Position numbers and translations under genes: made by a program. A DNA stretch of 64,000 bases from Saxidomus purpurata. Its lineage: Eukaryota; Mollusca; Bivalvia; Venerida; Veneridae. The notes under the pieces are model-generated. The model saw only the letters and a program-made list of their open reading frames with translations. It made no database searches and had not been told where the DNA came from. Each line of letters opens with the position of its first letter. Within the stretch, counting starts at the first letter, position 1. Below are positions 1 through 64,000 of this stretch, in pieces. The stretch spans positions 36,611,917 through 36,675,916 of the forward strand of contig JAFMSR010000015.1 of NCBI GenBank assembly GCA_022818135.1, read 5' to 3'.

Positions 1-1850
1 CCAATCGTGGACGTCCTGCATATTTCTATACCAACGTATTTATATTCTATACCAACGTCTTTATGTTCTACACCAACGTCATTAATATTCTATACCAACG
101 TCTTTATATGTTACACCAACGTCTTTTTATTCTACACCAACGTCTTAGATTCTAAACCAACGTCGTTATATCCTACACCAACGACTTTAAATTCCGTACT
201 AACATTTTTATATTATATACCAACGTCGTTATATCCTAAACCAGCGTCTTTATATTCTAAACCAACGGCTATATATCCAATACCAAAGTCTTTTTATTCT
301 AAACCAACGTCTATATATTCTAAACCAACGTCATAATATTCCAATCAAACTGCTTTATCTTCTACACCAACGTCTTTATATTCTACACCAAAGTCAATAT
401 ATTATTTACTAACGTTGTTATATCCTACACCAACGTCATTATATTCCACACAAACGTCTTTATATTCTATACCAACGTCTTTATATTCTTTATCAACGAC
501 TTCATATTAAATATCAACGCCTTTATAGTTCATACCAACGTCTTTATATTCTTTACCAACGCCTTTATATTCTATACCAACGTCTTCATGTTCTATACCA
601 ACGTCTTTATATTCTATACACGCCTTTATATTCTTTACCAACGTCCTTATATTATATACCAACGCCTTTATATTCTATACAAACGCCTTTGTATTCTATT
701 ACAACGTCTTTAATATTCTTTATCAACGACTTTATATTAAATACCAACGTCTTTATATTCTTTACCAACGCCTTTATATCCTACACCAACGTAATTATAT
801 TCCATACAAACGTCTTTATATTCTATACACGCCTTTATATTCTTGACCAACGTCTTTATATTCTATACCAACGCATTTATATTCTATACCAACGTATTTA
901 TATTCTATACAAACATCTTTATATTTTATACAAGCCTTTATATTCTATACCAACGTCTTTATATTATATACCAACGCATTTATATTCTATGTCAATGCTT
1001 TTTTATATTCTGTACCAATACCTTGATATTTCATGCTAACGCCTTTATGTTCTAAACCAACGTCTTTATATTCTATACAAGCCTTTATATTCTATACCAA
1101 CGCCTTTCTGTTCTTTACCAACGCCCTTACATTCTAAACCAACGTCTTTTATTATATACCAACGTCTTTTTATTCTATTCCAACGACCTAGTATTCTATA
1201 CCAAAGCCTATATATTTCTAACCAAGGCCTTTATATTTTAACAAAAGTCTTTTTGTTCCATACCAACTTCTTTTTATTCTACACCAACGTCAATGTATTC
1301 TTTACCAGCGTCATTATATCCTATACCAACGTCGTTATATTCCATACAAACGTCTTTATATTCTATACCGACGTCTTTATATTATAAACCACTGTCTTTC
1401 TTTCTATACCAACGCCTTTATATTTCATACAAACGTCTTTATATTCTATACCAACGAATTTATATTCTATACCAACCTCTATATATTTCATACCAGCGTC
1501 TTTATATTCTATACAAACGTCCTTATATTCTACACCAACGCCTTTTTATTTTATACCAACGTCTTTATATTTCATACCAACGCCTTTTTATTCGATACCA
1601 ACTTCTTTATATTTCATACCAACGTCTTTATATTATAAACCAACGTCTTTTTTTTCTATACCAACGCCTTTATATTTCATACAAACGTCTTTATATGCTA
1701 TACAAACGTCATTATATTCTAAACACGCCTTCATATTCTAAATCAACGTCTTTTTATTTTATACTAACGTCTGCATATGTTATACCAACGTCTTTTGTCT
1801 AAACAAACGTTGTTATATTCCATACAAACATCGTAATATCCTGTTGATTG
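1..1850 (+). repeat. 21-bp tandem satellite (forward block)
   Basis: Degenerate tandem repeats of a 21-bp unit built around ACCAACGTCTTTATATTC. Because 21 is a multiple of three, the array gives long open frames with a 7-residue period (IPTSLYS and frame variants); these are not genes. Units vary at the Ct(t/c)T core and at the ACCAACG/ACAAACG position. The array runs off the window start. The same array, reversed, closes the other arm at 52650-53858. Confidence 0.93.
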
Positions 1851-2060
1851 CTAACCTGCGTATACATTATTTGAAATAAATTTTGACTTCTCCAAGCAAT
1901 ATAGCTGTCATGGAGCATGATAAAACTGATTAATGTTATCATAAGCATAACACAAAAAATGACGGCTCTGTGCACAAAAAATAAACTTTGCATATAACAA
2001 AAGAGTTTTGTATCGAATATAACGAAATGTGTACAAAAGAAAGTATAATGACGCCGGCAT
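1851..2060. other. Unique spacer between opposed satellite blocks
   Basis: About 200 bp without the 21-bp motif separate the forward block from the block in the opposite orientation. Short ORFs here have no recognisable domain. The counterpart in the other arm is about 52450-52640. Confidence 0.6.
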
Positions 2061-2545
2061 AGGATATAAAGACTTTGGTATAGAATGTATATACGTTCGT
2101 TTAGAATACAAAGACGTTCGTATATAATATAAAGGCGTTAGTATTGAATAAACCGATGTTTGTAAGGGCTATTAAGACTTTTTTATAGAATAAAAAGTCG
2201 CTTGTATATAATATAGAGATATGGAGGAATATATGAATATTCATATATGGTATGTAAATACATGTATGGAATATAACGATGTTGGTATAGGAAACAATGA
2301 AGTTGGTATAGGATATACCGACGTTTGTATGAAATATAACAACGTTTGTTTATAACAAAAGACGTTGGTATTATATATAAAGATGTTTGCATAGGATATA
2401 ATACGTTTGTACGTTACATTGTATATCAATGCTTGTTTAGAATAAACAAACGTATAGAACATAAAGGCGTTGGTATACAATATACAGACGTTCATATAGA
2501 CAGACACATTAGTATAGAATATGACGACTTTTGAATAAAATATGA
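2061..2545 (-). repeat. 21-bp satellite, inverted block
   Basis: The same unit as at 1-1850 but in opposite orientation (AATATAAAGACGTTGGTAT on the + strand), more decayed and with interspersed AT-rich insertions. The satellite therefore changes strand within each arm. Confidence 0.8.
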
Positions 2546-2745
2546 AGACGTTTTCACAAAATGTATTGCTGTCAACACAGGACATCCATGTTTGAGGCAT
2601 TACGAGGCAGTGAAGGAGTTCCATACATCAGTATGCTGACAATTTAATTTTTAACGGCTGTCAAACCAATTTTAAAAAGATCATGTTAAAATGTTTGAGT
2701 TCATATTTTACTATTTCGCAAACGTTTTTTCCCCGTTTGCTTTAT

Positions 2746-2858
2746 GGTTCGACCCGCCTGAGTGTGGAATAGATAGTCTCCCTTATAACTTCATGACAAT
2801 TCTAAAAATAAGTTAATACAATTTAACTGTTCGCATTTCTCAATCAGTTGTATTATTG

Positions 2859-2860
<2 letters not shown>
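2746..2860 (+). pseudogene. Possible decayed sushi exon of gene A
   Basis: Frame reads PPECGIDSLPYNF and, in the other arm where one A is retained, continues to a FNCSHFSI segment. This resembles the first half of gene B's first sushi exon (ECGYPEVTYG then ECNSGFSI). There is no acceptor AG close upstream, the second half of the domain is absent, and the left copy is frameshifted by a missing A. It may be the dead equivalent of the first sushi exon of gene A, or chance. Confidence 0.25.
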
Positions 2861-2862
<2 letters not shown>

Positions 2863-2890
<28 letters not shown>

Positions 2891-2891
2891 A
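2863..2891. repeat. (AT)n(TG)n microsatellite
   Basis: An AT run followed by a TG run. The matching CA/TA run near 51611-51632 is shorter, so the tract is length-variable between arms. Confidence 0.85.
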
Positions 2892-3394
2892 AACAGTAGC
2901 AAATCAGACCTGAAGGTAGACAATTTAGCCTTTCGGTTATTACTAGTGTGATACGACTTGGGTGAGTTGCCGCCACTATCACACCCCGGACATGTATCTA
3001 AATATTATTTTACTTTCCATAGGCTAACTGCATACACTCCTCACTTCAAAAATAAATAGATATTTTTGCGGAAGGCGCACCAACAACGGTAAATAAAACA
3101 CACTCTTTCCGGAATAAAACTGACATATTTGACCTACATGTATATATCTCATTGCATCTAATATGACATAGATGTCTTCTTTATAGATTTATTGTCCTGG
3201 CTTTATTTTACAATTTCAATTTTGCAATCGAGTTATGCTTTAGCATGGCGTTTATGCTGGCTCAGCCAGTTAATTATATTTAAATGGATATGCCAGTCAA
3301 AAACTAATTTGACTTTGTTCAGAGAAACACATTGTTTAAAGAATTTCTCAAATCGGAGTTTTAAATGTTAAGATATTAAAGATTGAAAATTTCC

Positions 3395-3712
3395 GACATT
3401 GAGGATTATGGAGTTGGCCATTTTGAGGTTGTGGTGTAATAGTTATCTAATTAAATATTCACGCAGGTAATAACAGCAGCTTCTAAAATATATTAAAACA
3501 TCGTAACCTACATGACACATAATCAATTTATGAATTTAAAGATGAAAAACATTTGTTTGAATTGGGCTCAAAATTAAATTTTGAAAAAGGGGCCTGTCTC
3601 ATAGTTCGTTCAATTTGCACATTAACTAAATCTAAGATTTCTAATGACTCTTCTTATTCTTTCAACAGCTCGTCAATTTCATCCATAGTTATATTCTGAC
3701 TTGCGTTCACCT
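3395..3712 (+). repeat. Dispersed ~330-bp repeat beside the gene A sushi exon
   Basis: Matches 15735-16030 plus 16405-16465 in order (shared blocks include ACAGCAGCTT, ATATATTAAAACAT, ATTAACTAAATCT and ACTTGCGTTC). The repeat ends in CTTAAATG about 18 bp before the first coding base of the next exon, so it supplies most of the sequence before that splice acceptor. Family unknown. Confidence 0.6.
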
Positions 3713-3729
3713 TAAATGTTTATTGCCAG

Positions 3730-6454
3730 GATGTGACACACCTGACTTGAATAACGCTGATGTCAATCCCTTCATAAATTCCTCTGGGTTATATGCAATT
3801 ATCAGCTGCAACGCAAATTACATATCTAACACAACAACAGATAAAACCAATGTGGTTTCAGAAGAAACATTGACCTGTGGCAATGATGGAAAATGGATTC
3901 CTCACATTGGCTGTATCTACTCAAAGAGTAAGTAACAGAAACAGTGTAATTTGTACAAATTTCAACTATTCTTTGGGTATCTGGTGTGTTTCTTTCTCAT
4001 GAGATTTTGATTTAGTCCTCAATCGCAATGCCAAGCAATGTCAAAATAATTCACATGTTTGCTAATCGAACGAATTTCGCCTGGAGAGAGTTTATTAAAA
4101 CAGTTGTAAGCTTTCTACTCTAAGATGTATGTATTGATTATGTTTTTTCATATTTTGCAAATGCATTGAGTTAATAAATATTGTTTAACCTAAACTAATA
4201 GTATGATTTCTCATTTTTTTTGAAAAACGTTTCCGTGTATACTACGCCCACTTATGTGTGATCCTATAGTACAAAGCTCACTAGCAGTAACAACTGTGAT
4301 TTTGAACTGTTTTCAGACTTGTTTAATTTGGCCTTGAAGAAACCAACATCTCAGAGCTCAAAATATGAGGCTCAAAGTTCAGAAAAAGGAACAGATGGTA
4401 TATGGAATCCCATTATGGATCAAGGATATTGTGCCCATACAGATCCATTCAACTATGAGACAGAAGCATGGTGGGAAGTCGATTTGCAACAGATGCATCC
4501 AATCCGAAGAATAAACATATTAGTTCGAAAGAGTGGTAATATATAATGACACTAAAAAATTCAAAAGGTCGCGCATGCATAAGCTGATTATAAAAAAGCG
4601 GTGATTTTTACTGCATTTTACTGATTATTTTACCTTTATTAAAATGAAATTCTCCTCTATGATCCTGTTTTAAACTTAAGGCATGGTCTAAATCATAAGT
4701 AGAATGAACAGAGGTATTTGATTGTCTTAATTGTGCGTTTTATACATAACATTTTATGTTATGTAGAATTTCACTAGATACTACATGTACATATAGGTGG
4801 AAAACTATACTTTTTGTAATGAAATATGTGATGAAAACGTGAGGTGGTTGTTACACCGATATTGTAAAACAGTTAGGTGGTTCAATTGTACGCATATTAT
4901 TCCCTGCTGTTAAAGTTTACTTTTAATTATTTGCTGGGACTTCAGCGACAGGCAACTTGAATATCTTGCTGGATTGCTGCGTCGGGTTGATGCGTTTCAT
5001 CAACCCGAAATAAGGACAAAGAATCTGTTGTTTAAGAACCGTTGCTATTGGTTAGTTTTAATACACCACTCACGTTTATCGTTGGTCTACGGCCTTCGTT
5101 CTGCCTGCAACGAAGACTCTGGAAACTTTGTTTCGATTTTTTTTTGGTGGTTGAGTTAAACGTTGATTTTTTGTAAAATTATATCGTAATACCGGCTAGC
5201 TAAGGTGAACCGGTATTACGATAGGACGTTTGAGATATATATGTTTGCCGCCTTTAAATTCAGTATTAATATTTTTTTTTATAAAATAACGGTTTGGCAC
5301 AGATTGTCAAATTAATAGGACATCTCGTTTTTTAATAAGAAGGTACAAATACACTGATTAACGCACAAAATATCATTGTTTGTCTATCGATAAATACTCT
5401 CTAATACGATGTAAGCAGATAAATCGGTTATTTGTTCCGCCCGAAAGTAAGAAAAATTGAGATACGACATTTTAACTCTGCAACGACGACTTGTCTCTAC
5501 TTTTGGAGTAACTCTTATTTACCACTGTGCTCGTCCGTGTCACGTACGGCAACATAAATTGAAACATGCTTCATCAAATATTTTATACATGGTGAAGTAT
5601 TTCAATGTAGACAATCACGCGTGTTACCGTAAAAGGAATCAATATATTTATAGATCAATTCCCTTCAAATAATAATCATAATTGTGCATTTGAACAGTTG
5701 CACAGACAATGTAAATGAAATGCTTTATTTCTGCTGATTATCCATATTTTAACATTTGTATTCATTTACACTTCCCGTAATGCATCCGGACACAGTAAGA
5801 AATCACATGATGAGCGGACAAAAAACGAAGCCCGTAATATCTGTTCACGTACATTTATGATGTGCCACATGGATTTAATTACCAAACAACGTCTAAAAGA
5901 TTACTTTATTAGTTTTGCCCCGAAATACTTACAGACTTATCACCTACAGTATGAACAACTTATATATAATATTTTACAGGCCGGTGGATACTATTTTCAG
6001 TTCGAATGTCAGTTTGCGCGTTGGAAAGAGTCGTAACTTCTGGACATTTCTGGTTCATCTTTTAAAACATTAGCAGTCTTGTTAAGCCGTGTCTTTGTCG
6101 CAACGCTTAGAAATAAACCTAATACTTACATAAGTAATATCGTTCTAAGTATTATCATACATTCATTTAGTATGTAAATATTGTAATCAGTACTAGTAAC
6201 TTCGTTATAAAAAGTTTTTAAATATTTTTTTTGTAGTCGACTATGCACCTTCATTTAGACGAGTAACCGCCACAGTTGGGAATTCCTCAAATCCAACCGA
6301 AATTTGCGGTCAAGTGTATGATGGTCCAGCCCGTCCTGAAGAGATAGTAGAATTCTTATGCTCAATAATGGGAAGATACGTCAGATTGAGCAAACCTTAC
6401 TTTCACGATTCAAAAAGCCTTCAACTATGTGAAGTTGGCGTTTATGGAAATTGA
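3730..6454 (+). CDS. Gene A (left copy): sushi + F5/8C fucolectin-type secreted protein, 3' exons
   Basis: Three exons were resolved: 3730-3927 (sushi), 4317-4535 (fucolectin first half) and 6237-6454 (second half, stop TGA). Each begins after AG and the first two end before GTAAGT or GTAATA; all introns are phase 1. The sushi exon has four Cys (GCDTPDL, ISCNANY, LTCGNDG, HIGCIY) and the usual Trp (GKWIPHIGC). The fucolectin (FTP/F5_8) part shows NLALKKPTSQSS, DGIWNP, CAHTD, AWWEVDL, then EICGQVY, VRLSKP and LCEVGVYGN, the typical end of the fold. Comparison with gene B implies missing 5' exons (signal peptide, PAN, first sushi); none was found upstream, where satellite lies. Likely secreted or surface lectin-like protein; ligand unknown. 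Differs from the right copy at about 22 of 211 residues. Confidence 0.8.
4983..5007. repeat. 9-bp stem hairpin in gene A intron
   Basis: CGGGTTGAT and ATCAACCCG form a perfect inverted repeat with a 7-nt loop. The right-arm copy (about 49494-49518) has one loop change, so the stem is kept. It may be the end of a small palindromic repeat. Confidence 0.6.
5183..5222. repeat. 13-bp stem hairpin in gene A intron
   Basis: ATCGTAATACCGG (5183-5195) and CCGGTATTACGAT (5210-5222) are perfect complements around a 14-nt loop. The right copy, near 49279-49318, breaks one stem base (CCAGTT instead of CCGGTT), so the structure is not strictly preserved. Confidence 0.65.
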
Positions 6455-8229
6455 AATTCCGTAATTCTATTTCGTTTTGAAGTTCCATTGAAGCAAAAGA
6501 ATAATTTATTTTCAAGCAGTTTACATCCAGAATAATAACGTAATATGGTAAGAAAAGTACATTGTTTACGACGTTAATGCATTTTAATGACGTTGATGCG
6601 AATTGCGAGAAATCTTTTGACAGCCATGTACTTGTATTCTATGTATTATGTCACATGAAAAGAACAGATGTTGTAACGTATTGCTAAGTTTGTATAATAG
6701 TTCTGCTATCTGTTTCGGTGAAGATCTTTGTTTACACCAGTGTATGATACACACCATCAAACCGAATACACAAAAGTTTCGATGTTCGGAAGTTAGTTAT
6801 TCTTGATTGCTTAACTCATGTATCGTGTATCATTTGTAGATTTGCAGATTGCGACTTCAATTTCATAATAAATTGTGTTCATATGTGAATATATTGAACA
6901 AATCAACCGATTCCAAGACAACTGCACCGACACTTGCAAGAGCCTTAGTCTTATTGTGTTTTACGATTTTGATATGTATACTAGTTATGTACATTTGTAT
7001 TAAGAGTTGAATTCTGTTGAACACGGAAAGAAAATGTCTCGAGTGGTTGGCATTTTATGACAATTTGTCGTTTTTATTAAGGCGGTCGCCTGCTTATAAA
7101 AACGAGAAAAGGCGGGAATCCGAGTACCAGAGACACCTTGCGGCATATTTTTTGCGAGAATACATTACACAAAGTCTCTTTTTTTTCGCGGGGATAAGCA
7201 CAATCCTGTCTAAATGATTAAAGTGCGCTAGTGCAGTTTGTCCTTTCCTCACAGAAAAAAACTTTTGATATAGCCATAGCTACATGTACATCTCAAACGT
7301 ATTCAATATTAACATCGCGGAGAGATACGGCATTGTTTTATCGGAGAAGCTGAAATCCTCAAATAGATATATCCGGGAAAATAGAATTTCAAATACGTTG
7401 TGTTAAATCGGAAAAAAAGTCAGCCCATCACGTAAATAACTATAATTTGTAGATACTTGGCCAACAATGACTGAATTAAGTATTTTAAAACTAAAAGTCT
7501 GACCTTATATTAGGCCAGACATTAGGCTTCCGCTTTACAATTTTGTTTCTCTTCAAAGCCAAGGCTACTCACCTTAACTTGAAAAGTTTCCACAAACGAC
7601 CACCTTTTAGTTAAGAAACTTCTAACAAGTTGCAGTTTAAATTTTTAGTGTACATACAAGTCAAAGTGCCAATTCTGTTGATGCGAATGTCGATACAAAA
7701 CGGTTGCGGATGCGGTTTAAAATTTATGCGCAAATGGAGACACGGAAACACAACATGTCATGCTTCGTTTTCTAAGTAGAAACAAACCCTACATATTTTG
7801 AAATTTCTATAACCAAAATAAAACTCATCGAACGTTCTTTTAAAATCACTTACAGAGGAGATTCTTCACTGATGATTTTGATAATTTAAGAAAAGGTTTA
7901 ATGTTTATTTCCAGTGAAACGACCTCATTTTTAGTAATACCAGTATAGCATTTCACCCTACTTTATTTACATTGTTTGATATGTATAGACGACACTTTTT
8001 CATTTTGAAGACATAATTAGTTTTTCTCTAGTTTTCCACATTCATTTACTTAAAAGTGTTGCTTATGATTTGGAAAATATTATGAGTTTAATGTAGCTAT
8101 ATCCCTATTTCCCTCCTGGAAGCACGCACCTTTAAAGGTGTCATATGTAACAAGTGAGTGTTTATTATTAGACATTTAGTCCAATAACGGAGATATGTCA
8201 TAAACAGCCACCGGTAAGTCAACCAACAT
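6455..8229. other. Intergenic region between convergent genes A and B
   Basis: No coding exon recognised. 6706-7079 is replaced by unrelated sequence in the other arm (47082-47503); elsewhere the arms align. Short ORFs here have no domain and break between arms. Confidence 0.5.
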
Positions 8230-9199
8230 GTAGTATGTTGAGCACGTGGCATCTAGTTTCCATGCAAGCCCCTGGTTACCCAATGACCCCTGGTTTCCTG
8301 GCGAAATAAGTAATGTGCCCCCGGTGCCATCACCCCTGGTAACCATGTACCTAGTATATTCCCCTGGATACCCAGTATCCCAAGCTTCCAAATAGCCATG
8401 CAAGTTGAACCCCGTGTCCACCAGTATTACCGCGGCCCCTAGTTACCCCGTGCCACATTCTTTCACCACAGCTCCGAGTCTCCTGGTATCCATGTAGTAG
8501 CTTTTTACGCCGCTTCCGTAGGTATCCTATCATTTTAATGAACTAAACACCATGTTCTTTTATATATGAATGCAGTCCCTTTGTTAGCCTCTTCTCGTTA
8601 CAGCAACAAAGTCCTGTGAGATCAGTCCTGTTTCTGGAATCACTTCACCTTCTTGATACATCATCACTCTTAGTACATTATCAGCTTAATTAACGCAGCT
8701 TCGTTCACCTAGTTTGAAACCACAGTCCCGTCCGCTTTAACGGCTCCCCGTAGTATCTCTGAGCCCATGTGTCTCCTACTCAATGCTTCCCCTGCATTTG
8801 TCGTTTCCCTTGGTATCACTGCAGCCCCACGAACTAAGCTCCGTTTCTCTTAGTAGTAATGATGCCCATTGTTACACCGCCTCTCCAATAATACTCGCAT
8901 TCCTATAAAGCCATCTTTCCTAAAGTATAAACGCGGCCCTTAGTAGCACCTGCTGCTACTGCCTTATGAACACAGTCCAGTATCCGCTCGTGTCACGCCC
9001 CCTACCATTCCCCGGTTATACACGCGAATATCTCAACAGTCCCATGAACTATGTCAGGTGACCCGTAATATAAATAAATTGGTTACACAGCTTCCTTTAG
9101 CATTCGCACAGCCCAATAAACCCAGACCCGTATCAACGCGAACCTTGGTTCCATCGCTTCCTATATATCCCCGATGCCCCACGAACTTAACCAATCCCC

Positions 9200-9248
<49 letters not shown>

Positions 9249-9504
9249 ATAATAATAATAGATAATAATATAATAGATAATAGATAGATAAATAGATAAT
9301 AGGATAGGAGGGGGGGGGGGGGGGGGGGGGAGATAGATAGATAGATAGATAGATGGTAGATAGATAGGTAGATAGATAGATAGATAGTGGTAGATAGATA
9401 GATAGATAGTAATAATAGATAGATAGATAGAAGGATAGATAGATAGATAGATAGTAATAGATAATAGATAGATAGATAGATAGAAGATAGATAGATAGAT
9501 AGAG

Positions 9505-9564
<60 letters not shown>

Positions 9565-10030
9565 AGATAGATAGATAGATAATAATAGATAATAGATAGA
9601 TAGATAGATAGATAGATAGATTTATTTCAACATAAAATGTACAATTTACATGGCAACTTATAATTAAAACATACAATAAAACAATAAACAAACATGTATG
9701 AATTAATATAGCCATGTCAATCAACATTATATGTTAAGGATAACACAAAAAAGAGCTAAAACAAACTCTTATTTCCATTGTGGTCCTTAAGGAAAATCAA
9801 CGCTTCACATGAATATAGTGCTTCCCATATATACCTGCAGCCAACGTTACTCAGTCCTATGTCCCCTTGAATCAACTGTAACCATTGGTACACCCCCACC
9901 TACACGAGGATCAAATCGCCCGGCTGTTTGGAAACTAGGGGACACAGCAACCAGGTGTCGCAGGTACTTTAGGAGCTACGGGGTAACCCGGGGAGTGGTT
10001 AATCACGCCTTTCCTGTTGTTTTCGCAAAC
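8230..10030. repeat. GC-rich degenerate ~30-bp minisatellite block (left)
   Basis: A block clearly richer in GC than the surrounding DNA, made of diverged repeats of a motif such as CCCCTGGTAACCATG or CCCTTGGTATCACTG at spacings near 30 bp. It is split by the LINE-tail/(GATA)n insertion at 9199-9792. The mirror block is 44690-45960. Open frames in it are unconserved by-products of low stop density. Confidence 0.6.
9199..9792 (-). mobile_element. Left-arm-only insertion: probable LINE 3' tail with (GATA)n and poly-G
   Basis: The other arm runs straight from CCCCTAGA to ATCAACGCG, so about 570-590 bp here are an insertion. It holds interrupted (GATA)n from 9200 to 9620, a G run near 9310-9330, and a unique 170-bp segment (9621-9790). 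Read on the minus strand the unique segment precedes AAATAAA and then (TATC)n, the arrangement of many non-LTR retrotransposon 3' ends with microsatellite tails. No RT is present; family not assigned. Confidence 0.6.
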
Positions 10031-10957
10031 TGTTGACGAGCTAAGATCGAAACAAATACATTAATACAAAAGACGCTATAGTGATACGATATGTCATGTT
10101 AGGGTTTAAATATAAATACTAAAAAAGAGCTTGATCGTGTAATTTAAAAAATCTTTAACATCAACTTGTGTGAAGATACGTGTTATTACTAGTATGTTTT
10201 GTTGTCATTTTGTTGTATATCACATGCTTTATAATTGAAATAATAAATGTTTGTGAACATGGCATATTTTGTCTTAAGTGTTGTCTATATATGGTGAACT
10301 TTGACATCTTGAATGTAAAAATACCCTAATAAGCTATCAAGCACACACCCTATCGGTTAATTACCATGTTATGGTTATGTTGCCGAAACTGTATTACTAC
10401 AATATTACATGATATAGATAACGGTGGACGTTACAAAAGAATCATGATGCTTTATTGTATCAATGTAAAGTTTCAGGGTAACAATACAAGCAATGATGAC
10501 CCTATATCTTCTGGATACCATTGACCATTATACATGTGTAACGTCAAAGACAGGGTCACAGAAAACAAAAGGAAAGTAATTTAAAAGTGATTGTTAGGTT
10601 TTCAAGTCTATGTAAATGCAACGTGTTTTTTCATGAAAGCAAAAACTCACCAGTTATCGTGGCTGCTTCACAACATCGAATCGAAATGGCTGTCTAAAGC
10701 AGGAGTTACTATGGCGGGATTCCCTGATTTCAAGTTCGGGAAGTTTCGCCGACGGAAAACTACTGATTCCGTTTCTTTCAACGCTATGTTTCCTAATTGA
10801 TCACTTGTGTTAGCAGTTAGACTAAGCAACAGTTTAAAGCTGTTTGCACTGCATTTTAATCACCAAGTGTACTGATGTATAATATGTATGTGCTTTTGAA
10901 AATTGTCAACAAATAAACAAATGATAAAATAGATATTTACAAAAAAACATGTTTTAT
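10031..10957. other. Intergenic, shared by both arms, no gene recognised
   Basis: A 69-codon ORF at 10591-10800 is kept in both arms with two changes, but it has no domain, no Kozak or splice context and lies in generally conserved sequence, so it is not called as a gene. Confidence 0.4.
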
Positions 10958-11054
10958 ATGGTGGTGTGCACTTCTGGGTGCTGTGGGGCTCGTTTTGGGG
11001 AGGCTGCGTTTTTGGTACGTGGCATTCCCTGTTTGATATTATTTTTGTTTTTAT
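10958..11054 (+). mobile_element. Naiad-type retroelement tail, tail-only insertion (left arm only)
   Basis: 91 bp starting GTGGTGTGCACTTCTGGGTG-like sequence and ending TATTATTTTTGTTTTT, matching the 3' end of the element at 54359-57143. The right arm has the empty site (near 43760). The sequence is flanked by TTTTAT at 10952-10957 and 11049-11054, a 6-bp target duplication, giving the 97-bp length difference between arms. Confidence 0.85.
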
Positions 11055-11900
11055 GTAACTACACCATCAAAAATCGATAAAATAGAAATGAATAGACCAC
11101 TGCACTTTCAATCAGTACACAAATTGTAATATGATAAAAGATCACAACAAATATGTTTCCATATAACCATGCATTCAGTCTTTAGCTTATATGTGATATA
11201 ACAATAAAAGATGAATATAACATTTTTAATATACAAAATGTATGCAAATACCAGACATTCATTAGTCAATTGCTACAGAAGTCTAAAGGATAAAAGAGTA
11301 TTTCGTTTCATATTTGCTTTGAATTTAGAAATTGGATTTGCATCAAAGATCATATTGGGAACATTGTGTTTACATTTATGAAGTAAATATAAAAAAAGAT
11401 GTAAATGACTCATTGAATCCAGTCTGTACAGGAATGCCATTGAGATAATAAAGGTATACAACGTACATATTGTCTATAGGTTGTCCTATTACTATTTGGG
11501 TACGGTTTGTTACAAAAATCAGAGGTAATTGTCAATCTCAATCCTACTTGATATTTCATCTGTATCCATTCAATGAAATGGTCACTATTTCGGTTCTTCC
11601 GGACTACGATTCACAGACCCGTAAATTGTCAAAATCACTGATTGTAATACCTAAAACTACTTTATCAGTTGTACGTAAAATTAATAGAAAACTGATTCAG
11701 AAAAATGTTTCTGCGTATATCTATTCAGTAAACGTATCTGTTTAGCTGTAAACCTTTGTGTGGTCTGATAACTTGACTGTCTACGCAATTTCCTATATTT
11801 TCATTCCCAGCCAATAATCAAAATTGTCCGGACTAGCAGCAATACTTAAACCGTTATGATAGGTTTAAATGAACACAGATCTAGTACATGTACCTAAATA
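11055..11900. other. Region downstream of gene B (left), no gene recognised
   Basis: Conserved between arms. A 91-codon open frame at 11470-11745 (right 43068-43343) differs by few residues, but has no recognisable domain and lies antisense to the presumed 3' UTR of gene B. Confidence 0.35.
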
Positions 11901-12259
11901 TTATTGTTCGTAAATACCAACTTCACACAATGCAAGGTTGTTCGAAATGCCAATATTAGGTTTACTTAATCTTACAAACTGTCCAACAATTGCTCTATTA
12001 CATGTGAGTTCAACCTTTTCTGCAGCAGCAGCAGGTCCGGTGTATACAGCGCAAATATCCGTTGGTTTTGTGAAATTACCGATTGTAATTGTTACTTGTC
12101 TCAGTCTAAAGTGAGATTCAGCTGAAAAATATACCAGTAAATAAGAAATGTAATAAAACCAAACATACTAAAACAATTTATTTCTTCTTTTAGAATACAG
12201 TTGAACTGCTTCCATAGGCAGACGAATGTATTCTTATTTGCTTCAGTTGGCAAGTCATG

Positions 12260-12638
12260 TTAAAAGAACATGAACTATAACTGATGTCAATCTGAATAAA
12301 CTCCAAAACAATACTTATAGAATCTTTTGAAAGTATTATAACTTAACCTAAAAGTTTTAGCTATGCATTCCTAGTCATTATCGATAAAATCAGCGGTTTA
12401 AAATACACTGCAGTACCGTAAACCATTTAATAATCTAGGTAGAGTTGTTGTTGTACAATTAATGGGTGGATGCGATTTATTACATAAAGCCTCTATACTG
12501 ATTAATTGTGGTAAAGTGAGGCATAGCCCGCCATAGGTGCTTTTTTGAAATTGTTTTGTTTTATCATTTTACGTTCATGGAACACATAATCTATGTTTAG
12601 ACAATATTATCTGCTTGGTGTAGGGAGTGCCTCTTTAA
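12260..12638. mobile_element. MITE family 2 copy in the last intron of gene B (left)
   Basis: Flanked by TTAA at both ends. Related copies: 42175-42553 (same locus, other arm) and 57716-58063. Ends read AAGAACATGAACTATAACTG and, on the other strand, AGAGGCACTCCCTACACC. Internal shared blocks include TATAACTTAAC, AGTACCGTAAACCAT and TTTTACGTTCAT. No coding capacity. Confidence 0.65.
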
Positions 12639-15465
12639 GGGTCCACCCCCCCCACTTCTGTTGTATTTTTTTTTTAATTTCAAAATGATAGAATTAATGA
12701 AATATAAGTATGTTTTAAAAGCTTAAAGAGGCAACTCTCTTTATTGAGATACATTTTCTTCCTACTTTACCTGATACACGGTTCAATATTTTTACTCTCT
12801 GAATAACATAACTTTTTTTCAAATCCACTTCCCACCATGCCATTTCTTCCACGCCTACGTTAGTGTGGGTACAAGACCCATTAAAGTAATCAGGGTCCCA
12901 TATACCATCCGTTGCTTTTGTTGACACCGATAAAACGCTGAAGGTTGAGCTCTGAGATGTTTCTTTATTCAAGGCGACATTAAACAGATCTTGAAAAATA
13001 TCAAAAGTACAGTTGTTTTGTTTCATAGCTGGTTGGATGTACGGATGCATGCTTGGGTAATTGGGTAGCAGTGGGATGTATAGATGTTTTTCGGCAAAGA
13101 AAAACATATATCATGATTCATTAACATAATATAGAATAAAAGCTATTATAAGTATGCACTAAAAAAGCCAAGCATGCTCTTAATACATGTACCAAAGATA
13201 ACACAATAAAGAGCATTTTCATATTTATGTCTGGTTGCATGATTTAGAGGGGTAATTTTTTAAAGTTTTAACTACATTGAACAAATTCAAATAGCACATG
13301 CTTGAATACTGCACTACTGTTAGGTATCAACAGTATTGAAAGACTTGACAAAACAAATAACTAACAGCAATAATAACATAAATATCAGTCGGAAACCTTT
13401 TTCAGCTTCGCTAAATATTATGCGATGAAGACGCATATCATGCAAAACATTAGTCTATAAGAAAGGGACAACATGTACAAATGTTTGTATTAAAACGAAG
13501 ATTAAATACTCAGTCAGTGACTTTTACTGTCTACTTTAAATGTCTGAAATTTGTTAATTTTAGTGATATCCAAATTTTGGAACCAATGAAACTAAAAGAT
13601 TTCAGACCAGAAACTTTGAGTTTTCGAAGATAACAACCTCCTTCTCACTAAGTATTGTATTGTATGTACATGAATATATGCACATAATCTTGAGATTCAA
13701 ACTAATAATTCAAGTAATTTAGGATTAGTTTGTTTCTGACCTTATAAACATTCTCTGTTTGACTGATAACCAATTGAGGTATTTAAAAGTGCTTAAAATC
13801 AGTCTTCATAACGAAGACCGTTTTTACGTCAGGTCTCTGCAATCTAATCTCATCAAAACTGAATTGTTACATATTACAGTTGCATGCGCAAAGATCTTAT
13901 TGCCACTTTGTGTCATAAACCAAACATAAACCGTTTTACGTAGTGCCAGAAAAACTGTTCGTTATTTGAAAAGGGAAGGGAAACATAACTTACTTTCAAT
14001 GTAAATGCAGTCAAGTTAGGAACCCATGTTCCATTTTTAGCACAACTGACTGTTTCTTCTGAAATTAAACTGGCTTCCCTTTCTGTCCCATTAGATACAT
14101 AATCTCTGTGGCATTTAACATGTGCATATGACCCAGAATAATTTGTGAAGGCTTGGACGTCAGCGTTGTGAAAGTGTAAGTGGCATTTTATCAACATATA
14201 TTAAATACTTTACTTTATTTTGATTGCAAGTATGACCATGCGAGCATTTGTCTGAAATTTATGGCAGTATTTAAATAGTAAAATTTGCATAGTATACTTT
14301 ACTGAACAAAATTCAAAGGTATCTATGTTGATAATTATTATTAATTATTGACTCGAGTAGTTCCCACATTTCCTTTGTTTTTTATTTGTAGTTTGTTTTA
14401 TGTTTGGTCCATATAGTTATGTCACGCAAAGATGCCGAAAATATAGCTTTTTGTATTGAGATGACCTCCAATACTAAGCAGTGATTGTAAGGCACTCGAA
14501 ACTTGTTCAGGTTTACATCAATAAGAACTGGATGGTCAATATTTATAATGAGCGTTATAACTGTGGTTTTCGTCGTTCTTCACTACTTCTTATATATGAC
14601 TCAATATTGTACAAGATATTAGTAAATTTATGATAATAGAAAATCCAAAATATAAACTATAATCTAATTGTAAATGTGACTATCAGAAATATGCAATAAT
14701 ATTCTAACTTAGTATCTCTGATGTGGCCATTCAAAAATTAAAATAAAAACTTATTAATAAATATGCATAGAGAATTAAAATAACAGATACAATTAGAACG
14801 GATACATTTCCGGCTTTTAAATTATACATCAATATACATTAAAAGAATAAAATGCATAATTTGTTAAAATTTGTTTTGTGTATGATGATTTATCGTATAT
14901 TTCATTATCAATCATTATGTACATATCTATAAAACGATTTAAAAAAATTTAGGGATTTTCCGATTTGATATTTGCTAGAATGTTTCAAACGCCTAGTCGA
15001 CCCCTATCAGAGAACGTGTTTTCTTTATATGTCAAATTTCTTAACTGGACTTTCATTTTTATTAGTATTATACGTTTGTCGATATCTATACATTATACAA
15101 TACGATACTTGGCCTGTCTGCCTTTGAAATGGGTTATTTCTAGAATTAAGAGTTTTGCACTCGTTCACTATTCTCAATATTTAACAATAACACTACTTTT
15201 TTTACATGCTCCCTTTTTTAAGATGAAACGTAAGAGGGACAGTACTAACATATTAAATTTCAAACTCCCCGCAGCGGTTACTTCCCCTTATAATATACAG
15301 TAATCACTGCGATCACAAACCGTTTTAACAAGATTTTGATGAAATTCAAAATATACAAATTTGATTTAAGCGTCAGTTTTTTTTAATTGCTTAGTAAGGT
15401 TAATTTTTTTAATTATTCAACAATCAAGGGGTCAGATACAGAAAGGAAACATCAAAATTGTGATT

Positions 15466-15648
15466 TTAATAGAATGGTTTACAAGCCGTCACGCGGCATT
15501 TTCCATCATTACGTGGTATGTTTGATGGCAGTAATTTTGATTGAGAGCGGAGTTTAGCCCCTGTGACGAGTTTGCCTAATTGTTTTCTCAAGTTAGGTCT
15601 TTTCAGAATTTTGGTAACAGTTGCTCTGTTATACGCAAATACAAACAA
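15466..15648 (-). pseudogene. Possible Penelope-like element relic in gene B intron (left)
   Basis: A 60-codon frame, identical at protein level in the other arm (39149-39331), containing LRKQLGKLVTGAKLRS and KCRVTACKPF. The pattern resembles the segment between RT and GIY-YIG endonuclease in canonical Penelope-like elements (basic LR..L...AKL followed by a CxxxxC motif). Too short to be certain; no RT or endonuclease nearby. Confidence 0.3.
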
Positions 15649-15734
15649 TTATGTAATAGCAGTTTTACCAAATTTTCCGTGAATCAAGTGTGTCTAGACT
15701 TTTATGGAATTAAATGCCTTCATTTTTATTATGT

Positions 15735-16465
15735 ACCCGGAAATCGTAGAGGCGGCCATTTTGAATTTGTGATGTCAAAGTGCTGTAACAATATTCATGC
15801 TTAAAAACAGCAGCTTCACAAAAATATATATTAAAACATGGTAAACTCCATGACACGTAATTGATATTACCAATTTCAGCTGAAAACCCATCACGAGAAA
15901 AGAGTATATAGGTTTGAAAAAGGGACGTGCCTAATAGTGTGTCAGATTTCCATATATTTGCATATTAACTAAATCTTAGATTTCTTATAAGCCTCTTTTT
16001 TATATTTTTTTTTTTATCTAATATTCCTTTTTAACAGCGTGTTTGTGTTAAAGCTGCTCGCTCACAGTTGCCGGTGAAAGACAATGTAAATGAAATGCTT
16101 TATTTTTTGCCGGTGAAAGAAATAAAAATTTCAACAATGATGTACATATACATAAAATATAAAACTAATGGCTACAATCAACAATTTAAGTATAAAAATA
16201 TAGATACGAGTTTGCAAAAAAAAAAAAAACATTGAAAATGTTGGTTTTACGGCACCGCCACACAATATGATTGGAATTTCAAAAACGTTTGTAACGCTTT
16301 ATAATTTGGAAGCGTATAATTTTTTCAAATTTACAGATAAACTTCACAGAAATTTGAATTGTAACCTTTTTGTTTGACAAAAATCTGAGAGCGAGCAGCT
16401 TTAAAAAGCTCTTTAATTTCCTGCTCAGTTAAATTTTAACTTGCGTTCCCCTTTAAGCGATTTCA
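15735..16465 (+). repeat. Second copy of the dispersed ~330-bp repeat, split by a MITE
   Basis: Aligns with 3395-3712. The alignment runs to about 16035, is interrupted by the TTAA-flanked MITE, and resumes at about 16405 through CTTGCGTTCCCCTTTAAG. The MITE is therefore younger than the host repeat. The mirror copy lies at about 38365-39060. Confidence 0.6.
16048..16404 (+). mobile_element. MITE family 1 copy (TTAA-flanked), gene B intron (left)
   Basis: Flanked by TTAA (16048-16051 and 16401-16404). Terminal inverted repeats read AGCTGCTCGCTCACAGTTG at the left and AGCTGCTCGCTCTCAGATTT on the opposite strand at the right. Internal features shared with other copies: the block around GGCACCGCCACAC and CGTTTGTAACGC. 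No ORF. Mirror copy 38434-38745; further copies at 27344, 57660-58234, 58624, 59207 and 60538. Confidence 0.8.
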
Positions 16466-19400
16466 TGTTTAATCGTATCAAATTGTAAAAAGGTAAACAG
16501 AACTGATGTGACTAAGACACTTTGGGTTGTTCTTTGATATTATTTCTTATACTCGTGCAAAACCATATATGTGTAGTCTGATGCAAAGCTACAAACATAT
16601 TGTGCCGATATTACATAGTACAGAAATGCATTTGAATTTATATTAGGTTTACACTGGATGTCCAGTGCAAGTCCGAAAGGCGCTTGAGTTGATTTCGGAA
16701 TAGATTGTGCTTTGACAGAAATGTATTCCATTTGAATTTCAGTGTATGAGGTAAAGTTTTCACCAGATTTGAATAATGTGTAATAATATATTATGTAAAT
16801 CATAAAATGTTCTTTTGTATTCTAGAGAATACAAATATACAACAACATGCAGAAGTCTAAGGAAGGACAAAAACATTTGATCCTATCTAAGGTTTGTCAA
16901 TAAATGTTTAATGCAGAGTTTGACAACATATTCGAGCTCGCAAATTGCATTCTTAGATTTATTCCTGATTAGGTAATAGAGTGAGATAAGTGAGTATTTG
17001 AATGCATTAACGTTAATTTTTAATTCATCTTTAAAATTTAATGTCTAATGTACCGGTACAATTAAATATGCACTCAAGTTGATTTTAATGCTTTTCGAAA
17101 TCCCAAAGCACAGTCAAAAATGCATTTGTATTCCATAATTTATATTCGAAAATGTCTAAAGCAACAATAAAAGTACTTTCGATATCATATTGAATGCATT
17201 TTCAAATTCCAATGCAGAGAACGAAATGCAGCAAAGTAAATTTAATATACTTCCGAATACCTTATGTTGAGAAAGAAGTGTTTGTTAGAATTGACGACTT
17301 TACTTGTGACGCAGTGGTGAAAAAACTGTTGGATTCCCTTGGAGCGTATTTAGAAATGTCTAATGTATTTAGAAATGTCTTTTTGATTAGTATTAAAAGT
17401 CTTTCGCCTCTTTACCTACCTTCTCGTCTATTTACTTTTTTTGTGCAAGACACATATGAGCTTAGAAAAGCACACTGTATACGATATTCAATGACACAGT
17501 TGGAAGACGTGCATGCTGAATTTGCATGTTAGAATAACGCAAAAAATATTTAGTTCTTTTATCTTACCTTTCCAACACTCTGGAACATTATCCCAAGATC
17601 CATTTTCCAAACACTTCAACGTCGTAGAACCGTGAATACTAAACCCACTGTTACATTCAATAACCTGTGTATCGCCGACAGCAAACATGTTTCCAGCAGG
17701 TCTTCCATAAGTTACTTCCGGATAACCACATTCCAAATTCACTAGAACGAAAAAATAACAAGGTAAAGTAAGATACGAAAATGTGTCGCATTATTAAGAA
17801 ATAATAGGGATATGAGCACACTACATTTTTGTATTTCCTATTGTTGTATGTCTAACTGTTATCAGCGCTTTTCCTTTATTACGACTCGTAAGACTTTCTT
17901 GAAACTTGTTTTCTGGATTTATGTACAAAAGAAGGTTTTGTTGTTATTATTATCTTATTATTAGAATGGCTGTTGTATTTGAAGATGACAATTTGATTAT
18001 CTGGAAAGTAATGATCGCTTTCGAGCGAGATGAATTTGCTACAATGTTTTGATGAAAATCGCAACATCTACTATATAATTTCTCTGCACTTATATCGGAT
18101 AGACATTTCTTTTAAACCTGCTGATTGCTTCATTTTTGTCATTTCCCACAGTATTTATCAGCTGCATACAGACGTAAAATAAACATGAAACACAAATACG
18201 CATCTGACATTTATATGCAAGATTTTTACTGAATTCTGAATAGCTTAATACATCTAATAGGTTTCATGACTCTACTTCAGTATGTATTTGCAACGTTTGA
18301 CTTTACTTTAAACAATAATATCTGGGTAGAAGTTTGTGACAGAAATCAGTTTTTCCTTTGCTTAAAATAACAAGTTATGTTTTCTTTCGCATGGAACGTA
18401 TATTGTATCTTCAATCTTTTTTTCTGAACATCTAGAATATTAGTAAATATATTAACAATTGTTTACCTTTTGAGATGCATTTTCCATTTCCATCACATGT
18501 TTGTCCATCACATCCGTCATCACATTGGGACATCAATGATTTAAAAAAAGTTAACATGTAAATTAAATTAAACGTATTGTATTCTCTCAATCTTACAGGG
18601 CATTGAAAGAGACTATAATTGGCATCTGAATCAACAAATGAGAGCCTGTTGATATAGATAATAATATTTCAGATGAAAGAAAATTCAATTTATACGAATG
18701 CAAATTAGAGTTAAGTGCAGTATTATTGCGTTACATGTAGCATCGTGTTTTCAAAACTCCTCACTTCTCCATATCCCAACCTTACTCCCTTTTTTAACAT
18801 TAACACAATTCGAAAATGTTTACACTAACTATTTTTTTCTTTACTTGTTTTGATGTATAAGAAGAATCTTCGTTGTTTAATTTACTTTTTAAGTCGTGTT
18901 CATAAGTGCATAATGCTCTGACTTAATAGAGGTTATTGAGAACATTAGGTTGAACTTGCATGTGTTTCTTGTCAGTGTGATTTATTTGAAATCTTGTACT
19001 CTTATATCATTCACGAAATTAATAAATGAATATTATCCTGCAGTAATTCATCTTTGCAAATAAGTTTTCCCTACGGATGATTGTAGTGAAATTGATTAAA
19101 ACCTGTCTAACCTGAGTAACCAATATTTCGGGTAACTGACAAGATAGTAACTCCTGATTCAACACATGCCTTTACAATTTACTTGCACCGTGCTGGGGTA
19201 ATTGAGTCTGTTTTATGTTTGAATTTCTGTTATTATTTGTTACAGAATGTTTAAATTAAAGTTTCTGAAATTTGAACTGAACCCGTAACCATTTATTACA
19301 GTTCTGTAAATAGACATCGGTATTCCTAGTTGATTGCGGTTGCTTGGTTTGATAATGTTTATATTTGTCCTGAAATTATCACTCGCTTAAATAATTTGGT

Positions 19401-19593
19401 CATATCTTGCATACTCAACTAAAGTGACCCTCAAATTTGTACCAAAACATTTATCAGGTATCAATTCGTACTAAAAGAATAATATGTCTGTACCAAGCGT
19501 TTATATAAAATATCTATCATGTTTATAGGAAGAACGCAATCAAAACAAACACGATAAAATTGAATTTTATTGTTAACTATGGCATAAGATAAG

Positions 19594-19806
19594 GACATTT
19601 ATGAACATATGGCCGACATAAGGGCGGGAAATAACTTCAAACCAGCAGCACGTCATTTCAATTCCGGGAACCACAGCGTCAACGACATTGATGTCACCAT
19701 CATCACGGCAACGACGAAAAACAGAAACATCAGACTGAGAACAGAAGAGACGTACATCAGCACCTTCAACACCAAAATGCCAAATGGTTTAAATTTGATA
19801 CAATAA
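19594..19806 (+). pseudogene. C-terminal end of a GIY-YIG endonuclease (Penelope-like element)
   Basis: Open from the truncation point to TAA at 19804. The frame reads DIYEHMADIR, then ARHFNSGNHSVNDIDV, RLRTEETYI and ending PNGLN. HFN..HS..D..V, then a Glu before Y/W-I, and a final P-x-GLN are hallmarks of the C-terminal endonuclease of canonical (EN+) Penelope-like elements. The catalytic N-terminal GIY..YIG half and the RT are lost. The ATG at 19609 is internal, not a start. In the right arm the TAA is lost by a 3-bp deletion, adding five residues. Confidence 0.75.
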
Positions 19807-19807
19807 C

Positions 19808-20425
19808 ATGGAGAAGTTAAATAAACGAAAACTAATAGACACGGACGAATTTAAAGCCATCAGCTCGAAACTTCGACAGTGCAAAACATGCAACCGATTC
19901 ATCAAAGGTTCCATAACAAACATGAAAAGACACATCGAAAGCAAACACTCGAAGAAAATTTCAATCCACATTTGCCCAGTTTGCGATAAGACCTATACAA
20001 GACCGGAATTTCTACAAAAACATGCCACAACAACACACGGACAAATAGTGAAAGAATACAAAACCACAATAATAGATGCCAACAGAACACCAAAAAACGA
20101 GATCAATCCAATTCAAGCATGGACACCTCCCTTCGAATCAACAAGAGCACCCAGATTCCGGATTATACCTGGAACAAAACCATGGCTAAAATCAACATCA
20201 TCCACATACCAAAAGAAACCAGTTAAGAAATTGAACATAAACAAAATTCTGAAGAAAATGATCATAACACCCTTACTCTCACCTATAGACAACACAACTT
20301 TACCGGACCACCACAATGTATCAGCAGTCTCGAGTACGGACACCATCATCCAAGATGAATTCGAGTACCAAAAGGAACTAAACATTAACATTTACAGCAT
20401 TTATGGAATCTTTGATAACACCTAA
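19808..20425 (+). CDS. Two-finger C2H2 zinc-finger ORF of the Penelope-like fragment (left)
   Basis: 205 codons, ATG one base after the endonuclease stop (TAAcATG). Residues about 24-46 form finger 1 (CKTCNRF to RHIESKH) and 55-77 finger 2 (CPVCDKTY to HATTTH); the rest is basic and Ser/Thr/Pro-rich (PGTKPWLKS, KKLNINKILKK) with an acidic C-terminus. Finger spacing fits C-x2-C...H-x(3-4)-H. Intact in both arms with only two residue differences. Because it lies inside the target-site-flanked insert it is most simply an accessory protein of the mobile element, perhaps nucleic-acid binding. No host homologue recognised. Confidence 0.65.
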   Translation: MEKLNKRKLIDTDEFKAISSKLRQCKTCNRFIKGSITNMKRHIESKHSKKISIHICPVCDKTYTRPEFLQKHATTTHGQIVKEYKTTIIDANRTPKNEINPIQAWTPPFESTRAPRFRIIPGTKPWLKSTSSTYQKKPVKKLNINKILKKMIITPLLSPIDNTTLPDHHNVSAVSSTDTIIQDEFEYQKELNINIYSIYGIFDNT

Positions 20426-20574
20426 ATCATATGAACAACACACATCAATAAGACATATAAAATTACTCCTTTTAATTTCGTTCTATTTTTAGATTTTAAT
20501 CACGTGACCAAAAAACACCTTTTGTTTTATACTTCAGTACAACATTTCTGTCATTTTGTATCCCATAGTATATA

Positions 20575-20595
20575 GACCATAGGTTTGGTCGAAAC
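20575..20595 (+). ncRNA. Hammerhead-like relic in Penelope-like 3' region (left)
   Basis: GACC ATAGGTTT GGTC GAAAC forms a 4-bp stem followed by GAAAC, as in stem II plus the GAAA box of the minimal hammerhead ribozymes of canonical Penelope-like elements. The expected CTGATGA just upstream is not present (GTATATA instead), so it is at best an inactive remnant. Confidence 0.35.
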
Positions 20596-22325
20596 GTAGG
20601 AATTGAAATAAAACTTTAACATAATCCTTTGTTTGTCGTTCGTTCAACTATACCTACCTTTTATATTTAACATATTGCATAAGATAGTTTAATATTTGGC
20701 ATGACTTAGTAAAATGTATATATTTCTTACCAACTATACAAAAACTAACATCACCGAAAGAACAAATAATAGAAAAGAATAAATTATTTCTGCTGAAAAT
20801 ATTGACATTCTAAGCAAAAAGATTTAGGTAGGTTTCATCCAGTAAATAGAACAGCTAGTAAATAGCGCATGACACGTTTTATTGCAAATGTGTTTCATAT
20901 TGCAATTTATAATATCATACAGTTTAGAGGCCATTGCTAGATGGTCATAGTTGCCATCATTTTTATAAAGGAAGAATACTTTATATATAACAAAAACAGC
21001 CTCTTGTATAATAAAGATAGGCCTCTTATGTTTATTTACGTTTTGATTTGTCACCATTACTGGCTTGATCTTCAATAATAACTGTTTAATACTTGCACTT
21101 CTCGTGCATTACATGTAGGTATTCCCTATATAACAGTAAATGATGAATGGAATGCTTGATTTTACTCCACCGTTTTTACTCAATAAATATTGGTTAAAAT
21201 CTGTATAGAACACAGAAGAAATCTACCTTTAATATTATTTAATAGAAGAAAAACCTAAGTTGGTATAGGCTTTTTATGAAAATGTGTCGAATATCAGAAA
21301 AAAACACCATTTTGTTTGTTAGATGTTTTAGATTTAACATGTTTGTTTAATCGTTAACTACCTATATCATTTTCATTCTTACCGAAAAGCGTGAAAATCT
21401 AAAACTATGTTGTTTGACTATCCTAGACAATTGTTAGTGTTCTATTCATATTGTTACGTGAATTTTCATTACGCCGGTGAACATTATTTCTCACATGTTT
21501 TAGTAGCATTTTGTTAAGTTTTAAGCTAAGCCATTTTAAATGGCAATACAAATTTTCATTATAATTTACATTCTTAATGTACATTTAGGGTATCCGAGAC
21601 ATAGTTTTTCAGAACAAAAGTACGTTTTATATGGTCGGTCGCTCTCCATGTCTCAATCTAATAGTTGTCAATACTGGATGTCATCTGGCAGTCAGTACAT
21701 TTAAATCGAACGAGAATAAACAATGTTATTCCATAATTCATATGTTATATTTTTATGTATTTGAAGGTAATTTGAACAATGAATTAACATTGTACAACAA
21801 CGATTTTGATATAAGTACATTCTTTTATAACAGCAGATGTGTTGATAGAAAACGATTATGAATAAGGAAACCTGCAAAACAAGATGTTACAATTTGAAAC
21901 AAAATCAGCTGTATCTTTGTTCAAAATGTAAGACTAATAAAACGAAAATATGTACCTTTTTGATATCGTATATAAAGTTTGCATTTGACCAGACGATTTT
22001 TACTTACATTTCCAACAACAATATCACTGCGCTTGATAAACCAGCTATAAGGGATCGTTTCCAGATCAACATTTTCAGATACCAAGTCGCAAAGTCTGAA
22101 TTTTCTTCTGTAGTTAAGACCTACACATTTTGGACTTATTGCACACTGATAGACGCACTCACTTACTGATAAACTTGGTAGCGATACGAGCCTTCTGTTA
22201 ACCGGTGACATGGTACAAGTGTCGTATTAAGTCACCTTATATCTAATTTTTACACCGTTAATTTCAAATTGTAAGCAACACACTTTTCCGAAAACAGCAA
22301 CTGCTACGATCACAAAAAACAACAT

Positions 22326-24475
22326 TTCCAATTTACATACAGTTCTGCAAAATTCATACATGTTTGCTTACCAATTCCATTCAAGTAAACATAGTTTACT
22401 CTTTAATCCATAACAGGAAATCAGGTCCGAGAATGATTTGCTTTCAAAATATAATTTTCTACATAAAAGACGTTTCATGTTCAAATGTTAATGTGAGTCT
22501 ATACATTATGCATACACAGTAGGATCTTTGAGACGTTCACAAACGTACCATTAGCCAATAGGTATCAAGACGTACCTTTTGCATATGTTCGATATCACCT
22601 CTTGGATGTTTCTGTCGTAAAAAAAGTATTGTTGTTTTGTCTTTCAATCAAAGAACAGTGCAGTATTTATCAATAGTAGAATCATATGAGAACAGTATCC
22701 CCTTCGTAAGAAGGTTTACCGTTCTTCATTAATAAAAAAACAACAAAGGCTTAACCAAACAAGTGCTTTTATCTGTTATAATCAAATAGACGCTTTAACA
22801 AAAATAAGAACATGCTTATAATATAATAAAACAAATGAAAACACCGAACGATCACGTTGTTCTTCAAGCAAAATATCTTAATGCATACCTGAAGTGCGAA
22901 ATTAAAATGAAAAAAGAAAAGAAATTCCTTTTATGTATATACTTACATATATTTCACAAACTCCAAACTTTTCAAACAGAGAAAAACTTATCTAACACAA
23001 AATACTGTTTCTTGGATATCAAAATGATCAATCAGTGCTTTTTCCTAATCAGTAGACGCTTATTTAAGTATCTAGGATACTGTCCTTTGTGCTGAGATTT
23101 AATATGATTTAAACTTTTATGCTAATAGATTTGATTTGCTGTTAAACATCTGAATTACCTACTTTGGATTCCTTAACTGCCACGTTAAGAGATTGCTCAA
23201 TCCTGTTTTACTCTTAGTTCAAAACTGTAGATCAGCGTTTGCTCTTAAGCATCGCAAAAGTGTCTTGCTGTATTGTGTTAGGGCATCAGTATAATTCAAA
23301 GCTGAACGACAATGAATAACCTCTTATTCATTACTTTTTCTGTCATCGTATGTATGAACATAAAGAGAGTCCTTTCTGATTCATAATCTACAGAAAATGA
23401 CAATTACATTGACGGAATAACCAAACATTGTCATTTAATAGAACAAAAGAAATAATGATTATCTTGAAAGTTGTCAGTGATAGTGATATACACAATAACC
23501 TTACCATACAATCTATTTTGAGAAAGTAACTATATTAATGTGTGCTGTGTATTTCAATCGATAAAAAATCTAAAAGCATTTTGATTTTGTTTTATAAATT
23601 TACCGTGACGAAACTAGATCAGATGCTCTAATGTACAGCATGTGTGTGATAATATTAGAACTATACTATCGTGAAATGATGTTGAACTTTTCATTCTATT
23701 CGTCAAAGCAACAGTACATAACATTATCATGTATACTAATAGTTTGAATCAAAAGTATGATTAAAGTGATCTGTATTTTATTTTACTTTGTAAGTATATA
23801 TTGTTTTGCTCAACTTTCACTTACATATGTACATAATTTTAAAAACCTGTATAAAATGTTCATTACATCGAGACAAAGTGCATAATCTTTGTCCCAACCA
23901 ATGCGTGTTAAAACAGAACTTAGTCTCAATATATGCATTGTAATGATTGTTTTTTATTAATCAAAACGGATGCCAGAAAAAAGATTTAAACCTATTACAA
24001 TATTCTTTTTAAACTTCCCCTCTTAAGAAGGTTCACCGTACTTTAATAAGGAAACACTATAAAGGCTTTAACCAAACAAGTTGCTTATATCTGTTATAAT
24101 CAAATAGACGCTTTAACAAAAAGAACTTACATACAGTATCAGAAAACAAATGAAAACATCGTAATATCACGTTGTTCTAAATAAAAATATCTTAATGCAT
24201 ACCTTAAGTGCTAAATTCAAATGAAAAAAAAAGAAATTCCTTTGAAGTATATACATACATATATTTCACAAACTGCAGACTTTGAACAAAAAATCGAATC
24301 TAACACAAAATACTTCTCCGTGAATATCAAAATGAATAATCAATGCTTTTTTTCCAACCAGTAGAAGCTTATTTAATCATTTGTTTGCAACTAAGCATGT
24401 AAATCAGGTCAATGCCTTTTTTGTTAGTTATGAAGCTTTGGTGTATGACTGTTCCTGGTTATTCGTGACTGTTCA
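22326..24475. other. Upstream region of gene B (left), with ~1.3-kb direct duplication
   Basis: No exon recognised. About 22690-23600 and 24010-24900 are diverged direct copies (for example AAGAAGGTTTACCGT at 22707 and AAGAAGGTTCACCGT at 24025; CATAGTGATATA-type blocks near 23475 and 24770). The right arm shares the first copy and only the edge of the second, which marks where inverted homology ends. Confidence 0.6.
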
Positions 24476-24479
24476 TTTT

Positions 24480-24755
24480 ACAACAATAATGTATGATGAT
24501 TGAATTCTTGTATGCTCCGGACAAGGAAAAGTAACAAGGGCAATAACTCTGTAATTAGTCAAGATGGAGTTATAGTTCTTGTGCACTGCACTTCCTCTCA
24601 ATGTGCTTGACCATTGTATGCAGTTGTATTGAATTCCAACTAGTAGTTTTCAAGTTATGCTCCGAACAAGGAAAATGCAACAGACCGCCCGACCGACCAA
24701 CCACCGGGTGACTCCTATATACCCCCTAAACTTCGTTTCGGGGGTATAATAATGA
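24480..24755 (-). mobile_element. Short copy of a TIR element with a ~147-bp core unit
   Basis: Carries about one core unit (TAACTCTGTAATTAGTCAAG, GTATTGAATTCCAACTAGTA) and a terminal hairpin (TATACCCCCTAAACTTCG then CGGGGGTATAA). The same element at 30246-31297 has about six units. This copy has no partner at the equivalent place in the other arm. Confidence 0.65.
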
Positions 24756-25499
24756 ATTTTTTGAAAGTTGTTAGTCATAGTGATATAAACAATAACCTTA
24801 ACTAACAATCTCTTTTGTGAGAGTCATCACGTTAATGTGTGCAGTTTATTTCATTCGATAAGAAATTTAAAAGCATTTTGACTTTTTTTTATAAATTTAC
24901 CGTGACTATTTCCTACACTTTCTCTTATGCTTTGCATAATGTATGTTGGTTGCTATTTTAATGAACTGAAAGTAATTACTTCTCCATGGAAAGTGATCTG
25001 AATTGTTTATTTATTTCTATCTAACAGTGACAACTCATATGTTTTACTATTTCCAAACATACTTTGGGACTTAATTTTTCTCCATTTATTTCTATTTCGT
25101 TTTGTTTTTCTTAGAAATATGTATTTCCTCATCGACATCTGTTTTGATCATCTTTAGTTCTCGTGTTCTCGTCTGAATTTCCAAGAACACAAAATTGTTT
25201 ACAAGACTGTTTGATTAAAAATGAGTAGTTCTCATCCTTTTTGTAACGTATTCAGTTGTTACTCGTTAAGCTGTCCAACTAATTTTGACTTGCAATGAAG
25301 TATTTTTGTTCGTTCATAAGTGCCGACCGACCCTGAGACTTCTTTCTGAGTGAACTTGCCAAGACTCCTGACATGCGCAGGTTGAAGACAGATGCAGATA
25401 CAAGGGAATCCTGATACCAGATCCTAGCTCTTTTTACGAATATACTTTGTTTATACAGCTTTCGCTTATGCACTTTTTTAAATTTCTAGCTCATGTACA

Positions 25500-26030
25500 T
25501 TTAAGTGCTCATGTGAGCTTTTAGGATCGTTGGATGTCCATCGTCCGTCCGTCCACATATGCTTTACACAACATCTCTTCTGAAACCGCTTTGCCAAAGG
25601 TGATTCAACTTAGCAGAGATGTTACCAGTATTTAGCTGTGTTCAACATTCAATTCTGTGGCAACTTTTAACCTTCGACTAGAAAACCACACTGCATATAG
25701 CCTAGATAGTTGGAATGTAGCATTATCTAGTGATCATCTATCAATTTTCTTCAAATCATAACACTGGGGTTTAACTGATGTATATTTGTATATGGAAAAA
25801 AACTTAGAAATCTTCTTTTCAGAACCACAATGCTTACTTAGAGCAGAGATTCATAGTATGTAGCATTGTCTAGTAGACCTCTATCAGAGTTTGTTCAATT
25901 CATATTTGACCAAGCTCGGGCGTACTTGGTTTACATAGAAATGTGTAGGTAAAACCTTTAAAGTCTTCTACAAAACCACAATATCTAGGTCAGAGACTTT
26001 TAAGATCTATATAGGGAAAATTGAAATAAA
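25500..26030 (+). repeat. Diverged copy of the bivalve-type repeat seen at 29173-30093
   Basis: Shares CGTCCGTCCGTCCAC, the TCTTCTGAAACC block and repeated 'GTCTAG..GACCTCTA..AG.TTGTTCAA' sub-blocks with 29173-30093, at lower similarity. No ORF. Confidence 0.6.
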
Positions 26031-26064
26031 ATTCACAAAAACCGAAAGTCTTAAAAGTTTCGAT

Positions 26065-26345
26065 ATGTTAGTTTATACGAATTTATTTGTGTTCAATTAC
26101 GAAAAAGGCTCCGTAGCTTATAGAAGAATCGCTCCTAAACACTCATTGCAGATGTCATCACGAACGCAAGAGACAGCGAATTTTTCATAACTGCTACCCA
26201 TTTACAGCTGGTTGGATGGAGGCACGTTTGGCATCAGTAAATTTTGCCAAAGAACACATCTCGTGATCGGGCTAGGATTCGAACCCGGAAATCCCGTTCT
26301 GGAGGCGAACGCCCTGACTACGGAGATATCGAGGCCCTCACGTAG
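26065..26345 (-). mobile_element. tRNA-derived SINE next to the assembly gap
   Basis: Minus strand: a pol III type head with an A-box-like TAGTCAGGGCGTTCGCC (26302-26320 region) and a B box GGTTCGAATCC (complement of 26275-26285), followed by a non-tRNA body and an A-rich end near 26080. Box spacing suits a tRNA-like promoter, but the acceptor stem does not fold as a tRNA gene, so a SINE is preferred. Confidence 0.7.
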
Positions 26346-26358
26346 ATAGTTTGCATAT

Positions 26359-26858
26359 NNNNNNNNNNNNNNNNNNNNNNNNNNNNNNNNNNNNNNNNNN
26401 NNNNNNNNNNNNNNNNNNNNNNNNNNNNNNNNNNNNNNNNNNNNNNNNNNNNNNNNNNNNNNNNNNNNNNNNNNNNNNNNNNNNNNNNNNNNNNNNNNNN
26501 NNNNNNNNNNNNNNNNNNNNNNNNNNNNNNNNNNNNNNNNNNNNNNNNNNNNNNNNNNNNNNNNNNNNNNNNNNNNNNNNNNNNNNNNNNNNNNNNNNNN
26601 NNNNNNNNNNNNNNNNNNNNNNNNNNNNNNNNNNNNNNNNNNNNNNNNNNNNNNNNNNNNNNNNNNNNNNNNNNNNNNNNNNNNNNNNNNNNNNNNNNNN
26701 NNNNNNNNNNNNNNNNNNNNNNNNNNNNNNNNNNNNNNNNNNNNNNNNNNNNNNNNNNNNNNNNNNNNNNNNNNNNNNNNNNNNNNNNNNNNNNNNNNNN
26801 NNNNNNNNNNNNNNNNNNNNNNNNNNNNNNNNNNNNNNNNNNNNNNNNNNNNNNNNNN
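26359..26858. other. Assembly gap, 500 N
   Basis: Exactly 500 N, a fixed scaffolding value. It lies close to the symmetry axis of the inverted duplication (about 25.9-27 kb). Any frame called across it is meaningless. Confidence 0.99.
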
Positions 26859-29172
26859 TAAACCTAATTGAAATGTATTTTTTGAAATTTTTATCTAATG
26901 TTTACTGGCAGATTTACTTACTGATTTCCTACAGATTACACCAGCAGAAATTGATATTGAAAACCTAGAGCAGCCACTACAAACGGTGGGAGGTAATCAT
27001 ATGTTTTAGGCAATAAAGGACATACTTAAAGAAGAACGTTTAAATCCACATTATAACTGTTTGAGGTAATTGGTTTCATTATGCAACCAAAAAAAGGATT
27101 AACTGGAGCCTTGTCCAACCTTATATAGAAAAAATATGCTAGACCTAGTCAATTTTTAATTTATTTTTAATGATTCTTTTAAATAAGTTATGATGTATTT
27201 TCATTCTCGGAGAATTAAAATCAAGATTTTTAAACTATTTCTCAGGTCAAAAACTGGTTTGTGGATATACAAAAACAAAAATTTGCTGTTTTAGCAAACC
27301 TGATAAAAAGTGCAAGAGGAACTCTCACAGTCTGTTACATGCTTTAAAGCTGCTCGCTTTCAGATTTTGGTGAAAATAATAAGTTCTTCAAACTGTATGT
27401 AAATAACGTATTTTAGAACATATAGCCATATATGAGGCTCCAGTATACATTCCTGTCACGCTCATCTCTAAATATACAAAAGTACGCTGCCAAATTCAAA
27501 AGCGTTGCAAACGCTACGCTTTTGAAATTTCTATATAAACATAGTGTAGCGGTGCTGTGTAACCGACATATTCAATCGATTTGTGCAAATTCATACCTAG
27601 ATTTTTCGACGTAGTCGTATACTTTTGATTTGAACATTGATTATTGGCTAGCGTTTCGGTACCGGAATAAGCAGTGTACTGCCCGGGAGCCTTCTGAAAC
27701 ACAAAATGTGTTTATTACGTCACCTACGTCAACCATCTTTTTTTTTAAAGATATTACTTGTTGCTTATAATTCGACTGTTTGTTTATAACAGATATAAAC
27801 ACTTGTTTGGTTAAAGCCTTTATAGTGTTTCATTAATAAAGTACGGTAATTCTTAAGAGGGGTAGACTGTTCACATGTGATTCTACTATAAACAAATACT
27901 ACACTGTAATTGTAATTTTATTGTTCTTTGATTGAGGGACTTAAAAAAACTGTAAAAGGTTTAAACCTTTGTTTGACATCCGTTTTGATCGATAAAAAAA
28001 AACAATCATAACAATGCATGTACTGAGACTTAGTTCTGCTTTAACAGGCATTGGTTCCAACAAATATAATGCACTTTGTCTCGATATAATGAACATTTTA
28101 TACAGGTTTTTAAAATTTTGTACATATGTAAGTGTAGGTTGAGCAAAACAATATATACTTACACATGTACAAAGTTAAATAAAACACAGATCACATTAAT
28201 CATACTTTTATTTAAAATAATAGTTCAAATGATAATGTTATGTATTGTTGTTTTGACAAATAGAATGAAATGTTCAATATGATTTCACGACAGTGCCATT
28301 TTAATATTGTCACACATTAGCTTAATTGCATATGTTGTACATAAGAGCACCTGTTCTAGTTTCGTCACGGTAATTTTAAAAAAACAAAATCAAAATGCTT
28401 TTAGATTTTTTATCGATTGAAATGCACAGCACACATTAACGTGGTTACTCTTTCAAAAAAGATTGTATGGTAAGGTTATTGTTTATATCACTGTCACTGA
28501 CAACATTCAAATTAATCATTATTTCTTTTATTCTATTAAATGACAATGTTTGGTTAGTCCGTCAATTTAATAATCACTTATCGGCTACGGTTTTTTGCAT
28601 GAGAAAGGATTCCTTTATGTTCATATATACGATGACAGAAAAGGAAATTAATGCGAGGATATTTATTGTCATTCAGCTTTGAATTATCCTGATGCCCTCA
28701 CTTCATACAACAAGACTCTTTTGTGATACTTAAGGGCAAATGCTGACTTGCAGTTTGAACTAGGAGTAAAACGGACAGGAATGAGAAATCTCTTAACAGT
28801 TAAGGAATCCAAAGTAGGTAATTCAGATGTTTGACAGCAAATCAAATATATTAGCATAAAAGTTTAAATCATATTAAACCTCAGAACAAAGGACAATATC
28901 CTAGAAACTTAAATAAGCGTCTACTGATTAGGAAAAAACATTAATTGATCATTTTGATATCCAAGAAGCATTATTTGTATTAGATTCGTTTTTCTCTGTT
29001 TGAAAAGTTTGGAGTTTGTGAAATACATGTAAGTATATACTTAAAAGGAATTTCTTTTCTTTTTTCATTTTAATTTCGCACTTCAGGTATGCATTAAGAT
29101 ATTTTGCTTGAAGAACAACATGATCGTACGGTGTTTTCATTTGTTTTATTATACTATAAGCATGTTCTTATT
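26859..29172. other. Start of the 27-kb middle piece, no gene recognised
   Basis: 26859-27775 has no counterpart in the left arm and holds one MITE. From about 27775 the sequence mirrors 22500-24105. Short ORFs are not conserved between arms. Confidence 0.5.
27344..27640 (+). mobile_element. MITE family 1 copy, right end degraded
   Basis: Starts TTAA then AGCTGCTCGCTTTCAG. Has the family's internal blocks (CAAAAGCGTTGCAAACGC, TAGTGTAGCGGTGCTGTG). The right terminal inverted repeat is not recognisable. Confidence 0.65.
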
Positions 29173-30093
29173 AGCTAACCTGGCACAAAGTGCCAAAGTG
29201 AGCAATAATGATCGCTTTCCGTCCGGGGTCCGTCGTACGTCTGTCCGTCCGTCCGTCCGTCCACCATTTCCTTCAAACGACATATCTTCTGAAACCACTG
29301 GGCCAATGTTGATGAAACTTTGAAGGGATGTTCCTTGCATGAAGCTCTATCAAAGTTGTTCAAAGAATTCCATTCCATGCAGAACTCTGGTTGCTATGGC
29401 AACAAATAGGAAAAACTGTAAAAATCTTTTCCTCTGAAACCACAAGGCCCAAAGCTTAGATACATGTATTTAGCATGTGGCATTGTCGCGTGGACCTCTA
29501 CCAAGATTGTTCAAATTATGACACCCGGGTCAAAATTGATCCCGCGCGGGGGTCACATAGTTTTGCATAGGCTTATATAGGAAAAACTTTAAAAATCTTC
29601 TTCTCTGAAACAACAAGGCCTAGAGCTAAGATATTTAACATGTTGCCTTGTCTAGTGGACCTCTGCCAAGATTGTTCAAATTATGAGCCCTGGGTCAAAA
29701 TTGACTGCCCGGGAGTCGCTTAGTTTTACATATGCTCATATAGGATTTTGTTTTAATCTTCTCTGAAACCACAAGGCCTAGAGCTGAGATATTTAGCATA
29801 TAGCATTGTCTAGTGGACCTTTACCAAGATTGTTCAAATCATAACTCCTGGTCAAAATTAACCCTTCCCAGGAGGGAGAGGGGGAAGGGGGGAATCACTT
29901 GATTTCACATAGGCTTATAAAGCGAAAACTTTAAAAAAAAAAAAAAAAAAAAGGCCGACAGGCAGATAATAGATATTTGAAATGTTACTTAGCACTATGT
30001 TGTGGACCTCTAAAAATTATGTTAGAATCATGACCCCTTTTATTATAGCAAATTGTAGTCAGGTGAGCGATATAGGGCCATCATGGCCCTCTT
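29173..30093 (+). mobile_element. Right-arm-only ~920-bp dispersed repeat
   Basis: Absent from the left arm, which joins GTTCTTATT directly to TTTGTTAAAG. Begins AGCTAACCTGGCAC, has (CGTC)n near 29240, then about four ~155-bp degenerate sub-repeats built on CTGAAACCACAAGGCC, GACCTCTACCAAGATTGTTC and GGGTCAAAATTGA, and ends in the short palindrome GGGCCATCATGGCCC. The motif set is common in bivalve genomes as I know them; the class is not established. No ORF. Confidence 0.7.
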
Positions 30094-30245
30094 GTTTTTG
30101 TTAAAGTGTCTAATTTGATTATAACAGATAAAAGCACTTGTTTGGTAAAAGCCTTTATAGCTTTTTTTATTAAAGAAGGACGGTAAACCTCCTTACGAAG
30201 GGGATAATGTTCTCATGTGATTCTACTATTGATAAATACTGCACT

Positions 30246-31297
30246 GTAATTGTTTCATTATACCCCCAAAACGAAGTTTAGGGGGTATATAGGAGTCACC
30301 CGGTGGTTGGTCGGTCGGGCGGTCTGTTGCATTTTACTTGTCCGGAGCATAACTTGAAAACTACTGGTTGGAATTCAATACAACTTCATACAATGGTCAA
30401 GCACATTGAGAGGAAGTGCAGTGCACAAGAACTATAACTCCATCTTGACTAATTACAGAGTTATTGCCCTTTGTTACTTTTCCTTGTCCAGAGCATAACT
30501 TAAAAAATACTATTTGGAATTCAATACAACCTCATACAATGGTCAAGCACATTGAGATGAATTGCAGTGTACAAGAACCATAACTCCATCTTGACTTATT
30601 ACAGAGTTATTGCCCTTTTTACTTTTCCTTTTCCGGAGCATAACTTGAAAACTACCATTTGGAATTCAATACAATTTTATACAATGATCAAGCAGAATCA
30701 GGGGAAGTGCAGTGTACAAGAACCATAACTCTATCTTGAGTATTTACTGAGTTATTGCCCTTTGTTACTTTTCCTTGTCCGGAGCATAACTTGAAAACTA
30801 CTGGTTGGAATTCAATACAACATCATACAACGGTCAAGTACATCGAGAGGAAGTGCAGTGCACAGAAACCATAACTCTATCTTGACTAATAACAGAGTTA
30901 TTGCCCTTTGTTACTTTTCCTTGTCCAGAGCATAATTCGAAAACTACTAGTTGGAATTCAATACATCTTCATACAATGGTCAAGCACAATGAGAGGAAGT
31001 GCAGTGCACAAGAACAATAACTATATCTTGACTCGTTTCAGAGTTATTGCCCTTTGTTACTTTTACTTGTCCGGAGCATAATTCGAAAACTATTGGTTGG
31101 AATTCAATACGACTTCATACAATGATCAAGTACATTGAGAGAAAGTGCAGTGAACTCTATCTTTACAAATTACAGAGTTATTGCTAAGAACAATATCTCT
31201 TTTTAGTTTGTTTGCAAGGTATTATTTTACTACGAACTTCCTCAGTTTATAAAGCAGTATTTTGGGGGTATTAATCACATTTACTGATAGCTCTAGT
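30246..31297 (+). mobile_element. Right-arm-only TIR element with six ~147-bp tandem core units
   Basis: Absent from the left arm. The ends carry ATACCCCCAAAA in inverted orientation (about 30260 and 31260), and the 5' end folds back on itself (ACCCCCAAAACG / TTTAGGGGGTAT). Between them are six units starting near 30370, 30518, 30660, 30808, 30955 and 31098 (GGAATTCAATACAAC, GTGCAGTGCACAAGAAC, AGAGTTATTGCCCTTTG). Non-autonomous TIR elements with an internal satellite core are known in bivalves; assignment to a named family is not attempted. Confidence 0.75.
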
Positions 31298-31640
31298 TGT
31301 TCTTTGATTGAAGGACAAAACAACAATACTTTTTTTACGACAGAAACATCCAAGAGGTGATATCGAACATACGCAAAAGGTACGTCTTGATACCTATTGG
31401 CTAATGGTACGCCTGTGAACGTCTCAAAGATCGTACTATGTATGCATAATGTATAGAATCGATGCACACAGCATTGACATTTGAGCATGAAACGTCTTTT
31501 ATGTAGAAAATTATATTTTGAAAACAAAATAATTCAGGGACCTGATTTCCTGTTATGGATTAAAGAGTAAACTATGATTAATTGAATGGAATTGGTAAGC
31601 AAACATGTATGAATTGTGCAGAACTGTATGTAAATTGAAA

Positions 31641-34600
31641 ATGTTGTTTTTTGTGATCGTAGCCGTTGCTGTTTTCGGAAAAGTGTGTTGCGTACAATTT
31701 GAAATTAACGGTGTAAAAATTAGATATAAGGTGACTAAATACGACACTTGTACCATGTCACCTGTTAACAGAAGGCTCGTATCGCTACCAAGTGTATCAG
31801 TAAGTGAGTGCGTCTATCAGTGTGCAATAAATCCAAAATGTGTAGGTCTTAACTACAGAAGAAAATTCAGACTTTGCGACTTGGTATCTGAAAATGTTGA
31901 TCTGGAAACGATCCCTCATAGCTGGTTTATCAAGCGCAGTGATATTGTTGTTGGAAATGTAAGTAAAAATCGTCTGGTCAAATGCAAACTTTATATACGA
32001 TATCAAAAAGGTACATATTTTCGTTTTATTAGTCTTACATTTTGAACAAAGATACAGCTGATTTTGTTTCAAATTGTAACATCTTGTTTTGCTGGTTTTC
32101 TTATTCATAATCGTTTTCTATCAACACATCTGCTGTTATAAAAGAATGTACTTATATCAAACTCGTTGTTGTACAATGTTAATTCATTGTTCAAATTACC
32201 TTCAAATACATAAAAATATAACATATGAATTATGGAATAGCATTGTTTATTCTCGTTCGATTTAAATGTACTGACTGCCAGATGACATCCAGTATTGACA
32301 ACTATTAGATTGAGACATGGAGAGCGACCGACCATATGAAACGTACTTTTGTTCTGAAAAACTGTGTCTCGGATACCCTAAATGTACATTGAGAATGTAA
32401 ATTATAATGAAAATTTGTATTGCCATTTAAAATGGCTTAGCTTAAAACTTAACAAAATGCTACTAAAACATGTGAGAAATAATGTTCACCGGCGTAATGA
32501 AAATTCACGTAACAATATGAATAGAACACTAACAACTGTCTAGGATAGTCAAACAACATAGTTTTAGATGTTCACGTTTTTCGGTAAGAATGAAAATGAT
32601 ATAGGTAGTTAACGATTAAACAAACATGTTAAATCTAAAACATCTAACAAACAAAATGGTGTTTTTTTCTGATATTCGACACATTTTCATAAAAAGCCTA
32701 TACCAATTTAGGTTTTTCTTCTATTAAATAATATTAAAGGTAGATTTCGTCTGTGTTCTATACAGATTTTAACCAATATTTATTGAGTAAAAACGGTGGA
32801 GTAAAATCAAGCATTCCATTCATCATTTACTGTTATATAGGGAATACCTACATGTAATGCACGAGAAGTGCAAGTATTAAACAGTTATTATTGAAGATCA
32901 AGCCAGTAATGGTGACAAATCAAAACGTAAAAAAACATAAGAGGCCTATCTTTATTATACAAGAGGCTGTTTTTGTTATATATAAAGTATTCTTCCTTTA
33001 TAAAAATGATGGCAACTATGACCATCTAGCAATGGCCTCTAAACTGTATGATATTATAAATTGCAATATGAAACACATTTGCAATAAAACGTCATGCGCT
33101 ATTTACTAGCTGTTCTATTTACTGGATGAAACCTACCTAAATCTTTTTGCTTAGAATGTCAATATTTTCAGCAGAAATGATTTATTCTTTTCTATTATTT
33201 TTTCTTTCGGTGATGTTAGTTTTTGTATAGTTGGTAAGAAATATATACATTTTACTAAGTCATGCCAAATATTAAACTATCTTATGCAATATGTTAAATA
33301 TAAAAGGTAGGTATAGTGGAACGAACGACAAACAAAGGATTGTGTTAAAGTTTTACAGTGCACATCCGTTGTCTCGACTTCGGTTATCTCGATTTTTCGA
33401 TATCTCGACTGGATTTTCTCGGTCCCGATTTTTTCCCTTCTTATTCTATATAAATCAACTACGGATATCTCGATTTGTTTATCTCGATTTTTTCGTTATC
33501 TCGACTAAATTTTTGATCCCCAACTATGAAATTTTCTCTATTTTGACTTCCGATATCTCGGTTTGACATTTATCACCTGCCAAACGAGGTGCGACAAGCT
33601 GCATAGGATTGTATTTGCTCAATTGTCGTCTGCTGTCAGATGTGCGAAAAACACCACGCGCGGCTATTCACTCAGTGATTCGGTTAACGACCTGAAATTT
33701 ATTAATTATTTGTTTGCGACGTAAGCTGTGTAATACACGGAATGGGTAATTTGCATTGAATTCTGTCAAAATTTATGTGCATTTTTAAACAGCAAGAAAT
33801 GAAGATTCTGTCAATTATAAATCGTGTCATTAATACGTACACATTAGAAAGATAGCATCTCGATAAAAAAAAATCGGAAGAGTCATGTCGGAGGGCGGAA
33901 GTCATGAACTTGTCCGAGCGCCAGTCGAGCAATCCAGAGAAGGGCCCGGTAACCAACACGGGAGGATATCTGGATCGACAAACGCTGAGAGTTTTGGAGA
34001 AGGACCCAGTAACCAATCCGCGGGTATATCCAATCTTTCGGCACCGAGGTACAAGGGCAAGAAGAGAAAGTTACTACCCCCATCGAGCATATTTGATATT
34101 TTATTCAACTTCGGTTATCTCGATTTTTCGTTATCTCGGTTTATTTTCTTTGGTCCCAAAAAAATCGAGATAACGAGAGTCGACTGTATTTTAATTCCTA
34201 CGTTTCGACCAAAACTATGGTCTATATACTATGGGATACAAAATGACAGAAATGTTGTACTGAAGTATAAAACAAAAGGTTTTTTTGGTCACGTGATTAA
34301 AATCTAAAAATAGAACGAAATTAAAAGGAGTAATTTTATATGTCTTATTGATGTGTGTTGTTCATATGATTTAGGTGTTATCAAAGATTCCATAAATGCT
34401 GTAAATGTTAATGTTTAGTTCCTTTTGGTACTCGAATTCATCTTGGATGATGGTGTCCGTACTCGAGACTGCTGATACATTGTGCTGGTCCGGTAAAGTT
34501 GTGTTGTCTATAGGTGAGAGTAAGGGTGTTATGATCATTTTCTTCAGAATTTTGTTTATGTTCAATTTCTTAACTGGTTTCTTTTGGTATGTGGATGATG

Positions 34601-37600
34601 TTGATTTTAGCCATGGTTTTGTTCCAGGTATAATCCGGAATCTGGGTGCTCTTGTTGATTCGAAGGGAGGTGTCCATGCTTGAATTGGATTGATCTCGTT
34701 TTTTGGTGTTCTGTTGGCATCTATTATTGTGGTTTTGTATTCTTTCACTATTTGTCCGTGTGTTGTTGTGGCATGTTTTTGTAGAAATTCCGGTCTTGTA
34801 TAGGTCTTATCGCAAACTGGGCAAATGTGGATTGAAATTTTCTTCGAGTGTTTGCCTTCGATGTGTCTTTTCATGTTTGTTATGGAACCTTTGATGAATC
34901 GGTTGCATGTTTTGCACTGTCGAAGTTTCGAGCTGATGGCTTTAAATTCGTCTGTGTCTATTAGTTTTCGTTTATTTAACTTCTCCATGTTGTATCAAAT
35001 TTAAACCATTTGGCATTTTGGTGTTGAAGGTGCTGATGTACGTCCCTTCTGTTCTCAGTCTGATGTTTCTGTTTTTCGTCGTTGCCGTGATGATGGTGAC
35101 ATCAATGTCGTTGACGCTGTGGTTCCCGGTATTGAAATGACGTGCTGCTGGTTTGAAGTTATTTCCCGCCCTTATGTCGGCCATATGTTCATAAATGTCC
35201 TTATCTTATGCAATAGTTAACAATAAAATTCAATTTTATCGTGTTTGTTTTGATTGCGTTCTTCCTATAAACAGGATATATATTTTATATAAACGCTTGG
35301 TACAGACATATTATTCTTTTAGTACGAATTGATACCTGATAAATGTTTTGGTACAAATTTGATGGTCACTTTAGTTGAGTATGCAAGATATGACCAAATT
35401 ATTTAAGCGAGTGATAATTTCAGGACAAATATAAACATTATCAAACCAAGCAACCGCAGTCAACTAGGAATACCGAAGTCTATTTACAGAACTGTGATAA
35501 ATGGTTACGGGTTCAGTTCAAATCTCAGAAACTTTAATTTAAACATTCTGTAACAAATAATAACAGAAATTCAAACATAAAACAGACTCAATTACCCCAG
35601 CACGGTGCAAGTAAATTGTAAAGGCATGTGTTGAATCAGGAGTTACTATCTTGTCAGATACCCGAAATATTGGTTACTCAGGTTAGACAGGTTTTAATCA
35701 ATTTCACTACAATCATCCGTAGGGAAAACTTATTTGCAAAGATGAATTCCTGCAGGATAATATTCATTTATTAATTTCGTGAATGCATATAAGAGTACAA
35801 GATTTCAAATAAATCACACTGACAAGAAACACATGCAAGTTCAACCTAATGTTCTCAATAACCTCTATTAAGTCAGAGCATTATGCACTTATGAACACGA
35901 CTTAAAAAGTAAATTAAACAACGAAGCATCTTCTTATACATCAAAACAAGTAAAGAAAAAAATCGTTAGTGTAAACATTTTCGAATTGTGTTAATGTTAA
36001 AAAAGGGAGTAAGGTTGGGATATGGTGAAGTGAGGAGTTTTGAAAACACGTTGCTACATGTAACGCAATAATACTGCACTTAACTCTAATTTGCATTCGT
36101 ATAAATTGAATTTTCTTTCATCTGAAATATTATTATCTATATCAACAGGCTCTCATTTGTTGATTCAGATGCCCATTATAGTCTCTTTCAATGCCCTGTA
36201 AGATTGAGAGAATACAATACGTTTAATTTAATTTACATGTTAACTTTTTTTAAATCATTGATGTCCCAATGTGATGACGGATGTGATGGACAAACATGTG
36301 ATGGAAACGGAAAATGCATCTCAAAAGGTAAACAATTGTCAATATATTTACTAATATTCTAGATGTTCAGAAAAAAAGATTGAAGATACAAGATACGTTC
36401 CATGCGAAAGAAAACATAATTTGTTATTTTAAGCAAAGGAAAAACTGATCTCTGTCACAAACTTCTACCCAGATATTATTGTTTAAAGTAAAGTCAAAAC
36501 GTTGCAAATACATACTGAAGTAGAGTCATGAAACCTATTAGATGTATTAAGCTATTCAGAATTCAGTAAAATCTTATATATAAATGTAATTGTTGATGTA
36601 CTGTGAGACAAGTTACTGTCAGATGCGTATTTGTGTTTCATGTTTATTTTACGTCTGTATGCAGCTGATAAATACTGTGGGAAATGGCAAAAATGAAGCA
36701 ATCAGCAGGTTTAAAACAAATGTCTCTACCCGATATAAGTGCAGAGAAATTATATAGTAGATGTTGCGAATTTCATCAAAACATTGTAGCAAAATCATCT
36801 CGTTCGAAAGCGATCATTTCTTTCCAGATAATCAAATTGTCATCTTCAAATACAACAGCAATTCTAATTATAAGATAATAATAACAACACAACCTTCTTT
36901 TGTACATAAATCCAGAAAACAAGTTTCAAGAAAGTCTTACGAGTCGTAATAAAGGAAAAGCGCTGATAACAGTTAGACATACAACAATAGGAAATACAAA
37001 AATGTAATGTGCTCATATTCCTATTATTTCTTAATAATGCGACACATTTTCTTATCTTACTTTACCTTGTTATTTTTTCGTTCTAGTGAATTTGGAATGT
37101 GGTTATCCGGAAGTAACTTATGGAAGACCTGCTGGAAACATGTTTGCTGTCGGCGATACACAGGTTATTGAATGTAACAGTGGGTTTAGTATTCACGGTT
37201 CTACGACGTTGAAGTGTTTGGAAAACGGATCTTGGGATAATGTTCCAGAGTGTTGGAAAGGTAAGATAAAAGAACTAAATATTTTTTTGCGTTATTCTAA
37301 CATGCAAATTCAGCATGCACGTTTTCCAACTGTGTCATTGAATATCGTATACAGTGTGCATTTCTAAGCTCATATGTGTCTTGCACAAAAAAAGTAAAGA
37401 GACGAGAAAGTAGGTAAAGAGGCGAAAGACTTTTAATACTAATCAAAAAGACATTTCTAAATACGTTAGACATTTCTAAATACGTTCCGAGGGCATCCAA
37501 CAGTTTGTTCACCACTGCGTCACAAGTTAAGTCGTCAATTCTAACAAACACTTCTTTCTCAACATAAGGTATTCGGAAGTATATTAAATTTACTTTGCTG

Positions 37601-40600
37601 CATTTCGTTCTCTGCATTGGAATTTGAAAATGCATTCAATATGATATCGAAAGTACTTTTATTGTTGCTTTAGACATTTTCGAATATAAATTATGGAATA
37701 CAAATGCATTTTTGACTGTGCTTTGGGATTTCTAAAAGCATTAAAATCAACTCGAGTGCATATTTAATTGTACCGGTACATTAGACATTAAATTTTAAAG
37801 ATGAATTAAAAATTAACGTTAATGCATTCAAATATCTAACAGACTCAATTATCTCACTCTATTACCCAATCAGGAATAAATCTAAGAATGCAATTTGCGA
37901 GCTCGAATTTGTTGTCAAACTCTGCATTAAACATTTATTGACAAACCTTAGATAGGATCAAATGTTTTTGTCCTTCCTTAGACTTCTGCATTTTGTTGTA
38001 TATTTGTATTCTCTAGAATACAAAAGAACATTTTATGATTTACATAATATATTATTACACATTATTCAAATCTGGTGAAGACTTTACCTCATACACTGAA
38101 ATTCAAATGGAATACATTTCTGTCAAAGCTCAATCTGTTCCGAAATCAACTCAAGCGCCTTTCGGACTTGCACTGGACATCCAGTGTAAACCTAATATAA
38201 ATTCAAATGCATTTCTGTACTATGTAATATCGGCACAATATGTTTGTAGCTTTGCATCAGACTACACAGATATGGTTTTGCACGAGTATAAGAAATAATA
38301 TCAAAGAACAACCCAAAGTGTCTTAGTCACATCAGTCCTGTTTATCTTTTTACAATTTGATACGATTAAACCTGAATTCGCTTAAAGGGGAACGCAAGTT
38401 AAAATTTAACTGAGCAGGAAATTAAAGAGCTTTTTAAAGCTGCTCGCTCTCAGATTTTTGTCAAACAAAAAGGTTACAATACAAATTTCTGTGAAGTTTA
38501 TCTGTAAATTTGAAATTATATGCTTCCAAATTATAAAGCGTTACAAACGTTTTGAAATTCCAATCATATTGTGTGGCGGTGCCGTAAAACCAACATTTTC
38601 AATGTTTTTTTTTTTTGCAAACTCGTATCTATATTTTTATACTTAAATTGTTGATTGTAGCCATTAGTTTTATATTTTATGTATATGTACATCATTGTTG
38701 AAATTTTTATTTCTTTCACCGGCAACTGTGAGCGAGCAGCTTTAACACAAACACGCTGTTAAAAAAGAATATTAGATAAAAAAAAAATATAAAAAAAGGC
38801 TTATACATGTAAGAAATCTAAGATTTAGTTAATATGCAAATATATGGAAATCTGACACACTATTAGGCACGTCCCTTTTTCAAACCTATATACTCTTTTC
38901 TCGTGATGGGTTTTCAGCTGAAATTGGTAATATCAATTACGTGTCATGGAGGTTACCATGTTTTAATATATATTTTTCTGAAGCTGCTGTTTTTAAGCAT
39001 GAATATTGTTACAGCACTTTGACATCACAAATTCAAAATGGCCGCCTCTACGATTTCCGGGTACATAATAAAAATGAAGGCATTTAATTCCATAAAAGTC
39101 TAGACACACTTGATTCACGGAAAATTTGGTAAAACTGATATTACATAGTTGTTTGTATTTGCGTATAACAGAGCAACTGTTACCAAAATTCTGAAAAGAC
39201 CTAACTTGAGAAAACAATTAGGCAAACTCGTCACAGGGGCTAAACTCCGCTCTCAATCAAAATTACTGCCATCAAACATACCACGTAATGATGGAAAATG
39301 CCGCGTGACGGCTTGTAAACCATTCTATTAAAATCACAATTTTGATGTTTCCTTTCTGTATCTTACCCCTTGATTGTTGAATAATTAAAAAAATTAACCT
39401 TACTAAGCAATTAAAAAAAACTGACGCTTAAATCAAATTTGTATATTTTGAATTTCATCAAAATCTTGTTAAAACGGTTTGTGATTGCAGTGATTACTGT
39501 ATATTATAAGGGGAAGTAACCGCTGCGGGGAGTTTAAAATTTAATATGTTAGTACTGTCCCTCTTACGTTTCATCTTAAAAAGGGAGCATGTAAAAAAAA
39601 GTAGTGTTATTGTTAAATATTGAGAATAGTGAACGAGTGCAAAACTCTTAATTCTAGAAATAACCCATTTCAAAGGCAGACAGGCCAAGTATCGTATTGT
39701 ATAATGTATAGATATCGACAAACGTATAATACTAATAAAAATGAAAGTCAAGTTAAGAAATTTGACATATAAAGAAAACACGTTCTCTGATAGGGGTCGA
39801 CTAGGCGTTTGAAACATTCTAGCAAATATCAAATCGGAAAATCCCTAAAATTTTTTAAATCGTTTTATAGATATGTACATAATGATTGATAATGAAATAT
39901 ACGATAAATCATCATACACAAAACAAAATTTAACAAATTATGCATTTTATTCTTTTAATGTATATTGATGTATAATTTAAAAGCCGGAAATGTATCCGCT
40001 CCAATTGTATATGTTATTTGAATTCTCTATGCATATTTATAAATAAGTTTTTATTTTAATTTTTGAATGGCCACATCAGAGATACTAAGTTAGAATATTA
40101 TTGCATATTTCTGATAGTCACATTTACAATTAGATTATAGTTTATATTTTGGATTTTCTATTATCATAAATTTACTAATATCTTGTACAATATTGAGTCA
40201 TATATAAGAAGTAGTGAAGAACGACGAAAACAACAGTTATAACGCTCATTATAAATATTGACCATCCAGTTCTTATTGATGTAAACCTGAACAGGTTTCG
40301 AGTGCCTTACAATCACTGCTTAGTATTGGAGGTCATCTCAATACAAAAAGCTATATTTTCGGCATCTTTGCGTGACATAACTATATGGACCAAACATGAT
40401 TCAATCTACAATGGTGAAACAATGGAATGTGTAGAACTACTCGAGTCAATAATTAATAATAATATTAATAATAATTATCAACATACCTTTTTGTTCAGTA
40501 AAGTATACTATGCAAATTTTACTATTTAAATACTGCCATAAATTTCAGACAAATGCTCGCATGGTCATACTTGCAATCAAAATAAAGTAAAATATTTAAT

Positions 40601-42912
40601 ATATGTTGATAGAATGCCACTTACACTTTCACAACGCTGACGTCCAAGCCTTCACAAATTATTCTGGGTCATATGCACATGTTAAATGCCACAGAGATTA
40701 TGTATCTAATGGAACAGAAAGGGAAGCCAGTTTAATTTCAGAAGAAACAGTCAGTTGTGCTAAAAATGGAACATGGGTTCCTAACATTGACTGCATTTAC
40801 ATTGAAAGTAAGTTATGATTTTCCTTACCCTTTTCAAATAACGAACAGTTTTTCAGGCACTACGTAAAACGGTTTAATGTTTTCTGCTGATTTTATGACA
40901 CAAAGTGGCAATAAGATCATTGCGCATGCAACTGTAATATGTAACAATTCAGTTTTGATGAGATTAGATTGCAGAGACCTGACGTAAAAACGGTCGTCGT
41001 TATGAAGACTGATTTTAAGCACTTTTAAATACCTCAATTGGTTATCAGTCAATCAGAGAATGTTTATAAGGTCAGAAACAAACTAATCCATAATTACTTG
41101 AATTATTAGTTTGAATCTCAAGATTATGTGCATATATGTACATACAATACAATACTTAGTGAAGAAGGAGGTTGTTATCTTCGAAAAATCAAAGTTTCTG
41201 GTCTGAAATCTTTTAGTTTCATTGGTTCCAAAATTTGGATATCACTGAAATTAACAAATTTCAGACATTTAAAGTAGACAGTAAAAGTCACTGACTGAGT
41301 ATTTAATCTTCGTTTTAATACAAACATTTGTACATGTTGTCCCTTTCTTATAGACTAATGTTTTGCATGATATGCGTCTTCATCGCATAATATTTAGCGA
41401 AGCTGAAAAAGGTTTTCGACTGATATTTATGTTATTATTGCTGTTAGTTATTTGTTTTGTCAAGTCTTTTAATACTGTTGATACCTAACAGTAGTGCAGT
41501 ATTCAAGCATGTGCTATTTGAATTTGTTCAATGTAGTTAAAACTTTAAAAAATTACACCTCTAAATCATGCAACCAGACATAAATATGAAAATGCTCTTT
41601 ATTGTGTTATCTTTGGTACATGTATTGGGAGCATGCTTGGCTTTTTTAGTGCATACTTATAATAGCTTTTATTCTATATTATGTTAATGAATCATGATAT
41701 ATGTTTTTCTTTGCCGAAAAACATCTATACATCCCACTGCTACCCAATTACCCAAGCATGCATCCGTACATCCAACCAGCTATGAAACAAAACAACTGTA
41801 CTTTTGATATTTTTCAAGATCTGTTTAATGTCGCCTGGAATAAAGAAACATCTCAGAGTTCAACCTTCAGCGTTTTATCGGTGTCAACAAAAGCAACGGA
41901 TGGTATATGGGACCCTGATTACTTTAATGGGTCTTGTACCCACACTAACGTAGGCGTGGAAGAAATGGCATGGTGGGAAGTGGATTTGAAAAAAAGTTAT
42001 GTTATTCAGAGAGTAAAAATATTGAACCGTGTATCAGGTAAAGTATGAAGAAAATGTATCTCAATAAAGAGAGTTGCCTCTTTAAGCTTTTAAAACATAC
42101 TTATATTTCATTAATTCTATCATTTTGAAATTTAAAAAAAAATACAACAGAAGTGGGGGGGGGGGGGTGGACTCTTAAAGAGGCACTCCCTACACCAAGC
42201 AGATAATATTGTCTAAACGTAGATTATGTGTTCCATGAACGTAAAATGATAAAACAATACAATTTCAAAAAAGAACCTAAGGCGGGCTATGCCTCACTTT
42301 ACCACAATTAATCAGTATAGAGGCTTTTTGTAATAAATCGCATTCACCCATTAATGGTACAACAACAACTCTACCTAGATTATTAAATGGTTTACGGTAC
42401 TGCAGTGTATTTTAAACCGCTGATTTTATCGATAATGACTAGGAATGCATAGCTGAAACTTTTAGGTTAAGTTATAATACTTTCAAAAGATTCTATTAGT
42501 ATTGTTTTGGAGTTTATTTAGATTGACATCAGTTATAGTTCATGTCCCTTTAACATGACTTGCCAACTGAAGCAAATAAGAATACATTCGTCTGCCTATG
42601 GAAGCAGTTCAACTGTATTCTAAAAGAAGAAATAAATTGTTTTAGTATGTTTGGTTTTATAACATTTCTTATTTACTGGTATATTTTTCAGCTGAATCTC
42701 ACTTTAGACTGAGACAAGTAACAATTACAATCGGTAATTTCACAAAACCAACGGGTATTTGCGCTGTATACACCGGACCTGCTGCTGCTGCAGAAAAGGT
42801 TGAACTCACATGTAATAGAGCAATTGTTGGACAGTTTGTAAGATTAAGTAAACCTAATATTGGCATTTCGAACAACCTTGCATTGTGTGAAGTTGGTATT
42901 TACGAACAATAA
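31641..42912 (+). CDS. Gene B (right copy): secreted PAN/Apple-sushi-sushi-fucolectin protein, open
   Basis: Exons: 31641-32010 (signal peptide MLFFVIVAVAVFG and a PAN/Apple domain with six Cys: YDTC, SEC, YQC, PKC, RLC, VKC); about 36264-36327 (CDDGCDGQTCDGNGKC, EGF-like short module, acceptor unresolved); 37087-37260 (sushi 1, ECGYP to PECW); 40613-40807 (sushi 2, ECHLH to IDCIY); 41819-42037 (fucolectin 1: LFNVAWNKETSQSS, DGIWDP, CTHT, AWWEVDL); 42692-42912 (fucolectin 2, VRLSKP, LCEVGIYEQ, TAA). Every resolved intron is phase 1 and has GT-AG. Predicted protein about 415 residues, secreted, no membrane anchor. PAN, sushi and F5/8-type lectin modules bind proteins and glycans, so an extracellular recognition role is inferred. 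Leu to Trp at AWN is unusual for the domain (left copy keeps ALN). Confidence 0.85.
33356..34186 (+). mobile_element. Internally deleted Tigger/pogo-like DNA transposon (right arm only)
   Basis: 831 bp flanked by TA (33354-33355, 34187-34188); the left arm has the empty site. Ends: CAGTGCACATCCGTTGTCTC and, on the other strand, CAGTCGACTCTCGTTATCTC, followed by many subterminal TTATCTCGATTTTTCG copies. TA duplication and a CAGT..AC..CGTTATCTCGA terminus fit Tigger/pogo elements of the Tc1/mariner superfamily. An ORF at 33885 (MSEGGSHELV to YKGKKRKLLP) may be the start of a transposase; it runs straight into the 3' terminal repeat, so most of the gene is deleted. Confidence 0.8.
34371..34988 (-). 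CDS. Two-finger C2H2 zinc-finger ORF of the Penelope-like fragment (right)
   Basis: Mirror of 19808-20425, 205 codons, intact. Differs at two residues (finger 1 tail Ser to Gly; DHHN to DQHN), neither a zinc ligand. Here the endonuclease frame lost its TAA, so its new stop overlaps the first codons of this ORF by 17 nt. Preservation of a full frame in both copies despite the dead endonuclease may reflect youth of the insert rather than selection. Confidence 0.65.
   Translation of the reverse strand: MEKLNKRKLIDTDEFKAISSKLRQCKTCNRFIKGSITNMKRHIEGKHSKKISIHICPVCDKTYTRPEFLQKHATTTHGQIVKEYKTTIIDANRTPKNEINPIQAWTPPFESTRAPRFRIIPGTKPWLKSTSSTYQKKPVKKLNINKILKKMIITPLLSPIDNTTLPDQHNVSAVSSTDTIIQDEFEYQKELNINIYSIYGIFDNT
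34972..35199 (-). pseudogene. GIY-YIG endonuclease end, Penelope-like fragment (right)
   Basis: Mirror of 19594-19806, truncated at the same point. A 3-bp deletion removes the stop (GATACAACATGG against GATACAATAACATGG), extending the frame to LIQHGEVK. One E to G change lies next to the probable catalytic Glu (RTEGTYI), which itself remains. Confidence 0.7.
38434..38745 (-). mobile_element. MITE family 1 copy, gene B intron (right)
   Basis: Mirror of 16048-16404, TTAA at both ends. About 45 bp shorter than the left copy as a result of small internal indels, including loss of one subterminal block. Confidence 0.75.
39149..39331 (+). pseudogene. Possible Penelope-like element relic (right)
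   Basis: Mirror of 15466-15648 with an identical 60-residue translation (AKLRSQSKLL, KCRVTACKPF). See the left copy for reasoning; the assignment is weak. Confidence 0.3.
42175..42553. mobile_element. MITE family 2 copy in the last intron of gene B (right)
   Basis: Mirror of 12260-12638. Here both termini are better kept: on the minus strand TTAA then AGGGACATGAACTATAACTG. A neighbouring G run (42154-42166) differs in length from the matching C run at 12647. Confidence 0.65.
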
Positions 42913-44689
42913 TATTTAGGTACATGTACTAGATCTGTGTTCATTCAAACCTATCATAACGGTTTAAGTATTGCTGCTAGTCCGGACAATTTTGATTATT
43001 GGCTGGGAATGAAAATATAGGAAATTGCGTAGACAGTCAAGTTATCAGACCACACAAAGGTTTACAGCTAAACAGATATGCATACTGAATAGATATACGC
43101 AGAAACATTTTTCTGAATCAGTTTTCTATTAATTTTACGTACAACTGATAAAGTAGTTTTAGGTATTACAATCAGTGACTTTGACAATTTACGGGTCTGT
43201 GAATCGTAGTCCGGAAGAAACGAAATAGTGACCATTTCATTGAATGGATACAGATGAAATATCAAGTAGGATTGAGATTGACAATTACCTCTGATTTTTG
43301 TAACAAACCGTACCCAAATAGTAATAGGACAACCTATAGACAATATGTACGTTGTATACCTTTATTATCTCAATGGCATTCCTGTATAGACTGGATTCAA
43401 TGAGTCATTTACATCTTTTTTTTATATTTACTTCATAAATGTAAACACAATGTTCCCAATATGATCTTTGATGCAAATCCAATTTCTAAATTCAAAGCAA
43501 ATATGAAACGAAATACTCTTTTATCCTTTAGACTTCTGTAGCAATTGACTAATGAATGTCTGGTATTTGCATACATTTTGTATATTAAAAATGTTATATT
43601 ATCTTTTATTGTTATATCACATATAAGCTAAAGACTAAATGCATGGTTATATGGAAACATATTTGTTGTGATCTTTTATCATATTACAATTTGTGTACTG
43701 ATTGAAAGTGCAGTGGTCTATTCATTTCTATTTTATCGATTTTTGATGGTGTAGTTACATAAAACATGTTTTTTTGTAAATATCCATTTTATCATTTGTT
43801 TATTTGTTGACAATTTTCAAAAGCACATACATATTATACATCAGTACACTTGGTGATACAAATGCAGTGCAAACAGCTTTAAACTGTTGCTTAGTCTAAC
43901 TGCTAACACAAGTGATCAATTAGGAAACATAGCGTTGAAAGAAACGGAATTAGTAGTTTTCCGTCGGCGAAACTTCCCGAACTTGAAATCAGGGAATCCC
44001 GCCATAGTAACTCCTGCTTTAGACAGCCATTTCGATTCGATGTTGTGAAGCAGCCACGATAACTGGTGAGTTTTTGCTTTCATATAAAAACACGTTGCAT
44101 TTACATAGACTTGAAAACCTAACAATCACTTTTAAATTACTTTCCTTTGTTTTCTGTGACCCTGTCTTTGACGTTACACATGTATAATGGTCAATGGTAT
44201 CCAGAAGATATAGGGTCATCATTGCTTGTATTGTTACCCTGAAACTTTACATTGATACAATAAAGCATCATGATTCTTTTGTAACGTCCACCGTTATCTA
44301 TATCATGTAATATTGTAGTAATACAGTTTCGGCAACATAACCATAACATGGTAATTAACCGATAGGGTGTGTGCTTGATAGCTTATTAGGGTATTTTTAC
44401 ATTCAAGATGTCAAAGTTCACCATATATAGACAATACTTAAGACAAAATATGCCATGTTCACAAACATTTATTATTTCAATTATAAAGCATGTGATATAC
44501 AACAAAATGACAACAAAACATACTAGTAATAACACGTATCTTCACACAAGTTGATGTTAAAGATTTTTTAAATTACACGATCAAGCTCTTTTTAGTATTT
44601 ATATTTAAACCCAAACATGACATATCGTATCACTATAGCGTCTTTTGTATTAATGTATTTCATGTATTTCTTTCGATCTTAGCTCGTCA
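42913..44689. other. Intergenic downstream of gene B (right), no gene recognised
   Basis: Mirrors 10031-11900 without the 97-bp retroelement tail. Nothing coding recognised. Confidence 0.45.
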
Positions 44690-45960
44690 ACAGTTTGCGA
44701 AAACAACAGGAAAAGCGTGATTAACCACTCCCCGGGTTACCCCGTAGCTCCTAAAGTACCTGCGACACCTGGTTGCTGTGTCCCCTAGTTTCCAAACAGC
44801 CGGGCGATTTGATCCTCGTGTAGGTGGGGGTGTACCAATGGTTACAGTTGATTCAAGGGGACATAGGACTGAGTAACGTTGGCTGCAGGTATATATGGGA
44901 AGCACTATATTCATGTGGCGCGTTGATTCTAGGGGATTGGTTAAGTTCGTGGGGCATCGGGGATATATAGGAATCGATGGAACCAAGGTTCGCGTTGATA
45001 CGGGTCTGAGTTTATTGGGCTGTGCGAATGCTAAGGGAAGCTGTGTAACCAATTTATTTATATTACGGGTCACCAGACATAGTTCATGGGACTGTTGAGA
45101 TATTCGCGTGTATAACCGGGCAATGGTAGGGGGCGTTGACACGAGCGGATACTGGACTGTGTTCATAAGGCAGTAGCAGCAGGTGCTACTAAGGGCCGCG
45201 TTTATACTATAGGAAAGATGGCTTTATGGGAATGCGAGTATTATTGGAGAGGCGGTGTAACAATGGGCTACATTCCTACTAAGAGAAACGGAGCTTAGTT
45301 CGTGGGGCTGCAGTGATACCAAGGGAAACGAGAAATGCAGGGGAAGCATTGAGTAGGAGACACATGGGCTCAGAGATACTTCGGGGAGCCGTGAAAGCGG
45401 AAGGGACGGTGGTTTCAAACTAGGTGAACGAAGCTGCGTTAATTAAGCTGATAATGTACTAAGAGTGATGATGTATCAAGAAGGTGATTCCTTTTTCAGA
45501 AGTGATTCCAGAAACAGGACTGATCTCACAGGACTTTGTTGCTGCAACGAGAAGAGGCTAACAAAGGGACTGCATTCATATATAAAAGAACATGGTGTTG
45601 TTCATTGAAATGATAGGATACCTACGGAAGCGGCGTAAAGAGCGGCTACATTGATACCAGGAGACTCGGAGCTGTGGTGAAAGAATGTGGCACGGGGTAA
45701 CTAGGGGCCGCGGTAATACTGGTGGACACGGGATTCAATTTGCATGGCTATTTGGAAGCTTAGGATATTGGGTATCCAGGGGAATATACTAGATACATGG
45801 TTACCAGGGATGATGGCACTGGTGGGGGCACATCACTTATTTCGCCGGGAAACCAGGGGTCATTGGGTAACCAGGGGCTTGCATGAAAACTAGATGCGAC
45901 GTGCTCAACATTCTACATGACTTACCGGTGGCTGTTTATGACATATCTCCGTTATTGGAC
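44690..45960. repeat. GC-rich degenerate ~30-bp minisatellite block (right)
   Basis: Mirror of 8230-10030 without the (GATA)n insertion. Motif reads GGTAACCAGGGG or GGTATCCAGGGG on the + strand. A 159-codon frame at 44687-45166 spans it but is broken in the left arm, so it is not called. Confidence 0.6.
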
Positions 45961-47081
45961 TAAATGTCTAATAATATAAACACTCACTTGTTACATATGA
46001 CACCTTTTAAGGCGCGTGCTTCCAGGAGGGAAATAGGGATATAGCTACATTAAACTCATTATATTTACCAAATCATAAGCAACTCTTTTAAGTAAATGAA
46101 TGTGGAAAACTAGAGAAAAACTAATAATGTCTTCAAAATGAAAAAGTGTCGTCTATACATGTCAAACAATGTATATAAAGTAGGGTGAAGTGCTATACTG
46201 GTATTACTAAAAATGAGGTCGTTTCACTGGAAATAAACATTAAACCTTTTCTTAAATTATGAAAATCATCAGTGAAGAATCCCCTCTGTAAGTGATTTTA
46301 AAAGAACGTTCGATGAGTTTTATATTTTGGTTATAGAAATTTCAAAATATGTAGGGTTTGCTTCTAATTAGAAAACGAAACATGACATGTTGTGTTTCCG
46401 TGTCTCCATTTGCGCATAAATTTAAAACCGCATCCGCAACCGTTTTGTATCGACTTTCGCATCAACAGAATTGGCGCTTTGACTTGTAAGCACACTAAAA
46501 AATTTAACCTGCAACTTTTTAAAAGTTACTTAACTAAAAGGTGGTCGTGTGTGGAAACTTTTCAAGTTAAGGTGAGTAGCCTTGGCTTTGAAGAGAAACA
46601 AAATTGTAAAGCGGAATCCTAATGTCTGGCCTAATATAAGGTCAGACTTTTAGTGTTAAAGTACTGAATTCAGTCATTGTTGGCCAATAATCTACAAATT
46701 ACAGTTATTTACGTGATTGGCTGACCCTTTTTCCGATTTAACACATAACGTATTTGAAATTTTATTTTGGCAGAAATATCTATTTGCGGATTTCAGCTTC
46801 TCCGGTAAAACAATGTCGTATCTCTCCGCGATGTTAATTTTGAATACGTGAGAGATGTACATGTAGCTATGGCTATATCAAAACTTCTTTTCTGTGAGGA
46901 AAGGACAAACTGCACTAGCGCGCTTTAATCATTTAGATAGGATTGTGCTTATCCCCGCGAAAAAAAAAAGAGATAGTCCGGCACAACTTTGTGTAATGTA
47001 TTCGCGCAAAACATCTGCCGCAAGGTGTCTCTGGTACTCGGATTCCCGCCTTTTCTCGTTCTTTTTAAGCAGGCGACCGCC

Positions 47082-47503
47082 TAAATAAAACTTACGTTAG
47101 ATTAGTATGCGTATGTAAAAAAGGTGTCTCCGTGAAATAGACAGCTGATAAGAGAAACGGACATTTCTAAAAATTAACTTACATCCAGTTTCAGTTTACG
47201 GCTTGTAAAACTAATTACCATATTCATAATTATGTGCGCAACAATATGTTTGTTTATGTAAGAGGGGGCGGGACAATGGATTATACAGATTTTCCCTATC
47301 CATTTCAACATATATTTTGAAGAATAGTGACAATAATAATACATGTTTTCATAAGGTATTTTGACATAATGATTCAACATGAATACACAAAAACAAAAAT
47401 AATATCAAACAGGGAATGCCACGTACTAATTACTAATACTAAGGTAATTCTACAAAAAGGTTGAAAGTGTTTGTAATCAGAGTTTGAAAGTATTACTACA
47501 TTG
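47082..47503. other. Block unrelated to the left arm
   Basis: Between GGCGACCGCC and CTATTATACAAAC the arms carry different sequence (left 6706-7079). It includes a 38-bp retroelement tail at 47391-47428 (minus strand GTACGTGGCATTCCCTGTTT then GATATTATTTTTG). No gene recognised. Confidence 0.6.
47391..47428 (-). mobile_element. Very short Naiad-type tail fragment
   Basis: 38 bp matching the last bases of the retroelement tail at 57100-57143 (AACAAAAATAATATCAAAC then AGGGAATGCCACGTA on the + strand). Confidence 0.7.
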
Positions 47504-47752
47504 AACTATTATACAAACTTAGCAATACGTTACAACATCTGTTCTTTTCATGTGACATAATACATAGAATACAAGTACATGGCTGTCAAAAGATTTCTCG
47601 CAATTCGAATCAAGGTCATTAAAATGTATTAACGTCGTAAACAATGTACTTTTCTTACCATATTACGTTATTATTCTGGAAGTAAACTGCTTGAAAAGAA
47701 ATTATTATTTTGCTTCAATGGAACTTCAAAACGAAATACAATTACGGAAATG

Positions 47753-50700
47753 TTAATTTCCATAAACGCCAACTTCACATAATTCAAGACTAGTTGAATT
47801 GCCAAAGTTAGGCTTACTCAATCTAACATATCTTCCCATAATTGAGCACAAGAATTCTACTATCTCTTCAGAACTGGCTGGACCATCATACACTTGACCG
47901 CAAATTTCCGTTGGATTTGAGGAATTCCCAACTGTGGCGGTTACTCGTCTAAATCTAGGTGCATAGTCGACTACAAAAAATATTTAAAAAGTTTTTAAAG
48001 TACAGATTACAATATTTACATACTAAATGAATGTATGATAATACTCAGAACGATATTACTTGTGTAAGTTTTATGTTTATTTCTAAGCGTTGCGACGAAG
48101 ACGTGGCCTAACAAGACTGCTAATGTTTTAAAAGATGGACCAAAAAGGAACAGAAGATACGACACTTCCCAACGCCCGAACTAACATTTACACAGAAAAT
48201 ATTATACATCGGCCTTTAAAATATTATACATAATTTGTTTATACTGTAGGTGATAAGTCTGTAACTGTTTCCTAGGTGCATAGTCGACTACAAAAAAATA
48301 TTTAAAAACTTTTTAAAACGAAGTTACTAGTACTGATTACAATATTTACATACTGAATGAATGTATGATAATACTTAGAACGATATTACTTATGTAAGTA
48401 TTATGTTTATTTCTTAGCGTTGCTACGAAGACGTGGCTTAACAAGACTGCTAATGTTTTAAAAGATGAACCAGAAAGGTCCAGAAGTTACGACTCTTTCC
48501 AACGCGCAAACTGACATTCGAACTGAAAATAGTATATATAAGTTGTTCATACTGTAGGTGATAAGTCTGTAAGTATTTCCGGGCAAAACTAATAAAGTAA
48601 TCTTTTAGACGTTGTTTGGTAATTAAATACATGTGGCACATCATCAATGTACGTGAACAGATATTACGGGCTTCGTTTTTTGTCCGCTCATCATGTGATT
48701 TCTTACTGTGTCCGGATGCATTACGGGAAGTGTAAATGAATACAAATGTTAAAATATGGATAATCAGCAGAAATAAAGCATTTCATTTACATTGTCTGTG
48801 CAACTGTTCAAATGCACAATTATGATTATTATTTGAAGGGAATTGATCTATAAATATATTGATTCCTTTTACGGTAACACGCGTGATTGTCTACATTGAA
48901 ATACTTCACCATGTATAAAATATTTGATGAAGCATGTTTCAATTTATGTTGCCGTACGTGACACGGACGAGCACAGTGGTAAATAAGAGTTACTCCCAAA
49001 GTAGAGACAAGTCGTCGTTGCAGAGTTAAAATGTCGTATCTCAATTTTTCTTACTTTCGGGAGGAACAAATAACCGATTTATCTGCTTACATTGTATTAG
49101 AGAGTATTTAACGATAGACAAACAATGATATTTTGTGCGTTAATCAGTGTATTTGTACCTTCTTATTAAAAAACGAGATGTCCTATTAATTTGACAATCT
49201 GTACCAAACCGTTATTTTATAAAAAAAAATATTAATACTGAATTTAAAGGCGGCAAACATATATATCTCAAACGTCCTATCGTAATACCAGTTCACCTTA
49301 GCTAGCCGGTATTACGATATAATTTTACAAAAAATCAACGTTTAACTCCACCACCAAAAAAAATCCGAAACAAAGTTTCCAGAGTCTTCGTTGCAGGCAG
49401 AACGAAGGCTGTAGACCAACGATAAACATGAGTGGTGTATTAAAACTAACCAATAGCAACGGTTCTTAAACAACAGATTCTTTGTCCTTATTTCGGGTTG
49501 ATGAAACGTATCAACCCGACGCAGCAATCCAGCAAGATATTCAAGTTGCCTGTCGCTGAAGTCCCAGCAAATAATTAAAAGTAAACTTTAACAGCAGGGA
49601 ATAATATGCGTACAATTGAACCACCTAACTGTTTTACAATATCGGTGTAACAACCACCTCACGTTTTCATCACATATTTCATTACAAAAAGTATAATTTT
49701 CCACCTATATGTACATGTAGTATCTAGTGAAATTCTACATAACATAAAATGTTATGTATAAAACGCACAATTAAGACAATCAAATACCTCTGTTCATTCT
49801 ACTTATGATTAAGACCATGCCTTAAGTTTAAAAGAGGATCATAGAGGAGAATTTCATTTTAATAAAGGTAAAATAATCAGTAAAATGCAGTAAAAATCAC
49901 CGCTTGTTTATAATCAGCTTATGCATGCGCGACCTTTTGAATTTTTAGTGTCATTATATATTACCACTCTTTCGAACTAATATGTTTATTCTTCGGATTG
50001 GATGTATCTGTTGCAAATCGACTTCCCACCATGCTTCTGTCTCATTGTTGAATGGATCTGTATGGTCACAATATCCTTGATCCATAATGGGATTCCATAT
50101 ACCATCTGTTCCTTTTTCTGAACTTTGAACCGACAAAACTGAGCTCTGAGATGTTGGTTTCTTCAAGGCCAAATTAAACAAGTCTGAAAACAGTTCAAAA
50201 TCACAGTTGTTACTGCTAGTGAGCTTTGTACTATAGGATCACACATAAGTGGGCGTAGTATACACGGAAAAGTTTTTCAAAAAAAATGAGAAATCATAAT
50301 ATTAGTTTAGGTTAAACAACATTTATTAACTCAATGCATTTGCAAAATATGAAAAAACATAATCAATACATACATCTTAGAGTAGAAAGCTTACAACTGT
50401 TTTAATAAACTCTCTCCAGGCGAAATTCGTTCGATTAGCAAACATGTGAATTATTTTGACATTGCTTGGCATTGCGATTGAGGACTAAATCAAAATCTCA
50501 TGAGAAAGAAACACACCAGATACCCAAAGAATAGTTGAAATTTGTACAAATGACACTGTTTCTGTTACTTACTCTTTAAATAGATACAGTCAATGTGAGG
50601 AATCCATTTTGCATCATTGCCACAGGTCAATGTTTCTTCTGAAACCACATTGGTTTTATCTGTTGTTCTGTTAGATATGTAACTTGCGTTGCAGCTGACA

Positions 50701-50770
50701 ATTGCATATAACCCAGAGGAATTTATGAAGGGATTGACATCAGCGTTATTCAAGTCAGGTGCGTCACATC
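47753..50770 (-). CDS. Gene A (right copy): sushi + F5/8C fucolectin-type secreted protein, 3' exons
   Basis: Exons 50770-50573 (sushi), 50183-49965 (fucolectin 1) and 47970-47753 (fucolectin 2, stop TAA), all phase 1 and same lengths as in the left arm. Frames are open. Differences from the left copy cluster in exons: sushi 7 residues, fucolectin 1 seven (including VLSV in place of KYEA), fucolectin 2 eight (KPNFGNSTSLEL in place of KPYFHDSKSLQL). VLSV is also what paralogue gene B has. Upstream exons not found; satellite follows. The 3' splice site region of the last intron is tandemly duplicated (see 47953-48586). Likely extracellular lectin-like protein. Confidence 0.8.
47953..48586 (-). 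repeat. ~317-bp tandem duplication across a gene A splice acceptor (right arm)
   Basis: CTAGGTGCATAGTCGACTAC occurs at 47955-47974 and again at 48272-48291, and downstream blocks (GAATGTATGATAATACT, TTAACAAGACTGCTAATG) repeat in the same order. The left arm has one copy. On the coding strand the acceptor ..TTTGTAG|TCGACTATGCACCTAG is therefore present twice. Confidence 0.75.
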
Positions 50771-51950
50771 CTGGCAATAAACATTTAAGATGAACGCAAG
50801 TCAAAATATAACTATGGATGAAATTGACGAGCTGTTGAAAGAATAAGAAGAGTCATTAGAAATCTTAGATTTAGTTAATGTGCAAATTGAACGAACTATG
50901 AGACAGGCCCCTTTTTCAAAATTTAATTTTGAGCCCAATTCAAACAAATGTTTTTCATCTTTAAATTCATAAATTGATTATGTGTCATGTAGGTTACGAT
51001 GTTTTAATATATTTTAGAAGCTGCTGTTATTACCTGCGTGAATATTTAATTAGATAACTATTACACCACAACCTCAAAACGGCCAACTCTATAATCCTCA
51101 ATGTCGGAAATTTTCAATCTTTAATGTCTTCACATTTAAAACTCCGATTTGAGAAATTCTTTAAACAATGTGTTTCTCTGAACAAAGTCAAATTAGTTTT
51201 TGACTAGCATATCCATTTAAATATAATTAACTGGCTGAGCCAGCAAAAACGCCATGCTAAAGCATAACTCGATTGCAAAATTGAAATTGTAAAATAAAGC
51301 CAGGACAATAAATCTATAAAGAAGACATCTATGTCATATTAGATGCAATGAGATATATACATGTAGGTCAAATATGTCAGTTTTATTCCGGAAAGAGTGT
51401 GTTTTATTTACCGTTGTTGGTGCCCCTTCCGCAAATGTAATCTATTTATTTTTGAAGTGAGGAGTGTATGCAGTTAGCCGATGGAAAGTAAAATAATATT
51501 TAGATACATGTCCGGGGTGTGATAGTGCCGGCAACTCACCCAAGTCGTATCACACTAGTAATAACTGAAAGGCTATATTGTCTACCTTCAGGTCTGATTT
51601 GCTACTGTTTACACACACACACATATATATATCAATAATACAACTGATTGAGAAATGCGAACAGTTAAATTGTATTAACTTATTTTTTAGAATTGTCATG
51701 AAGTTATAAGGGAGACTATCTATTCCACACTCAGGCGGGTCGAACCATAAAGCAAACGGGGGAAAAAAACGTTTAGTAAAATATGAACTCAAACATTTTA
51801 ACATAATCTTTTTAAAATTGGTTTGACAGCCGTTAAAAATTAAATTGTCAGCATACTGATGTATGGAACTCCTTCACTGCCTCGTGATGCCTCAAACATG
51901 GATGTCCTGTGTTGACAGCAATACATTTTGTGAAAACGTCTTCATATTTT
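50771..51950. other. Region between gene A sushi exon and satellite (right)
   Basis: Mirrors 2546-3729. Holds the dispersed repeat next to the sushi acceptor, a short CA/TA tract, and the possible sushi relic at about 51640-51745 (minus strand ECGIDSLP to FNCSHFSI), where the frame is open but incomplete. Confidence 0.45.
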
Positions 51951-52440
51951 ATTCAAAAGTCGTCATATTCTATACTAATGTGTCTGTCTATATGAACGTC
52001 TGTATATTGTATACCAACGCCTTTATGTTCTATACGTTTGTTTATTCTAAACAAACATTGATATACAATGTAACGTACAAACGTATTATATCCTATGCAA
52101 ACATCTTTATATATAATACCAACGTCTTTTGTTATAAACAAACGTTGTTATATTTCATACAAACGTCGGTATATCCTATACCAACTTCATTGTTTCCTAT
52201 ACCAACATCGTTATTTTCCATACATGTATTTACATACCATATATGAATATTCATATATTCCTCCATATCTCTATATTATATACAAGCGACTTTTTATTCT
52301 ATACAAAAGTCTTAATAGTCCTTACAAACATCGGTTTATTCTATACTAACGCCTTCATAGTATATACGAACGTCTTTGTATTCTAAACGAACGTATATAC
52401 ATTCTATACCAAAGTCTTTATATCCTATGCCGGCGTCATT
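51950..52440 (+). repeat. 21-bp satellite, forward block (right)
   Basis: Mirror of 2061-2545: decayed units of the ACCAACGTCTTTATATT type. Confidence 0.8.
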
Positions 52441-52649
52441 ATACTTTCTTTTGTACACATTTCGTTATATTCGATACAAAACTCTTTTGTTATATGCAAA
52501 GTTTGTTTTTTGTGCACTGAGCCGTCATTTTTTGTGTTATGCTTATGATAACATTAATCAGTTTTATCATGCTCCATGACAGCTATATTGCTTGCAGAAG
52601 TCAACATTTATTTCAAATAATGTATACGCAGGTTAGCAATCAACAGGAT

Positions 52650-53858
52650 ATTACGATGTTTGTACGGAATATAACAACGTTTGTTTAGACAAAAGACGTT
52701 GGTATAACATATGCAGACGTTAGTATAAAATAAAAAGACGTTGATTTAGAATATAAAGGCGTGTTTAGAATAGCATATAAAGACGTTTGTATGAAATATA
52801 AAGGCGTTGGTATAGAAACAAAAGACGTTGGTTTATAATATAAAGACGTTGGTATGAAATATAAAGAAGTTGGTATCGAATAAAAAGGCGTTGGTATGAA
52901 ATATAAAGACGTTGGTATAAAATAAAAAGGCGTTGGTGTAGAATATAAGGACGTTTGTATAGAATATAAAGACGCTGGTATGAAATATATAGACGTTGGT
53001 ATAGAATAAAAAGGCGTTGTTATAGCATATAAAGACGTTGGTATAGAATATAAAGTCGTTGGTATAGAATATAAAGACGTTTGTATGAAATATAAAGGCG
53101 TTGGTATAGAAAGAAAGACAGTGGTTTATAATATAAAGACGTTGGTATAGAATATAAAGACGTTTGTATGGAATATAACGACGTTGGTATAGGATATAAT
53201 GACGCTGGCAAAGAATATATTGACGTTGGTGTAGAATAAAAAGAAGTTGGTATGGAACAAAAAGACTTTTGTTAAAATATAAAGGCCTTGGTTAGAAATA
53301 TATAGGCTTTGGTATAGAATACTAGGTAGTTGGAATAGAATAAAAAGACGTTGGTATATAATAAAAGACGTTGGTTTAGAATGTAAGGGCGTTGGTAAAG
53401 AACAGAAAGGCGTTGGTATAGAATATAAAGGCGTGTATAGAATATAAAGACGTTGGTTTAGAACATAAAGGCGTTAGCATGAAATATCAAGGTATTGGTA
53501 CAGAATATAAAGGCATTGATATAGAATATAAATGCGTTGGTATATAATATAAAGACGTTGGTATACAATATAAAGGCTTGTATAAAATATAAAGACGTTT
53601 GTATAGAATATAAATACGTTGGTATAGAATATAAATGCGTTGGTATAGAATATAAAGACGTTGGTCAAGAATATAAAGGCGTGTATAGAAACTAAAGACG
53701 TTTGTATGGAATATAATGACGTTGGTGTAGGATATAAAGGCGTTGGTAAAGAATATAAAGACGTTGGTATGAACTATAAAGGCGTTGGTATTTAATATAA
53801 AGTCGTTGATAAAGAATATTAAAGACGTTGTAATAGAATACAAAGGCGTTTGTATAGA
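52650..53858 (-). repeat. 21-bp satellite, main block (right), cut by gap
   Basis: Mirror of 1-1850, read as AATATAAAGACGTTGGTAT. Unit counts and order differ slightly from the left array. The contig ends inside the array, at the 500-N gap. Confidence 0.93.
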
Positions 53859-54358
53859 NNNNNNNNNNNNNNNNNNNNNNNNNNNNNNNNNNNNNNNNNN
53901 NNNNNNNNNNNNNNNNNNNNNNNNNNNNNNNNNNNNNNNNNNNNNNNNNNNNNNNNNNNNNNNNNNNNNNNNNNNNNNNNNNNNNNNNNNNNNNNNNNNN
54001 NNNNNNNNNNNNNNNNNNNNNNNNNNNNNNNNNNNNNNNNNNNNNNNNNNNNNNNNNNNNNNNNNNNNNNNNNNNNNNNNNNNNNNNNNNNNNNNNNNNN
54101 NNNNNNNNNNNNNNNNNNNNNNNNNNNNNNNNNNNNNNNNNNNNNNNNNNNNNNNNNNNNNNNNNNNNNNNNNNNNNNNNNNNNNNNNNNNNNNNNNNNN
54201 NNNNNNNNNNNNNNNNNNNNNNNNNNNNNNNNNNNNNNNNNNNNNNNNNNNNNNNNNNNNNNNNNNNNNNNNNNNNNNNNNNNNNNNNNNNNNNNNNNNN
54301 NNNNNNNNNNNNNNNNNNNNNNNNNNNNNNNNNNNNNNNNNNNNNNNNNNNNNNNNNN
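53859..54358. other. Assembly gap, 500 N
   Basis: Exactly 500 N. Frames called across it (for example an apparent join of satellite to RT) are artefacts. Confidence 0.99.
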
Positions 54359-56317
54359 ATAAAACACCTGTTAGAAATGTTATATTCAATTACAATAAAA
54401 TTGTTTCCGACCTAGATGTTCAAACAAATACCCCTTCTTACTGCGAATGTAAAAACTCGAAATTTTGCTATTCAGATGCCGGTCATGTCATCACTGGTAA
54501 TTTTGATATTATTAAAGACAAGCGTATTCGTAATTTATTCTTTAAAGGACCAAAATACAGAATTCCTTCTACTATTGATTTTCATGCTTGTCGTGGTCAT
54601 ATTGCGGAATCCATCGAAACTTTTTGTGTTAAATGGTGTCGTCGTGAGAATGCTGATCCAAATGCATTAACGTCTTGGAAACGAAGTATTTTTAACATTG
54701 TCGATTTTCGTATAAAATTTTACCAAACAAATGAACACCTACTTCCATCAAAACCCAAGTTTACTTTAAGACATCTGAAAAAGGAAATCCAAGAATTTCA
54801 TTCTAAGTATGTCTTAGTTCCAGCAGACAAGGCGGCCAACAATATTATCATCATTTGACGCCTACATTATATTAATGTTTTACAAAACGAACTAAATAGC
54901 ACTAAAGCTTATATATTGAGTCCTTCCGTTGAACAAAATGTGGTCACTGATCACATCAGTGAAGTTTCTAATTTGAAAGTTCGTATAGATGATCAACATA
55001 TTAAACTTCCTACTATGTACTGGATTCCTAAATTACATAAACAACCATATAAAGCTCGTTTCATCGCTAATTCAAGCTCTTGTACCACTACAAATATTTC
55101 AAAACTATTAACATCTTGCCTAACTGCTATAAAAGCCCACGTGAAAAGATACAGTATTGTGATAAAATATACGAAAACTCTGGTAAACATTTATTTTGGT
55201 CGATCAAAAATTCTGGCGAAATTCTGGATAAGTTTAAAGTTAATAATTACAAAGTAACTTCAGTCAGGACATACGATTTTTCTACTTTGTATACCACTTT
55301 ACCACATAATTTGATAAATGACAAGCTAACTGCCCTAATTCAAAAGACTTTTGCCAGGGAGAATGCTACATTTCTCGCCTGCAATTTCGATAAAGCCTTT
55401 TTTACTAGCTGTATTGTTAAACATTATACTATGTGGACCTGTGACGAAGTTTGTAAAGCCCTTTCCTTTTTATTGAACAACATTTATATAAGGTTTGGGA
55501 ATGCAGTTTTCAGACAAGTAATTGGTATTCCCATGGGAACAAATTGTGCACCCCTTGTCGCAGATTTGTTTTTATATTGTTATGAAAGAGACTTTATGTT
55601 GAGTCTTTCTCCAGATACGCAGGCAGACATTATCACTGCTTTTAATAATACATCACGCTATCTGGATGATATTCTTAATATGGATAACCCGTTTTTTGGT
55701 CAATTGGTGGACACTATTTATCCCCGGGAACTCCAGTTAATTAAAACTAACAATTTGGATACTGGTGCTTCAATAGATTTACATCTCTCTATTTATAACA
55801 ACATTATACATACCAAAATTTATGATAAGAGGGATGATTTTAATTTTAGTATTGTAAATTTCCCCCATTTGGATGGGGATGTACCTCATGCTACATCTTA
55901 TGGGGTATACATTTCTCAGTTAATTCGGTTTGCCAGAGCGTGTAGTCATGTTGAGGATTTCAATGAACGTAATCAATATATATTACAAATAAACTTCTTC
56001 AACAGGGCTACCGTTATTACAAATTGCGTAAATATTTTGCTAAATTTTACTATCGTAATTCTGATTTGGTTTTGAAATTCAATAGTAATCTAAAGACTCT
56101 TCTGCGAGAAGGTATTTCAAAACCCGATTTTTATGGGGATGTGGTTTACAAACTTCGTAAGATTTTGGGTCATGGCAATTTTCCAACTGTATTTGCTAAA
56201 ATTATAAAACGTTTTGTTAAAAGAGGTTACGACCCAACTGTTTTGAGACACACCGCATGTTTGGTGTTCAACCCGTTTACAGTTGGACGCTATGCTTCCC
56301 TCTTTGATTGTGTCTGA
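54359..56317 (+). pseudogene. Naiad reverse transcriptase ORF, candidate selenoprotein, frameshifted
   Basis: In order: CxC motif (YCECKNSKFC, about 54443-54472) and GHVITGNFD; the DKA motif (VPADKAANN); in-frame TGA at 54856; YWIPKLHK; RT motif A TYDFSTLYTT (Asp at 55275); motif B IPMGTNCAPLVADL; motif C RYLDDI (55656-55673); LDGDVP..YGVYISQLIRFAR; C-terminus YDPTVLRHTACLVFNPFTVG, stop TGA 56315. The CxC domain before the RT and no GIY-YIG after it fit Naiads (permuted Penelope-like elements). Two frameshifts: near 55150 (RYSIVIK instead of YCDKIYEN) and a TA insertion near 55985 relative to copy 2. So this copy is dead, but young: its last 97 codons equal copy 2. Confidence 0.85.
54856..54858 (+). 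other. In-frame TGA, candidate selenocysteine codon
   Basis: Follows ADKAANNIIII and precedes RLHYINVLQNELNSTKAY, with the same frame open for about 165 codons before and 98 after. From my memory of related elements a Cys stands at this place. Cys-to-TGA at a conserved site plus a SECIS downstream argues for selenocysteine, not a nonsense mutation. Naiads of clams are known to encode selenoproteins. Confidence 0.7.
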
Positions 56318-56328
56318 CGGAAGAGGGG

Positions 56329-56392
56329 GAGGACTCTGTGATGGGCAGTTTTTAAATCCCACTGGGACGAAACTGTTTTGATTTCTGTCCTC
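56329..56392 (+). promoter_or_regulatory. SECIS element (type 2-like), Naiad copy 1
   Basis: Begins 12 nt after the ORF stop. Helix I: GAGGAC (56329-56334) with GTCCTC (56387-56392). Internal loop, then the quartet GTGA (56338-56341) opposite TGAT (56379-56382). Helix II: GGGCAGTTT with AAACTGTTT (three G-U pairs and CAGTTT/AAACTG). Twelve nt after TGA comes the conserved AAA (56354-56356) in a bulge, then a mini-stem TCCC/GGGA with loop ACT. Sheared G-A quartet, AA bulge at 11-12 nt and apical mini-stem are the defining parts of a eukaryotic SECIS. Confidence 0.8.
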
Positions 56393-57143
56393 TGGCCTAT
56401 TTCGTCGGGCCCTTAAAGGTGTTTCTCTGGGTGCTCTGCCTTCTGCAAAGGCATTGAGTACATACGTTTTTTGGTTCTCTAGGTTTGCCTTTTATATATT
56501 TATACACGAGCATGATTTTGTGCTTTACATACCATGCCTTTTGTTTCCATTGCGTGTGTTAGAGATTCACCTAGCAGGGATTACTTTTATTTACACTGTC
56601 CTGTGACTTTGGTTTAAGCTCCCCAGTGGTGTTTTTGCCACTGACCGTTCCAAGGCGGTGCCCCACTGTGTTCCTTTAATTGTCGTTTTGTCCTCGTGTG
56701 TTTGTTTGTGTGCTGGGGTGTGTTGGTGGTGTATTTGTGTGGTGTGTGTTGGTGGTGTGCACTTCTGGGTGCTGTGGGGTTCGTTTGGGGGAGGCTGGGC
56801 CCGTTTTTGGTTCGTGGCTTCCCTGTTTGATATTATTTTGTTTTTTTGGAACATGGTGGGGGTAAGAGTGAAATTGGGTGCGCACCATAAACCGGTTTAC
56901 GCTCCCCAGTGGTGTTTTTGCCACTGACCGTTCCAAGGCGGTGCCCCACTGTGTTCCTTTAATTGTTCGTTTTGTCCTCGTGTGTTTGCTTTGTATGCTA
57001 GTGTGTGCTTGTAGTGTATGTATGTGTGTGTGTGTGTGTGGGTTGGTGGTGTGCACTTCTGGGTGCTGTGGGGCTCGTTTTGGAGATGCTGTGTTTTTGG
57101 TACGTGGCATTCCCTGTTTGATATTATTTTTGTTTTTTTCTAC

Positions 57144-57590
57144 TATATTTTGTTTAAACTTATTAAACATATTTTCAGAGAGAAAACTGGTTATTTGTTA
57201 AAAATATAGACGTAATGTTTGCTAGTCACCTATATTCATTAAAAAGTTAACCTTGTTCTGTCTTCATCGTGTTTTACATTAGACAATCAATTTAGTAGAT
57301 GTAATAGTAGATAATCATATAAGTTGGGAGTCCAGAGCCCCCGTCCTTCTGTAGAACCTTGTATTCATGACCACTGGTTAAGCCGTCTACAGAAGAGACG
57401 ACATGAGCAGAAAACTTGTAGCATTGTATGGTTATCAAAGTCGTACTACAGAGGTCAGGAGCACATGAGCCGATGTTGAGCCAGAGACAACACTTCAAGT
57501 GAAGTTACCAATTCAGCAATATTGACCAGGCCAGCAAACGCAACCCTTAGTACTACGAGTGCTAAACCTAGTGGGACCCTTAATAGCCGG
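57144..57590. other. No gene recognised
   Basis: AT-rich sequence after the retroelement tail, becoming more GC-rich near 57310-57590. No exon or repeat family recognised; a 68-codon minus-strand frame has no domain. Confidence 0.4.
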
Positions 57591-57659
57591 CACGCAACAA
57601 CATAGTGTAGCGGTCCGTAAAACCGGCATTTTCATTTGATTCCTGTCGAGTATATCTGC

Positions 57660-58234
57660 AGATTTTCAATAATACGCTTCCAAAAAGTAAATAGTAGCGA
57701 ACGCTTTTGAAATTCTTAAAGGGACACACCGTATAACTGATGTCGAACTAAATAACCTCAAAATATAAATAAGACACTTTGGAAAAATTATAACTTAACT
57801 TAAAAGTTCAAGCTATATATTCCCAGTCATTGTAGATAACATCAACGGTTTAAAGAATATTGCAGTACTGTAAACCATTCAATACGATAAAAGGTTGGAG
57901 GCGATTTATTAGAGGTTCTACATTGATTGAGGTAAAATGAAGCATTTTTCGGCATATGTTCTTCTTTCAAAGTGTATTTATTTATCATTCATTTTACGTT
58001 CATTGAACACATAATCTAAGTGTCGAGAATAAAATCTGCTGGATGTAGGGAGCGCCTCTTTAATTATACATATTGTGTAGCGGTGCCGTAAAACCAGTAT
58101 TCATTCGATGCTCACATTCCTACAAAGATTTAAACTTCTGTTGTCAATTCTAGCCTTTAATTTTATATTTATATATTAGTATGTCATTTGGAAAATTTCT
58201 TTTTTTCAATGGCAACTGAGAGCGAGCAGCTTTC
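57660..58234 (-). mobile_element. MITE family 1 copy split by MITE family 2
   Basis: Two halves of one minus-oriented MITE 1: about 57660-57715 (ATACGCTTCC, GCGAACGCTTTTGAAATTCT) and 58064-58234 (GTGTAGCGGTGCCGTAAAAC to GAGAGCGAGCAGCTTT). The gap between them is exactly the MITE 2 at 57716-58063. A further internal fragment of MITE 1 lies at 57596-57655. Confidence 0.75.
57716..58063 (+). mobile_element. MITE family 2 copy nested in MITE family 1
   Basis: TTAA at 57716-57719 and 58060-58063. Ends AGGGACACACCGTATAACTG and, on the other strand, AGAGGCGCTCCCTACATCC. Clearly homologous to 12260-12638. Confidence 0.8.
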
Positions 58235-58492
58235 ATGCCCTATCTTTTTAATTGGTTATTGAAGACTCTGCAACAGGTGAGGAATTTGAAATTAGATGAT
58301 CAAAATGAAATACATGAAGATTCCATTCGTTTTGAGCAATTACTGTATCATTGGGAATTGCTTGAAGATATTCTGAACGAAGACACCCTAACTTCAGCGC
58401 ATAGGCAGCAAAAGAAAAATTCTTCTGTGTCTGGACAGAAATGGTCGCCCGAGGAGGAAAAAGATAAAAGAAATCCTCTAGAAACGTTTTAA
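58235..58492 (+). CDS. Unidentified 85-codon ORF beside MITEs
   Basis: Starts directly after a MITE terminus. Residues 17-60 are charged and acidic (NLKLDDQNEIHEDSIRFEQL, LLEDILNEDTL), then Lys/Glu-rich (SPEEEKDKRN). The composition looks more protein-like than other frames here, but there is no known domain. CAACAG|GTGAGG near 58275 could be a splice donor, so it could also be a remnant exon of a gene or transposon. Low confidence. Confidence 0.25.
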   Translation: MPYLFNWLLKTLQQVRNLKLDDQNEIHEDSIRFEQLLYHWELLEDILNEDTLTSAHRQQKKNSSVSGQKWSPEEEKDKRNPLETF

Positions 58493-58623
58493 CTTGCAAG
58501 TAAGGCCCACTCCAAAGCAATAATGGAAGACTTGTGAATCTTCAAAAAAGAAAAATGGCCCAATACACAAGCGAGAGAAGAATGTACATCTACTTGAGAA
58601 AATCTTACGAATGATAGAGTCTA

Positions 58624-58945
58624 AAAGCTGCTCGCTCACATTTTTGATGAAAAATTTAAGTTCTTTAAACTGTATGAAAATAATGTATTTTAGAACATAA
58701 AGTCATATGAACAGGATTCCTGTACAGTTTAACTGTACTGCAGACTTGACAGTTTAACTGTACTGCAGACTTGACAGGATTCCTGTACAGTTTAACTGTA
58801 CTGCAGACTTGAAATAACACGCTTCCAAATACTCTGAAATTCCAATATAAACTTATCGTGTAACGGTGCTGTAAACCAGTATTTACAATCGATACCTAGA
58901 TTGTTGCTTCTTTTCTCGATTTTAGTTTGAAGAACTCTCATTTGT
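58624..58945 (+). mobile_element. MITE family 1 copy with internal short tandem repeat
   Basis: Left terminus AGCTGCTCGCTCACATTT with degraded TTAA (CTAAA). Internally, GTTTAACTGTACTGCAGACT recurs three times (58725-58810). The right terminus is replaced by the retroelement tail that follows. Confidence 0.65.
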
Positions 58946-58951
58946 TTACCA

Positions 58952-59141
58952 AAAAAAACAAAAATAATATCAAACAGGGAATGCCACGTACCAAAACGCG
59001 CCTCCCAAACGAACCCCACAGCACCGAAGTGCACAACCAACAACACACACACCACCCGTTACACACACACAATATGTACATACACATTACATAATGCAAA
59101 CACCGAGGAAAAACGACATTTAAAGGAACACAGTGAACATA
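58952..59141 (-). mobile_element. Naiad-type tail fragment
   Basis: About 190 bp matching the retroelement 3' region from CACTGTGTTCCTTTAA to the terminal TATTATTTTTGTTTTTTTT, read on the minus strand, with a CA-rich stretch in the middle. Confidence 0.8.
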
Positions 59142-59206
59142 CCGTATCACTGATGTTAAACAAAATAACCGCAATCACATTATAAATAGAATAATCGGCT
59201 ATGTTA

Positions 59207-59655
59207 CAAGTTATAGTTGCTCTTTCTCAGTTGCCGTTAAAATAAATCACAAATGACATACAAATTAGAAATTTGCAAAAATCGATTGAAAATGCTGATT
59301 TCACGTTACCGCTACACTATAGATGTAAATGTTAGAATTCTCAAAAAACAAAAATAATATCAAACAGGGAAAGCCACGTACCAAAAACGCAGCCTCCCCA
59401 AAACGAGCCCCACAGCACCCAGAAGTGCACACCACCAACACATACACACAATCATGTACACACACACACGTACACTACCAACACACACTAAGCCTTTGCA
59501 ATGCATTTGGTAGCGTATTATTTCAAATCTTTAGAACGTCGCAGGAATTTCTACTGAAATTTTTGTAGCCTAATATAAATATAATTTTACAATACGCCAT
59601 TTTTATACAATTTGAAGAACTTTATTTCTTTACCAAATTCCGAGCGCAAAAAGCT
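59207..59655 (+). mobile_element. MITE family 1 copy interrupted by a Naiad tail
   Basis: Left half 59207-59340 (GTTGCTCTTTCTCAGTTGCC to ACCGCTACACTATAGATG) and right half about 59500-59655 (TTGGTAGCGTATT to AAATTCCGAGCGCAAAAAGCT). Between them is the retroelement tail at 59343-59497. Confidence 0.6.
59343..59497 (-). mobile_element. Naiad-type tail nested in MITE family 1
   Basis: Minus strand: TGGTGGTGTGCACTTCTGGG, CTGTGGGGCTCGTTTTGG, TACGTGGCTTTCCCTGTTTG and TATTATTTTTGTTTTTTG, preceded by a TG-rich tract. Tail only, no coding sequence. Confidence 0.8.
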
Positions 59656-59960
59656 TCAACCTATGTTTGACTATGCATTGCAGCCATTATCGATAAAATC
59701 GGCGTTTTATAATATGTTGCAGTACCGTTAACAATTTCGAAATTTATCACGTTGTTGTTCGATGAAAGAACACCTACATCTAGCAGATTATATTCTCGAA
59801 ACATAGATTTTGTGTTTAATGAACGTAAAATGCTCAATATATACAATTTCAAAGAAGAACCTATGAAGAAGACTCTATGGCGAAAATAGCATCAATTTAC
59901 CACAGATAATCAATATACATGTAGGGCTTCTAGTAATAATGTTTTAGTGACATGCAAGTG
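59656..59960 (+). repeat. Diverged MITE family 2 relic
   Basis: Shares CATTATCGATAAAATC, GCAGTACCGT and AACGTAAAATG blocks with 12260-12638; the blocks are rearranged and the termini are lost. Confidence 0.45.
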
Positions 59961-60007
59961 ATACTTTAATAAAACATCGTTTTAAAAATATGATTATTAT
60001 ATAAATA

Positions 60008-60304
60008 ATGTATGTCTTTTCCACCTTTATCGGTTGGAAGTCAAATAATTCATTATGTATTAGTAACCCAGTGAGATGTACTCAATATTTCCAAATGTGC
60101 CTCACTTATTTAGAGTTATTCACCATGTGGGGTATTGCTGTCTTATTTTGGTCCATCCCATCCAATATCATTGCTCTGGTTGCCTTTTGGATTGCATTAT
60201 GTGGTTGTAATATTTATGTCTCATGTAGATTTGTATCACTCGACCAGTTTGAAATTCATGTAAAGGAAATATTCACCCAGTGTCTTCATGAATGCAGGGC
60301 ATGA
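60008..60304 (+). other. Unidentified 98-codon ORF, hydrophobic
   Basis: Residues about 38-72 are strongly hydrophobic (LFTMWGIAVLFW, IIALVAFWIALCG). No family recognised, no second copy in the window, and the flanks are repeat debris. Could be a relic exon of a membrane protein or chance. Confidence 0.2.
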
Positions 60305-60327
60305 TAGCTTTCGTGCACAGATAGCAA

Positions 60328-60448
60328 AAAAAAACCCCCCCCCCCACCCAAAACCCCCCCCCCCCCCACACAACCCCCCAAAAAAAAAAAAAAAAAAAAA
60401 CAACACCCCCCAACAAAAAAAAAAAAAAAAAAAAAAAATAAATAAGCT
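60328..60448. repeat. A/C homopolymer low-complexity tract
   Basis: Alternating long A and C runs. Base-call accuracy here is doubtful; frames through it are meaningless. Confidence 0.9.
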
Positions 60449-60537
60449 AAAAATAAGCTGGTAGATACTGGAAGGGTTGATAATTAAACACAATTGTGCG
60501 TTAAAAGTGTTGTTTAGTATGTATATACTAACAGTAT

Positions 60538-60893
60538 TTAAAGCTGCTCGCTCTCAGTTACCGTTGAAAAATATATTTTTTGAAAAAATTGAAATTCTTA
60601 ATCATAAACATAAAACTGAAGGCCAGAAAGAAAAAATCTAGGTAGGAATTTGCAGAAATCGATTGATAAGGTCGGTTACACGGCACCGCTACACTATATG
60701 TATATATTGAAATTTCAAAAGCGTTTGTAACGCTTTTGAATTTGGTAGCGTATTTTTCGAAATTAAGAGATGTACGTGACATGAATTTATACTGGAGCCT
60801 TTTTATATCACCATATGTTCCTAAATACGTTATCTACATTCAGTTTCAATAACTTTATTTTTTTCACCAAAAACGGAGAGCGAGCAGCTTTAA
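60538..60893 (+). mobile_element. MITE family 1, best-preserved full copy
   Basis: 356 bp including TTAA at both ends. Termini: AGCTGCTCGCTCTCAGTTAC and, on the other strand, AGCTGCTCGCTCTCCGTTTT. A central inverted repeat CAAAAGCGTTTGTAACGCTTTTG adds internal symmetry. No ORF. Confidence 0.85.
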
Positions 60894-61779
60894 ACACACC
60901 AAGGGACTTTTAAAATCATGTAGTTATGTTGAAGAATAATATACAGAGATCGTATTTTATCCATGAAGCTGACCAATTTATAGAAAGTACATGATACAGA
61001 ATCTTAGCTGGTAATATGCTGAATATTCAAAATGTGTTTAATTCAAGTAAAAAATTCTGTCATTTTTTTTTTACAAAAAATCCGGCTCTCTCTGAAGAGC
61101 ATGTGCCTTCCTGTACAACGGAGGTGAAAAAAATTTTTTTTTTTCCCATTTCAACCATTTTTGGAGCGAGCGGAGAGCGATTTGGTAAAATAAATTAAAA
61201 AACTCCTAACAAAAACAAATATTCACTGTCAAAACAGATAGAAAAGAGTTGGAAAAAGATAAAAGAGCTACAGACACCTTAAATATAAACTGCCAAAAAA
61301 GGTACAGACCACAAAGTGACTCCTATATACACCAGTACAAAGTTTGCATGGGGTGTAATAAAGTGTTTCCTGCAAGAAAACATTTTTTATGCATTTAAAA
61401 AGACCATATTTTGTTTTTTTACATAAATGTACAGCCACTACAACAAGTTTTTTGAAAGAGAAACAATTTCTTTTCATTTAATAAACCATCAGACTCGTGT
61501 GTATTCAATTTATGCGCAAACACTTTGTAATGACACCCATTTGTTAGTCATAACAAAATAACCCACAGAACAACTTCTTTAGTTAAGTCAAGGCATATGC
61601 TCTTTTACTGCACTTCTTCTACTGACCATAAGTGTTTTGACTAGAGATAATTTTTCAATTTCACAATGCTACAAACTTGTTAGTTTCTTGATTTTTTACT
61701 GAATTTCCTTCCAAAGGTTTTAGCCTCAACGCCATTATCATGACACTTTTTACACAGAGGGCGCACTTTTGAAAATTTG
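60894..61779. other. No gene recognised
   Basis: AT-rich with T runs near 61070 and 61140. Short ORFs have no domain. Confidence 0.4.
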
Positions 61780-61781
61780 GT

Positions 61782-62126
61782 AATCAATATATTACAAATA
61801 AACTTCTTCAACAGGGCTACCGTTATTACAAATTGCGTAAATATTTTGCTAAATTTTACTATCGTAATTCTGATTTGGTTTTGAAATTCAATAGTAATCT
61901 AAAGACTCTTCTGCGAGAAGGTATTTCAAAACCCGATTTTTATGGGGATGTGGTTTACAAACTTCGTAAGATTTTGGGTCATGGCAATTTTCCAACTGTA
62001 TTTGCTAAAATTATAAAACGTTTTGTTAAAAGAGGTTACGACCCAACTGTTTTGAGACACACCGCATGTTTGGTGTTCAACCCGTTTACAGTTGGACGCT
62101 ATGCTTCCCTCTTTGATTGTGTCTGA
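61782..62126 (+). pseudogene. Naiad ORF C-terminus (copy 2)
   Basis: Last part of the ORF after the RT catalytic core: KFYYRNSDLVLKFNSNLKTL, KPDFYGDVVYKLRKILG, then RGYDPTVLRHTACLVFNPF. No RT motif remains, so the copy cannot move by itself. Its value is as a reference for the correct reading frame of copy 1. Confidence 0.8.
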
Positions 62127-62136
62127 CGGTAGAGGG

Positions 62137-62199
62137 GAGGACTCTGTGATGGGCAGTTTTTAAACCCACTGGGACGAAACTGTTTTGATTTCTGTCCTC
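62137..62199 (+). promoter_or_regulatory. SECIS element, Naiad copy 2
   Basis: Same fold as in copy 1: GAGGAC/GTCCTC helix, GTGA opposite TGAT, CAGTTT/AAACTG helix, AAA bulge, mini-stem. The mini-stem is CCC/GGG here instead of TCCC/GGGA: a 1-nt change that leaves the stem and the AAA intact. Confidence 0.78.
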
Positions 62200-62610
62200 T
62201 GGCCTGTTTCGTCGGCGCCCTTAAGGGTGTTTCTCTTGGTGCTCTGCCTTCTGCAAAGGCATTGAGTACATACGTTTTTTTGGTTCTCAAGGTTTGCTTT
62301 TTATATATTTATACACGAGCTTTTGTGTTGTTTTACATACCATGCCTTTTTATTTCCATTGCGTGTGTTAGAGATTCACCTAGCAGGGATTACTTTTTAT
62401 TTACCCTGTCCTGTGACTTTGGAACATGGTGGGGGTAAGAGTGAGGTTGGGTGCGCACCATAAACCGGTTTAAGCTCCCCAGTGGTGTTTTTGCCACTGA
62501 CCGTTCCAAGGCGGTGCCCCACTGTGTTCCTTTAATTGTTCGTTTTGTCCTCGTGTGTTTGCTTTGTATGCTAGTGTGTGTTGGTAGTGTATATGTGTGT
62601 GTGTGTACAT

Positions 62611-62647
<37 letters not shown>

Positions 62648-62836
62648 TTGTGTGCGACTTCTGGGTGCTGTGGGGTTCGTTTTGGGGAGGCTGCGTTTTT
62701 GGTACGTGGCATTCCCTGTTTGATATTATTTTTGTTTTTTTGGTGGTGTGCACTTCTGGGTGCTGTGGGGTTCGTTTTGGGGAGGCTGCGTTTTTGGTAC
62801 GTGGCATTCCCTGTTTGATATTATTTTTGTTTTTAT

Positions 62837-64000
62837 GACCTTTGACTCTCTGTGAGCGCGATTTTCATTTAAGTCGGTGCGATTAACATTCGACACAAGT
62901 TTCATGAAAATCCTTGTAGAAGATACTGAGTGGACACGAAAAACTAATTTGCCCTCGGTGACCTGAAATGCATTTAATCCTTCGTCCGTATATTAGCTAC
63001 CTATGTATTTTTTTTTGGGTATAACGATGCAAACAGATTCAATGCACGTACCTAGATTATATGGCATGATTCTGGGCTTTCGAAAACCTTTTATAACGTT
63101 GCTGTTGTGATTTGGTCAACTGCATGGCTTAGGGACCGGGGAATCTGGCTTTACCAATCACAAAACCTTGACTTAACCGTGGAAACTCTCCTGAAATCAC
63201 AATTTCATAATTATGCAAATAACTTAAAATTACGAGAGATGAAAGAGGATTGGTGAATGTAATCTTAAATCATGACATCCATTCATGTAGTGTGCTCTTT
63301 GATAACAAACTTATGATCTGATAATGTGGTCCTCGCAAGACTCAAAATGCGTGTGTGTACTTATAGTACAAATAGTCAAATATACAATTTAGTTATTCAC
63401 TTCGGAATATCAAATTATTATCACTTCTTGATATAACTTGTCTTGCACATCACGAGTAGTGTGAAAACATGCCGTCCTACCGCTTTGTGGGAGTCATGAT
63501 CCTCCATTAGAAGGAGAACTGGTCTCGTTCTTTCACAGCTGTGAATAAATGAGCGTGTAAACCATATAGCCTGTATGAGAATAACGATGAGAAAAATATG
63601 TAATAAATTCATTTGAAACACATACCTATTGCAATTTACACTTCAAAATTAAATCCAATACAGTATACATGTAATTCATTTGATGTTAATAGTTTTTTTC
63701 TTTTGATTGGTTAACTTAACACTGTTTAATTTTTTTTAAAAGTTTAATGGAATGTAGTATGTACAAATTTGTTGCACATGTCATTTAAATCCATAATGCT
63801 AGAAATGTTGTACCAAAACTTTGTATTTGCTAGTAAATAGGGAGGGAATACATTTTGATAAAACTAAAAGTTAAGATAATGTTTGATAATAAATTTGATT
63901 ACTGTAATTTAATGGTTTTAAGATCGGCATTCATTTGTGATGGAAGTCCTTGAGACTTTTAACTATATTATACGAATCCATGTCGTCGCCTTATCAAGTG
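62837..64000. other. No gene recognised
   Basis: Begins directly after the retroelement tail. No exon, MITE terminus or satellite recognised; minus-strand frame 63421-63621 has no domain. Confidence 0.4.

Follow-up and report, generated by a model that had tools for sequence, protein, structure and literature searches.

The window, by which we mean the whole stretch of 64,000 nucleotides of Saxidomus purpurata DNA that was analyzed, carries a copy of a Penelope-like retroelement and, behind it, a second copy truncated at its 5′ side. The features of both copies, together with an isolated fragment of the same element, are as follows.

54361..54855, plus strand: RT-proximal part of the ORF, 5′ of the proposed Sec codon; open frame, with homology both to intact copies and to proteins in databases
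54442..54450, plus strand: CxC motif (CEC), from the translation; aligns with CDC/CSC, or with WDC in some relatives
54856..54858, plus strand: in-frame TGA, proposed selenocysteine codon; equals residue 578 of the intact ORF at locus L019
54859..55140, plus strand: ORF in unchanged frame 3′ of the TGA; frame break near 55150 after it
55158..55962, plus strand: RT core in a different frame, with motifs YDFSTLY, GIPMGTN and SRYLDD; second frame break near 55975
55988..56314, plus strand: C-terminal part of the RT ORF, from the translation, last residues FDCV
56315..56317, plus strand: terminal TGA, proposed true stop; the SECIS core GTGA follows 20 nt on
56330..56391, plus strand: SECIS element, Rfam RF00031, 38.7 bits
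56392..57137, plus strand: 3′ UTR/tail of the element, with an internal repeat (56611-56848 resembles 56894-57137)
61780..62742, plus strand: second, 5′-truncated copy, comprising the last ~110 codons and the 3′ UTR
62124..62126, plus strand: terminal TGA of copy 2, from translation and copy comparison
62138..62198, plus strand: SECIS of copy 2, 36.3 bits
10959..11055, plus strand: isolated 97-nt fragment of the element's 3′ UTR, from self-comparison of the window

Copies 1 and 2 are identical over 300 nt (55978-56277 in copy 1), and a 95-nt 3′ repeat lies behind copy 2, reaching 62834. More short fragments of the 3′ UTR were seen on the minus strand at 58954-59071, 59344-59488 and 47386-47429.

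The preliminary description of this DNA had placed a TGA at 54856 within an open RT frame. The ORF translation agrees: the frame is open from 54361 for 165 codons, reaches the TGA shortly after the motif PADKAANN and continues for 132 more codons. The context of this TGA is TGACGC. That description had also treated the RT ORF as one reading frame, which holds for some genomic copies and fails for the window copy. Frame shifts near 55150 and 55975 mean that the latter is broken, and its 5′ part is missing because a 500-N gap (53859-54358) adjoins it on that side. With two frame breaks and its 5′ part unseen, the window copy is unable to make the full protein.

The SECIS hairpin claimed 12 nt past the terminal stop was recovered with a covariance model. 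The search covered 53500-64000 of the window, and the Rfam SECIS_1 match (E 5e-5) begins at exactly this distance. Both copies score above the gathering score of 35. Folding energy by itself sets the hairpins apart only moderately, with z-scores against shuffles of -1.73 for copy 1 and -1.67 for copy 2; 13 and 14 of 200 shuffles, respectively, folded equally well. The case for a SECIS rests on the covariance-model match.

The 1.135-Gb assembly was searched for further copies, and 20 copy-bearing loci were retrieved; L021 and L022 appear to be one insertion represented twice, and L009 and L011 overlap. At L009, L019 and L023 a single frame starts with a GIY-YIG-like domain at the N-terminus, continues across CxC and RT and finishes at the terminal TGA. 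It contains three inner TGAs only, at residues 140, 151 and 578, numbered on the 1062-codon L019 reading from a possible start codon. The first two fall within the N-terminal endonuclease and the third in the RT. The single Sec codon proposed earlier therefore stands as to the RT site and is corrected as to number, intact copies having three candidates. The RT-site TGA was present in 21/21 copies examined, the window copy included, both endonuclease-site TGAs in all eight copies long enough to reach them, and the terminal TGA in 22/22. A protein search of the genome gave 4,691 first-look candidates. All 48 long copies that were scored have at least three TGAs, counted per copy without regard to position; 39 have exactly three and no TAA or TAG, and nine have additional stops.

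In the L019 ORF, 0 TAA, 0 TAG and 3 TGA codons were observed, where a Markov-1 model of the same DNA predicts about 35, 12 and 18, respectively. None of 2000 simulations was free of both TAA and TAG. The open frame of the intact copy does not arise by chance. These counts also bear on the view that a dead family, copied in trans by another element, acquired the TGAs as ordinary nonsense mutations and carries a SECIS-like hairpin only incidentally. The broken window copy and the many 5′-truncated genomic copies are in keeping with such a family, and the youth of the copies would allow for the spread of a defective master. Nevertheless, about 48 TAA/TAG would be expected in 1062 codons that hold three TGAs and neither of the other stops, a SECIS over the cut-off occurs in both window copies, and the genome holds at least 2,390 perfect SECIS cores. 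The residues found in related proteins at the TGA sites also stand against it.

The relatives listed number 192, made up of the best 120 of 2,258 for the RT part and 72 for the N-terminal part. Cys had been expected at the RT site of related elements, and it is the commonest residue there: 37 of the 192 listed relatives span residue 578, with Cys in 23, Trp in 13 and Asp in one (P0192, 21% identical). A count on the best 120 RT relatives gave Cys 19, Trp 9 and Ser 1 (P0080). Another 49 listed relatives (43-99% identical) end at residue 576/577, corresponding to a stop at the RT site, a number that is not a frequency because the query was cut there and the length filter favors proteins of that size. 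Each of these 49 is a whole protein ending at the site. P0121, which is 99% identical and ends there, probably belongs to the same family as the element.

The endonuclease sites showed a similar picture. Residue 140 is Cys in six and Trp in five of 11 relatives, and residue 151 is Cys in five, Trp in five and a gap in two of 12. P0160 has Trp at 578, 140 and 151 and also at the first C of CxC, while P0153, P0170, P0175 and P0184 have Trp at both 140 and 151. P0074 and P0086, nearly identical to the Trp-bearing P0003, start just past the RT site. Judged from the proteins, Trp in these relatives is probably a TGA read under another code. P0186, 30% identical over 916 positions, has Cys at 140, 151 and 578 and in CxC. 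A Ruditapes philippinarum protein, P0185, gave a 59% match over 25% of the N-terminal query.

Some RT relatives carry bacterial labels (Thiodubiliella, Thioglobus, Campylobacter and Thiodiazotropha; L029, L030, L031, P0085 and P0099). The prokaryote genome collection gave three contigs with relatives, one of which spans the RT site and has Cys; Cys was seen in a contig from the assembly of a Bathymodiolus symbiont. The occurrence of these relatives in bacterial assemblies is probably host contamination. No DNA of the relatives was found in IMG/VR.

For a dead family, then, the three TGA positions would have to coincide with sites that are Cys or Trp in nearly all spanning relatives, and relatives down to 43% identity would have to stop at the same RT position. 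A Cys-type family that might act as helper was sought in the same genome. None was found among the 54 matches listed for P0016 (from 3,579 first-look candidates) or among the 49 listed for P0186 (from 2,576), and every match listed for the two queries carries an in-frame TGA; other families may rank below those listed. We regard nonsense mutation in a dead family as extremely improbable.

A tree of 74 rows (50 stop rows, query included, 12 Trp and 12 Cys) was rooted at its midpoint, and its bootstrap is unsettled. P0016, a Cys row, is nested among stop rows in a group with good support. Seven further Cys rows share another well-supported group with Trp rows, and long branches lead to the four Cys rows that are most distant. 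The nested Cys forms fit Sec-to-Cys changes and would suggest that Sec and Cys have been exchanged in both directions in this lineage.

UGA is the leakiest stop codon, and a C after it favors read-through. The UGAs might accordingly be passed at a low rate by a near-cognate tRNA without Sec, so that a product with the endonuclease alone would arise beside small amounts of the full-length protein, and the RT site does have C after the UGA. Leakiness leaves the SECIS and the Cys identity of the positions unexplained, however, and hardly any RT would be made if three UGAs had to be read through in succession. This explanation is very improbable. Reassignment of the genetic code was rejected because TGA also terminates the ORF in 22/22 copies.

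Of the accounts considered, we find only Sec insertion at the three UGAs by the host pathway able to explain at once why there is a SECIS, why the positions are Cys and why TAA and TAG are missing. With a probability of about 0.94, the locus is a damaged Penelope-like retroelement of the Naiad type, with an N-terminal GIY-YIG domain, whose single ORF would encode a selenoprotein with several Sec residues. The features expected of a selenoprotein gene are present: an in-frame UGA with coding sequence beyond it, a SECIS in the 3′ UTR, Cys in homologues and tRNA-Sec matches in the host genome.

The assignment to Naiads had been based on CEC before the RT and the lack of a C-terminal GIY-YIG domain. 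Both observations hold. CEC lies between endonuclease and RT and is aligned in relatives, and no C-terminal endonuclease follows the RT, the ORF ending at 56314. The permuted order, with a GIY-YIG-like domain at the N-terminus, then CxC and RT, was seen directly in intact copies. Their N-terminal domain reads IYVLT-U..CGIQYVGQTGRSLKIRFREH and is not visible in the window copy because of the gap. The aligned N-terminus of P0186 matched Pfam GIY-YIG with 30.2 bits (cut-off 22.6), whereas the element's own N-terminus gave no GIY-YIG match in Pfam. None of the element's own pieces gave a Pfam match over the cut-off, RVT_1 reaching 14 bits against a cut-off of 29.6, and one RT piece, searched by sequence against the PDB, had no match at E up to 1.

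The CCHH residues are a motif of the PLE endonuclease. Two of the four positions are residues 140 and 151, Cys or Trp in relatives (with two gaps at 151) and UGA here, and the His residues are conserved in REH and SGH. We take 140 and 151 to be the metal-ligand Cys residues of the endonuclease. The motif would be complete only if UGA encodes Sec and Sec can stand in for Cys.

An AlphaFold model of the L019 protein, with TGA read as Cys, had a mean pLDDT of 81.5, residues 1-101 being of low confidence. The 16 best Foldseek matches in the PDB were all telomerase (best E 2.4e-10), with low whole-chain TM-scores of 0.22-0.29 by query. Telomerase likeness is expected for Penelope-like RTs, and the modeled fold argues for a relationship of the element's RT to telomerase. 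At locus L009 a tandem or pseudo-LTR arrangement was found, with a 2416-nt direct repeat, 99.7% alike, in copies 4159 nt apart. A search for hammerhead ribozymes in 53500-64000, where the copy is without its 5′ part, gave no match at E up to 1.

Craig, Yushenova, Rodriguez and Arkhipova (2021, Mol Biol Evol 38:5005) reportedly described Naiads, and clam and spider Naiads are said to have become selenoproteins independently, with several Sec residues. Naiads, these selenoprotein forms included, share with the element an N-terminal GIY-YIG-like domain, CxC and a C-terminal telomerase-like RT, and the selenoprotein forms also share tandem copies, several in-frame UGAs and a SECIS. No categorical difference was found; the present element has three candidate Sec codons and keeps Cys in CxC. 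In some of its relatives the first C of CxC is also replaced by Trp, which is probably UGA. The element would be a further member of a kind that has reportedly been described already. A literature search that did not cover the paper by Craig and colleagues listed no paper on selenoprotein Naiads among its matches. Beyond the preliminary description, the present analysis adds the count of SECIS cores per genome, the pattern at the RT site in 86 of the 192 listed relatives and the nested Cys forms.

Canonical Penelope/Poseidon elements also combine a GIY-YIG endonuclease with RT and occur in tandem. In the anole PAc element, for example, the endonuclease is C-terminal according to PMC11167929, whereas in the present element it is N-terminal. 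Host selenoproteins with several Sec residues, such as selenoprotein P, likewise have several UGAs recoded via a SECIS in the 3′ UTR; the human protein has 10 Sec according to PMC3737529. Selenoprotein P is an ordinary host gene, however, while the element encodes a mobile enzyme and is present in hundreds of copies or more.

The mechanism that we infer comprises Sec insertion, a rule for the terminal stop, enzyme activity and selenium dependence. The SECIS directly 3′ of the ORF would recruit the host SECIS-binding protein, eEFSec and Sec-tRNA. Three UGAs would be recoded as Sec: a pair in the endonuclease, at positions where Cys is conserved, and one just after PADKAANN in the RT. Recoding would fail at the last UGA, which has the SECIS core only 20 nt away, and translation would end there. 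The full protein is predicted to nick DNA and reverse-transcribe its own RNA. If recoding failed, only truncated fragments without a complete RT would be made, so that mobility would be expected to require selenium. Reliance on the host selenium machinery for both endonuclease and polymerase would tie the mobility of a selfish element to a trace nutrient, and the abundance of young copies with intact frames makes this testable.

The terminal UGA could alternatively be a fourth Sec codon, the ORF then ending at a UGA inside the SECIS core. In its favor, the terminal TGA is kept in 22/22 copies, and a second in-frame TGA lies 24 nt on in 20/20 fetched copies. Among the 192 listed relatives, however, Cys was found at the terminal-TGA position in none of 65 motif matches, of which two end at that position and two are plainly not this tail. 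The distance of 20 nt to the core is also shorter than the 51-nt minimum between UGA and SECIS stated in PMC3737529 and falls below the range of 51-111 nt given in PMC3316567. From this distance and the lack of Cys in relatives, the terminal UGA most likely terminates. A fourth Sec codon there is improbable and was rejected, there being no Cys in relatives and the SECIS core being too near.

The preliminary description had predicted that the TGA column would hold TGA or Cys codons across copies rather than random ones. A 30-mer at the RT site occurs in the genome as 537 exact copies with TGA versus one with TGC, TGG or TGT (a TGG). A synonymous control base of the same 30-mer showed three changes versus one at the third base of the TGA. 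The copies are young, mostly 98-99% alike, and for this reason the invariance of the TGA is weak evidence of constraint and the 30-mer count alone is insufficient. Selection on the ORF was estimated on the fetched copies minus the window copies and L022. Counting by copies and counting by distinct changes gave a whole-ORF dN/dS of 0.40 (0.21-0.76) and 0.54 (0.34-0.82), respectively. For the part 3′ of the RT TGA it was 0.61 (0.26-1.88) and 0.80 (0.43-1.72), respectively, which is indistinguishable from 1.

The hairpin had likewise been expected in other copies, and it proved widespread. Both conditions named in advance as refuting, codons unrelated to Cys at the site and a hairpin missing from most copies, turned out in favor of the preliminary description. 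A genome search with RF00031 listed at least 41 matches (150 scored of 31,687 candidates), with matches in 0/14 control genomes. Of the matches fetched from across the list, 20/20 were this element, at 94-99% over 131-643 nt. The 2,390 cores given above are exact occurrences of a 39-nt SECIS core, for which the reversed-pattern control gave 0. SECIS cores are some four times as numerous as the RT-site 30-mer (2,390 vs 537), a rough ratio, the two patterns differing in length.

We suggest, as a tentative and rather unlikely possibility, that through the element the SECIS has become a dispersed genomic repeat that could compete with the host, gate retrotransposition by selenium and seed SECIS elements in host genes. 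If so, the SECIS load could compete with host selenoproteins for the SECIS-binding protein and Sec-tRNA, and a ready-made SECIS dropped behind a host gene would turn a UGA there into Sec. Thousands of mobile SECIS elements would then offer a route for the origin of new selenoproteins.

One tRNA-Sec gene is usual in an animal genome. Five tRNA-Sec matches over the Rfam cut-off were found here (C4:37496671, C6:30227920, C2:50977409, C1700:12250 and C6:29916750), the best at 78.8 bits. Two of them score equally, one being on a small contig, and may be a single gene. In the control, 14/14 prokaryote genomes gave some match and 5/14 gave one over the cut-off. Five matches would fit a raised demand, provided that they are genes; the extra ones may be additional genes, but also pseudogenes or duplicates made by the assembly.

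Most of the window is occupied by an inverted duplication (20-24009 and 27943-53858) around a 500-N gap at 26359-26858. Its longer matches outside satellite are about 87-98% alike, and instead of a true palindrome it may be a pair of haplotypes that scaffolding has put together. A 21-nt satellite (unit GAATATAAAGACGTTGGTATA) forms mirrored arrays at 24-1829 and 52667-53858, the second ending exactly at the N gap beside the retroelement. One arm of the duplication also holds tandem arrays at 29406-29863 and 30332-31152, with units of 158 nt and 146 nt. Fragments of host-type genes were seen at 12718-13110 (minus strand), 17491-17790 (minus), 19799-20422 (plus) and 31599-32042 (plus). Their domains are F5/8 type C, Sushi, zf-BED/C2H2 and PAN, and similar ORFs occur in the mirrored arm.
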